A stretch of DNA of 64,000 nucleotides from Tomocerus qinae (lineage: Eukaryota; Arthropoda; Collembola; Entomobryomorpha; Tomoceridae), in the NCBI GenBank assembly GCA_020055645.1, contig CM034546.1, forward strand, positions 41,664,001 through 41,728,000. Direction: 5' to 3'. Both the position numbers and the translations under genes were made by a program. The stretch's first letter is position 1. Every line of letters starts with the position of its first letter. Below, one piece after another: positions 1-64,000 of the stretch. Under the pieces are notes generated by a model. It was not told the origin of the DNA. It did no database searches and saw only the letters and a list, made by a program, of their open reading frames with translations.

Positions 1-3000
1 GTATGAGACAGCCAACGTCGTAGCTCCTTCGACAGCTGACTCTATTCACTCTACTATTTTCGTAATTGTGGTATAAATACATGTATTATAGCAAAACAGG
101 CAACTTAGGGTTGGCAACCAGCAGTGGCTTTTCTCTAACGTCCACCAAGTGATACTAATCTATTTTTAGAAAGATGTGTATACTCTTTAACTCTTATGTA
201 AATTCAGTGAAGCTCAACTTTACACATCCACTATACCTTCCTACATACTATAATAACGCTACGTTACTCTTTTGCAATGAAAAGTGCATCTTACTGCAGC
301 CAAAACTGACTTACCAATATTTTCCTATTTTCAGCATTCACTTATATTAGACACAGTGTGCATTTCCCACTTTTTATGATTTTTACAATCAATGTGATAA
401 AATACGTCTTTCTGAAAAATTGAGTGTTATAAGGTTTTACAGTACTGACAGAAAAATCAAATCAATCAAAACTTTATTGCCATGGTGCCTTTTAAAGCCA
501 AGGCTTTTCTCCAGTAATAAAATCTGATTTACAAGGAATAAATTATGCATAATTTAATCAATCATAATAATATAAAGCGAAGGCATACAGAGAAGCCAAA
601 ATTATTATCGTATAGACCTTATACATTAAGAACTTAGATTTAAATAAGCTGTAACTGTTTATAAGTCTTATAAGGTAAACAATTCCGATATTTAGACCTC
701 TTCTATTACATTAGTGGTTAAATTTGGACTAATATTACAAGCACACAATTATTTCAAATTAAAAATTCACGAACTTCATGAAAAAGTACTGGGAAATATC
801 CAATCTTTTCAAAATTTATTTTTTTAAACCTTTTTATTTTAAAGGTTTCAAAAAATTCATCACTTTTACTATTTTTAAAGTTACGCTATAATAACCATTG
901 CAATATAACTTTGTAGTCTAAAAAGAGTAGGTACACGGAGCCAAGAAATATGACGGTTATTTTAAAGGGCGAAAAATAGAATTACACCGGGTTGCGTTAA
1001 GATCTACTGCTACACTAGTCCGATGGGAGTACTTTATTTAGATATGGGAATTTTGTATACCTACAATTGTAGAAACGGTCCTAGTTAAAGTGTTGAAACA
1101 ATATTTTCACTACTAAATTGCGGTGAGAAAGTAAAAGCTTTCCATAGTTTCTTGGTTTTTTCGGATGCGTTAAAAATTGCTTTGGCGATACGAAAATTTG
1201 GAAATAAAATCAATATGAAAAGTAGAGTTTTACTAGTTACAGGTTAGTGGGTAGGTAGCTAGGAAGATAAAGTGGTTAGGGCAGGGGTTGGGCAATGTAA
1301 TGTCAAGTGGCTATATAGTTGGAAAAAAGGACAAGTGAAACTAAGTTTTTAATGCATAAAAAAGGATTTATGCATATTTATGACTATCGATGCGATAGTT
1401 TAAAACTAATTTCTCTATCGACCGGAACCATTAAATAACTCTATTCGCTATCTGAAGTTATCCGAAGAAATTATCCCATCTTATATCCACAGTTTTGGTT
1501 TGGTTGGGCCTGCTCCCCCTTTCACTACTTATTCCACACAGCATTAGATTATTTCAGCGAATTTGTTACATCCAAATAAGGAAAGATTAGAAATAGCTTA
1601 GATAATACTTTCAATTTTCCAAATTATTTAATTGAATTAATGTAAGGTGGAATGTGTAAGAGAATTTTTATCATTTGCAATAACAGTGCAAATAACAAAT
1701 ACAATTACATAGCAAATGTTAGCAAATAAAAAAAAATGTAAGTATTATTAAGTTTATAGTATGTAATGGCAAATTGCCAGCTTGTCTCATCTTTCTTATC
1801 ATCACCCGCAACCCTTATTACCAACAGTTAGCACCACAAATCCCTTCATTCGTATTTCAGATTGTTATGTCATAAATTTCATTGGTATCTAACCCACATA
1901 AATATTATCACCATAGGACTTGTATGAATGGAGCCCCGCCCATTTTGTATGAGATGGACTTAGAAAAGTTTAAAGCTAAAATATTTTAGCAATCACACAA
2001 AATATTTAAAATTATCGAATTGTTCTCAGTAAAAGGTCATGCTGGTTTTTATAAAATGATATCGCATATTTAAGGGTGTTAGAATGAAATAATCGCCTAT
2101 GATGAAACGTTATTAATATAATTTCATTTGAAAGTGTTTTCTGAATATTAGATACTTAAACCCACAAGATGCTGGGATAAAGACGTCATTTATTCGACAT
2201 GTTAGCGACATAAATTGTTAACATTTTTAGAATTGAGATATTTGGAATAGCCGAGTGTATTGTGTATAAGAGATAGAGAACGAGGTTCATGCATTCCAGA
2301 TGTTGCATAGCATAACAGAATTAGTAAATGAATGGGAGAGGAGAGTCTATAGTGTTGGAGTTAACAATGCCGCTAATTTATGTCCTGTCTGGCACTCTTC
2401 CACTGTTATTTTGGTTTTCATTGTCTCCTACAATTTTGATTCTTTTCATCACTTGGATTAACGAAAGACAACAAATCAGATCAACATATCCGCAGTCCTA
2501 CAGTCTTACATCACAAGGCATCAATCAGGTATAGATTTTATCAATATTTTGAATACCGTTACTTATTCTTTTAGCTATTCTTCGTTATTCAAAGGTTTTT
2601 ACGCGTCCACTTTTACCCCAAATCGTAATTTATTAGTACTTTGGGTGAGCGTGTAAAAATTCTATCCTTTGATTGGAATTAAAATAAAAGGTTGGCGAAT
2701 GAGGGAGAATGAATTATTTTTTGAATACACTTTTTGATTCATATTTCCATTTCAATCCTTTCCAGCGCAACATGATTGTTTGATTCCGAATTACATAGCA
2801 ACCAAGTTGCCTTAAATATTTATTTTGAGTTCGAGGCATCTTCGAATCCATCCTTTGAGCTAGAAAATTTTCAGCAAATTTTTTTTCTGGGGTGATTGGA
2901 TTACATTTGCACATCTTTTGTCGTATAAACATTGCATCTCTAGCTTAAATTTATTAGTAGTGTTAATATTGTGTTTATAACAGCGACAGAAAAGGAATAA

Positions 3001-3016
3001 TCTTAAATCATTGAGG
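1..3016. other. Gene-free upstream flank of tropomyosin
   Basis: I see no convincing coding exon, RNA gene or element here. The stretch is AT-rich. It probably holds the promoter and one or more untranslated first exons of the tropomyosin gene that starts at 3017, but I could not place a transcription start. An open frame at 2328-2534 encodes a hydrophobic peptide with no family resemblance and is treated as chance. Confidence 0.5.
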
Positions 3017-5893
3017 ATGGAGGCGATCAAAAAGAAGATGCAGGCGATGAAGGTGGAGAAGGACGACGCCATTGAGAAGGCGGAGGCCAAGGAGGCTTGT
3101 GCCAGGGAGGCCACTCTTCGAGGAGACAAGGCTGCAGAAGAGGTGCAGGGTCTGGAGAAAAGGAAAATCATCTTGGAAACTGAACTGAGCAACGCACAAG
3201 AAGCACTCATCAAAGCCAATGCGGATCTTGACGCCAAAGAGAAAAAGCTTACACAAGTAAGTACAAACGGAAGAATCTTAATTGCCAACACTTTTTTGAC
3301 AACACTTTTTTGTCAGCACCTTTTTGTCGACAAATAGCACCCTTTTTGTACAAACTTTATGTTCATTAGGCAACTATCCTGCTGCACTGATTATACTGTT
3401 AAATAACGTTCCTATACCCAATCCTGCTACGATAAGCTCACTCTCATAATTTTGTCAAAATGTATCAAAAAATTAAAAATAAAAGTTTTGTGCAATATTT
3501 AGGTACTTTGAGACAAAATTTTGGACTTTGTTCCCCAAAGCTTCCCCTAAACACGGCCCGGATTTGTATAGTATAGTATGTTCACAAAAGCTTCCTAGGA
3601 CTTTAGATACTTAAAACCTCCCAACTTGTTGGATCGGCCAAGAACACCCTGATTAAATTATACTTAACTCCCACTCCACGCTACTTTTTATCATCTCTAT
3701 CTCTAATTGAAATATCCAAAGTATGGAGCTCCCATATGATTCGTAATTATGTTTTCTTATTTATCACAGTCAGCCTGTGATATGGGTATTAAGACGATTT
3801 ACGTATGCTCTTAGACGTATTTAAATTGTATTGCAGACAGAAAGCGAACTAAATAACTTGGGTCGTAAAGTGCAACTTATTGAAGAAGATTTTGAGAAAA
3901 CAGAAGAAAGATTGAAAGTTGCAACCGTCAAACTAGCTGAGGCTTTGCATACGGGCGACGAATCTGAACGGTAAGTTTTCCAACTAGGAGATTTACTCTT
4001 TCCCGTTGGATAATTATTTTTCATTACTTTCAGGATGAGGAAAGTGCTGAAAGATCGCAATTCTACAGATGACGAACGAATGAAGGCACTTGAGGCTCAA
4101 CTGAAAGACGCCAACAGTTTGGCTGAAGAGGCTGACCGGAAATATGATGAGGTATACTGTTATTTATTGCCATTTAATAAACTATTAATAAACTCTAAAC
4201 TTTAATAAACTAGTTCGATTTTTGTTATTGTAATTTATTCTAAAAATGGTAAAATATAACAGCAAAAAGTTTTTATAATGTATATAAATATAAATACATA
4301 AATAAATTAGGTTAAATAATTTGTTTTATGTGCATAAAGGTAGCTCGTAAACTTGCCATGGTAGAGTCTGATTTGGACATGGCTGAGGATCGTGCTGAAT
4401 CTGGGGAATCGTAAGTACACAATCAGACATGGCACTTGAAATATTTCGCTTGAAATAAATAGGTGAAATTTTTGAAATATTTCGCGAAATATTTCACTTG
4501 TGCTTTCCTTGAAAAATGAAATATTTGAAATAAATGAAATAAATAGGGTACATGGCATTTATTTCAATTTATTTCAATTTATTTCAAGTGAAATAAATTA
4601 ACTGCGCATGTCTATACACATGCGCGTTTAATTTATTTCATTTATTTCAAAAATTTCATTTATTTCATTTTTCGCGAAATATTTCAAATATTTCACTTTT
4701 CAAGAAATATTTCCTGAAAAATGAAATAAATGCCATGTCTGTTACACAATATTTTATTCATTTCTGCTGTCTTTATCGTAATGAATATGTTTATAGACAT
4801 TTACTATAATATATATGTATTCGGTGCATAGATAAATTGTACACTTGTAAAGATATAGTTGTAGTTGTAGTGGTGCATACGTATAACATTCGACGTTTAA
4901 CATAATATAACAATGATAGATTTTTAGAAAATATCCATATAAGAGAGCTACACACAATGTGATCAATCAAAGAAGTTGTTAAAATGATTTATTATTCTCA
5001 TAGTAAATCTTAGAAATGCACAATTAAGTACTGTATAAATTAAGGTAGACTTTGTTTGCCATGCATAAAAAAGATTTACTTTTTGAGAAAATATTATTAA
5101 TATTTTGTAATTAAATAAAGTTTATTTTTTATAATTAATATAGAAAAATCCTAGAACTGGAAGAAGAGTTGAAGGTTGTAGGGAATAATCTTAAGTCCCT
5201 TGAAGTCGCTGAAGAGAAGGTATGACAGAAAATTTTAATAACATAGTCGCCACTTCAACCCTAAGACCTGTAGAACTATTTAACTAAAAACAATAAATAA
5301 ACCATAGTCAATGGTATAAGAGGAAGCAATGAAATGGGGTACTTTAGAGTTAGAGGAAAATTTATGAAAACTTGGGATAACAATATTAATATTAAATTAA
5401 CTTTTGACAGGCCCGTCAAAGAGAGGAAGATTATAAAACCCAAATCAAGACTTTAACTGCCAAATTGAAGCAGGTATGAAAAAAACTATTTCATAAAATT
5501 TTTAATATATTCCTTTAAGCATATGTTCACTGAATACGTTTTATAATAATAACAATTGGATTGATGGGAACACCTGAAATTTATGGGTTTATTTATATGG
5601 ACATTAAAATGAGAGCGTTGTTTTACAGGGAGAGGCGAGAGCTGAATTTTCACAGCGAACCGTTCAGAAGCTTCAAAAGGAAGTAGATAGGCTCGAAGGT
5701 ATAAAGAGAGACATACTACATTTAATTTATATCTTTTGCTCTCCTATAACTAGTCTTCTATCCTCTTCAACTCACTAAGACTGTGTAACTAATTTTGTGA
5801 TTAATTTTAGATGAATTGGTTAACCAGAGCGATCTGTACAATAGCATTACACTGGAGCTGGATACTACATACTCAGAGATGACTGGATATTAA
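3017..5893 (+). CDS. Tropomyosin, muscle-type, 284 aa, eight coding exons
   Basis: Coiled-coil actin-filament protein that, with troponin in muscle, controls myosin access to actin. Coding exons are 3017-3256, 3837-3970, 4034-4151, 4340-4410, 5144-5219, 5411-5473, 5629-5698 and 5811-5893. Every intron starts GT and ends AG, phases are continuous, and the sum is 855 nt, giving exactly the 284 residues of the family. The ATG at 3017 gives the classic [12 protein letters not shown] start. Diagnostic stretches are [43 protein letters not shown] and [16 protein letters not shown]. The C-terminus SEMTGY matches the arthropod muscle isoform end. Exon 1 encodes 80 residues, as in other arthropods. 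The N-terminal third and the last exon ([17 protein letters not shown]) look more diverged than usual, so a second, slower-evolving tropomyosin may exist elsewhere. I saw no alternative exons inside the introns. Confidence 0.93.
4424..4741. mobile_element. hAT-type MITE in tropomyosin intron 4
   Basis: The 11-bp ends CAGACATGGCA and TGCCATGTCTG are perfect inverted repeats. The element is flanked by the 8-bp direct repeat TACACAAT (4416-4423 and 4743-4750, with one extra T at 4742). The body is built of inverted runs of the motif ATTTCATTTATTTCA and has a central short palindrome with GCGCATG arms. CA...TG ends with an 8-bp duplication are typical of hAT elements. No coding capacity; about 318 bp. 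Confidence 0.85.
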
Positions 5894-7749
5894 ACCAAAA
5901 AATGTAAAGAATAATTCATACCAAGTAGTCCTTAACACAGCAGGTGGAACCTTTGCTTAATTGTGGGGAACCTAAAGAAACCTCCAACATTCGGATATAG
6001 GAGTTTGGATAGTCCTGTCGAATTCACAAATACTAATGGTTTGAATTATTGTGTCAAGTAGTGAACTAAGCATACAACCTGTGTTAGATGTTGTAACTTT
6101 AATTTGCAAGTATTATTGTTTGTTTGCCTGGCATATATGAGCGAAGACACATTTAACACTCAGTCGTCGATTTTGGCATATTATGTGCTTTTTTGACGTT
6201 TATGGTCACAAATCTGAAGTGAGCTTACGTCTTTCAGTATTATCGATTTATCCTGACACCTAGATGTTGAATTATTACTTTTACTATGGCCATATGGCCG
6301 CCCAAAATGGTCAACAAAATCACATTTTTTAGACGTGAAATTCTCAACGTCGGAGCTAATTGAGTGACAAGGCACCCTGGGATATAATTGAATGGTGCCT
6401 TTATATGATTTAAAACATTTAATGTGCTTCTCCGCTCAATCACCTCCGGCCAGCCTTCAGAGCACGGAATGAGAAATTCTCGCCAAAAATAAGTACCCCA
6501 AATACTGTAGAAAAATGATTTACCTTTACATAATGATCTTTTCAGTAAGAAATCTTCAAATCAGCTAAGAACCAATGCCGATAGCTAATAATTTAGCACT
6601 GTTGTGTGTCTTTCTCACTATATTTGTCAACGCATTCATTTTTTTCCAATTTTAATTTTACTATTTTATTCTAATATAACTTTTTATTTTTATTTCTTAC
6701 AGTTTTTAATTATTTTTATTTTTATATTTTATTATTATTATTATTTGTTATTTCTGTTTTATTTATCTCTGTCGTGACGAAGTAATTAATACTCAACTGC
6801 AAAAGAGATTTCCTTTGCCCGAGTCACATATTAATGTTAATTTATTAATTCATTATTTTTTAATCATATACACAGGAATTTCATTTAATGTTGTCACAAA
6901 AAATATTTATGCTCGACGACAATAGTATGCCCAATAAATACAAATGATTTTAATCAAAATATTATAAGGTATCATTTGCAGTCATTTACATGTACATCAT
7001 TCATTCATTGTCACATAAAACAGTGCAATGGAAGGCAAAATTCGTCTCAATCAATCAATAACCTTGAAAGCTATGTTTGTACTTGTTCAAGCGGGAGGAG
7101 TGAACTGCGTAGCGTAAATGATGACTGAAAGTTAACTGAAGAAAGTGAAAGCAGAAATACTTTCAACTTTGTGATTTGTAAGTTGTTTTTGTATTTTGTA
7201 TTCTATTTAGTAAGTTAACTGAGTTAACGTGTAACTTTTAAATGTTTCAAGTTTCTCAGAAATAGTATTATTTAAATTGTATTTAACTTTTTGTGTATAT
7301 CCATTTCGTCAATCTACAGGTTTATTGCAGCTGAACACTGAATCACTCATAATCTAAAATATCAGTTAGTCATAATCGGGAGTTCTGAAGTCAGAAGTAA
7401 GTCAAAATTTCAAAGTAAGTTATGCCCATCAGAACCAAAAGTGTCGTAGTCGGCTAAAAATAAATTTCTGGGGGGCTTAATTTCCATTGATTGTAGAAAA
7501 ATAAACTACCGGTTCTGAATGGTTAATTTTGTAAAACTAATAAAAATTTAATTTATTTAGGTATGGATTACTTATCCAGAAAACTGTAGACTTTATTCTA
7601 TTACCAATTACAGAATTATTCTACTGACTTCTAATGTCTGAAGACCGAATGAATAAATCTGCTCCTAGTTGAACTGAAAAGGAAGATATATTGTATGTGT
7701 ATGATGTTGTAAGCCAGTAGCAGAAAAACAAAATAATTGGGTTTTCCAA
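5894..7749. other. Tropomyosin 3' flank and intergenic DNA
   Basis: Contains the presumed 3' UTR of tropomyosin followed by AT-rich intergenic sequence with a T-rich run near 6650-6780. Several AATAAA-like sites occur, but none can be assigned with certainty. I see no gene. Confidence 0.45.
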
Positions 7750-10700
7750 ATGGAGAACATTCCGTGTTTCTTGTGTTTCCAATCAATTAAGGATAATAAT
7801 ACTATAGAGTTGGACCCAAAATTTAGTGATAGGCGATACAAAGAAAAGTTATTCCATTGCTGCAGTCGTCTGTTGGGTGTCAAAATTGAAAAGTCTTGCA
7901 ATTTAAAGTATTCTGCAATCAGCTGTTCTCCGTTTTGTTTTAATTGCTTTGAGTCTTCAGAAAAATTGTTGCAAATCGAATACCAAATAGAAACTAGCAA
8001 AACTAAAGACGACTTAGAGAATTACATCGCCAAATTCACCAGTGACATTTTGCGATTCAGGTTGGCTGTGTTTGCCAAAGAGATTGATTTCGAAAGCGAA
8101 GATAATGACGATATTGATGATGAGTACACCTATCAATCCTCATGTGGTTTCCAATCAAATGATTTAAGATCTTCGTTGCCTACGCCCAATATTGCACCAT
8201 CATCGTCTTTGTTAGTAATTAATTCTATTGGAGTAAAAGATGAAGCTGTAAAGGATGAACTCATTATTGACGAATATTTTGAGGAAGATGATTGCGGTGA
8301 CTCAACGGCGTTTCCGACGATGTCTATTCCAGAACTCAGAGTTGTCTTAGAAAGTAAGAAAATTAATTTACAATGACGCATCCTTCAAAAAATTGACAAA
8401 CGAATGTTTAAAATAATTATTGTTTACGTTACAAATTGAATTAGCCCTATATAATAATGTTTTAATGAAACAGAAAACCATGCCAAACTTAAAAAGGTCA
8501 AAGCCAAATATGCAGTGACTTTTTCATAATTTTCATTCACATTTGTTGTATTTTCCGTTACAAAATATTTACCCAGCATCTTTTATTATTCGGAAAGTTG
8601 TAATGTAGTAATTATTTTTTTATTGTCGTAGCTTGGCTTCAAAAACATTTTTAAACTGGATAATTTAATGATTTTCAATTTTTGCTCTAAATTCTACGCC
8701 TAGGTTGTAAAAGCTGCTGTCGTTCATGTTAGAAATGAATTTCATGATCAGTATAAAATAGATAAATTAAATTATAGGCAATCCAGTTTATGTTTGCGAT
8801 GCGAAAGTTTCCTCTCGTAAGCATTGAAGGACACTTCTTAATAAAATTGGTTGATTACGATTACCTATACTATTTCACCGAATTTTGATATGATTTGTCA
8901 TTTGTTTTTTTCCATTAGGATTACAGTTTGATTCCAATGGAAAAGTAATACTTCCGTTGGAAAGTTTTACAAAACGAAAAGCTGCAATTGTTGCAAGGTC
9001 GTCTTTGCTTCAAAATGTATCGGAAGACAATCCATTACAAATTTCGTGGTATGTATTTATTTTACAGCCAACAATAAGATCAATGTTTGCAATATTTAAA
9101 TATGTATAGGTAGTACTTTTAAATTTCAAATTCGTATTTGATTTTTGTATTGTTGAAACTGAAAATTTTAATAATGTTTGCCAGTTTCAGTGATGGCGAT
9201 CCAGAATTTATCAGCGGAGATTTGGAATTTGATTCTGATGAATACGAAGACAATAGTGGATCTCCGGACGTATCACATGAGTATCGAAAAACAAATTTGA
9301 AAACGTCTAAAAATAATAGTAATTCCATCACGAAAACGAAACCCTCTCGTTTAAAGAGAAAATATCACAGGAATGTAACGAAGAAATATTGTTTCAAGAA
9401 GCCGTGTGTTGAAAAACGCCAGGTATTTACCTTTATGCGTAAAGAAAGAAAGAAATTGAAATGTTCCATTTGCTCAGAATCGTACAACTTGACTTGGGAT
9501 CTTGATTGTCATTCGAATGAATCAGGCCACGTTAATGAACGCAATTGTAAATGTTCTCTGTGTGGTAAATCATACTACAATCAAGATGATTTGAAGTGGC
9601 ACCAGCGTGTATGCACATACTCCAATAGACGATGCAAACATTGCGCCAAGATATTAATATTTCCTTCGATCTCCAAATACCGCCTGCATATTGAGAATCA
9701 TAAAAAAAGATCAGAAGCCCAATTAAAATCAAAACGATGTATTCCCAATCGTAACAGGCTTGAATATTCCAATAAATATAAATGTGCGGTTTGTTCATCT
9801 CTATTTTCAGCTATCAAAGCGTTCCATGCACATGCCAAGAAAGAAGGTCACGTTAACACTCCTTTATTTTCATGTGAAAAATGCCACAAAAAATTTTACC
9901 GCCCGATGGATGTGAAAAGACACGACCATTATATTCACCAGACTATTCTCCAAGCATGTAAAATCTGCAACAAGGAATTTACCACTCGGATAATGTACCA
10001 CAGCCATAAAATGTGGCACAAAACAAAAGAAGACGGCCAAGGTATGTCCGTATTCGAAGAGCCACGTAAATGCGACTTATGCGATGGCGTATTTTACGGT
10101 ACAGCAAAATTGACTCGTCACAAAAAGAAACATGAAAAAGGATATCCATTTCAGTGCAACATTTGCTTTTTATTATACAAAACTGAAAAAACATTGAGTA
10201 ATCACATGGAATCACATCAAGGAGTTACTACAAAAAGGACTATCGAGTGCGACTCTTGCGACCAGAAGTTTAGTCTTCTAAGTGAATTCATTGCTCATAA
10301 AATAACTGACCATGGATTCCACTCACCGTTCATTTGTAAACATTGTCGAGAGTCATTTAAATCTAGAAGGGAGCTAAACACTCACCTTAAAAATGTTCAC
10401 TCTGAAAATCCCAATAATCAAAAATTTAATGAAAATTGTGAATTTTGTGGAAAACTTTATAAAACCCATACAAGCTTACAACTTCATACGTTGACCCACT
10501 TAAATATTCCTAAAGAATCTATGACAAAAATTAAAAGCAAATCGAAGGAAAGGGGAAGTCACCAATGTGCACAGTGTGGCAAGATTTTTTTCTATTCTCA
10601 CGGACTGACTGATCATTGGAACAAAATGCATTCACCTGATGCACTCAAGAATAGAGTTACCTGCAATATTTGTGGAAAAGTATTAGCCAATCAAAGGTAT

Positions 10701-10904
10701 TTCATTAAACACATGTCAATACACGAAAAGAAATTCATCTGTGAAATATGCGGAAGAGGCTTTAGTGAAAACTACTCTCTTCAAGGTCATATTAAAAGGA
10801 TTCATGAACAAAATAAAACACCCAGGAAATCTTATACAAGAACGATGTACCCAAAACCAAGATGTGATAAAGTTAGCTATATTGATCCTAATATTGTATT
10901 TTAG
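7750..10904 (+). CDS. ZAD-like C2H2 zinc-finger protein, 14 fingers
   Basis: Probable nuclear DNA-binding regulator. Exons inferred: 7750-8353, an optional 39-nt micro-exon 8778-8816, 8919-9048, and 9185-10904 (acceptor could also be 9191). All junctions are GT/AG and phase-compatible; total about 830 aa. The N-terminus has Cys6-x2-Cys9 and Cys63-x2-Cys66, the spacing of the ZAD dimerisation module common in insect zinc-finger proteins. An acidic linker follows (SEDNDDIDDEY; DEYFEEDDCGD). The last exon carries a basic stretch and then 14 C2H2 or C2HC fingers in a row, from KCSICSESY to FICEICGRGF. Linkers are irregular rather than TGEKP, as in ZAD proteins. The first ATG, at 7750, just precedes the first Cys pair. 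Because the micro-exon is a multiple of three it can be skipped without changing frame. DNA target unknown. Confidence 0.82.
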
Positions 10905-11739
10905 AATTTTGTTACTCCTATTAGGTGATAATTATTTATTTCATTTTTAATTAGTTCAACTTGATATGAATTTTTATGATATCGCACTATTACACCGAAT
11001 ACAACTAATATATTGTAAATAATTTCTAATTCTAATTTTAGTAACTTTGTAAACCAATGGTTTAAAGGTTTTTCACTTGTCACTGAAATAATATTATTAC
11101 AAAGAAACATTAACAAACAATTTGTCTGACGCATGACGGTTTGCTTTTTTCTATTGCCAAAGTTTCGATTATATTTCATTATTGACTCAGGTCCTGTTGT
11201 AAATAAAAGTAGTGTGTAATCCGGGGCAGAAAGGTACGACGCGCATATACATACTTAAGTTTTTTAAATTCCAATTGTGGCGTTGGCATGCCAAATAGAT
11301 GAAAACTGCCACGATGCTTATCTTAATTTTGATACTTGCCAAACCGTACTATGCTATGATAATGCTATATATCTTGTTATATTAGAATCAGAAAAGAATG
11401 ATATTTTTTTAATTATGTAGTACAGATTACTGATACATTGAATTGAATTCATTGAGACATGGCATTAGATTCAATAGTAACATGTTTTTCATACATGCAA
11501 TATCGATAGCTGCCTATCGAACACCACATATTCTATTCGTCCGTCTGTTCGCCAACACTGCAATTTGTAAACATACTAAACGAAGTTTAGCAAGCTTGGC
11601 AAAAGCAATGTTCAGCATCTCCACATTGAGCCTTCCACCAGCGCATCAATGGGGAAATCTTAGAACAAAATTTTTTACAAAACTGAAATTTAATAACATG
11701 TTTGACTTGCTTCGAAAAAATGAAAGAGCATGAGTTTTG
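10905..11739. other. Zinc-finger gene 3' flank
   Basis: Holds the 3' UTR of the zinc-finger gene, a decayed copy of the kinase gene's 3' end (annotated separately), and about 500 bp with no recognisable feature. A frame at 11443-11733 is not similar to anything I know and has no ATG at its 5' end. Confidence 0.45.
11095..11175 (-). pseudogene. Decayed copy of the kinase gene's last codons
   Basis: This segment is nearly the same as 17145-17217, which encodes the C-terminal tail of the receptor tyrosine kinase. It has an extra 7 bp (GCATGAC) that breaks the frame, and similarity ends near 11175. It is the left copy of a duplicated zinc-finger/kinase 3' boundary. Confidence 0.75.
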
Positions 11740-11934
11740 GCCAATCAGAGGTATTTCATTACATATACTTTAATAGGCGAAAAGAAATTCATTTGTGAAG
11801 TGTGGAAGAGGATTTAGTGAAAACTACTCTCCAAAAGGTCATATTAAAAAAAAGGATTCATGAACAAAATAAAACTAAAATCTTATACAAGAACGATGTA
11901 CCCAAAACCAAGATGTGATAAATTAAGCTACATA
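11740..11934 (+). pseudogene. Partial copy of last two zinc fingers, frameshifted
   Basis: Matches 10686-10880 of the zinc-finger gene, starting at GCCAATCA and covering the last fingers and the segment ending ACCCAAAACCAAGATGTGAT. It carries small deletions and an A-run insertion (AAAAAAAAGG) that disrupt the frame. The copy stops at about 11934 and its continuation resumes at 16936. Confidence 0.85.
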
Positions 11935-12054
11935 CAGGGTTGGGCAAAAAAATAACTGGACCATAGATTATTCAGATAATGCATTGTCAGTAAGCAATAT
12001 AACTTGGGTTCAGAGTACCACACTCCTTGGATTGCATTGTATTCTAATGTATTT

Positions 12055-12720
12055 TTTCATAGGGAGACATTCGGGGCAGGCTTACTGTCCTCAGGATTTC
12101 CAATCCCTATGATAAGCATTCCAGTCTTAATTCTAAAACCCTCAGGGAGGATATCTCGGAAACTTGAAACTTTTGGCAAAAATTAGGGATAGTATTGGTA
12201 GATAATTAATCCATAGAGTGTGCGTTAGCTCAACAACTCTGTCGGAATTCCGGTTCTCCTGCTAGACCCCGAAGATTCGGATGTGGTTGTGACATTTGTT
12301 TGGTTATCATTATTAATTTGTCAAATTCAGTTTCCGTAGATACAATGCAGTAGTAGTAGTGAAGTGTATTACTATATTTCGAATCCTTATCAACACGTCC
12401 ACGTCATAGTAATACGCAAGGTGACTGCACACTACTACTAATTCAAAGGATTGAATCACTACTGGTACCACTAACATCAACCACAATACTCACCTTTCAT
12501 TCCCCTGGGGGGTGGTTGGGGGGGCAGAGCCCCCCATAAATCCAAATTCTGACATCATTTAGTAGAGTATATTATTAATAATTTTGTGAATAAGTGGACA
12601 TTTCGTAGGTAAAGGTTGCAGAGACAAAAAAGATTTCCGAAATAGAGGAAAATTATAGGGATGGAAAATATTTTTAGAAATTGAAAACAGCTCCAGGGAT
12701 AGATAGAAATGTTTTTACTG
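12055..12720. repeat. Direct repeat copy A inside the 5-kb element
   Basis: Shares long segments with 15277-15680, beginning at TTTTTCATAGGGAGACATTC and including AGTAATACGCAAGGTGACTG and GGGATGGAAAATATTTTTAG. Copy A has a G/C-rich hairpin (GGGGGGGCAGAGCCCCCC, about 12518-12535) that copy B lacks. No coding content. Confidence 0.75.
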
Positions 12721-13155
12721 ATCCTGTCACTCCATGGGGACTATTTTCAAATCCAGGGGGACATGAAAATCGCTTCTCATTGGTGGATGAAATTTTTTAT
12801 TGACCACATTTCCAGGTGAAATTTTTATTGCAACATTTGACTTGTTAGCACTTTAGTCAGATAGGGGGCAGGATTCGTCCCATGTTTTCAATACAATTTA
12901 CGTTTCTATAGCAGTCTGAAAGATAGTAATGGAAATTAGAACTGAGTGAGGATCAAATTACTGCGATCAGCTCTGCGCGTATGGGGTGATCATTGTACTG
13001 CCGGTGCCGTTTCCACTGAATGATTTTACTACTGTTTTCCACTCTCTAAATTTTTTACTTTGCTACATCCAAATGAAGTTGTTCATCGTGTTCTTGCTTA
13101 CAGTTCTTCCAACCTTTTGTTTTGGTAAGAAAAATTGAAGTTTTGTATTTTTTTC

Positions 13156-13475
13156 GGCTGAATTTAGGCAGCGGTACTTTGTTACCTTTGTCTCCGCTGT
13201 TGCCGTTGGGGGTATCAGAGGTTAGTGGCAACATCATAACAGCGGAGACAGTGGCGATACGCTACAACCACTGGCGGCGTCTCGCTACAACCACTAGCGG
13301 CAACAGATTAATAGATTAATGTGTCTGTATTGCCGCTGGTCAGTGTTGCCGCCAGTGGTTGTAGCGTGTCACTGCTGTTGCCGCTAGTGGTTTCAGTGTG
13401 TCGCCGCTGTTATGCTGTTGCCGCTAACCCCCATACCTCCCAGCGGCGATAAAGTACCGCTGCCTAAATTCAGCC
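13156..13475. mobile_element. 320-bp MITE, GGCTGAATTTAGGCA family, copy 1
   Basis: Ends GGCTGAATTTAGGCAGCGG and its reverse complement are perfect inverted repeats. Flanked by the 8-bp direct repeat TTTTTTTC (13148-13155 and 13476-13483). The interior is made of GC-rich short repeats of the type GCCGCTAGTGGTT/GTGTCGCCGCTGTTGCC, unlike the AT-rich surroundings. GG...CC ends plus an 8-bp duplication would suit Merlin- or P-like superfamilies; I cannot decide. Confidence 0.88.
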
Positions 13476-13806
13476 TTTTTTTCACCTACTACAATATAAT
13501 ATTATCCCCTAATAGTTCATTGGAATGATTTGATTCTAAAGTAGGAGATTCCAGTGTTACGCCTGTGAAAATGCTGAAAATGATCCGAAATGTGCCAAAA
13601 CAATTGAGGCGGATTGCAAGAAGCGAATCACATTAGATGATGGCGATACTATTTTGCACTTAATCTAATACCATTGTGAAACTGGATATTCCCATATTGA
13701 ATTTGAAGGTAGGAGATTCGATGGTATATACTTAAAGGCTGTTCAACACATTTGCAACAAAAAAGAAGATTAGTGGGAATGATAAAACAGGCTGCAAAGA
13801 AACAGA

Positions 13807-14650
13807 GGCTGAATGTAGGCAGTGGTACTTTGTTGCCACTGTCCCCGATGTCGCCGCTGTTACCGCTAGGGGGTAAAGGGGGTCATCGGCAACAGCATAA
13901 AAGCGGAAACAGTGGCAACAGCGGTGACACACAAAAACCACAGGTGGCAACAGCGGCGACACACAAAATCCACTAGCGGCGACACAGCTAAAACCTCTAG
14001 CGGCAACAGAGACACATTAATCTGATTTCCTCTGTTGCCGCTAAACCTAATATAAGCCAGTGCACTGCTGCTGCTCTGAGCTCAATGCTCCACAGCGGCA
14101 ACAGAGGATATAGATTAATGTGTCGGCTGAATTTAGGCACCGGGATCTCGTTGCCTCAATTGCCCCCGTTGCCCCATGCTTAGACACTTTATCTATTACT
14201 TTAATATGTTTCCTCCCGTCACTATTTTTGCCTCTTTTTTGACCTAACCTAATAAAAAATAAACTGTTTTATTGTTAATGTATAACAAAAATGTAGCATG
14301 TTTATTTTTAATTAGGTTAGGTCAAAAAGGATGCAAAAATAGTGACGGGAGGCAAATGGAAAATACTATGGCTAAAGTTAATTGGCTTAACTTGGGGCGA
14401 CGGGGTCAATTGAAGCAAGGAGATCCCGCTGCCTAAATTCAGCCAATGTGTCTCTGGTGCCGCTGGTCAGTGTTGCCGCTAGTGGTTTTAGCTGTGTCGC
14501 CGCTGTTGCCGCTAGTGAATTTTGCGTGTCGCCGCTGTTGCCACTAGTGGTTGTACCGTGTCGCCACTGTTACCGCTGTTGCCACTGTCTCCGCTATTAT
14601 GTTGTTGCCGCTAACCCCCCAAACCTCCCAGCGCCGACAGCGGGCAGGAT
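13807..14650. mobile_element. MITE of the same family, copy 2, interrupted and truncated
   Basis: Starts GGCTGAATGTAGGCAGTGG, followed by the same GCCGCTGTTGCC short-repeat body. It is interrupted at 14125-14444 by another member of the family. It loses its expected right terminus near 14640, where GCGCCGACAGCGGGCAGG replaces the terminal repeat. Confidence 0.72.
14125..14444. mobile_element. 320-bp MITE nested in copy 2
   Basis: Inverted ends GGCTGAATTTAGGCACCGG and CCGCTGCCTAAATTCAGCC extend inward for about 50 bp. It is flanked by a perfect 8-bp duplication AATGTGTC (14117-14124 and 14445-14452). Same length as copy 1 but a different body: a second inverted repeat containing TTTTTGACCTAACCTAAT makes it almost fully foldback. 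Confidence 0.9.
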
Positions 14651-15276
14651 TGTGTAACACTGATCGTCCCAATTTCATAGCTCCCGTGCCAAGCGTCATC
14701 ACTGGTTTTCTGTCACTTGTTTATCTGATGCCTTGAATCGAACCTAATAAATTAAGCAGCAATTTTATACACTGCTATAGTTTCAAAGATTTCGTTTTAC
14801 AAAACCATATGTAGCGTATTATGTCAATGTTTTCTTTAAATTGCTTGTTTCACATACTATACAGAAGGGTGTCTGCGAAATATTACAATTAAAAAAACAC
14901 AAAAATATATTTTAGTTCTGAAAAGTTGTACACGTTTTGCGGACACACTTTAAATATTGTAATCAACCCAATAATATATATCAGCCATCTTATCTAGTCT
15001 CAATAAAATCTAAAATTGTCCCATAAAACTTCTGCAAGATTCTAATTTTACTTTCTCCAGCAATAGTTAATAGCAATAATTATTATTTGCCCATTACTGA
15101 TGCAATTGATATATTAATATTTTCAATAAATTTCTGGGAGTAAAATAATAGTATGAAAAAAACATTACAACACATGACATATATTGGATTTAATGGTTTA
15201 AAATAAGTAGCAACATCTTCAGTCAAGGCTAGTAGAAGTAAAACAATAGGTTTGGAATTCCCAGGCACTTCAGAAT

Positions 15277-15680
15277 TTTTTCATAGGGAGACATTCGAGG
15301 CCACTCAACTCCACTGTCTTAGTAATACGCAAGGTGACTGAACACCGTTGGCTATTACTAAACCAGGCAAACCAAAGGATTGAATTACTACTACTACCAC
15401 TAACTACAACCACAACACTCACCCGGCTCACCCCCATAAAGCCAAATACTGTGTTATCATTCGACAGAAATGAAAGAAAGAATATCATTTAGTATATTAT
15501 TATTACTTTTGTGAATAAATGATAGACAGTACACTGGTAAAGGTTGAAGAGACAGTAAATGATTTCCGAAATGGGGGAAAATTCAAGGGATGGAAAATAT
15601 TTTTAGAAATTTAAAACATCTCCAGGGATAGAAATTTTTGTTAGAAATGGGGAAATATTCCAAGGATGAAAAAATATTGT
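15277..15680. repeat. Direct repeat copy B inside the 5-kb element
   Basis: Partner of 12055-12720. It is colinear but with small deletions, and carries extra sequence around 15440-15480. Nothing coding is seen. Confidence 0.75.
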
Positions 15681-15775
15681 TTTGCGTACAACATCCCTAA
15701 ATGATCCCACTTTACCGTCAATATTTTACATAACTTTCAAGCATTACATTACATATTAACAATAAAAACTATAAA

Positions 15776-16884
15776 ATGAAATTAAAAACTCATAGGGAGA
15801 CGCGGGGAAAACTAGAAAACAAAGAAAATTAAAGTTTCTGGATAAGTAAAATATGGCGTAATTAAATAAATATATATGCCCAAGTCTCCCGGTTGAAATT
15901 ACAAATTGGAAATCGTCTTTTCACGTTTATTAATGAAGAAAGTAACACAAAAAATGTAAATCATAATATTGAAAATTGACTGACTGGTCGCTTAAAAAGG
16001 ATTTCCTGACATGAATTAAAAAATTATGAAAATGCCAGACTATATAGAGAGAAAGTGTATACCTATATCTTTTACTCACGTGGAGAAATTTAGGAGTTGT
16101 GATATAACAATCAAGCATTTTTAAATCGTGATTGCTTAGTCTAAAAACAGTCTGAATGGCACCAGGTGGTGACAATACACAATTTGGGCTTCTAAAACCA
16201 GTCAATTGTTTGAAGCGAATAAATACATTGTCACTAGTGCTACCAATACTATTCAATACTCTCTTACACTAAATAGTGTATTCGATAATGTACTCCAAAT
16301 CAGTTTACCCGAAGTCCACCACAAGCAACTTTGGAAGGCACCGACAGGGGCACATTACGTGTGTTGGACTTCGGGTAAACTGCTTTGGGGTACATTATCG
16401 AAAACATTAATTATCTCATTGTCTCCAACTTGTAACTAGTGGATATGGTGCCAAGGAGACTTAAGACATCTTGATAACGACGAAATCATAACTTATTTCA
16501 TACTACTATTTCTCCCCACCTAAAAGAATATTTCCTCCAAAATATCTTTCCTAGAAAAGAATGATATAAAATTTTAAATAACTAAGTATACTTGATTTTT
16601 CATGGTTTATCTTGATTTTTATACTATAGGCTTTTCTTTTGTATACGTTATTTCTACTAAACTACCATATATTATTAGAATTTCAAACTGAAAACCGATT
16701 TACACACATTTACAAAACACACAAACGTACAATCCACAATGCTAAAACGATTCAGAAGCAATTTCAATTGGGAGATTTGGGCATAAATATTTATTGAATT
16801 ACGCCATATTTGAATTACCCAGAAACTTTTATTTTCCTTTTTTCTAGTTTTCCTCGCGTCTCCCTGAGTTTTTAATTTTTAATT
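15776..16884. mobile_element. 1.1-kb element with about 120-bp terminal inverted repeats
   Basis: The left arm (15780-15900, with AATTAAAAACTCATAGGGAG and ATATGGCGTAATTAAATAAA) matches the reverse complement of the right arm (16763-16882) over about 120 bp with scattered differences. Long inverted arms and no ORF mark it as a non-autonomous foldback DNA element. The target duplication is not clear. A smaller MITE sits inside at about 16270-16415. Confidence 0.8.
16270..16415. mobile_element. Short palindromic MITE, ATAATGTACCCCAAAG family, copy 1
   Basis: The left arm at 16285 (CGATAATGTACTCC... TTTACCCGAAGTCCA) and the right arm at about 16362-16400 are near-perfect inverted repeats of about 36 bp around a short loop. 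Copies occur at 43000-43150 and 55466-55628. Confidence 0.82.
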
Positions 16885-16935
16885 GCACACTGCTATATGT
16901 ATAAGCCCTATGGTACAGTTATTTTTGCGCATCTG

Positions 16936-17144
16936 ATCCTAATATTGTGTTTTTGTATTACTCCTATATTAAGTGATAATAATTTATTTAATTTTTAATT
17001 AGTTCAACATGATATGAATTTTTATAATATCAACATACTATTACATTGGCTTTAATATAACTGTAGATCAATAATTTGTAATTCTTGTAATTATTTTACT
17101 AACTTTGTAAATGGCTTAAAGGTTTTGTATTTATCACTGGAATA
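16936..17144. repeat. Right half of the duplicated zinc-finger 3' flank
   Basis: Continues the duplication broken at 11934. ATCCTAATATTGTGTTTTTG and the following AT-rich UTR match 10885-11094. It runs straight into the last exon of the kinase gene, showing that the two genes originally ended about 200 bp apart, tail to tail. Confidence 0.85.
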
Positions 17145-20100
17145 TTACAAAGGAACATTTACAAACAATTTGTCTGACGGTTTGCTTTTTTCTATTGCCA
17201 AAGTATCGATTTTATTGTCCATTAGACTTTTGAGGTAGTTTTTGATTATGCCAAATGAGGGCCTTTGACTGGTATCGATATCCCAGCTTTTTTTCATTAC
17301 AAAATTGTACCTACAGCACAAGAATATAAATATTTGAAATACATACTTAAATAACGTAGTAGTCGTAATATTAGAATATCCAATAATTAACTATATTTGT
17401 TTGGAGAATGCCATTTTTATTTTTGTTTTAAACTAAGAAGCCAAGAATTTAATTGCCAAGATAGTAACTGGTGAAATGTATTTAAGTTGTTATCAATTTC
17501 CAATTAATAGGAACAACTTACAGTCCATGAGAACAGAGGATTGGTTTTGTTAAACGCAACCCAGCAGATAACTTTACAATGAATTTAGAATTCCATGTTT
17601 CCTTGGGAAATGGAATATCACCCAAGGAGTAGATTTCCCAGATTGTCACCCCATATGACCAAACGTCGCTTTGAATTGAAAACTGCAAGTGTTTTAAACT
17701 TTCAATAGCCATCCACCGAAACGGTAGCGGAACCTTTAAGTTATAATATAAAATGAACAGGAAAAAAACATATTTTTCATAATTAAGAAGAATGGAATTA
17801 AACCAACGCTAACAAATATAAGTGTAATTCAAAATGTTTATTTTAGTTATTCTAGAATTAACCTTTTTTCGGCGAATATAATTATTTTCTTTATACAATT
17901 GAAAATGAAGTCCAAAGTCAGAAAGTTTTGCAATTTTATCCTCAGTTAGAAGAACATTTTTGGTTGCCAAATTTGCGTGAACGATGTTTTTCAATGTTAA
18001 GTATTCCATGCCACATGCAATTTGATAGGACCATTGTAACAAGTCATTTGGTGTTATTATTGTGTTGTCTTCAAGGCTAATGAAAGTTAATACATTTTTA
18101 AATTTATTTTTAGTCTCATTTTAGCTTTAAATAAGAACGAGGAGCCCATTTTAATTATATCAGTTTATAGGCATGTATTAAGATTTACAAATTTATTGGT
18201 ATATACATTTTACAAGTAAATTACAGGTCAGAAAAAATGGTGATTAGTTGACTTACATGTTAACATAACGAGGATCACTTTCGCTGACAAAATTGTCCTT
18301 ATTGTTTAGCAAATGACGCTGTAGGTCTCCTAATGAGCAAACCTCATAAACGACACTGAGACTCCCTGTTGAAAATAATTATAGTTATATGGTCGGTCAG
18401 ATTGTTTATCATGCCTATTGTTATTGTATCTTTTATACCATATTTATATATTTAAAATATCTGAATAGCATAAATTAGCATTCCCGTATAGTAAAGATAA
18501 GGAAAAAGTATATTTGATGTTGAGTAATTTACGCATTTTGATGTTTTCTGTGCAAGCACCGAGTAACTTTACAATGTTTTCATGCTCTCCTAAGTACATC
18601 ATGGTTTTTAATTCAGTTAGTAGTGCTTTGAAATAGAAAATGTCCGCCGTTGCTGGTTTGGTCGCCTTCACAGCCACCTCATTTAAATTATACATAGCTC
18701 TAAATACAATTCCGTTACGACCACTTCCTAGTAGTATGATTTTGTTATCTGCAAAATATCAAAATATATTTGTATATTTATTATTTCCAATTTTGATTGA
18801 TTATCTTTCTTATGACCTTTCGATTTATATCATCAATTTTTATTTAACTATATTAGTGCAGTAATATTTTTTACCCATGGAAATACTCCCTATTGGTATT
18901 TCAAATTCTTTATTGTATGGCATATAAGCAATCTTATCTTGAGTTATTTGATCATTTACATTCCATATTTCATTGTTACCATTGAGGAACTCCTTAATTT
19001 CTTCATCTGATAACTCCCGTAGATATTCCTATACAAGGAAACAAAAGTTAGGAGCATTCATAATAATATTTTCCCAGTTTAGAATAACTTGTCTTGCTAT
19101 GAACGAGGAAGTACTTGTATTTTTTGTTGTCTCCAGTAGTACAAGGATAAAACCATCAGTAATAAAATAGCAACTATAGCCACAACTATGACAATAAAAG
19201 TTGTTGTTTTCATAGGCTCTGTAGTAAATAGTAATAATCATATAAAATTGTTAAATCAGTTTTATTTATGAAGTATAGTATGTGATAACTTGGGGAATTA
19301 CTAACCCTTTACTTTAACAATGAACTTAACAGAGTCGTTTCCTAGCCTATTCCATGCATGACACTCGTAGACTCCTGAAATAGACTCATCAACGTTCGCA
19401 AATTCTAAGATTTCATCTTTTTCTGATGTATATGTAGATCTTAATATTAATGTTGTAGTATTTTCCTGGAAAAATAAAAGTTAATTGATCATGTTAAAAG
19501 TATTAAAAATTACAACACATTTTCATGTAAAATGATAAAATCTCATTTTTTCAAATATTGCTTCACTATTTCCCCTACCGAAATTACTCGTGTCCAAGAC
19601 ATTACTGGTAATGGCTCTCCCTTAGCTTTGCAAACCAGTCGACCTTCTCTTCCTTTGATTAGCGTAACTTCGAGGCCATTCTTTTCAATGACTGGAGGGG
19701 AAAGGTCTAAAAATAACAAACTATACACGTACAAGTAATTTATACACCTATTTATATTTTATCTACATATTTATTTATATTTATAATTTTTATGTTGAAT
19801 GAGGATATAATTATTAACATTTAACAGCAAATTTCCTGGAAGCATTAAACAGGATTGGTTTGTCCACAAGGGAAACAGAGCAAGTCAACTTCACTGCATT
19901 TATTGGTAGAAACAAGTTTATTCCGGATAAAATATTGAAATCTAAGATTCTCCGTCTTTCCGTTTTTCCTCCTTTGTCTTCTTTATAATATTCTACAAAG
20001 TACAATAAAAAATATTGTTGTGAATTGCTATAAAAATAAGCTTCCTATTAATAAAATGATTTTTTGGTTAAAAATAATTTTTTTAAAGATTTTAATAGCA

Positions 20101-23100
20101 CAGTAAAATTTCCCACGCAATATTTCTTGATTGATTTTTGCGTAATTAAATTTTTTTGTAAAAAATGAGTTATTAATTCCCCACTTGTATCAAGGTAGAC
20201 TATTGATCCATTTGAATATGTCAAGTAGTAGTGGAATGTATCAGCAAACAAAAATTTCACAGCTTCACAGAAAAAATAGGATGATTCGTTGAAGTATAAT
20301 GTTTCAGAAACCTCGTCCATATTAATAAGTTCTTCCTTGGGGGCTTCCTCGGCGGATTTATCTATGACAAAACCATATTTAGGTTTAAAATGTACAATAA
20401 ACTTTTGTTTTAAATAGTAAGTTTACATTTTATTAGTCTCAATCCAGTGAAGAACTCAAAAACGAAAGATTTTGAATGGTTTAAAACCGCACACTCCACC
20501 AGACCATTATAATGATAATTTTGCAGACTTGTACAAGACGAAAAATTTGCTGATGGACAAAATCCTTCGGGGAGGTCCGAGTAGAAGTATAAATCTTTCT
20601 TCTTTTTGCAGGTTGGGTCATCGAAGCAATAACGTAGCAAGTTGCAATCATTTGTATTTGCGCATCGTAGGCTAGCAATAGTTTTCTGTTCTGTCTCCGA
20701 AATACAGTCCATTTCGCCAGCTCTGCTATTGAATACTATTTTGGGAGGATCTGCACCGTACACAAAAAATTATTTCAAAGCAGTTGAAATTTTGTTATTT
20801 TTTTCTTGTGAATTAAATGACAATCGACAATTTTAAATGCTTTACCTATAAAATGGTATTGTAAAACTTCCGTATGGACGCCTTTTATGTCATAGCAGTT
20901 TACCGATGAAACTTCGCTGTTATTTAGGCTACCAATTATTACTTCTTCGCCTGAATTAAGTGATATGTCGGCATTGCTGTTGACTTTCAGGGTCGTTAAT
21001 AAATTTCTTAGCGTGATTGAGGTAAACGTTCCGTCATCATTACACCGAAGATGAATATATTCTCCAAATGGCAAAAATTTTGTCCGTAAATTCACATCAT
21101 TCTGAGCTGCGAAAGAGACAAACAGTTATTGTAATTAAACAAGATAGTATTTAGGTGTTAATTGAGTTTTCTATGCATAATATTTACTGCAGGAATGTTT
21201 AGCATCTGAAAATATGAAAAAGTGCTCACTTCTTTTGTTGTCATCGCTATCCACTTGGAAACTCAAACTATTGGTAGGCATACGACAAATATATGATCCT
21301 ACATTTGGTTTACTGGATAGTAAGAATCCTCTATTAGGATGATAGGGAGCTAATATCTGCTGAAGATTTGTAGAATTTCGAAAATATAACTCTACAAGAA
21401 TTCTTGGATCTGTTGTTGGGCATGGAATGACATTATTTTCTATTCTTGTGGATACATTTTTAAAATGACTTTCTTCTGCTTCTGTTTTCATAGTAGGAAA
21501 ATAATTATTATAATATTTGTAATATTTTAATTTAATAGGGAAAATAGGAAACATGTATAAAAATAGATTGTTTTTGCATCTTACCAGGAACAAATATACG
21601 AGCTGATGAAAACAAGGAGTTGTTATAATGCTTGCAAACGATTTCAAAGCTTGCAAGTTTGGGAAATTGGTTTACTACATGAAGTATGTACATTAACTTT
21701 CCGTTTTTGATGGCAGTCTTGGGATTCCAAACACGGAACGGGCGCTCAGTCTTAATTGATTAAAATATCTTTTTAATTGTCCTAATTAGGTTTTAATCTT
21801 AAATAGACATACATAAGCCAAATTAGCATATATACACATTGTATTTCTGTATAGGGGTAACTTGACACTATTGAAATATACTGTACAATATATTACTATA
21901 ATATGATACTATATCCACACCAATTTAATTTCGGTGAGGGGAAAGACATCATCAATATTTAAGGTTGGATATAGAAGCAGAAAATATTAATTTCTCCCCA
22001 CGAAGAATTAAAAACGTGTCCGAGGTATTCATCTTCCTCTGCTACTTTGTGAAATGACTTGTAGACTAACCCATTCTCGAAATTTTAGGACGTATAATAT
22101 AATAATATATCTAAATGGGAATTAATTCCCGCATGGTATCCATTCACCATTGAAAGCAATAAAATCTAAATTAGGTTCTACCCTTTCAAGATAAATATGT
22201 GATATCAACAGTAATTGATTACACCGTTAATATAGCTTAGGACAGATTTGATATCGGAAAGTCAAAGAATTTGTGGCACTGTGGGAAAAAAAGGAATACG
22301 TATTTTGGTAGCTCATAATATTAGGAAAAAACAACTTTCAGGGAAAAAATCATTTTTGCCCCTGTCAGGGGTAGGGGTGCCGTAAAGAGCAAAATCCGAA
22401 TAATTTCTAGCAAGAGAACCAATTGACCGTTTTAAAAATTATGTCCCTTGATACTCTAGAGAAGGTTTTAATAAAAAAAACTTCGAAAAATTCGAATTTA
22501 AAAAAATAAATAACATTTTGAAAAAATTAATTTTTGAAGAAAATTTTTTTTTCGAAAATTCTGCAGGAATCAAAAGAAGCTTCAAAAAATGTATAAAGCT
22601 GTCAAATATTGTTTTTTATTAAATCTTACTATGTAATGCACCTCTGCGTGGTAAAACAGAGAGAATGTGGCATAACTTAATGTGTACAAGCCTTATCAAT
22701 CAATATAATATCATTTGTGTGTAATTATATACAAAATTATAAGTAACACCTTGTAAGCTTACATAATGCATTGGCTAGTGCTTACGTTATACACAAAGAG
22801 ATGTCCAGATAAGAGCCTACCTAATGTATGGTAAAAATTTTTTCCTATAATAATTTTTTTTATTTTTCACGGTATAATAATGTTATAACGAATTATGTTA
22901 GTCATGTATCTGATGTTTATTGACAAAACAGATGCAATAATTTGAGAAATAAATGCAGTTGTGCAAAGCTAATGTACTAGCATTTATATTAGACAACTGA
23001 TTTAATTAACAAGTTATCGAAACTGGGAGATGTTATATTTGTATTGGGTTATTTTATGAGCTCTTTCTTTTGATTCCTGCAGAATTTTCGAAAAGCCTAT

Positions 23101-23374
23101 AGGTTAGTTTACTTACTTGATATCCTGTGTACTCCCATTTGATGGGATATGGAGCTACACATTTCAATGTTAATTGATACCCAACTCTTCCTATAAGTGT
23201 TAAGTTTTTCTTATCGAGAATTGTCCACGCTCGGTTTTCAACTGTTATGACCGGATCTTCTGTGTCGGGTAACGAAGAAATGCTCTGAATATAAAGGGAT
23301 ATAGTGATTAATGCCCATGTCCTATAACAATATGCCCAGGTCATTTTGCCTGTTTCCAGTTTCAATATTTTCAT
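17145..23374 (-). CDS. Pvr/VEGFR-like receptor tyrosine kinase with a degenerate catalytic loop
   Basis: Single-pass membrane receptor of the PDGF/VEGF-receptor class. Exons (minus strand, 5' to 3'): 23374-23117, 21750-21585, 21481-21230, 21106-20846, 20750-20427, 20361-20102, 20044-19819, 19706-19579, 19465-19306, 19218-19115, 19028-18875, 18748-18533, 18365-18257, 18076-17863, 17733-17522, 17310-17145; about 1069 aa. Junctions are GT/AG and in phase. The 57-nt intron 20101-20045 has a weak donor and is tentative. Features in order: signal peptide (a second Met at about 23344 is equally likely), about seven Ig-like domains (last with SGVYECHAWNRLGND), TM FIVIVVAIVAILLLMVLSL, juxtamembrane MPYNKEFEIP, glycine loop GSGRNGIV, Lys in EVAVKA, hinge VVYEVCSLGDL, DFG intact, FRWMAIESL and a W...QRPSF C-lobe. 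The catalytic HRDLAARN motif reads HANLATKN (codons 17971-17979), so the catalytic Asp is Asn and the Arg is Ala. The kinase insert is short. Probably a pseudokinase or inactive paralogue. Confidence 0.85.
22552..23096. repeat. Inverted repeat pair in kinase intron 1
   Basis: CGAAAATTCTGCAGGAATCA at about 22553 recurs inverted at about 23070-23096, just inside the donor of kinase exon 1. Arms are about 27 bp with about 490 bp between. It may mark a small foldback element. There is no target duplication I can see. Confidence 0.45.
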
Positions 23375-23637
23375 TTGCTTGGAGAAGAATTTTGCTCATT
23401 AAGCATTTCTGAATGCACAACTGTCTAAGAGAATGAAAAGGATTACACCAGTATCAAACAAAACAGTTAACTTTACAGTATTAATAGATGTCTGGAAATC
23501 GTAAAAAGGAAAACCACAATATATTATACACGAACAAAATATTTACATCATCATCGATACCTGCACACATAGTTTTATTCTCAGCCATTGTCAGTATATA
23601 TATACTAATCCAACACACCATTCATAGTGTAAATATA

Positions 23638-24611
23638 CACGGAAAAAATGCGTATTGTAATCCTACACGAATGTATTCAAAAGTGAGTACGTACGTATAT
23701 ATAATTTTGGGTCAAGAGAGTTCCCCATTTAGATTCCGAACAGCATGCATATTGGTTCATTTCGATACATACCGATTTTATTGATATTAATGTAAGTATT
23801 TATTGCAAGCAAAAACGTACTTGAATCAAATACAAATGATCAAATCTTTAGTACGCATCCGTACTAAAAGTTTTATGTCAATGTTTAAAAAAATTTGCTT
23901 TGATTTAAAATGTTTTTAAAAACTCGAATACCCACGGCCACACCCTCATACTACAATATCTCAACCACTTACCCCATCAATACCCTAATGAAAGAATACC
24001 TGTTTTGGTTGTATTAGTTCTTCCTTTCCCATTTGTTGATGCTCATCTATTGAAATGTACTTTGGTTTAATATGGACTAAGTATTAAACTTAAATAACTA
24101 AATTTTAGTATCAGTATAACAATTCTAGTATGGAAAGATCGTATTGCGTATACATTGAAATCAAGTATGTATGCGTTTGAACCAATTTATACGTACTGTA
24201 TGCAAATATGGATGTAGTTATTATGGTTCCGCTGCCACAGTTCTCTTTTTGTATTCGAAAGACAATGGATCATATGTTGCATTACAATGGACCTCCCACG
24301 TTGATTTGCTCGACTCGAAGTTTGCGCTGAAGTTAAGCCTTTGTATTGCAACATAGGACCCATTGTCTTTCGAATACAAAGAGAGAACTGTGGCAGCGGA
24401 ACGATAATAACATCTTTGAACTATGTTAACGTAATAAAATATCTTACTTGTAGCATTTAGTCTCGGTAAACCTATACTAAACGAATTATTCTTAACGTCT
24501 GCTATTTTAAAAATGATTACGCACATTTCCGTACTAGTATATACTAGAAGGTAGAATATCCCTGTTGAAATATATTTTAGTACATCTGCATACTAAAATA
24601 ATTTTTCCGTG
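23638..24611. mobile_element. 974-bp TA-flanked TIR element, mariner/Tc1-like ends
   Basis: Ends CACGGAAAAA and TTTTTCCGTG are inverted, and each is followed outward by TA (23636-23637 and 24612-24613), the target of Tc1/mariner elements. Similarity between arms continues only weakly. No transposase frame is visible, so it would be non-autonomous. It encloses a foldback at 24216-24413. Confidence 0.5.
24216..24413. repeat. Foldback repeat, about 74-bp arms
   Basis: The left arm GTTATTATGGTTCCGCTGCC, continuing through GTATTCGAAAGACAATGG, is repeated inverted at 24340-24413 with a few mismatches, leaving a loop of about 45 bp. It would form a strong hairpin in RNA. Confidence 0.8.
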
Positions 24612-25351
24612 TATTATATTCTGTGATGTTTTATTATAATTTAAGTAGTAATCATGATGTCCATATAATTTGAAGTTTAAAATAGTATTGACTGTTGAAG
24701 CTAAGACATCTGATCAGATAAGAATTTGATCTGACAGCATTAATTATGATATTATTTTGTTATTGATGTTATTGCTGTTAATGTAATTATAATAACATAT
24801 AAACATTGACTTTCAAATCAATCGCTACTCATACAAGATCCCAGACAAGCAAGTATATTATTGTTCCAAGCTAACTATTTTTCCTTTCAATTGGAAGAAC
24901 AATGAATCATATGGTACTACACAAAAGGCTTTATGTATGTTTATATTTATACTCCATGATAAGTAAAACTCCTGATTGGGGTCATTTTTTGATTTCTAAA
25001 GAGCAAAGACAAGATAAAATATTTAGGGCACCTTTAATGCTATCTTTGACTAATACGTCAAGCTCTACTATTATAGTACTATAACTATGGATGGTAATTA
25101 TTTATTGGATCAAATTTTATATGTAATGTTTAATTCTTTATGGTGTATAAATGAATTGCAGGAAAACCTTGTGCCTATATATTATATATTACTACTGTGG
25201 TACGTTTTTATGTTGCTTAGCTTGGTATTAAAAATTCAGAAGACGGTAATCTAGAAATTAGCTCAGAATTCTTTTTATTATACAAACAATCATGTCTATA
25301 ATCTATAAATGAATTTATATACTTCAATCATATTATACCACCTTACATAAA

Positions 25352-25912
25352 ATATCGTCTGCCTAATATTACAACGTAACAAGCCATTTCATCATGACTG
25401 CAACAAAGTAACAAACAGTGTTCGATGACCAGCCGGCTGGTTGGTTAAAATGGCTGGCTAAAATGGCCGGCCGGCTGGTTGAAATTCTTTTTAGCCAGTG
25501 GCTAAAATGGCCAAAATGGCTAAAATGGCCAAAAATAGTCAAATGGGGCTATGTGAACTGAGAAAATCATCCTTAATTTGACTGGAAATTTGAAAACCCA
25601 TGATTTTTGGCCATTTTGGCCACTAGCCATTTCAGCCAATTTAGCCGGCTGGCTGGTCAAAATCATTTTTAGCCGGCTAAAATGGAACACTGGTAACAAA
25701 CCATTCTATCATGGCTGAGACAAAGTAACAAACCATTTTATCATGACCGCGACAATGTAACAAACCAATGTATCAGGAGTAAGGTTTGTTACATTGTCGC
25801 AGCCATGATAAAATGGTTTGTTACTTTGTCTCAGCCATGATAAAATGGTTTGTTACTTTGTTGCAGTCATGATGAAATGGCTTGATACGTTGTAATATTA
25901 GGCAGACGATAT
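25352..25912. mobile_element. 561-bp TIR element hosting a nested hAT MITE
   Basis: Ends ATATCGTCTGCCTAATATTA and its reverse complement continue inward for about 65 bp (...ACAAAGTAACAAAC). The right half contains tandem variants of a unit with ACAAAGTAACAAACCATT. A paralogous empty site at about 34302-34320 (CACCTTACATATATAATTAA) lacks the whole insert, so its extent is well defined. The target duplication is obscured by the AT-rich target. Confidence 0.82.
25416..25692. mobile_element. 277-bp hAT-type MITE with GCCGGCTGG repeats
   Basis: Ends CAGTGTTC and GAACACTG, with a perfect 8-bp duplication GTAACAAA (25408-25415 and 25693-25700). The body has inverted GCCGGCTGG and TGGCTAAAATGGC motifs. 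A similar right end (GGCTAAATAAAACACTG) occurs near 59490-59506. Confidence 0.9.
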
Positions 25913-26102
25913 ATAATAAACGTTCAAAATCAAGTTGAAGGAAGAAATTGTACATCAGATCCATTAAATTAATTGTATTATATTAGTTCCATTAAAAATA
26001 TTAAATAAAATATCAATAAACAAGTTTCACTTATTAGTTAAATAAAAGGTAGAAGTTAGTAACCTATACTAATACTGTATTGAATTGAGGTTTACCAATT
26101 GC

Positions 26103-28232
26103 TCATCTTAATTTCATGTAATTGAATTTTAACATACTTTTCAATTTCCAGAAAATTGTTCTCCACGTTAGTTTGTAATGGATGTAAATTTCAGTTAAGA
26201 ACACTGCTAATGTCACTGGAATAGTCTTTGCAAAGTATATAAAGACTACTCTGAGGTTTGACGACATTGTGAACTTCTGTCGCAGCCGTTCGTTATAATT
26301 TTCTATATCCTTTAATTTTCCATACGTAAATTTGCCGAAAAGCTGAAAAAAATCGATCTCATTTGCTGAAGTGTATAGCCCAGCTTCTATGAACACTTGA
26401 AATGTGTCTTTAAATTCTTCCATGTAACACCCTTCGAATAAAATGGAATATGGAACTGCATCCAAAAAATCTTCCGAAAACTCTTCGCATTTCGCAGGAT
26501 CCCATATACTAAGCGAAAAAGCCTCGATGTATCTTCTGTCTGCCTCTACAATGCTTTTTTGTTGGCTCCCTACTACGTTCAATATGGCCGGTAGCAACTT
26601 TTGAGTCTCGTCATCCAAAAAATTAGGTAGTTCATACGCCAAAACGAAACCTATTATGGAAATAATTGCATCAATCTGGGTATCATTTAGGTGGTCAATA
26701 AAATTGTCAACGATTATAACCCATGCCGTTGAAACATACATAAGTGCACCGCTCTCTTTGAAACGAGGATAATAATCATAAAATACTCTATTGATGAAGT
26801 CCGAGTTCAGACTAGTTTTATAATTAACTTTAGAAAATGCGTTTGGTAGAGTTGTTATTGGCAGATTATATTTTTTGAACATCTTTTCTAAATTCACATT
26901 TTCATTGATATAAGTTTCATATGACTTCCCTTCCTTAAACTCTACAGGGTATTTGTACTGTTTTGAAATAACCTCTGGAAATATCATTTTCGGCTCCTCT
27001 TCAAAAACTGTGATATTGCTGGTCATTTTAGATTCATAGATCCATCCAAAGAATAAGGACGCCAAAGAAAATCCTAAAATGACAGGTCTCGATATTAGAG
27101 TATGATCTTGACGCATTAACAAGGACAACACGTCGTAAGGTGCGTAAAGATTGATCTTTTTGTTTGGAGTTTTCCACAAGTCGTATATTATTATGTAGCC
27201 CGTCATTGTGAGAAACAAAGTCAATAAGAGAGCCCATGTTGGCCCGTCTAGAGTTTCTGTAGTGGCCCACTTTGCTGAATAAATTTTATTGTCAGATGAC
27301 GATATTATTTGACAATATCCAAACGACGTCCTTTTTTCCTGCAGCAGAAAAATTGTTGTCAAATGGATTTGTATCGATATGTTGTAAAGTAGCTTGCTTT
27401 TTCTTTCTGCGCGAATTGTTCCACATGGCAGAGTGAGATAATCAAAGTTGTTTCTCTCTTTGTCTTCCTGGTCTTCAGCAGTGATAAATTCTTGTGTGAA
27501 ATTCAAAGATTCAGACAATTGAGATATCATTAGTATTGATCCTGTTAATGATATTGCTGTTGCATCATAGTTCCCGTAAAACGTCTTTATCACACCAAAA
27601 AATGATGTCGGTGGATTCTTTCTGTATTTTGTTGGTTTTGAAACTTGGATATATATTTTATTCCCGTTCAAATTGATACGTTTTCTATAGTGTTTAATCT
27701 GAAGAGGATCTTCCATGGACGAACTGATTTCATTGATTTCATCACCAAATATAGAGATTGTATGCATCCCATTTTCTGATGTTGTCGACAGATATATTGC
27801 GGAATTGAATTTCCTGATCCCTCCTAAAAATTGATGTGTGGGATCCTTCAATTGGCCAAAAATAAAAATAAAGATACTTTGTGGACGAAAAGGCCGCCAT
27901 GAATTTTGAAGCGATGGGAGGATGTTGTCGTAAGAAGGAGGTTGAAAAATTATATTGATGTCGCAGATTTCTCTTGATGCAAGAAAAGCCAAATATTCAT
28001 ATGGAGCTTCCTTTTTCCATTTTTTCTCATTTGGTTCTGCTTTAGTCGTCCATGGCTGACCATACTGGTTTTGGAGTAAAATTATATCGAGATCGTAAGA
28101 TCCCAAAACTGTTGTGAAATAAGTCAAATGAAAATCACAGTGTTTTTGTAGCCGCAAATCGAAGAAAGTTGCCTCAAGATGGCTTAAGAAGAACAGTTGG
28201 ATGGTAAAAAACACTAAAAAGGGATAAATCAT
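26103..28232 (-). CDS. Divergent ionotropic receptor (IR-like) 1, 709 aa
   Basis: Intronless ligand-gated-channel-like protein, probably in sensory neuron membranes. The ATG at 28232 is chosen because the upstream in-frame codon (TTG, 28241) is not a start and all four paralogues share this Met. Order: signal peptide (IYPFLVFFTIQLFFLSHLEA); extracellular N-terminal/S1 region; TM1 about 331-352 (WALLLTLFLTMTGYIIIY); pore-like segment with DVLSLLMRQD; M3 ILGFSLASLFFGWIYESKMT, resembling the IR/iGluR M3 end; a long S2 with DRRYIEAFSLSIWDP; and a last TM about 670-690 (VFIYFAKTIPVTLAVFL). This iGluR-like layout and tandem, intronless organisation are typical of divergent IRs. Among the four copies it is the most diverged, with one extra residue (SDFINRVF) and its own C-terminus (SMLKFNYMKLR). 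Ligand unknown. Family call is from architecture and motif resemblance only. Confidence 0.8.
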   Translation of the reverse strand: MIYPFLVFFTIQLFFLSHLEATFFDLRLQKHCDFHLTYFTTVLGSYDLDIILLQNQYGQPWTTKAEPNEKKWKKEAPYEYLAFLASREICDINIIFQPPSYDNILPSLQNSWRPFRPQSIFIFIFGQLKDPTHQFLGGIRKFNSAIYLSTTSENGMHTISIFGDEINEISSSMEDPLQIKHYRKRINLNGNKIYIQVSKPTKYRKNPPTSFFGVIKTFYGNYDATAISLTGSILMISQLSESLNFTQEFITAEDQEDKERNNFDYLTLPCGTIRAERKSKLLYNISIQIHLTTIFLLQEKRTSFGYCQIISSSDNKIYSAKWATTETLDGPTWALLLTLFLTMTGYIIIYDLWKTPNKKINLYAPYDVLSLLMRQDHTLISRPVILGFSLASLFFGWIYESKMTSNITVFEEEPKMIFPEVISKQYKYPVEFKEGKSYETYINENVNLEKMFKKYNLPITTLPNAFSKVNYKTSLNSDFINRVFYDYYPRFKESGALMYVSTAWVIIVDNFIDHLNDTQIDAIISIIGFVLAYELPNFLDDETQKLLPAILNVVGSQQKSIVEADRRYIEAFSLSIWDPAKCEEFSEDFLDAVPYSILFEGCYMEEFKDTFQVFIEAGLYTSANEIDFFQLFGKFTYGKLKDIENYNERLRQKFTMSSNLRVVFIYFAKTIPVTLAVFLTEIYIHYKLTWRTIFWKLKSMLKFNYMKLR

Positions 28233-29080
28233 TTTGACCAAACTGATAAATAAATATTAGGTACTTGTCCTATTCCGTAGTACCAATTACGAGTGTCTAT
28301 TAAAGTGTACTTAATCCGTCATTTTGTACTAACCATGTCACCCGGAAGAATATAAATGTAAATGTGGTCGATAAATCTATACTACCTCTAATGTATATTG
28401 GGTAATTTTATAGATTAGGTTTCAAAGTAAGATTCCAGGGATTCATTTGTTGCTTATAGAAAATAATCCGACTTGGGCAGACTATGTCAACGAAGTGTTA
28501 AATTTCAAATAGATTAAATGGAATCATAAATATTTAGTATTGATCAAAAAAATGTAATTAAGTCGCCTTTCAAGTCGTTGATCGTAGAAACCAAGCGACA
28601 TCAAAAATAACAAGCAACTGTATTTCTATAAAAGCTTATATTCAATCAATTGTAATGACCTATACTATGTAAAACCTTTGTCATGCTCTATGGGCTTATG
28701 CTCGACAAGTGCATTTAAATAAAATCTAATCAATAAAAGCTTATATACTATACCATACGATACTTTATTATTATCACTACTAATGACAAAAAACAATTAT
28801 ATTCAGGCTAAACTCTAACATTATTTAAATAAATGATTCTAAGAAACATGAAATATTTAGCGTGTTCATCAACAAACACTTAACCACATCGCCTTTTATG
28901 TCGTATAACCTAGCAACATCAGTAACCAAGCAGCATAATATAAAACAACAAGCAACTGTACCTCGTGGCAGCCTAGATAAACGTTGTAGTAAAGAAGCGG
29001 TAATATTATTTTTTAAATTGCTGTCAAATTGTCATCGATTGTAAAACGGTCAAATTGTCTATGATTGTAAAACTGTCTAT
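28233..29080. other. 5' flank of IR1, duplicated block
   Basis: Paralogous to the 5' flanks of the other three IR genes (38304-38990, 49221-49980, 54809-55450), sharing CACCCGGAAGAATATAAATG and the CAAGCAACTGTA region. A few units of the 26-bp minisatellite (CAAATTGTCTATGATTGTAA) occur at about 29025-29080. It presumably contains the IR1 promoter. TCAGTTTGG, an Inr-like match, lies just upstream of the ATG in three copies (TCAGCTTGG in the third), but this is only suggestive. Confidence 0.6.
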
Positions 29081-31402
29081 GAGGGATTGTATTTAGGGTG
29101 TACGGCTTTGTTCTATGACCCGTTCCTAAACACAAGACTCACAAAGATTTCTGTTAGTAATTGTAGCTAAATAGGTACCAGATCCTTGCTTAAACCATAA
29201 TTAATGATCTTACATTTAGTTATTAGCTATTTTAATTTAGTGCAATAAATTAAATAAGTTTACACAAAAATAACGCAATAATATGTAGTTTTAAGTCAGT
29301 ATTAAGTTAATATTTTTTTCCAGGCACTGTTTTTGGCATACTGTATGGGCATATTAAATTTACTGAACAAAAAAATAATTAGTTTTAATATTTAATCACA
29401 AAATGCATGGGTAATGTGTGTTTTCCAGTGTCAAGGGAAATAATTAATTCAGTCATCGAAAGTTGGAAACGACTCAGGGGAACTTGGAATTGGGGGAAAC
29501 TTTAGAGGAAAATGGCATTCCGCCGGCTTTGAATATATATAACGAACCTAATCTAATAACCTGTAAATTGTCTATTTCATTTGGGTTAGGTTTGTTCTAC
29601 CCCAAAAATATGGACATTCCTAATAATTATTCCGATGATACCAATCCTCGCTAACTGTTTTTTAATTTTATTTCAAATTTTTGAAAAAACGGAAGGTAAT
29701 TTTTGAAATGAAACGAACAATTGGAGAGAATAAGATAGAACTTTATAAATAAAAGTAGCTAGAACTTTTTGGAACCATTTCTTATTAGCGATCCGCAGCA
29801 GATTGGAATATTAATTCATTTGTAGAATAACAATAGCTGCTCATAGAATACCTGATTACCTGATCTACTAACTTACCCCACTTTACCCTTTTAGATGTAC
29901 TAGTTTATTCCAAAAAATGGTGAAACATACCTTTGCGCCAATAAGTGGGTTTTTATGCCAACAGGTGATTTTTTTAAATTTATGTCAAAAAGTATGCCAA
30001 TTAGGGGTTGGATCCTTGCAACCATAACGGATAACTACAGTCTGCACAATCTATGTGAGTAAATTCCCCAGGCTCCTTATACATGTAACATAATTTCCAA
30101 AGCACCCTACTCTTTAAGTGTAAAATTCTGACTTTCAAAAAATCATTATACAATTTATATGAAACCGAGCATTACGAAAATGCTCATTTTGGTTTCTGAC
30201 TATAAGATCAGTAACAGTTTCAAATTAATCGATTGGTATTTAGTACTTGTGCAGATAATATTTTATTATTATAGTGACTTCAACATGTTTCTAGCACATT
30301 GTACATGCTAGGTTTCAGCTAGCCTATCATAATCTTATAAGTAGTTTGATTCCACAACACCCATTATTGTTATAGCAATTAATGATGTTGATCATTACCT
30401 AAAATAGGTTCGCGTTAACTTATATTGTAATTAACTAACCGGAGTGATATTGACCAGGAATAACAGTAACAAATAACTTCAATAATAATGTTTAAAAATC
30501 CTGATGCGACCCTTTGGGGTCATTTTTTTCGAATTTGTAAAGAGCTAAGATAAAAGAAAAGATCTAAGGTGACTTGACTATAGAGGTGGCTATGCATTGT
30601 AATTATTATCGGATTATATGCATGGTTAAATCTTGGTGGTGTATAAAAGAATGGCGTGATAAACCTGTGCCAATATATAATACATTGTGCTTCATTACCG
30701 TCGAAGGTTTTTATGTAAGTTAGCTGGCATTAAAAATTCATAAGACTGTAATAAAGAAAATAGCTCAGAATTCTTTTCATTATGCAAACAACGAGCCCGT
30801 CAATATACCCAAGCCGTCACTATACTTAGGCCTTAACAAAAATGCGAATAAATTCGCACGACAGGATTCTAGAGGGATTTGCCTGGAATTGAATGTGAGA
30901 TAGTAAGGCCATCACACCAACCTCCCCTGCTTCTCACATCCAAGAGCCCCCAGCCGTGATGGTCAGCCGCTGCAGCCGCCGTTTTATGGTCAAATTTGCT
31001 ATCAGTCGCCGCAACTGATGGGGAAAATTACATGAAGCCATGACGGCCAGCCGCAGCTGTTTTTCCCAAAATTTCCAGCCGCCGCGGCCACTAAATATCA
31101 CGACTGGGAAGCGCTGCAACCAAATCCAGGGAACACAGTCCTTTTCTGGTTTATTAATTTTTAGAGCAATGACCATCAATTAGGCCGTGTAAATTTGACC
31201 AACAATTAGGCGGTGTTAATTTGACCAACAGATCAAATTGGTAAACTTAAAGGGAGATTGACATTCCTACCATCATTATTTACTTGGTTACGTCAAAATG
31301 ACGTCATGTATCATTGCAAACAATTTTTAGTAGATTGAAAATCAACTGATAATGACATCACAAATCGTGATAACAATAGGAATAGGAAGAGTATGGCCTT
31401 AT

Positions 31403-31454
31403 CCAAGAAGCATAAACTGACTTAAGCGCTATGACTACAGTTTATGCTTCTTGG
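31403..31454. repeat. Perfect 17-bp stem hairpin
   Basis: CCAAGAAGCATAAACTG and its exact reverse complement are separated by 18 bp. Possible structured RNA or element terminus. Confidence 0.85.
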
Positions 31455-31522
31455 CCTTAACTCATTTCTATAATACTTCGCCGATGGTATAAAATACCCT
31501 AGAAGGTAACATATAAACTAAT

Positions 31523-31645
31523 AATTGAGCTCTTAAAACGAATAATGACAAATCTCAGTTGCTACGAATAAAATTTGTTAACTTTAACAAAATTTAATTT
31601 CGTAGACACTGAGATTTGTCATTTTACGGTGGAGGTGCTCAATTG
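31523..31645. repeat. Foldback repeat, 13-bp perfect core arms
   Basis: TGACAAATCTCAG (31546) and CTGAGATTTGTCA (31609) form the core. Pairing continues inward (CTACGAA/TTCGTAG) and loosely outward to ATTGAGC/GCTCAAT. May be a small nested MITE. Confidence 0.75.
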
Positions 31646-32733
31646 ATGTGCATTAATTAATATGCATGAGGCAAAAAGTATAGTTACATTGCTAAGAGTC
31701 GAAGTCTTTACCGGCAGCATGGGCGGCGCGCTTACTACTTGGGCTAAAGAGTGTGTGGTTGACATGTAGCGGAGCGAAGGTAATGCCTACACACACAAAC
31801 AAACTATTCTCTCCTATCGTTCTGCAGCACGCATTGAGCATGTATGCTACAAACAGGCATCGCGTAAAATTGTGTTAGTAGTATAATCATGTCTATAATT
31901 TACAAATGAGTTTATATGCTTCAATCATATTATACCACCTTCCCTACAGTATATAAGCAGATGTAATAAATTTGATATCATATCCATTAAATTAATTACA
32001 TTATTCTATTAGATTTATTAAAATTATAACATTATATAATAACAGGTATGCCTGAAAGGTGAAAAGATTCATCTCGCTCAATTCCGTTTTAATGGTGAAC
32101 AAACATAGTTAGGTTGGCATTTAATCGGGTCATATTTGTACTTTGCTATTGGTGCTGGATCGATATATAGAACTAAAAATGTTTTCTCTTCTGCATGGTT
32201 TCCCTATTACGTAAGGTAATAAAATAAATTGCATTATACTCAGCGATAGCAGTTACTAGAGTAAATTAAAACTGTTTCTTCTTATTAAGAACAGTTTAGC
32301 TCTTGTGAATTGCTCTGACCTGACACTAACTTCTGCAACCTCTGCAACTTGGATCTGTGTATGGGCCTATGTACATAATAGTGATTGATACAATTGAGAC
32401 CTGATACAATCTGATTACACTAATTAACAATTTCAATTATATCACATACTCTTAAAAGAACTTTGATTCCACAACAACCCACATTGTAATATTAACTTGT
32501 AACGTATTTCTGATGTTGTAGAATCGCGGCAATTGTAATTAAATCCTTGGAAGGGTATTGGCCGTGTAAAATAATAATAAATTACTTCAGTATGATGTTC
32601 AAAACTCCTGATACGACCCATTGGGGTCACGTTTTTGGAAACTGTAAAGAGAAAAGACGAAATTAAATATTCTGGGGGTCTTTAGAGCTCACTTCGACTG
32701 ATACGTCCAGCTCTACTATTACAGCACTATGAC

Positions 32734-34034
32734 ATGGATTCCAGAGTAGCTGCCGAAGGGAACGGACACGACATTATCGTGGTCCTCATATTTTTAAATT
32801 TTTCGGCTTATTTTTGGGCCAATTTTCGCCCAAAAAGTAGTGCTGTGCATAGTGGGAAGAGGCCTGTACATCCGGGAAAGAATTTAGTGCACCAAAGTGA
32901 TACAGAATGTCCGAATTCGGTGTTTTTTGCGTGAAGCAGCCCGCTGAAATACCATTTTTCTGTGCTGTGATGGGAATTCCTTATCGCGGAGGACGGCCAT
33001 GGATGCTAATTGGGTCTGGCAGCGGCGTGAACAGTGGCGGTATGCAGATTAGAAGATAAGACGGCCTTTGAAGACCTGTGCTGCCTACTACATCCGACCA
33101 GATTAGTAGTGCTTTTCTTACTAGTCATTTTCATGTTGGCCCTGCGACTGTCTTCTCCGCTATCAGTGTTCTAGCTATTCAGCAGGATAACAAGCAGTGT
33201 AGCATCAATAACATCGTCAAGGTGTAAGGCCCGATCACTCTGTGCACAGTCTACTCATCAAATTGGCTAATTTACATTCTGTCTCCGTAAAGCTACTCTG
33301 GAACCCGCTTATACATGAGTATAGGCGTAACTACTGTAAGGTATGATACACCAACCTATTTTAAACATTGTTATAGTAGCTATCTGGGATTTTTGTAAAA
33401 TAAGGCATTGTGAGATACTAGAGTATTTGTTTCATTAATCGTTTACTAGGCAATTACTGCTATTCCTGGGCAAGGTATTCTAGTATTTAAGTCTGTGGTG
33501 TATTGTAGTTGGGGTTCGTCTAGGTCTGTGAATGTAAAGCAGGCTGTCTATTCCTCTTTGGTGTAATTGTTATAACATTCCCTGGACAATGTTTATAGTG
33601 TTAACCCTAGTGTATGAAGTGGTGGGAGAGGGCAGTATAATCCCCGCCACATCACTAGTTGCTAAATGTTTAGGGACGACTCGGAGACATGCTATATTAC
33701 ATCTTGCAATTTTGTGTGGACAGTAATATGTGGATGGTGTGATGAGTATTGCTATATTCAAAGAGTAACTGGTTGGACGGTGGCCTAAGTCGTAGAGCTA
33801 AGGTTGTGATCCCACGTGAACTCACGTAAAACAGTAACCACTTCCAATGAAATTTGCGTAGTTGTACAAATTTTTCTGTGAAGCGTATTATGATATTTTC
33901 GTTTTCTGGAGAGCTATTATAAATAATGTTTTACCCTAGTTATAAGTATTATTGGCATTTAAATAATTGGAAATGTAAAATGGAATGATTGTAAATGTTG
34001 CAGAAACAATCAATAAATACACTACTACTACTAC
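32734..34034 (+). mobile_element. Non-LTR retrotransposon fragment with (ACT)n tail
   Basis: Flanked by a perfect 14-bp duplication TACAGCACTATGAC (32720-32733 and 34035-34048). The 3' end is CAATCAATAAATAC followed by repeated ACT, typical of LINE 3' ends. The paralogous empty site is at about 25060-25085. It spans about 1.3 kb with no long ORF, so it is either a 5'-truncated LINE 3' region or a SINE-like derivative. A short frame 32734-32934 begins at the junction and is probably not a gene. Confidence 0.85.
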
Positions 34035-34836
34035 TACAGCACTATGACTGTGAATGGTAATTAATTATTGTATTGTTAATTCTTAGTGGTGTATTAAAGA
34101 TTTGCGTGAAAGCCTTGTGCTAATATAATATATTACTGTCGTACGTTCTTATGTTGGTTAGCTTTTATTGAAAACTCAAAAGACGGTAATCTAGACAATC
34201 TAGAAAAATCTAGAATTGTTTTCAATAGACAAAGGACTGTTCTATAATCTTCAAATGAGTTCATATGCCCCAATCATATTAGTCGGCTAATGAGCACCTT
34301 ACATATATAATTAACGTTCAAAATCAAGTAGATGGAAGAAATTGTACATCAGATCCATTAAATAAATTATGTTTTATTAGATCCATTAAAATTATTACAT
34401 TAAATATGAATAGAGTAGTTTCATTTATTAGTTAAATAACAAATAGAAGTTAGTAACCTATACTACTGTGTTAAAGGCTGAGTCCTTCTTATAAGCACAA
34501 TAAAATATTTACTACTATTAGGAAAATTATAGCTAAAACTATTTTTATTTATTTTTAACTGGGCATTTATGTCTATTGATGCTTCCCAGTAAACAATATA
34601 TTATTATATATTTACCTATTTTATAATACCTAATGCCTAAGACCTTTAATTGCCAATTGGTCCAGGTTGCTCAATACGTAATCACAACCCGACCCATAAT
34701 CTATTTATATTTATGCGTAATCTTACGTGGTAGAAAACCGTCCTATTGTTCGACTTATACCCTTTTTATTCATTAGTGGTTATAGCCTTAACCAAAGGAA
34801 TGTCAGAATAGTGAAAAGGTTCAGAGACATTCATTT

Positions 34837-35508
34837 CAGGGCATGAAAAATGCAAAAAGCTACCTTTTTGCCTTTTTGCTTGCCTTTTTGCCTAGCAAAA
34901 TCAGCAAAAAGCTACCTTTTTGCCTTTTTGCTGTTAAATGGGGTAATTAGCAATTGACATGTTGAAATTCAAGGATGGGTAAAAGAAATACTACTATTTT
35001 GAATAACAGTAATTCTTAATTATCTTCAATAATTCGGTCATTCGCTAGACAATAACACAATCGAAAACAACAAACTAAAATTGTAAGTAATTTAAAAAAC
35101 ATGAGATAAAAACCAGAACCTTGGGCTGTGCTAACTGGTAACAGTCAAATACTGGATATTTTGGCTGAGTTGGTATATCTCATATAATATTGTACACTGT
35201 ACACAATACGCAGATGTTCGATCTGGCATATTTTTCATTATACGGTTTGTCACAAATACATTATAGTTAATTTGAATTGTGTTGTATTAGTAATAAATAG
35301 TTTAATTATTAAAAACTCTAACTAGCATCTGCAATTTATCTGAATATTTGAATGTGTAGGACGGGGCAGTCTACAAAAGTTAGCTTTAATGAAGTATCAC
35401 AGGTGGCGAAGACTACTCCAAAAAGGCAAAAAGCACAAAAAGGCAAAAAGGCAAAAAGGCGGCTTTTTGCCTTTTTGCTAGCAAAAAGGCAACCTTTTTC
35501 ATGCCTTG
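34837..35508. mobile_element. 672-bp hAT-type MITE, GCATGAAAAA family, copy 1
   Basis: Ends CAGGGCATGAAAAA and TTTTTCATGCCTTG, with a perfect 8-bp duplication ATTCATTT (34829-34836 and 35509-35516). Both ends are rich in GCAAAAAGGCAAAAAGG repeats. The middle contains a unique AT-rich segment shared, in inverse orientation, with the copy at 50931-51506. Confidence 0.9.
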
Positions 35509-35857
35509 ATTCATTTCCGTTTTAATTGCTGTGAGAAAATCATAATTAGATTGGTATTTTATCGTGTGATATTTGTATTCTGCTATTGGAGTTTCCATTC
35601 TGAAGTTTCCTGAATTCAATTTTCGTGTCGATTTTGGTTAATAACTGAACAACCAACGTTTATTTAACCAACAATTTATTTCTACCCGTCAAAACCCGAC
35701 CTGATCTATTCGGTGGCTTATTTGGCGTATAATGTGTATGGTCGTGTTTAACAGATTTATGTATTGAAACTGTTTCCTTTTGCTGACCCTAACTTCAGAA
35801 AACGGGATTCTAACATGCCTTTCAATTTCCTGAAAACGTTTCTCCAAGACAGTTTGT

Positions 35858-36244
35858 TATCAAGGTGTCCATGTGCCGTAAATGCCGTACCGTAAATTAT
35901 TTTTTATGTTTTTAGCTTGTTTTTACATAAATTGATGTGGGAAGTGAGAAATAACACGCTAAAAGTGCTTTTATACACCAATGTTGTGTATCAACGGCAT
36001 TATATGATTTATATGCCACTTATGGCTGAAAAGCCTCGAAAAGTGAAAACTCCTTTTATAACTTATGAGAATTGTCATTTATTATAAAATGATCGAATTT
36101 ATATTTTTTGTCCTTCAATTAGTTAAATATTACTATTAAACTTCCTACGCCGTGTCTTATGCATTTTACGGCATTTACGGCAATTACAGCATTTACGGCA
36201 AGCGGCATTTGGAAATAATTTACGGCATGCCAACTTTATTCTTT
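35858..36244. mobile_element. 387-bp element that truncates and re-codes IR2
   Basis: IR 3'-end sequence (TTCAATTTCCTGAAAACG, 35821) breaks after GTTTGT at 35857 and resumes at 36245 with GTTTGTAATGGATAG. The empty sites are in IR1, IR3 and IR4. A short duplication GTTTGT (35852-35857 and 36245-36250) flanks it. The interior has inverted TACGGCATTTACGGCA motifs and both ends carry CCGTAAATTATTT in inverse orientation. Confidence 0.82.
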
Positions 36245-38303
36245 GTTTGTAATGGATAGAGATTTCAATTAAGAACACTGCTAATGTCACTGGGATGGTC
36301 TTTGCAAAGTATATAAAGACTACTCTGAGGTTTGACGACATTGTGAACTTTTGTGGCAGCCGTTCGTTATAATATTCTATGGCCTTTAATTTTTCAGCAG
36401 AAAATTTGAAGAAAAGGAGAAAAAAATCGATCTGATTTGCTGAAGTGTATAACCCAGCTTCTGTAAACATTTGAAATATGTCTTTAAAGTCTTCCATATA
36501 ACAACCGTTGAATAAAATGGAGTATGGAACTGGATCCAAAAGATCTTCGGAAAACTCTTCGCATTTCACAGGATCCCATATACTAAGCGATAAAGCCTCG
36601 ATGTATCTTCTGTCTGCCTCTACAATGCTTTTTTGTTGGTTCCCTACTACATTCAATATGGCAGGTAGTAACATTTGAGTCTCGTCATCCATAAAGTTAG
36701 GTAGTTCATTTGCCAAAATGAAACTTATTATTGAAATACTTGCATCTATCTGGGTATTATGTAGGTAACCAATAATATTATCAATGATAAAAGTCACTGC
36801 CGTTGAAACATACATAAGTACACCGCTCTCTTTAAAACGAGGATAATAATCATAAAATACTTTTTTTGAAACGGAATTAAAACTGCTTTTATAATTAACT
36901 TTGGCTAATGCCTTTGGTAGAGCGGCTATGGGCAGATTATATTTTTTAAACATTTTTTCTAAATTTATATTTTCATGAATGTAGGTTTCATCTGATTTCC
37001 CTTCCATTAATTCCACAGGGTATTTGTACTGCTTTGAAATAACCTCTGGAAATGTCATTTTTGGTTTCTCTTCAAAAACTGTTATATTGCTGGTCATTTT
37101 AGATTCATATATCCATCCAAAGAATAAGGACGCCAATGAAAATCCTAGAATGACAGGTCTCGATATTGGAGTGTGGTCTTGACGCATTAGCAAGGACAGC
37201 ACTTCATAGGGTGCGTAAAAATTGATATTTTTCTTTGGAGTTTTCCACAAGTCGTATATTATTATGTAGCTCGTCATTGTGAGAAACAAAGTTAATAAAA
37301 GAGTCCATGTTAGACCGTCTAAAGTTTTCGTGGTGGCCCACTTTACTGAATAAATTTTCTCGTCGGATGACGAAATGATTTGACAATATCCAAACGACGT
37401 CCTTTTTTCTTGGAGCAGGACAATTGTTGTCAAATGTCTTTGTATCGATATGTTGTAAAGTAGCTTGCTTTTTCTTTCTGCGTGAATTGTTCCACATGGT
37501 TGGCTGAGATGATCCAAGTTGTTTCTCTCTTCGTCTTCCTGGTCTTCAGCAGTGATGAATTCTTGTGTGAAATTCAAAGATTCAGACAATTGTGATATCA
37601 TTATTATGAACCCTGATGAAGATATTGCTGTTACATCATAGTTGTCGTAAATCGTCTTAATGACACCAAAATATGATGTCGGTGACTTTCGTCTGTACTT
37701 TAATGGGCTTGAAACTTGGATATATATTTTATTCCCGTCCATATCGGTACGTTTTCTATGATGTTTAATCAGAAGAGGATTTTCCAAAGACGAACTGATT
37801 TCATTGATTTCGTCACCAAATATAGACATTGTATACATCCCATTTTCTGATGTTGTCGACAGATATATTGCGGAATTGAATTTCCTGATCCCTCCTAAAA
37901 ATAGAATTGTGGGATCCTTCAATTGGCCAAAAATAAAAATAAAGATACTTTGTTGACGGAAGGGCCGCCATGAATTTTGAAGTGATGAGAGGATGTTGTC
38001 GTAAGAAGGAGGTTGAAAAATTATATTGATGTCGCAGATTTCTCTTGATGCAAGAAATGTCAAATATTCATACGGAGCTTCCTTTTTCCATTTTTTCTCA
38101 TTTGGTTCTGTTTGAGTCGTCCATGGTTGACCATACTGGTTTTGGCGTAAAATTATATCGAGATCGTAAGATCCCAAAACTGTTGTGAAATAAGTCAAAT
38201 GAAAATCACAATATTTTTGTAGCCGCAGATCGAAAAAAATTGCCTCAAGATGGCTTAGGAATAATAGTTGAATCGTTAAAAACACTGAAAAGGAATAAAT
38301 CAT
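36123..38303 (-). CDS. Divergent ionotropic receptor (IR-like) 2, 726 aa, transposon-derived C-terminus
   Basis: Paralogue of IR1 with the same layout: signal peptide, N-terminal/S1 region, TM1 (WTLLLTLFLTMTSYIIIY), pore-like segment, M3 (GFSLASLFFGWIYESKMT), S2, last TM (VVFIYFAKTIPVTLAVFL). The ATG at 38303 matches the paralogues. A GTG-to-ATG change gives an extra in-frame ATG at 38309. After IHYK the protein departs from the family: the usual short tail (SWRKMFRKLK) is replaced by about 40 residues rich in Cys, Arg and Lys (AACRKCCNCRKCRKMHK) encoded by the inserted element 35858-36244, with the stop inside it. The true tail codons lie stranded at about 35815-35857. The frame is otherwise open, so the gene may still make a receptor with a novel cytoplasmic tail, or be on its way to a pseudogene. 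Confidence 0.78.
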   Translation of the reverse strand: MIYSFSVFLTIQLLFLSHLEAIFFDLRLQKYCDFHLTYFTTVLGSYDLDIILRQNQYGQPWTTQTEPNEKKWKKEAPYEYLTFLASREICDINIIFQPPSYDNILSSLQNSWRPFRQQSIFIFIFGQLKDPTILFLGGIRKFNSAIYLSTTSENGMYTMSIFGDEINEISSSLENPLLIKHHRKRTDMDGNKIYIQVSSPLKYRRKSPTSYFGVIKTIYDNYDVTAISSSGFIIMISQLSESLNFTQEFITAEDQEDEERNNLDHLSQPCGTIHAERKSKLLYNISIQRHLTTIVLLQEKRTSFGYCQIISSSDEKIYSVKWATTKTLDGLTWTLLLTLFLTMTSYIIIYDLWKTPKKNINFYAPYEVLSLLMRQDHTPISRPVILGFSLASLFFGWIYESKMTSNITVFEEKPKMTFPEVISKQYKYPVELMEGKSDETYIHENINLEKMFKKYNLPIAALPKALAKVNYKSSFNSVSKKVFYDYYPRFKESGVLMYVSTAVTFIIDNIIGYLHNTQIDASISIISFILANELPNFMDDETQMLLPAILNVVGNQQKSIVEADRRYIEALSLSIWDPVKCEEFSEDLLDPVPYSILFNGCYMEDFKDIFQMFTEAGLYTSANQIDFFLLFFKFSAEKLKAIEYYNERLPQKFTMSSNLRVVFIYFAKTIPVTLAVFLIEISIHYKQRIKLACRKLFPNAACRKCCNCRKCRKMHKTRRRKFNSNI

Positions 38304-39022
38304 TTTCATCAAACTGATAAATGAATATTAAATACTTGTCCTAGTTCGTGTTACCAGTTGAGAGTGTCTATTATAGTGTACCCAAACCGTCAGTTTGTAC
38401 TAACCATGGCACCCGGAAGAATGTAAATCTAAAGCAAAAACATTAGGGATTAATTTATTACTTCAGGAAATTAAATCAGATTGGGCACATTATGTCCAAG
38501 AAGGGTTAAATTTAAAGTAGATCTAATGCTTGGAACTATGAAATATTTAATGTTCATCAAAGAAAATGTAATTGTGTTGCCTTTTAAGTCGTTGAACGTA
38601 GAAACCAAGCAACATATAAAATAACAAGCAACTGAAACTCTATAAAGGCTTACTTATAATATACTTAATAACTACATACTGTATACACAGGCTGTTTTAT
38701 TATTATCACTTTGCTGTTTATGACAAAACTGATATTTAAAATCAGGCTTCAGCGATGTCACTCTAACAGTGAATAAATAAATTATTCTCAGAATCATGAA
38801 ATATTTAGCGTGTTCATCAACAAACACGTCGTCTTTCAAGTCATGGAACGTAGAACAGTAACCAAGCAACATATAAAACAACAAGCAACTGTATCTTTTG
38901 GCAGCGGTGGTAAACGTTGTAATGAAGCATCGGTCAAATTGTACAAACATACAAACATAAGGGATTGATGTTTTTAATAAACCGTAACAAACGGGTGTAG
39001 AGTGAATATCAGAGGTTTTAAC
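38304..39022. other. 5' flank of IR2, duplicated block
   Basis: Closely matches 54809-55465. Small open frames in it differ between the two copies only at amino-acid-changing positions, so I regard them as non-coding. Ends at the TA target of the next element. Confidence 0.55.
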
Positions 39023-39024
39023 TA

Positions 39025-40911
39025 TAGACTGTGTTTTAAAACAAATCGCCCGTTGCAATTTGCCCCAGCTCAGAAAGAGCTAATACGTAGAGTAGCTAGA
39101 GTGGGCGAATTTTCTAGGCGCTACAAACTAAATATCACAAAAGGTCGGATATTGAAAAATTAGATCCTCGTCAGTGATGCAAAACAGACTGACAAAAGCA
39201 CGCGACGTTTAGTTTTCGAAAATGCTCATGTAATTGGCGGTTAACCGAAAATTTAAATACGGGTGGAGCACTCCACCCATATTTTTAAATATAAGCTATT
39301 CGGTTCGTAAATTGGATGAGGAGGTTTTTAAGGTCGCTGTTTTCGAAAACAATAGTCGCTTAACCGAAAACTTACTAAAAGGGTGGGGGACCCACCCATT
39401 TTTTGAATTATATGCTTATCAGCTGGCAAATTAGATTTAGCTATTAAACACGCTCCCAATAATAGACGCTTAACCGATAAATGATAATGCGAAGTAAAAG
39501 ATACATTTTTTGTTATTTTGATATTTTTTATGGGAGGGGCCACCTCGCCTCGACCACAACATTCAAAATGTTCATAATACGACTAGATTTTTCTTATTTG
39601 CATGGTCAGTTACCTTTGTTCCATGACGGGAACATCTGTGCTATCACTTTGAAGTTTCCATGAGATGGGCGTTTGGTTACCACGCCCACAATAATCAATT
39701 TTTTTAAACGACAAGTTTATTTGAATTTTTCATGTTTTTTTACATTTATACCTTATGTTACACATCTGCACCTTCACTTTAAGATTTTTTAGGAAAGACT
39801 TTCAACTACCACGCCCACAATATTAAAATTTTTGATAAACTACTATTTTATTCAAATTCGCCACGTTTGATTACATTTATACCTCGAAGTGAATATCTAT
39901 GCTGCCACTTTGAGATTTTTGTGGGTGGGGCTCTCAGCTGCCACGCCCATAATATTTAAATAAAAACACTATTTTATTTGTATTCGCAATGTTTGATTAC
40001 ATTTATACCCCGAAGGAAGTATTCACACTTTCGCTTGGAGATTTTTATAGGAGGGAGTTTCAACTACCACACCCACAATATTCGAATTTTTAAAAATCCA
40101 CTGTTTTATTCAAATTCGCCACGTTTGATTACATTTATACCCCGATATGAATATCAATGCTTCCACTTTGAGATTATTGTGGGAGGGGCTGTTAATTACC
40201 ACGCCCACAATATTCAGAATTTTGAAAAATGAATATCCTATTTGAGTTCGCCATGTTTGATTACCTCTAAAGCCCGGATGGATTCTTTGTTTCGTCACTT
40301 AGACATGACACCCGTTTTTCGAAATTCCGATACTTCAATTCTCTATTTGATCAATAATTAAGGCTGCAGCAATATCCAGCCTTTGGCAAAAAGGCTGTTA
40401 ATAATAGATTTTTTTTTGAAATTTCAAATGGCTGTAGTTCATCAGGATGGAGTGGGCGCCTAATAGTTTAAATGACAAAGTTGTAGCATTTTTTCTGAAT
40501 TTTCGTCTGTATATGTCACTGTTTAGCGCCCACTCCATTCTGACATTTTTTTCAAAAAATACGGTTTTAGAATTTTGAATTTTATAAAATTAAATTTTGA
40601 AAATTTTTGAAAATTATTATTTTCTAAATTATCTACTTATAGCCCTTAGTAGTTGCTAAAATTTTGGCAGGGTTTGGCCATTAGGTCTATGAGTTATAAT
40701 TATATTCTTTGACGACCGCTATATTGAATCTATAAATTTAGTACTTTCGAGCACTTTTGAACCCCTCTTTAAGGGGTTAATTGGGTTCTGAAAATTTTAA
40801 TATTACTGAATTCCATACCACTTAGGCATGCCTAATCCACTGGTATGACTATCTTTGTGATATTAGAAAGTCGAAAATTGGACCGGGCGATTTGTTTTAA
40901 AACACAGTCTA
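39025..40911. mobile_element. 1.9-kb TIR element with internal tandem repeats
   Basis: Ends TAGACTGTGTTTTAAAACAA and its reverse complement, extending about 30 bp to CGCCCG, flanked by TA on both sides (39023-39024, 40912-40913). No transposase seen; non-autonomous. The middle holds the tandem array 39550-40300. Confidence 0.82.
39550..40300. repeat. About six tandem units of about 123 bp
   Basis: Each unit contains a form of TGATTACATTTATACC, CACTTTGAGATT and CCACGCCCACAATATT. Units differ by small indels. It makes up the body of the surrounding TIR element. Confidence 0.82.
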
Positions 40912-40912
40912 T

Positions 40913-41160
40913 AACTATAGTTATAATCAGTTAAAAAACAAATTTAATATGAGGTTGTAACTATAACTATAGTTATATTCAGTTGAAAAACAAATTTAAT
41001 ATGTTTTTAGTATTTATTCTGAACAACCGAACATTAGTGTCGAAATGTAAATGCGTTTATCTCTAATTGTGGCAACTCTGAAAGTTCAAATTCGGTTAAA
41101 ACATCTGTAACTTAAAAATACATAGTTGCAATTTTTAACATTTTGAAATTATTCGCGTAT
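40913..41160. repeat. Dispersed repeat, copy left of the 28S fragment
   Basis: Contains a doubled ACTATAGTTATAATCAGTT / AACAAATTTAATATG unit, then GTGGCAACTCTGAAAGTTC and GCAATTTTTAACATTT. It is diverged but colinear with 41763-41905 on the other side of the rRNA-bearing segment. Confidence 0.65.
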
Positions 41161-41412
41161 AACTGTTACTTGCAGTGAGTTAAATAGAAACTGTGAAATA
41201 GTATTGAATGCATCCAAACAATACCCGTTTAGTCAGTTTAGTAAAGTCACGCCAACAGTTTTAGTCACAGTCACTTGTCGATAGTGGATCTAAGTCAGCT
41301 GGAAAACTATTCTTGTATATAGACAGGATACGTATGTATTAACTAGAGCTATCCATTTAGTAGGAAAGTTATAAGAGGCTGGCTGTGGGAAAAAGAGTAG
41401 GCTTTACTCCTT

Positions 41413-41495
<83 letters not shown>

Positions 41496-41513
41496 TACTG
41501 TCCCTATCTACTA
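41413..41513 (+). rRNA. 28S rRNA gene fragment (101 bp) ending at the R1 site
   Basis: CGGGAGTAACTATGACTCTC through GTCCCTATCTACTA is the highly conserved 28S segment containing the R2 target (TTAAGG/TAGCC, at 41438/41439, uninterrupted) and ends about 75 bp further on at the R1 target, where similarity stops abruptly. One substitution (ATTCCTACTG for the ATTCCCACTG I recall as consensus). It is not a functional rRNA gene: no 28S sequence lies on either side. Confidence 0.88.
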
Positions 41514-41762
41514 CAAAGTGTACGGAAGAGTGGAGAAGCTCAACCATAGGGACAAGACCAGACTGTTTCGAACTTTCACGTCTTGCCTGCCAGCTTAGAG
41601 CCCAGTCTCAGCAAAGGGACTAGACGAGAAACATCACAAGACTTGCCCTATTCGCTCGCTAGTGTCCAGACTAGCACATGCAACAAGGGCAAGGGATTTC
41701 GAGCTAAACAGTCGTGCTCCCTCATTGAGCTACCATAATCCTATACGAGGTTTCTCCAGAAA
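41514..41762. other. GC-richer segment joined to the 28S fragment
   Basis: About 250 bp beginning right at the R1-site junction (CAAAGTGTACGGAAGAGTGG) and ending where the flanking repeat resumes (CTATACCTATACTTATAATC). Base composition is visibly GC-richer than the neighbourhood. It is not 28S. Candidates are the 5' end of an R1-like element or the body of a 28S-headed SINE/short internally deleted element. I cannot identify it. Confidence 0.5.
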
Positions 41763-41905
41763 CTATACCTATACTTATAATCAGTTAATATAAATAAATT
41801 TTAACATTTCTTCAGCCCCCAAATTGTGGCAACTCCGGCAGTTCTAATTGGGTTAAACTTCTGATAACAAAAACACATATTTGTAATTTTTAACATTTGG
41901 AGGAT
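41763..41905. repeat. Dispersed repeat, copy right of the 28S fragment
   Basis: Partner of 40913-41160: TATAATCAGTTAATATAAAT, GTGGCAACTCCGGCAGTTC and GTAATTTTTAACATTTGGAG. The two copies bracket the rRNA-bearing segment. Confidence 0.6.
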
Positions 41906-42139
41906 TCAAACAATTGTGACTTCGTACGCTTTTCTCCACTTTTTTGATAATTAGCTCTGTTTGCCGTTTTTTTCTTTTCCCTTCTTAATTGAGCAACATA
42001 TTCTGCGCTTACTTGTTCTGTTGAATCTGGACCTTGTATCATTATCATTTGTAGTCCTACTAACCCTTGCGGTAAATTCTGCATGACTTGTTCATTAGAA
42101 ACAAAGATAATAATTAAGTTTTTACACATAAGCAGTCAA

Positions 42140-42960
42140 TCATATTATATTATGATATGCATCGTCAATACGTAATATTAAATTACCTTTTTTATGTTAT
42201 GAACAGTCAGCAATAAAGCCTATTCTTGTAAAACAGGCAGAATGAGTATTTAGTATTGTCGTGAAGGTCAAATTCCAAACAAACAAAAAGCAATAACGTT
42301 CTTGTTTGTCGCATACCACTCTTTGGCCCAGTATGTCATGTGATGTGGATGCAGCTGCACTGAACTGAACTGAAAGATATGAATATGTATCTATTCTATG
42401 CTGCTTCTCGTTGCATTACAGTTAAATATTAAATTACCTTTTTTACGTTATGAACAGTCAGCAGTAAAGGAAAGTATTCCTTTAGTATTCTCGTAATATG
42501 CTACTTCTCGTGACGTCGTGCTGTCTTCAGTAAAGGAACGTTAGATTTTACTTATGAACAGTCAACAGTAAACAATCAACTTTGAAATGAAAAATAACAT
42601 TTGTTGTATTTATACGTGAACAGTTAATCATATTCTTGTAAAACAGGCAGAATGAGTTTCTTTTAGTATTCTCGTTAATAGTATTCTCCTGAAGATCAAA
42701 TTCCAAACAAGAAAGTCAAACGTCAATAAGTAAATACAACAACAACAACAAATCCCTTTCGTCGCATGCCGCTACTCGTCGCAGTGTGTCATGTGAGTAT
42801 CTATTCTATCCTGCTTCTCATTGCATTGTGTGTTGTCCTGCTTCTCGTTGCATTGTGTGCCTGCTTCTCGTTGCATTGTGTGTTGTAATGCTGGCTGACT
42901 GAAACTGAATTTTCGACGGAGTGACGGAGTGACGGAGGGACGGACTACCGGACAGACATG
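42140..42960. repeat. Degenerate tandem repeats
   Basis: Imperfect direct units of roughly 200-270 bp share TATGAACAGTCAGCA, TTCTTGTAAAACAGGCAGAA and GTATTCTCG. At 42810-42890 a shorter unit (CCTGCTTCTCGTTGCATTGT) repeats three to four times, followed by GACGGA repeats at about 42915-42945. No coding content. Confidence 0.7.
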
Positions 42961-42999
42961 ATGGGCATTTTTATAGAAATCAGAATTCTCTGATATTCA

Positions 43000-43150
43000 A
43001 TAATGTACCCCAAAGTAATTTATCCGAAATCCACTATAATCAAAGTGCCTTTGTCGGGTAATTTCGGAAGGCACCGGAAAAATCCCCGTTACGTATATGT
43101 CGGACGTCGGGTAAACTGCTTTCGGGTACGTTTTAAAAACATTAATTATG
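43000..43150. mobile_element. Palindromic MITE, ATAATGTACCCCAAAG family, copy 2
   Basis: AATAATGTACCCCAAAGTAA at the left pairs with the right end CTGCTTTCGGGTACGTTTT. Nearly identical to 55466-55628 and related to 16270-16415. Confidence 0.8.
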
Positions 43151-43749
43151 CATTTCGCGTGCGCCAGTTTACGTTTATACTTTAGTCATGATTCTGCTAA
43201 TGGTTGCTGGATGCCTACCTTTCTAAATTTGCCAAATTTTACTGGGAGCCTAGTAAATTAATAATAATAACAAACTTACATCCCATTTGATAGTCAGGGT
43301 TACAACCATATGGAATAGTGAAATTAATACGAACTGCTAGATGCTATGGAAACTGATTTCATAATATTTATGGATACCTAATTCTTATACATACTGTGTT
43401 TCCATTTTTTATTATATTATTATATCACCCTGTTTCGCCTTACTACCGCCACCTTACAATTTTCCTATTACAGTGTAAATAATCCATCAGTTTGTACTAA
43501 CCATGTGGCTCTACAAATGCTGAGGTATTTGTTCAATGCCACCTTACTATCAACACTATTAACGATTAATTGGCAAAACACATTTATACCCAGTTTTCCT
43601 TTTAACAGTCAATAATCAAATTGTTTTCGGAATCATGCAATATTTATCTCGTTTACTAGCGAATACTTATAGTACTAGTATAGTCACGTCAGCTTAAAAG
43701 TCGTTGAACGTAATAGTTACCAAGCAACATAATATAAAACAACCAACAA
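43151..43749. other. Duplicated intergenic block
   Basis: Colinear with 55629-56265: GCTGGATGCCTACCTTTCTA, CACCCTGTTTCGCCTTACTA, AACGTAATAGTTAC. No gene seen. Confidence 0.55.
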
Positions 43750-44558
43750 CTGTCAAATTGTCTATGATTGTAAAACTGTGAAATTGTTTATTATTGTAAA
43801 ACTGTGAAATTGTTTATTATTGTAAAACTGTTCAATTGTTGATGATTGTAAAAGTGTCAAATTGTTGATGATTGTAAAAGTGTCAAATTGTTGATGATTG
43901 TAAAACTGTCAATTTGTTGATGATTGTAAAAGTGTCAAATTGTTGATGATTGTAAAACTGTCAAATTGTTGATGATTGTAAAACTGTCAAATTGTTGATG
44001 ATTGTAAAACTGTCAAATTGTTGATGATTGTAAAACTGTCAAATTGTTGATGATTGTAAAACTGTCAAATTGTTGATGATTGTAAAACTGTCAAATTGTT
44101 GATGATTGTAAAACTGTTCAATTGTTGATGATTGTAAAACTGTCAATTTGTTGATGATTGTAAAACTGTCAATTTGTTGATGATTGTAAAACTGTCAATT
44201 TGTTGATGATTGTAAAACTGTCAATTTGTTGATGATTGTAAAACTGTCAAATTGTTGATGATTGTAAAACTGTCAAATTGTTGATGATTGTAAAACTGTC
44301 AAATTGTTGATGATTGTAAAACTGTCAAATTGTTGATGATTATAAAACTGTCAAATTGTTGATGATTGTAAAACTGTCAAATTGTTGATGATTGTAAAAC
44401 TGTCAAATTGTTGATGATTGTAAAACTGTCAAATTGTTGATGATTGTAAAACTGTCAAATTGTTGATGATTGTAAAACTGTCAAATTGTTGATAATTGTA
44501 AAACTGTCAAATTGTTGATGATTGTAAAACTGTCAAATTGTCGATGATTGTAGAACTG
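43750..44558. repeat. 26-bp minisatellite, about 31 units
   Basis: Consensus starts TGTCAAATTGTTGATGATTG and ends TAAAAC. Units vary mainly in the central GTTGATGA/GTCTATGA/GTTTATTA position, with runs of identical variants. The same array occurs as 2-3 units near 29025 and 49930 and about 13 units at 56266-56613, always at the equivalent place in the receptor blocks. Confidence 0.95.
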
Positions 44559-47120
44559 TCTATGAGGGATTGTATTTAGGTTGTAAGGATTTATTCTATG
44601 ACCCGTTCCTAAACACAAGACTCACAAAGATTTCTGTTAGTAGTTGTAGCTAAATAGCTATTTGAATTTAGTGCTATAAATTAAATAAGTTTACACAAAG
44701 ATAACGCAATTATATGTCGTTTTAAGTCAATATTAACTTAATATTTTTTTCCAGACACTCTTTTTGGCATACTTTATTGGCATATTAAATTTACTGAACA
44801 ACAAAATAATTAGTTTTAATATTTAATCACAAAATGGGTAATGTGTGTTTTGCAGTGTCAATGGAAATAATTAATTCAGTCATCGAAAGTTGGAAACGAC
44901 TCAGGGAAACTTGGGTTTGGGGGAAACTTTGGAGGAAAATGGCATTCCGCCGGCTTTGAATATATATGACGAACCTAACCTAATAACCTGTCAATTGTTT
45001 ATTTTATTTGGGTTAGGTTTGTTCTATCCGCAAAATATGGACATTCCTAATAATTATTCCGATCCTCGCTAACTGTTTCTTAATTTTATTTCAAATTTTT
45101 GAAAAAACGGAAGGTAATTTTTGAAATGAAACGAACAATTGGAGAGAATAAGATAGAACTTTATAAATAAGAGTAGCTAGAACGTTTTGAAACCATTTCA
45201 TATTAGCGATCCAGAGCAGACTGGAAATTGGAATATTAATTCATTTGTGGAATAACCATAGCTGCTCATAGAATACCTGATCTACTATCTTACCCCACTT
45301 TACCCTTTTAGATGTACTAGTGGGTTTTTATGCCAACAGGTGATTTTTTTAAATTTATGTCATAAAGTATGCCAATTAGGGGTTGGATCCTTGCAACCAT
45401 AACGGATAACTACAGTCTGCACAATCTATGTGAGTAAATTCCCCAGGCTCCTTATACATGTAACATAATTTCCAAAGCACCCTACTCTTTAAGTGTAAAA
45501 TTCTGACTTTCAAAAAATCATTATACAATTTATATGAAACCGAGCATTACGAAAATGCTCATTTTGGTTTCTGACTATAAGATCAGTAACAGTTTCAAAT
45601 TAATCGATTGGTATTTAAAACTTGTGCAGATAATATTTTATTATTATAGTGACTTCAACATGTTTCTAGCACATTGTACATATGCTAGGTTTCAGCTAGC
45701 CTATCATAATCTTATAAGTAGTTTAATTCCACAACACCCATTATTGTTATTGTCAATTTTAGCTACTAGCTTGGTATTAACAACTCAAATGTTCAGAAAA
45801 TGTTAGGAAACTAAAGGTTTATGTTCACAAAAAATCTAGTGAATTATTGTGTGTGCCTAAGTGTCGGTATGGGGAAATTGAGACTGGTGAGAAAACGTGT
45901 AAGTCGTAAAGCTAATTTTATTTACAGAAGTTGAGCCAATGAAGAGCAAAATGCAAGCAAGTGAAATGACAGGTAGGTAGCAGTATAAATAATATTGCAT
46001 TGACCTTAACATTCATAGAATCAGCTTAAAGTTAATCGATGGTTCATACATTCAAATACCTGCCGGCTTCCAGAGACTAATTATTTAATTATGTAGTCTG
46101 GAGGTCGGCTCTAAGTCATACATTCACATCTTAGTAGGTCAAAAAGTCACACTATATGCACTTAATCGAGGACACCAAAAAATCATACGATCTAGGAATA
46201 GAGACAGGAATCTAAAACTAATTGACCATATGAATAATAATGCTTGGGATTTGACAGTTATAGTAATTAATGATGTTGATGTTTACCATTACCTAAAATA
46301 GGTTGCGGTAACTTATATTGTAATTAACTAACCGAAGTGATATTGACCAGGAATAACAGTAACAAATAACTTCAAAAATAATGTTTAAAAATCCTGATGC
46401 GACCCTTTGGGGTCACTTTTTTCGAATTTGTAAAGAGCTTAGATAATAGTAAAGATCTAAGGTGACTTGACTATAGAGGTGGCTATGCGTTGTAATTATT
46501 TATCGGATTATATGCATGGTTAAATCTTGGTGGTGTATAAAAAATGGCGTGATAAGCTTGTGCCAACGTATAATACATTCTGTTTCATTATTGTCGAAGG
46601 TTTTTATGTAAGTTAGCTGGCATTAAAAATTCAAAAGACCGTAATCAAGAAAATAGCTCAGAAATCTTTTCATTATACAAACAATCATGTCTCTAATCTA
46701 CAAATGAGTTCATATTATATGCTCCAATCATATTATACCACCTTCCATACAGTATATAAGCAGACAGAATAAATTGGATATCATATCCATTAAATTAATT
46801 ATATTATTATATTAGATCTATTAAAATTATAACATTTTATAATAGGTATGCCTGAGAGGTAAAAAGATTCATCTCGCTCAATTCCGTTTTAATTGCCAAC
46901 AAACATAGTTAGGTTGGCATTTAATCGGGTCATATTTGTACTCTGGTATTGGAGCTATTAAAGTCTCCAGGATTCAGGTTTCAAAACACTTCCAACAATT
47001 TGTATCTATCCATAGTCCAGTCCTAAAATTTATGGCGCCAACTACCTCCTGTTGAAGAGATTTCCGGATTAAAAAGATTTTTTCATTACTCACCTATAAG
47101 ATGATGTGATAACATGGTTT
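44559..47120. other. 3' flank of IR3, duplicated block
   Basis: Colinear with 29081-32110 and 49980-52700. No convincing gene: the frame around 44890-45072 has counterparts at 29463 and 50356 but none begins with ATG. Contains a solo LTR at 45751-46256. Confidence 0.55.
45751..46256. mobile_element. Solo LTR, 506 bp
   Basis: Begins TGTCAATTTT and ends ATTTGACA (TG...CA), flanked by the 5-bp duplication GTTAT (45746-45750 and 46257-46261). The equivalent positions in the other blocks (ATTGTTATAGCAATTAATG near 30370; ATTGTTATAGTAATTAATG near 51840) are empty. A TATA-like GTATAAATAAT occurs near 45982. Most likely left by recombination of a Gypsy- or BEL-type element. Confidence 0.85.
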
Positions 47121-49220
47121 TCAACATCTTTTCAATTTCCTGAACATTTTTCTCCACGACAATTTGTAATGGATAGAGATTTCAATTAAGAACACTGCTA
47201 ATGTCACTGGGATGGTCTTTGCAAAGTATATAAAGACTACTCTGAGGTTTGACGACATTGTGAACTTTTGTGGCAGCCGTTCGTTATAATATTCTATGGC
47301 CTTTAATTTTTCAACAGAAAATTTGTAGAAAAGCAGAAAATAATCTATCTGATTTGCTGAAGTATATAACCCAGCTTCCAAAAACATTTGAAATTTGTCT
47401 TTAAAGTCTTCCATGTAACAACCATCGAATAAAATGGAGTATGGAAGTGCATCCAAAAGATCTTCGGAAAACTCTTCGCATTTCACAGGATCCCATATAC
47501 TAAGCGATAAAGCTTCGATGTATCTTCTGTCTGCCTCTATAATGCTTTTTTGCTGGTTCCCTACTACGTTCAATATGGATGGTAGTAGCATTTGAGTTTT
47601 GTCATCCATAAAATTAGGTAGTTCATTCGATAAAACGAAACTTATTATGACAATTGCTAAATCTATCTGGGTATCATTTAAGTAGCCAATTAGATTGTCG
47701 ATGATGATTACCACTCCCGTTATAACATAATTTAATACTCCGCTCTCTCTCAAACGAGGATAATAATCATAAAATACTTTTTTTGAAACGGAATTAAAAC
47801 TGCTTTTATAATTAACTTTGGCTAATGCCTTTGGTAGAGTGGCTATGGGCAGATTATATTTTTTAAACATTTTTTCTAAATTTATATTTTCATGAATGTA
47901 GGTTTCATCTGATTTCCCTTCCATTAATTCCACAGGGTATTTGTACTGCTTTGAAATAACCTCTGGAAATGTCATTTTTGGTTTCTCTTCAAAAACTGTT
48001 AAATTGCTGGTCATTTTAGATTCATAGATCCATCCAAAGAATAAGGACGCCAAAGAAAATCCTAGAATGATAGGTCTCGATATTGGAGTGTGGTCTTGAC
48101 GCATTAACAAGGACAGCACTTCATAGGGTGCGTAAAGATTGATGTTTTTCTTTGTAGTTTTCCACAAGTCGTATATTATTATGTAGCCCGCCATTGTGAG
48201 AAACAAAGTTAATAAAAGAGTCCATGTTAGCCCGTCCAGAGTTTTGGTAGTGGCCCACTTTACTGAATAAATTTTATTGTCGGATGACGAGATTATTTGA
48301 CAATATCCAAACGATGTCCTTTTTTCTTGGAGCAAGAGAATTGTTGTCAAATGTCTTTGTATCGATATGTTGTAAAGTAGCTTGCTTTTTCTTTCTGCAT
48401 GAATTGTTCCACATGGTAGGCTGAGATGATCCAAGTTGTTTCTCTCTTCGTATTCCTGGTCTTCAGCAGTGATAAATTCTTGTGTGAAATTCAAAGATTC
48501 AGACAATTGAGCTATCATTAGTATTGACCCTGTTAAAGATATTGCTGTTGCATCATAGTTCCCGCAAAACGTCTTCATCACACCAAAAAATGATGTAGGT
48601 GGATTCTTTCTGTACTTTTTTGGTATTGAAACTTGGATATATATTTTCTTCCCGTCCATATTGGTACGTTTTCTATGGTGTTTAATCTGAAGAGGATTTC
48701 CCAAAGACGAATTGATTTCATTGATTTCATCACCAAATATAGAGATTGTATACATCCAATTTACGGATGTTTTCGACAGATATATTGCGGAATTGAATTT
48801 CCTAATCCCTCCTAAAAATTGATTTGTGGGATCCTTCAATGGGCCAAAAATAAAAATAAAGATACTTTGTGGACGAAAGGGCCGCCATGAATTTTGAAGT
48901 GATGAGAGGATGTTGTCGTAAGAAGGAGGTTGAAAAATTATATTGATGTCGCAGATTTCTCTTGACGCAAGAAAAGTCAAATATTCATATGGAGCTTCCT
49001 TTTTCCATTTTTTCTCATTTGGTTCTGCTTTAGTCGTCCATGGTTGACCATACTGGTTTTGGAGTAAAATTATATCGAGATCGTAAGATCCCAAAACTGT
49101 TGTGAAATAAGTCAAATGAAAATCACAATATTTTTGTGGCCACAGATCGAAAAAAATTGCCTCAAGATGGCTTAGGAATAATAGTTGAATCGTTAAAAAC
49201 ACTAAAAAGAAATAAATCAT
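47121..49220 (-). CDS. Divergent ionotropic receptor (IR-like) 3, 699 aa
   Basis: Intact, intronless paralogue with signal peptide, N-terminal/S1 region, TM1 (WTLLLTLFLTMAGYIIIY), pore-like DVLS-type segment (EVLSLLMRQD), M3 (ILGFSLASLFFGWIYESKMT), S2 and last TM (VFIYFAKTIPVTLAVFL). The tail SWRKMFRKLKRC is shared with IR4. It is nearly identical to IR2 across the first part of S2 (YKYPVELMEGKSDETYIHEN, then IATLPKALAKVNYKSSFN), suggesting exchange or recent common origin of that part, but resembles IR4 in others. Start at 49220 by alignment with paralogues. Ligand and expression unknown; tandem context suggests a chemosensory expansion. Confidence 0.8.
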   Translation of the reverse strand: MIYFFLVFLTIQLLFLSHLEAIFFDLWPQKYCDFHLTYFTTVLGSYDLDIILLQNQYGQPWTTKAEPNEKKWKKEAPYEYLTFLASREICDINIIFQPPSYDNILSSLQNSWRPFRPQSIFIFIFGPLKDPTNQFLGGIRKFNSAIYLSKTSVNWMYTISIFGDEINEINSSLGNPLQIKHHRKRTNMDGKKIYIQVSIPKKYRKNPPTSFFGVMKTFCGNYDATAISLTGSILMIAQLSESLNFTQEFITAEDQEYEERNNLDHLSLPCGTIHAERKSKLLYNISIQRHLTTILLLQEKRTSFGYCQIISSSDNKIYSVKWATTKTLDGLTWTLLLTLFLTMAGYIIIYDLWKTTKKNINLYAPYEVLSLLMRQDHTPISRPIILGFSLASLFFGWIYESKMTSNLTVFEEKPKMTFPEVISKQYKYPVELMEGKSDETYIHENINLEKMFKKYNLPIATLPKALAKVNYKSSFNSVSKKVFYDYYPRLRESGVLNYVITGVVIIIDNLIGYLNDTQIDLAIVIISFVLSNELPNFMDDKTQMLLPSILNVVGNQQKSIIEADRRYIEALSLSIWDPVKCEEFSEDLLDALPYSILFDGCYMEDFKDKFQMFLEAGLYTSANQIDYFLLFYKFSVEKLKAIEYYNERLPQKFTMSSNLRVVFIYFAKTIPVTLAVFLIEISIHYKLSWRKMFRKLKRC

Positions 49221-52200
49221 TTTCACCAAGCTGATAAATGAATATTATGTACTTGTCCTAGTTCGTGTTACTAGTTCAAAGTGTCTATTATAGTGTACTT
49301 AATCCGTCAGTTTGTACTAACCATGGCACCCGGAAGAATATAAATATAAATGTGATCGATAAATCTACATATATGATATCTCTAATGTAGATTGGGTAAT
49401 TTTATAGATTAGGTTTCAAAGTAAGAGAACATTCCAGGGATTAATTTGTTACCTGTGGAAATTGAATCAGATTCGGGCAGACTATATGTCTACAAGGAGT
49501 TAAATTTCAAATAGATTAAATGGAATCATAAATATTTAGTATTGATCAAAAAAATGTAATTACGTCGCCTTTCAAGTCGTTGAACGTAGAAACCAAGCGA
49601 CATGTAAAATAATAAGCAACTGTATTTCTATAAAAGCTTATATACTATACCATACGATAATTTATTATTATCACTACTAATGACAAAAAATAGTTGTATT
49701 GTATTCAGGCTAAACTCTAACAGTATTTAAATAAATGATTCTAAAAAACATGAAATATTTAGCATGTTCATCAACAAACACTTAACCACATCGCCTTTTA
49801 TGTCATATATAACCTAGCAACATCAGTAACCAAGCAGGATATAAAACAACAAGCAACTGTACCTCGTGGCAGCCAAGATAAACGTTGTAGTAAAGAAGCG
49901 GTAATATTATTTTATAAATTGCGGTCAAATTGTCAATGATTGTAAAACGGTCAAATTGTCTATGAATGTAAAATTGTCTATGAGGGATTGTATTTAGGGT
50001 GTAAAGATTTATTCTATGACCCGTTCCTAAACACAAGACTCACAAAGATTTTTGTTAGTAATTGTAGCTAAATAGGTACCAGATCCTTGCTTAAACCATA
50101 ATTAATGATTTTACATTTAGTTATTAGCTATTTTAATTTAGTCCTATAAATTAAATAAGTTTACACAAAGATAACGCAATTATATGTAGCTTTAAGTCAA
50201 TATTAAGTTAATATTTTTTAGACACTCTTTTTGGCATACTTTATTGACATATTAAATTTACTGAACAAAAAATAATTAGTTTTAATATTTAATCACAAAA
50301 TAGGTAATGTGTGTTTTGCAGTGTCAATGGAAATAATTAATTCAGTCATCGAAAGTTGGAAACGCCTCAGGGAAACTTGGGTTTAGGGGAAACTTTGGGG
50401 GAAAATGGCATTCCGCCGGCTTTGAATATATATAACGAACCTAACCTATTAACCTGTCAATTGTTTATTTTATTTGGGTTAGGTTTGTTCTATCCCCAAA
50501 ATATGGACATTCCTAAAAATTATTCCGATGATACCAATTTTCGCTAACTGTTTCTTAATTTTATTTCAAATTTTTGACAAAACGGAAGGTAATTTTTGAA
50601 ATGAAACGAACAATTGGAGAGAATAATATAGAACTTTATAAATAAGAGTAGCTAGAACTTTTTGGAACCATTTCTTATTAGCGATCCATAGCAGATTGGA
50701 AATTGGAATATTAATTCATTTGTAGCATAAGCATAGCTGCTCATAGAATACCTGATCTACTAACTTACCCCACTTTACCTTTTTAGATGTTGTAGTTTAT
50801 TCCAAATAGTGAAACATACCTTTACGCCAATATGTGGGTTTTTATGCCAAAAGGTGATTTTTTAAAAATTTATGTCAAAAAGTATGCCAATTAGGGGTTG
50901 GATCCCCGCAACCATAACGGATTACTACAGCAAGGCATGAAAAAGGTTGCCTTTTTGCTATTCATTGAAGCTAACTTTTGTAGACTGTTCCGTCCCACAC
51001 ATTCAAATATTCAGATAAGTTGTAAATGTTAGTTTTTTTGATTATTAAACTATTTATTACTAATGCTACACAATTCAAATTAACTATAATGTATTTGTGA
51101 CAAACCGTATAATGAAAAATGAGCCAGATCGAACATCTAGAGGCGTATTGTGTACAATATTATATGAGATATACTAACTCAACTAAATATCAAGTATTTG
51201 ACTGTTACCAGTTAGCACAGCCCAAGGTTCTTGCTTTTTTCCTCATGTTTTTAAATTGCTTACAATTTTCGTTTGTTGTTTTCGATTGTGTTATTGTCTA
51301 ACGAATGACCGAATGGTTGAAGATAATTAAGAATTACTGTTTTTCAAAATCGTATTTCTTGTTCCCATCCTTGAATTTCAACATGTCAATTGCTAATTAC
51401 CCCATTTAACAGCAAAAAGGCAAAAAGGTAGCTTTTTGCTAATTTTGCTAGGCAAAAAGGCAAGCAAAAAGGCAAAAAGGTAGCTTTTTGCCTTTTTCAT
51501 GCCCTGTACTACAGTCTTCACAATCTATGTGAGTAAATTCCCCAGGCTCCTTATACATGTAACATAATTTCCAAATCACCCTACTCTTTAAGTGTAAAAT
51601 TCTGACTTTCAAAAAATCATTATACAATTTATATGAAACCGAGCATTACGAAAATGCTCATTTTGGTTTCTGACTATAAGATCAGTAACAGTTTCAAATT
51701 AATCGATTGGTATTTAGTACTTGTGCAGCTAATATTTTATTATTATAGTGACTTCAACATGTTTCTAGCACATTGTACATGCTAGGTTTCAGCTAGCCTA
51801 TCATAATCTTATAAGTAGTTTGATTCCACAACACCCATTATTGTTATAGTAATTAATGATGTTCATGTTTACCATTACCTAAAATAGGTTGCGGTAACTT
51901 ATATTGTAATTAACTAACCGGAGTGATATTGACCAGGAATAACAGTAACAAATAACTTCAATAATAATGTTTAAAAATCCTGATGCGATCTTTTGGGGTC
52001 ACTTTTTTCGAGTTTGTAAAGAGCTAAGATAAAAGACAATATCTAAGGTGACTTGACTATAGAGGTGGCTATGGATTGTAATTATTTATCCCATTATATG
52101 CATGGTTACATCTTGGTGGTGTATAAAAGGATGGCGTGATAAACTTGTGCCAACATTTAATACATTCTGTTTCATTGCTGTCGAAGGTTTTTATGTAAGT

Positions 52201-52708
52201 TAGCTGGCATTAAAAATTCAAAAGACCGTAATCAAGAAAATAGCTCAGACATCTTTTCATTATACAAACAATCATGTCTATATAATCTACAAATGAGTTC
52301 ATATTATATGCTCCAATCATATTATACCACCTTCCATACAGTATATAAGCAGACAGAATAAATTGGATATCATATAGATTAAATTAATTATATTATTATA
52401 TTAGATCTCTTAAAATTATAACATTTTATAATAGGTATGCCTGAGAGGTGAAAAGATTCATCTCGCTCAATTCCGTTTTAATTGTGAACAAACATAGTTA
52501 GGTTGGCATTTAATCGGGTCATATTTGTACTCTGATATTGGAGCTATTAAAGTCTCCTGGATTCAGTTTTCAAAACACTTCCAACAATTTGTATCTATCC
52601 AGTCTGGATGTCCTAAAATTTATGGCGCCAACTACCTCCTGTTGAAGAGATTTCCGGATTAAAAAGATTTTTTCATTACTCACCTAAGATGATGTGATAA
52701 CATGGTTT
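49221..52708. other. Flank between IR3 and IR4, duplicated block
   Basis: The 5' flank of IR3 (to about 49980), a short piece of the 26-bp repeat (about 49920-49985), then the standard 3' block of IR4 with a hAT MITE at 50931-51506. No gene recognised. Confidence 0.55.
50931..51506. mobile_element. 576-bp hAT-type MITE, GCATGAAAAA family, copy 2
   Basis: Ends CAAGGCATGAAAAAGG and CCTTTTTCATGCCCTG, with a perfect 8-bp duplication TACTACAG (50923-50930 and 51507-51514). The empty site is ATAACTACAGTCTGCAC near 30032 and 45408. Inverted in orientation relative to 34837-35508 and shorter inside. Confidence 0.92.
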
Positions 52709-54808
52709 TCAACATCTTTTCAGTTTCCTGAACATTTTTCTCCACGACAGTTTGTAATGGATAGAGATTTCAATTAAGAACACTGCTAATGTCACTGGAA
52801 TGGTCTTTGCAAAGTATATAAAGACTACTCTGAGGTTTGACGACATTGTGAACTTTTGTGGCAGCCGTTCGTTATAATATTCTATAGCCTTTAATTTTTC
52901 AATAGAAAATTTGAAGAAAAGCAGAAAATAATCTATCTGATTTGCTGAAGTATATAACCCAGCTTCTATAAACACTTGAAATGTATCTTTAAAGTCTTCC
53001 ATGTAACAACCATCGAATAAAATGGAGTATGGAAGTGCATCCAAAAGATCTTCGGAAAACTCTTCGCATTTCACAGGATCCCATATACTAAGCGATATAG
53101 TTTCGATGTATCTTCTGTCTGCCTCTACAATGCTTTTTTGTTGATTCCCTACTACGTTTAATATGGCCGGTAGTAACATTTGAGTCTCGTCATCCATAAA
53201 ATTAGGTAGTTCATTTGCCAAAATGAAACTTATTGTGGAAAGTGCGAAATCTATCTGGGTATTATTTAGGTAGCCAATAAGATTGTCGATGAGGATAACC
53301 ACTCCCGTTACAACATACATAAGTACACCACTCTCTCTCAAACGAGGATAATAATCATACAATACTTTTTTTGAAACGGAATTAAAAGTGGTTTTAAAAT
53401 TAACTTTAGCAAATGCCTTAGGTAGAGTTGCTGTCGGCAGATTATATTTTTTAAACATTTTTTCTAAATTCACATTTTCATGAATGTAGGTGTCATCTGA
53501 TTTACCTTCAATAAACTCCACAGGGTATTTGTACTGCTTTGAAATAACCTCTGGAAATGTCATTTTTGGTTTCTCTTCAAAAACTGTTATATTGCTGGTC
53601 ATTTTAGATTCATAGATCCATCCAAAGAATAAGGACGCCAAAGAAAATCCTAGAATGATTGGTCTCGATATTGGAGTGTGGTCTTGACGCATCAACAAGG
53701 ACAGCACGTCGTAAGGTGCGTAAAGATTGAACATTTTCTTTGGAGTTTTCCACAAGTCGTATATTATTATGTAGCCTGTCATTGTGAGAAACAAAGTCAA
53801 TAAAAGAGTCCATGTTAGACCGTCTAAAGTTTTGGTAGTGGCCCACTTTGCGGAATAAATTTTATTGTCGGATGACGAGATTATTTGACAATATCCAAAC
53901 GACGTTATTTTTTCTTGGAGCAGGAGAATTGTTGTCAAATGTCTTTGTATCGATATGTTGTAAAGTAGTTTGCTTTTTCTTTCTGCGTGAATTGTTCCAC
54001 ATGGTAGGCTGAGATCATCAAAGTTGTTTCTCTCTTCGTATTCCTGGTCTTCAGCAGTGATGAATTCTTGTGTGAAATTCAAAGATTCAGACAATTGAGC
54101 TACCATTAGTATAGACCCTGTTAAAGATATTGCTGTTACATCATAGTTGTCGTAAATCGTCTTTATCACACCAAAAAATGATGTCGGTGACTTTCGTCTG
54201 TACTTTGATGGGCTTGAAACTTGGATATATATTTTATTCCCGTCCATATTGGTACGTTTTCTATGGTGTTTAATCTGAAGAGGATTTGCCAAAGACGAAC
54301 TGATATCTTTGATTTCGTCACCAAATATAGAGATTGTATACATCCCATTTTCTGATGTTGTCGACAGATATATTGCGGAATTGAATTTCCTAATCCCTCC
54401 TAAAAATTGATTTGTGGGATCCTTTAATTGGCCAAAAATAAAAATGAAGATACTTTGTGGACGAAAGGGTCGCCATGAATTTTGAAGTGATGAGAGGATG
54501 TTGTCGTAAGAAGGAGGTTGAAAAATTATATTGATGTCGCAGATTTCTCTTGATGCAAGAAAAGTCAAATATTCATATGGAGCTTCCTTTTTCCATTTTT
54601 TCTCATTTGGTTCTGTTTGAGTCGTCCATGGCTGACCATACTGGTTTTGGAGTAAAATTATATCGAGATCGTAAGATCCCAAAACTGTTGTGAAATAAGT
54701 CAAATGAAAATCACAATATTTTTGTGGTCGCAGATCGAAAAAAATTGCCTCAAGATGGCTTAGGAATAATAGTTGAATCGTTAAAAACACTAAAAAGGAA
54801 TAAATCAT
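52709..54808 (-). CDS. Divergent ionotropic receptor (IR-like) 4, 699 aa
   Basis: Intact, intronless. From the ATG at 54808: signal peptide (IYSFLVFLTIQLLFLSHLEA), N-terminal/S1 region with conserved YFTTVLGSYDLDIIL and SLQNSWRPFRPQSIFIFIFG, TM1 about 331-352, pore-like DVLSLLMRQD, M3 about 380-403 (ILGFSLASLFFGWIYESKMT), S2 with DRRYIETISLSIWDP and a Cys pair (KCEEFSE...DGCYME), last TM about 661-683, tail SWRKMFRKLKRC. It differs from IR3 mainly in the S1/S2 ligand-binding region and little in the membrane segments. That would fit diversification of ligand binding, though I have not computed substitution rates. Confidence 0.8.
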   Translation of the reverse strand: MIYSFLVFLTIQLLFLSHLEAIFFDLRPQKYCDFHLTYFTTVLGSYDLDIILLQNQYGQPWTTQTEPNEKKWKKEAPYEYLTFLASREICDINIIFQPPSYDNILSSLQNSWRPFRPQSIFIFIFGQLKDPTNQFLGGIRKFNSAIYLSTTSENGMYTISIFGDEIKDISSSLANPLQIKHHRKRTNMDGNKIYIQVSSPSKYRRKSPTSFFGVIKTIYDNYDVTAISLTGSILMVAQLSESLNFTQEFITAEDQEYEERNNFDDLSLPCGTIHAERKSKLLYNISIQRHLTTILLLQEKITSFGYCQIISSSDNKIYSAKWATTKTLDGLTWTLLLTLFLTMTGYIIIYDLWKTPKKMFNLYAPYDVLSLLMRQDHTPISRPIILGFSLASLFFGWIYESKMTSNITVFEEKPKMTFPEVISKQYKYPVEFIEGKSDDTYIHENVNLEKMFKKYNLPTATLPKAFAKVNFKTTFNSVSKKVLYDYYPRLRESGVLMYVVTGVVILIDNLIGYLNNTQIDFALSTISFILANELPNFMDDETQMLLPAILNVVGNQQKSIVEADRRYIETISLSIWDPVKCEEFSEDLLDALPYSILFDGCYMEDFKDTFQVFIEAGLYTSANQIDYFLLFFKFSIEKLKAIEYYNERLPQKFTMSSNLRVVFIYFAKTIPVTLAVFLIEISIHYKLSWRKMFRKLKRC

Positions 54809-55465
54809 TTTCACCAAACTGATAAATGAATATTAAATACTTGTCCTAGTTCGTGTTACCATTTGAGAGTGTCTATTTTAGAGTAGCCAATCTGTCAGTT
54901 TGTACTAACCATGTTACCCGGAACAGTATAAATGTAAAACATTACAGGGATTAATTTATTACTTCAGGAAATTAAATCAGATTGGGCACATTATGTCCAA
55001 GAAGTGTTAAATTTAAAGTAGATCTACTGCTTGGAACTATGAAATATTTAATGTTCATCAAAGAAAATGTAATTATGTTGCCTTTTAATTCGTTGAACGT
55101 AGAAACCAAGCAAAATATAAAATAACAAGCAACTGAAACTCTATAAAGGCTTACTTATAATAAACTTAATAACTACATAGTGTATACACAGGCTGCCTTA
55201 TTATTATCACTTTGCTGTTTATGACAAAACTGATATTTAAACTCAGGCTTCAGCGATATCACTCTAACAGTGAATAAATAAATTATTCTCAGAATCATGA
55301 AATATTTAGCGTGTTCATCAACAAACACGTCGCCTTTCAAGTCATGGAACGTAGAACAGTAACCAAGCAACATATAAAACAACAAGCAACTGTATCTATT
55401 GGCAGCGGTAATAAACGTTGTAATGAAGCATCGGTCAAATTGTACAAACATGCCAACATAAGGAA
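54809..55465. other. 5' flank of IR4, duplicated block
   Basis: Near-identical to 38304-38990. Presumed promoter region; nothing else seen. Confidence 0.55.
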
Positions 55466-55628
55466 TTGATGTTTTTAATAATGTACCCCAAAGTAGTTTA
55501 TCCGAAATCCACTATAATCAAAGTGCCTTTGTCGGGTAATTTCGGAAGGCACCGGAGAAATCCCCGTTACGTAAATGTTGGACGTCGGGTAAACTGCTTT
55601 CGGGTACGTTTTAAAAACATTAATTATT
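55466..55628. mobile_element. Palindromic MITE, ATAATGTACCCCAAAG family, copy 3
   Basis: GATGTTTTTAATAATGTACC at the left pairs with the right end GGGTACGTTTTAAAAACATT. Body almost identical to 43000-43150, as expected from block duplication. Confidence 0.8.
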
Positions 55629-56265
55629 CATTGCGCGTGCGCCAGTTTACGTTTATACTTTAGTCAAATTCTAATGGTTGCTGGATGCCTACCTTTCTAA
55701 ATTTGCCAAATTTTACTGGGAGCCTAGTAAATTAATAATAATAACAAACTTACATCCCATTTGATAGTCAGGGTTACAACCATAATATGGAATAAATAGT
55801 GAAATTAATACGAACTGCTAGATGCTATGGAAATTGATTTCATAATATGGATACCAAATTCTTACACATACTGTATTTCCATTATTTATTATATTATTAT
55901 ATCACCCTGTTTCGCCTTACTACCGCCACCTTACAATTTTATAGAGTTCCTATTACAGTGTAAATAATCAGTTGTACTAACCATGTGGAGATATTTGTAT
56001 TTGTTCAAAATGCCACCTTACTATCATCACTATTAACGATTAATTGGCAAAACACATTTATACCCAGATTTCACTTTAACAGTCAATAATCAAATTGTTT
56101 TTGGAATCATGAAATATTTATCGCGTTTACCAGCAAATACTTATAGTACTAGTATAGTCACGTCAGCTTAAAGGTCGTTGAACGTAATAGTTACTAAGCA
56201 ATATAATATAAAACAACCAACAATTGTAACTATAACGACTAAGCGGGCCCTGCCGGACAGTGAAA
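55629..56265. other. Duplicated intergenic block
   Basis: Copy of 43151-43749; no gene seen. GC-rich GGGCCCTGCCGGACAG at about 56246 has no counterpart in the other block. Confidence 0.5.
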
Positions 56266-56613
56266 CAGTCAAACTCTTTATGATTGTAAAACTGTCAAAT
56301 TGTTTATGATTGTAAAACTGTCAAATTGTTTATGATTGTAAAACTTTCAAATTGTTTATGATTGTAAAACTATCAAATTCTCTATGATTGTAAAACTATC
56401 AAATTCTCTATGATTGTAAAACTGTCAAATTGTTTATGGTTGTAAAACTGTCAAATTGTTTATGGTTGTAAAACTGTCAAATTGTTTATGGTTGTAAAAC
56501 TGTCAAATTGTTTATGGTTGTAAAACTGTCAAATTGTTTATGGTTGTAAAACTGTCAAATTGTTTATGGTTGTAAAACTGTCAAATTGTTTATGGTTGTA
56601 AAACTGTCATATT
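56266..56613. repeat. 26-bp minisatellite, about 13 units
   Basis: Same unit as 43750-44558 but with its own dominant variant (TTGTTTATGGTTGTAAAAC), so the two arrays have been homogenised separately after duplication. Confidence 0.93.
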
Positions 56614-57183
56614 TTATTGTCTGAGAGTTTCAAATTATTTTCTTTTGTTTCAACGTTACTGATAAACAACTTGATTTCAGTTTGTCAATATGCTATATTG
56701 TAAAGTAGTTTTAAGCTACTATACTTGTGACGACAAAAAATTATTGCTCTTAAGATTAAAGGTCATATTCGAACCATTTTGGAACTCGTGCTTTGTCTTT
56801 TTCTCTAGAATAAATGCTCAAGGTTTCATTGCAGCTATCTCAATTCATATTAAGGTTATTGCAACCATAAACACTCTCATCAACTGACAGACAGACTGCA
56901 CGGAAAAGCTAGTCGTTACAAACCGACGCTGCGAAATAATTAAATCAATTGTTCACGGTACATATATGGCCCATCCTTTAGCATTGATTACATGTAATTC
57001 CGACTATTAGTGTCTTTTGAGGTTATGTTGAAAATGGAATTTTCGTTATGAAAAAATATCTTTAAACGAAAAAAACGTTTTATTACGGTAAATATTTCCG
57101 GCACTTACATTACCACGGAGTGTCTTCTTAGGAGTAGCTTACTCTACTATACGCCGTTCAAGCTCGGGTACAGCTCCATGCAC
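56614..57183. other. Intergenic, no gene recognised
   Basis: AT-rich DNA past the last receptor block. A 65-residue frame at 56690-56887 resembles nothing I know. Confidence 0.45.
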
Positions 57184-57341
57184 CAGGGCCGCAGCCAGAA
57201 AAAAATTTCGGGAGGGGCCCGACAAATAATAATTGAAAAATAATACTTTATAATAATTTTTGGGTTTTAAGGCAAAAATTCCTTTCTTTTCTTCGATTTC
57301 GGGGGGGGGCGGGCCCCCGCCCCCCCCTCGCTGCGGCCCTG
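57184..57341. mobile_element. 158-bp hAT-type MITE with G/C homopolymer runs
   Basis: Ends CAGGGCCGCAGC and GCTGCGGCCCTG, with a perfect 8-bp duplication CCATGCAC (57176-57183 and 57342-57349). Contains a run of about ten G followed by C-rich tracts, so assembly errors are possible inside. Confidence 0.9.
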
Positions 57342-57789
57342 CCATGCACACACATGTACCAGTTGACGAATACGAAGGAAATCATCATGAAGCATAAATA
57401 CGATATCTCTATATAATAAAAGTATTTATTCCTATGTCGCGGGATCTATCTATGCCATGGACAATGCGGCATTTTGTTACAATGCACATTCGCGTATACA
57501 ATGCATGTTTCATGAAACAAAGAAGTCCGATATGGGTAAACATTAGCTTATTTCGAAATCAGACAATGTTAATGTGCATAATCATTTTGAAATTCAACAA
57601 TGGTACTGGGGGCCTATATTATTATAGTATCAAAACAAAAATAGAAATTTACATAAGATGATTATTTTGTGATGGAAATGATTGGCGAAAGGGAACATTG
57701 ATCGTAATGTGCATATTAATTAGCATTTCAAAACTCCTAATCCAAATTGGTTCTTTTAAATCAACAAACTTATTTATTAGCATTTTTTA

Positions 57790-58765
57790 ATAGCGTAGGG
57801 GTAAAAGGGGTCATAGAAAAAGTCATTTTGTCCATAAAATAAAGTCTTTTGGGCCAGAGTACATGAGACCATAACAATAGGTACTGAGGGCAATAGGAAA
57901 AGTCTTTTATTCCATAGAAGGAGTACATTGTTCCATAGATATATTAACATAAATAAATCAAAGAAATGACTACTTATATATAAAATAAACATACCTCCAT
58001 GCTATTTGTATACAAAAATACGATATAAACTTGAGATAAGAATAATATGGAAATGAATATCCTAATACCTTGCTTGCTTTACGTCAAGTTCCAAGGCAAT
58101 TTCAGTTGCAAAGTAATACTGCATTTACTGCAAAGGCTGACAGTTTGCTTAAAATGGCTTCCCAACTAACTTATCATTCTAGTAATTCTGACTCAGATTC
58201 TGAATCAGAATCAGAAATTGAAAATATTGTTAAAAAACTGTCAGTTGGAAATTGTTAAAAACATATACCACTGAAGGTGAAGCTTTATTAGTCGTTGAAA
58301 ATAGTTGGTCGGCTTAAAGTAAAAAACTTCAATCAAAGTTTTCACAAAAGTTATATATGTAAACATATCATTGGAATCTCCACCATGCATAAGTTATTCA
58401 CAATTCCACCGAAAGCCAAAAACGTACGCATATATTGCAATTAAGAGGAAAACTGGGAGACCACCAGGATTATCAAAACCTCTTGTCAACCCGTGAATTT
58501 CATTGCAATGATGATATAACTGTTCATTTCTGGACATATTATTACTGATCATCAATTTTAATTTTCATATTGTTATAATTTTGACTAAATAAAATTATTT
58601 TACTGTTTATGGAATTTGGTACTCGTTTTATGGCTTTTTGTACTTTTTCGTAGTGCCCCATATACTTTTTCTATGTCTCTTTGGACCCGGGACAAAATGA
58701 CTTCTTTTTAGGGACAAAATGACTTCTTTTATGGTCCCATAAACCTTTACCCTTTTTAGTAGAGC
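57790..58765. mobile_element. About 1-kb inverted-repeat element with coding remnants
   Basis: The left arm (GGGGTAAAAGGGGTCATAGA... AAGTCATTTTGTCC) and the right arm (about 58630-58765) are inverted repeats over about 120 bp with differences. Inside, 58155-58258 encodes a Ser/Asp/Glu tract (SSNSDSDSESESEIEN) and about 58440-58496 encodes KRKTGRPPGLSKP, an AT-hook-like motif, in another frame and separated by stops. These look like decayed pieces of an element-encoded DNA-binding protein. I cannot name the superfamily. Confidence 0.5.
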
Positions 58766-60186
58766 TGGTTTTACTTTTTATTACCCCCTTGATTCCTTTG
58801 TGCCAGCTTGCACACTTTTTTGTAGAATTAAATAACAGTACTGGGGCCACCATTTATCCCTCAAAAATATTTATTCGTAAGTTGTACTCATGGGATTTGT
58901 ACGTTTTACCAAAAGCCCAGGGGGAATTTTATTTTTCTAATTTAAAATGGGAGCTTTTTGATAACGTTTTGAGCTTTTTTATTAAAAATTATGTTTCATT
59001 ATCCCCTGTATTTAAGGCTACGATCTATTGTATCAGTTATTGCTGTAGTTTAGTAAATTCCTGGAAGTTGGAACTGCAGCTAATTTTTCCAAACGCTGTA
59101 GAAAATAAAAGTAGATTTATATTATTGTATCTACAAATTCTTTAATATTATAACCTAAGGGAAATACTGATGATTTTACGGAATTGTTTTTATTACTGTG
59201 ATTGGTGGCCTGCTGAATTTCTCTTGAGTGCTAGGTTCACCCCTTAGCTGGGTTCACTAGTACATAATATTATTATTAAACTCATATTTTATTACTTACT
59301 TTACTTAGTCGAAGAACAAGAACGAGTCTGGGTCTGCAATTCCTATTTGGGCGCATAGGCGACCATGGCGCCAGATGCTAAAATGCTAAAATTAAAACCC
59401 AATGTAAATTTGCCTATGGCAATTGTAGCCACCATCCATTTTAGCAGGTTAAAATGGCTTCCTGGCTGGGTAAAATGTAAAAATTCTGGCTAAATAAAAC
59501 ACTGGTTACAGTTTCTTCACGACGCACTGCAGGACGTGGCAGCTAAGCTTAAAGCTACAGCTGGTACTGTCCTCAAATCTTCCTATAGACAATATTAAAC
59601 AATGAAGAACATGTACATGTGCGGCGCAAACGTGATTTCCTTAACTTACTTTACCCTCGTTTCGTCACATCGAAACTAACATACCATTTTATTTTCATCT
59701 TAACTATCAAAGGAACAAAGAAGCACTGTCCTTTTTACTAAAAAGGTAAAAAGGTACCTTTTTAGTTTTTTTTCCTTTTTCACCTATTTGCTTATTTAGC
59801 TTTTGCTTATGCATTTAAAGACGTAGTCCGTCAAAACTACCACGCAAACCAATCAAATATAATACATTTATAGTGTGAAGTGAAGTAATGTTTTGAATCA
59901 ATAGAACACTAATCTAGAAATATCGGACTACATAATAATACATTTTATTTATTTTTTATTGCAACTTTTAGAAACGTAAAAAGCAAAAAGGTAACCTTTT
60001 TTACAATTTTGCACTTACCTTTTTTAAAAAAAAGCAATAAAAGGTACTTTTTTGTTCATTGTAAATATCATGTCATGAGTTTGATAAATATAGCACTATG
60101 TTGTCATACATCGATATATTGTACTGCACTTACTCATTTTTCTTCAAAAACATTTTTCACCACAGCAAGTTCAACAATGTAGTTAA
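58766..60186. other. Intergenic and element fragments before the LINE
   Basis: Contains a 118-residue frame (58789-59145) beginning with TTG and with no recognisable domain, a degraded hAT right end at about 59440-59506 (GGCTAAATAAAACACTG), and a 59735-60060 stretch of AAAAAGGTA and TACCTTTTT motifs that may be a decayed relative of the GCATGAAAAA hAT family. No ORF1 of the downstream LINE is present. Confidence 0.4.
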
Positions 60187-63100
60187 ATGACGGAAAGAGG
60201 AAATAGGCAAATTGATTACACTTTAAGCCCATCCATGGAAAACGCTTCGGCGGCTATTGCTAATAATAATATTGCAAATTTCAAAGATGGAAATTCCAGC
60301 AAACTACAATTTTTACAGGTCAATTTGCAGCACTGTAAGGCAGACACTGCCTTGGTCAGTAACCGTCAACTGGGCAATAATTTTGTCATTTTTATTCAGG
60401 AACCATATGCATACAAGGGAAACGTTGTAGGCCTTTCACGAAAGGGTAAAGTACATGCCTTTGAGGGCCCTGAAAATCCTAGATCATGCATTGTTTCATC
60501 TAATAATTTGGAAGTCTGGCCTCTTTGCTCCTTTTGGAGTAGAGACTTAGTTGCCATAAAAATTAAAATCGATGATGGAGACATTGTCCTAATATCAGCA
60601 TATCTTCCAGATAAAGAAAAAAATCCAATTTCAAAAGAAATTGATAGATTGGTTAACTTTTGCACCCAAAATTCATTACTTTTTGCTGGGGATGTCAATG
60701 CCCACAATACTGTATGGGGTAGCACAAATACAAATGAACGAGGCGAGGGTCTACTTGACTTTATAGTAGGATCTAACCTTGAAATACTTAATCAAGGCCA
60801 CAAACCCACTTTTCGTGATGGTATGGGCAGAGAAGAGGTTTTGGACATCACAGTTTGCTCTGGCCGTCTTTATCAATATATCCACAACTGGAGAGTTGAA
60901 ACGGATATCACACTCTCGGATCATATGTATATTTCATACGATTTGGAAATCATGCCTCCATTGCCAGTTCAATTTAGAAATCCAAAGAAAGCGGACTGGT
61001 CCTTGTATAACAGGACAGTCAAGAAAAACTTAATAAACATACCTTGCACATCCATATCAACAGTTGACCAACTTGATGAACAAGTCAACTGCATCAATAA
61101 AATTATCATTGAGGCCTTTCATACTGCCTGCCCACTAAAGACCATCAGGAGTGGTGGCAAACTTTCTCCTTGGTGGAATAAAGATCTGACTAATCTTAGG
61201 AAAAAATTAAAGGTGGCTCTTAGAAAATATAAATCTAACAGAACCTCAGAATCAAAAGCAGAGTTAAGAAACATTCGATTGCTTTTTAACAGCACTCTGC
61301 GAAAAGCAAAAAGGGACTCATGGAGAACCTTTTGCAACGAAATTGAAGAAACTCAGCAACCAGCAAAGCTTGCCAAAATTCTCGTCAAAGACAGAAGCAG
61401 GACATTAGGTCCATTAGAAACTGCTGATGGTAGCTACACTTCAAACATGGATGAATCATTAATCCATCTTCTAAAAATTCATTTTCCAAATGATCATCAA
61501 ATTGTTAATTCTTCGCCCGACTATAGCATCTGTGCTGATAGCTCTACTGCAGAGTTAATCACGTTAGAAAAGGTCCAAAGGGCTATTAGCTCTTTTGGGC
61601 CGTACAAAGCTGGCAGTTGTGATGGCGTCATGCCAGTTATGCTTCAAATGGCTAGGAGAGAATTAGCTCCTCATCTGTGTAAAATTCTGAAAGCTAGTCT
61701 TGACTTTGGATATATTCCGAAAGCATGGCGACAAACTAAAGTTATCTTCATACCAAAGCCAGCCAAGAGTAGCTATCAAAAAGCTAACTCGTGGCGACCA
61801 ATATCCCTTATATCCACTTGCATGAAAATACTTGAACGTCTTATTGACTGGAGTATCAAAACTCCAGAGCTTGAAAACAAAATGAAAGATGCAGGACAGT
61901 TTGCATATTTACGTGGTATTTCCACGGATGCTGCACTTCATCAATATATTGCTCGCACTGAATGTGCGCTTAAGAGCAATCAAATGGCTCTCGGTATTTT
62001 CCTAGATATCGAAGGAGCCTTCAGTCATGCCACTTTCAAAACGATTCATTCGGCTCTTGAAAGAGAGGAAATAAATGTAACCACCATTCGTTGGATAGAA
62101 CGAATGTTAAGGGATCGCATTGTAAATGTCACAGTTGGAAGTGCTATTCAAAGCATAAAAGTTGAACGAGGGTGCCCTCAAGGGGGGGTGCTGTCGCCAT
62201 TATTATGGAACCTAGTCATTCACGAGCTACTGGAGAAACTCTCCAAGGTCAGTTCTATCTACAGACAAGCATATGCAGATGATCTTGGCCTTCTTCAGGT
62301 TGGCATAGATGAAGCTACAATAAGAGCTCTGGGGCAAAGAGCCCTCAGTATCATCGAAAATTGGTGCAGTCAGCGGGATCTTTCTATCCACCCTGACAAA
62401 ATAGAAATTATAATATTTCATACACGGCATAAAAAACCCAATATGAAACCTCTTAGATTAAGGGGTAAAGAAATTGCATTTGTCAAAAATGTTCGGTTCC
62501 TGGGTGTCCATTTGGATAATGGACTGACTTGGAATACACACTGTAATGTTAAAAGCGCTAAGGCAAAAGCAGCTCTTATGCAATGCAAAAGAGCTGTCGG
62601 CCAAACATGGGGCCTTTCCCCAAAAATCACATTGTGGCTTTACACAGCAGTAGTTAGACCGGCTTTATCATATGCAGCTTGTTCGTGGCTAACAGCTGTT
62701 CACAACAAATCCAGAATGACAGCTTTGGCTAGTGTTCAACGACTAGCCTGTCTTATGACTACTAGTGCTATGCATAGTTCACCCTCTGCAGCATTAGAAT
62801 GCATAGTAGGTATTGAGCCTATAGAACTATTTCTGACTAAAACTGCTGTTACAACAGCGCATCGACTGCGCTGTACTAGAAAATGGCTTCCCTGGCATGG
62901 GAGAGGGAGCCTTAAAAGATTAACTCACGTTGATCTAATTACAAACATTCTGAAACAATTGCCTGAGTTAGAATTCCCTATGGATTCAATTCCCTCAACT
63001 GCCCTCATGGGTAAGAATTTTACAGTTTTGGACACAGAAAAACCTGTCATCCTTCAACCTTCAAACCAAAGACTGGTCTGTTACACAGACGGGTCAAAAA

Positions 63101-63924
63101 TTGATAACTTAGCTGGTTGTGCTGCAATCATTGGTAGCACTGATAGTCACATCGTCATCCAACAATATTTAGGGGAATATTCCACTGTGTTCCAAGCGGA
63201 ACTGGTAGCCATTTTAATGGCCGTCCTAAGAATTACTGATCTGAACTGGAGGGATGAAGTAGTCATCTACAGTGATTCTCTCAGTTCTCTAAAAGCTCTT
63301 GAGGCTTACTACACAGACTCGGCCTTGATTCTTGAATGCTTCAAAGCATTACGTAAACTTTCCGAAAATGCATCCGTTACACTACAATGGGTTCCCAGTC
63401 ATACTGGGATTATAGGAAACGAAGAGGCTGACTCACTAGCCAAAGAATCCACAAAAATGACAGTTTTTGGTCCTGAACCAATACTGCCTTTTTCTCCACA
63501 ATGTGCAAAAACTCTCATCTCAAAATATTTCTACAAATTGAATATTCAAAATTGGAAAAAGCGAACAGATTGTAAAACTACAAAATTATTTCTGCCTACT
63601 CCTTCACACTCCAAAAGCAAACATTTCACAAGTTTGAGTAGAAGAACGCTCAGGGTCTTCACTCATTTAATTACTGGTTTCTCCTCCTTGGCCAAGCATC
63701 AGAATCTATTGGGGAATCATTCGTCTCCGCTCTGCCCATTGTGTGCACTAAGCGTCGAGACGTCGGTCCACCATGTGGCTGAATGCCCAGCTTTGAGCGA
63801 GTTGAGATTCAAGCACCTGAGTAAGTTTCTCGTTCACGTGGATGAGTTACCGGGGTTGCCCTTGTCGTCTCTGCTTTCATTTTGTATGTCTGCAGGACGA
63901 ATGAGTGGCTTCTCCGAACAGTAA
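60187..63924 (+). CDS. Non-LTR retrotransposon ORF2: endonuclease, reverse transcriptase, RNase H (1245 aa)
   Basis: Encodes the enzyme that nicks target DNA and copies the element RNA. APE-type endonuclease about 38-252 (LQFLQVNLQHCKA, QEPYAY with Glu72, FAGDVNAHN with Asp169, LSDH). Reverse transcriptase about 455-780 (GSCDGV; SWRPISLIS; FLDIEGAF with Asp607; GCPQGGVLSPLLW; AYADD with Asp698-Asp699). RNase H about 960-1085 with all four acidic residues apparently present (TDGS Asp968, QAEL Glu1005, SDS Asp1030, EEAD Asp1082) plus SHTG His1072. A CCHC-type knuckle at about 1183-1200 (CPLCALSVE...HHVAEC). DIEGAF plus the RNase H domain point to the I/LOA group. The frame is fully open, so the copy is young. 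The ATG at 60187 overlaps an upstream TAA (GTAGTTAAATGACGG), as in re-initiation, but no ORF1 lies upstream, so the copy is 5'-truncated or ORF1-less. The 3' UTR begins after 63924 and runs out of the window. Confidence 0.93.
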   Translation: MTERGNRQIDYTLSPSMENASAAIANNNIANFKDGNSSKLQFLQVNLQHCKADTALVSNRQLGNNFVIFIQEPYAYKGNVVGLSRKGKVHAFEGPENPRSCIVSSNNLEVWPLCSFWSRDLVAIKIKIDDGDIVLISAYLPDKEKNPISKEIDRLVNFCTQNSLLFAGDVNAHNTVWGSTNTNERGEGLLDFIVGSNLEILNQGHKPTFRDGMGREEVLDITVCSGRLYQYIHNWRVETDITLSDHMYISYDLEIMPPLPVQFRNPKKADWSLYNRTVKKNLINIPCTSISTVDQLDEQVNCINKIIIEAFHTACPLKTIRSGGKLSPWWNKDLTNLRKKLKVALRKYKSNRTSESKAELRNIRLLFNSTLRKAKRDSWRTFCNEIEETQQPAKLAKILVKDRSRTLGPLETADGSYTSNMDESLIHLLKIHFPNDHQIVNSSPDYSICADSSTAELITLEKVQRAISSFGPYKAGSCDGVMPVMLQMARRELAPHLCKILKASLDFGYIPKAWRQTKVIFIPKPAKSSYQKANSWRPISLISTCMKILERLIDWSIKTPELENKMKDAGQFAYLRGISTDAALHQYIARTECALKSNQMALGIFLDIEGAFSHATFKTIHSALEREEINVTTIRWIERMLRDRIVNVTVGSAIQSIKVERGCPQGGVLSPLLWNLVIHELLEKLSKVSSIYRQAYADDLGLLQVGIDEATIRALGQRALSIIENWCSQRDLSIHPDKIEIIIFHTRHKKPNMKPLRLRGKEIAFVKNVRFLGVHLDNGLTWNTHCNVKSAKAKAALMQCKRAVGQTWGLSPKITLWLYTAVVRPALSYAACSWLTAVHNKSRMTALASVQRLACLMTTSAMHSSPSAALECIVGIEPIELFLTKTAVTTAHRLRCTRKWLPWHGRGSLKRLTHVDLITNILKQLPELEFPMDSIPSTALMGKNFTVLDTEKPVILQPSNQRLVCYTDGSKIDNLAGCAAIIGSTDSHIVIQQYLGEYSTVFQAELVAILMAVLRITDLNWRDEVVIYSDSLSSLKALEAYYTDSALILECFKALRKLSENASVTLQWVPSHTGIIGNEEADSLAKESTKMTVFGPEPILPFSPQCAKTLISKYFYKLNIQNWKKRTDCKTTKLFLPTPSHSKSKHFTSLSRRTLRVFTHLITGFSSLAKHQNLLGNHSSPLCPLCALSVETSVHHVAECPALSELRFKHLSKFLVHVDELPGLPLSSLLSFCMSAGRMSGFSEQ

Positions 63925-64000
63925 AGCTGTTCAGGGAGCAACTGCAAGTAAGTCCTCGCGGCTTGAGCGGTAGTGTGTCTTTGCTAATCAATAGTATTGA

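Follow-up and report, generated by a model that had tools for sequence, protein, structure and literature searches.

Does a receptor tyrosine kinase gene that has kept its whole reading frame but altered its HRD motif encode a dead enzyme, and if so, what is it kept for? The question is raised by a gene on the minus strand of a 64,000-nucleotide stretch of the 334-Mb genome of the collembolan Tomocerus qinae (C1:41664001-41728000, hereafter the window). The first-pass annotation had described it as a Pvr/VEGFR-like receptor with HRD changed to HAN, and had proposed a maintained but catalytically dead protein, perhaps a decoy or co-receptor for an active Pvr.

Manual splicing places the gene at 23374-17145, with 16 exons whose joined coding sequence of 3075 nt contains a single, terminal stop; the other two frames contain 81 and 76 stops. 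All 15 introns have GT..AG borders with agreeing phases, which bears out the earlier description of an open, in-phase frame across all exons. The length given at that time, 1069 aa, is not reproduced: the product is 1024 aa in our model, which takes the shorter of the alternative donors of exons 6 and 8 and in which the start methionine is uncertain. It is an Ig/transmembrane/tyrosine-kinase receptor without internal stops, in which Pfam recognizes a tyrosine kinase domain (PK_Tyr, E 1.9e-66) and Ig_3 (E 5.2e-11). Exon 1 (23117-23374) carries the start and a first Ig-like piece, and its hydropathy gives no strong signal-peptide peak; a short stretch ending its open frame is repeated in inverted orientation in intron 1 (about 22450-23100, from translated frames). 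The Cys-rich, divergent and presumably Ig-like ectodomain encoded by exons 2-6 (21750-21585, 21481-21230, 21106-20846, 20750-20427 and 20361-20185) gives no Pfam match over the cut-off, even among hits up to E<=10. Exons 7-9 (19992-19819, 19706-19579 and 19465-19306) complete the preceding domain and add a membrane-proximal Ig domain (residues 541-632), which is above the Pfam cut-off. They are followed by a transmembrane helix at about residues 638-660 (exon 10, 19115-19218) and a juxtamembrane segment that could be aligned with KIT (exon 11, 18875-19028). In the outer ectodomain the cysteines look paired, and 12 N-glycosylation sequons are present; the ectodomain matched only two of 60 kinase loci at E<0.01 (L030 and L013), although most of the locus stretches end not far upstream of the kinase exons.

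The kinase is of the split type, its N-lobe lying in exon 12 (18533-18748), the hinge, alpha-D and a short insert in exon 13 (18257-18365), the catalytic loop and the start of the activation segment in exon 14, the P+1 loop, SDVW and the remaining C-lobe in exon 15 (17522-17733), and the C-lobe end (RPSF), a short C-tail and the stop in exon 16 (17145-17310). Its best single-stretch matches in the PDB are KIT (199 bits) and PDGFRA (197 bits), then CSF1R, FLT3 and VEGFR. An EGFR chain heads the list at 221 bits, with two kinase stretches that each score 105 bits. The short insert between alpha-D and alpha-E aligns with the insert of the KIT chains. By sequence similarity the gene can thus be classed as a PVR-like receptor (class III/V, PDGFR/VEGFR/KIT type). 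One classification, in the part of it available to us, recovers no PVR subgroup outside deuterostomes (PMC8662651), and our use of 'PVR-like' therefore rests on similarity and crustacean nomenclature.

The codons CAC GCA AAT TTG GCA ACC AAA AAT at 17979-17956, within exon 14 (18076-17863), confirm the reported loop HANLATKN, in which Asn stands at Asp863 and Lys at Arg867 and the Mg-binding Asn868 is kept. DFG (17919-17911), AIE (17709-17701) and VAVK (18677-18666) are also present as described. The glycine loop (GSGRNG, 18728-18711) had been called conserved, which holds for its three glycines but not for the Phe of GxGxFG: this position is Phe in 45, Tyr in three and Gly in one of 49 paralogue N-lobe rows, and Asn in the window gene. 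Compared with the same 49 rows, Lys747 of VAVK and the alpha-C Glu765 (within 18617-18600) are kept. Beyond the loop, DFG is followed by L-H-F where Ser is found in 62/62 paralogues (S885H) and Arg in 59/62 (R886F), and the P+1 loop reads PFRW, with the Trp kept in 61/61 paralogues; the activation-loop tyrosines 889 and 894 are present. The Asp of HRD is the catalytic base in kinases, and if a pseudokinase is defined by the loss of at least one of the VAIK Lys, the HRD Asp and the DFG Asp, the gene falls within the definition through Asp-to-Asn, with the Lys and DFG kept. Because of the Asn at the catalytic base and the changes just after DFG and at P+1, phosphotransfer should be absent or very low.

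How exceptional this is depends on the relatives with which the gene is compared. A search of the genome with the window kinase domain gave 144 rows. Five of these are hits to the window gene, one (C2:31422711) is an HRD kinase and 21 are the second exons of genes that are split; the rest represent at least 117 other C-lobe loci. They come from the best 120 of 808 candidates scored (the best 115 in an earlier list), and strongly degenerate members could be absent. C1, with 42% of the genome, carries 111 of the loci listed (binomial p 2e-34), and 70 of these 111 lie within 50 kb of another, against a random mean of 8 and a maximum of 22 in 500. The nearest listed relative of the window gene is about 1.04 Mb away. 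A single dead receptor next to a single active Pvr was therefore too small a picture; the gene stands isolated and diverged in a family for which at least 117 other loci are listed. An exon-by-exon search for PDGF/VEGF domains, which can miss split or diverged ligands, had a single hit in the genome (C3:29399673, E 3.7e-4), and most of the family may therefore not serve PVF ligands.

The paralogues have two gene structures: a single C-lobe exon that begins a little upstream of the catalytic loop (class A), or an intron near the border of window exons 14 and 15 (class B, recognized by match ends and seen directly in five stretches). By its introns the window gene belongs to class B. We could read the loop at 98 of the at least 117 listed loci (19 of the 117 are outside the count, and several loci are near-identical copies, so that these are not 98 independent events). 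The Arg of HRD is present in none of them and the Asp in 97. Class A loops (n=57, from 61 rows minus L001-L003 and L006, which are other kinases with HRDLAARN or HGDLKPQN) comprise 48 HSD, 7 HAD and 2 HTD. Those of class B (n=20) comprise 19 HGD and 1 HAD, and one more class B locus on C4 brings the HGD paralogues to 20. A further 20 loops include 11 HSD, 4 HAD and one each of HVD, HMD, HLD, HFD and HVN. The last of these, HVNLAAR at C1:21803882-21804238 (L088, C1:21.80 Mb), is a second Asp-to-Asn loop and possibly an independent pseudokinase; a locus about 31 kb from it (L091) keeps HVD.

The genome also encodes three other tyrosine kinases with HRDLAARN (L001-L003), and the loss of the Arg thus belongs to the PVR-like family and not to the genome. 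In the available part of a study of decapod PVRs (PMC11024359), the HRDLA site reads HGDLA in most, Lv-VEGFR2 excepted, which has HRDLA. On the sequences compared, it appears usual for arthropod PVRs to lack the HRD Arg, and HGD plausibly came first. The window gene, with HANLA ... PFRW, also departs from the published decapod motif HGDLA ... PxKW, which Lv-VEGFR2 shows not to be universal. The AIE in place of APE is similarly uninformative: EGFR reads ALE, and A-[ILV]-E is found in 52 of the 57 class A rows (the other five read WMSIE in four cases and WMAPE in one). Both the R-to-A change and AIE, which the first-pass annotation had taken as signs of inactivity, were thus discarded as family traits. 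Since both are common in the family, the only unusual change in the HRD triplet, judged against these paralogues, is Asp-to-Asn. 'HRD changed to HAN' thus merges a rare change, the Asp being absent from 1/98 paralogue loops, with an inherited one, the Arg being absent from 98/98. Paralogues that keep the Asp are present in the same genome, in 97 of the loops read.

The gene is also unusually divergent. When the C-lobe was aligned with those of 62 paralogues (five of class B and 57 of class A, including two short ones), 41 columns proved near-invariant (>=95% identical), and the window gene departs from eight of them (D863N, R867K, S885H, R886F, K896R, W904F, F934Y and G943K), compared to a maximum of three and a mean of 0.53 among the paralogues. 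It keeps the other 33, including SDVW, W931 and E910. Branch length alone does not yield eight departures, since L083, with a branch of 1.17 compared to 1.0 for the window gene, departs at only 3/39 columns and keeps HGD. The catalytic and activation segment does not hold significantly more than its share of the departures (6/20 columns versus 2/21, Fisher p 0.13), and part of the signal may therefore be plain divergence. One of the eight, R867K, is shared with L093 (HADLASK), in which the Asp is kept. In the tree, which omits the short rows L024 and L027, the window gene sits on a long branch of its own, in a tentative placement based on few columns; the nearest loci by path are L085, a class B gene with introns at the same place, and the HAD group L041/L043/L045. 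The closest C-lobe relative among those read is 58% identical (59-60% in the match lists), which rejects a young duplicate of one active Pvr. Among 22 close paralogue pairs, which exclude the window gene as it has no close pair, pooled dN/dS over the kinase C-lobe is 0.078, indicating purifying selection.

Other features of the window include four tandem single-exon frames on the minus strand (26106-28256, 36126-38327, 47124-49244 and 52712-54832; 707-734 aa), in DNA blocks that are 64-97% alike, which we take to resemble divergent ionotropic receptors; the first of them (26106-28256) gave no Pfam match at E<=10. On the plus strand, 7705-10904 holds adjoining frames of 223 aa (Cys-rich and by eye ZAD-like) and 593 aa (by eye with many C2H2 zinc fingers), the Cys-rich N-terminal piece having no Pfam match at E<=10, and 60187-63921 holds a 1245-aa frame without internal stops that by eye resembles a non-LTR retrotransposon polyprotein. 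A tandem array with a 26-bp unit covers at least 43592-44645 (45 register copies of a 300-nt reference).

Taking the gene itself, the explanation we favour, and consider reasonably probable, is that a full-length PVR-like receptor has become a pseudokinase, or a kinase of very low activity at most, whose fold is maintained and which acts as a dimer partner of competent paralogues. The change of Asp863 to Asn, on a background already without the HRD Arg, would have cost the kinase its catalysis, while selection would have kept the fold, with ATP/Mg presumably still bound through Lys747, Asn868, Asp881 and Lys867. Binding of ATP is plausible by analogy, because ATP is bound by HER3 and JAK JH2, both with Asn in place of Asp166, and Lys677 of JAK2, which replaces the tyrosine-kinase Arg and contacts ATP, matches Lys867 (PMC4718504, in the part available). 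Ligand-driven dimerization with catalytically competent paralogues may then occur as in HER3 or C. elegans FLOR-1, the role in the dimer being that of an allosteric activator or substrate scaffold or, as second choice, a ligand sink. Given that an ectodomain, a transmembrane helix and a kinase fold are kept among many kinases with the Asp, a dimer partner is what the gene would most simply be, and it probably signals in this way rather than as an enzyme. The plant non-RD receptor EFR can dispense with catalytic activity but requires phosphorylation of its activation loop (PMC8463890), and the window gene keeps the activation-loop tyrosines 889 and 894. The first-pass reading of a maintained catalytically dead receptor thus survives in its intact gene, lost Asp and kept nucleotide-binding residues, without the support it had drawn from the Arg and AIE, and on the sequence evidence we regard a maintained pseudokinase as likely.

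Not all observations point the same way. HER3 and JAK2 JH2 show weak residual activity with the very same Asn (PMC4718504, as far as its available part goes), which would count against a full pseudokinase, and the retention of the alpha-C Glu, lost in HER3, would likewise count against the explanation we favour. It could thus be argued that the receptor is a functional if weak kinase, in which Asn863 and Lys867 allow low phosphotransfer and ordinary but slow signalling; all nucleotide-binding residues are kept for this, and tyrosines 889 and 894 remain. However, the near-universal Asp of the paralogue loops, the further departures S885H, R886F and W904F at P+1, and the loss of the glycine-loop Phe make this rather unlikely. 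A simple misreading of GAT as AAT at the Asp codon, through a base-call or assembly error, needs only one base, yet it would leave seven other near-invariant departures in the same domain to be explained, and a second Asn case (HVN) exists elsewhere in the genome; we consider such an error hardly credible.

The long branch, the eight departures and the isolated position of the copy could all be expected of a gene on its way to loss, unexpressed or unselected, in which catalytic residues go first while the frame is still unbroken. Against this, 1024 codons without internal stop have persisted, as have 15 introns whose sites are usable and whose phases agree, together with 33/41 near-invariant columns, and a C-lobe identity of 58% to the nearest paralogue speaks for a long separate existence with an open frame. 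A long terminal branch combined with an open frame argues against long neutral decay, and loss in progress is improbable. A membrane decoy, or a soluble one if spliced otherwise, would sequester ligand with its ectodomain, and the kinase domain would be irrelevant to it. The ectodomain, transmembrane segment, sequons and pseudokinase domain would all suit such a protein, but an intracellular part that is open throughout and keeps so much of its C-lobe is unexpected in a pure decoy, and the single PDGF-domain match lends no special support to a PVF decoy; we think this quite improbable too.

The PVR-like family, where the Asp stands in 97/98 loops read and has been lost from at least one intact gene, would lend itself to the question of when, and for what reason, receptors cease to be enzymes. 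For arthropod PVRs, neither the absence of the HRD Arg nor an AIE is a sign that the kinase is dead; the sign to check for is a lost Asp. More speculatively, and with doubtful likelihood, PVR receptors may here have given rise to a large Arg-less kinase repertoire, mostly on one chromosome in tandem arrays and untied from PDGF/VEGF, with the window gene and the HVN gene as dedicated non-catalytic partners. Such a repertoire may, if the non-RD immune receptor kinases of plants are a guide, serve immune or other recognition.

Pseudokinase receptor tyrosine kinases are a known kind, and kinase-pseudokinase receptor pairs are known from few families (ErbB, KIN-16). We found neither a PVR pseudokinase in arthropods nor one inside a very large Arg-less PVR-like family in the open-licence PMC literature. 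The arthropod PVRs closest to hand, decapod PVR1/PVR2 (PMC11024359, again from the part available), share with the window gene an Ig ectodomain, a PDGFR/VEGFR/KIT-class kinase without the HRD Arg, and a kept DFG and activation-loop Tyr. Their HRD site reads HGDLA and this genome has HGD, HSD, HAD and others; the window gene differs from them in Asp-to-Asn, Arg867-to-Lys, PFRW and a very divergent ectodomain, and in having at least 117 other loci in its genome. HER3/ErbB3 is alike in its Asn for Asp166, kept DFG and loop Asn, predicted ATP binding and active relatives as possible dimer partners, but belongs to another receptor class and combines the Asn with loss of the alpha-C Glu, a combination not seen here since Glu765 is kept. 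JAK JH2 has the same Asn and a Lys at the Arg position (JAK2 Lys677, the Lys867 position here), but shares its chain with an active kinase in tandem, and its Gly loop is partly degraded and its activation loop short. In C. elegans, OLD-1 and FLOR-1 form a kinase-pseudokinase pair in one receptor family, FLOR-1 being the partner of OLD-1 (PMC10523662, in the part available). FLOR-1 resembles the window gene as a pseudokinase that lost its catalytic-loop Asp in a family with active members, whereas it has lost both the Asp and the Asn (HRALALRS), belongs to the C. elegans-specific KIN-16 family, and has a known partner and pathway.
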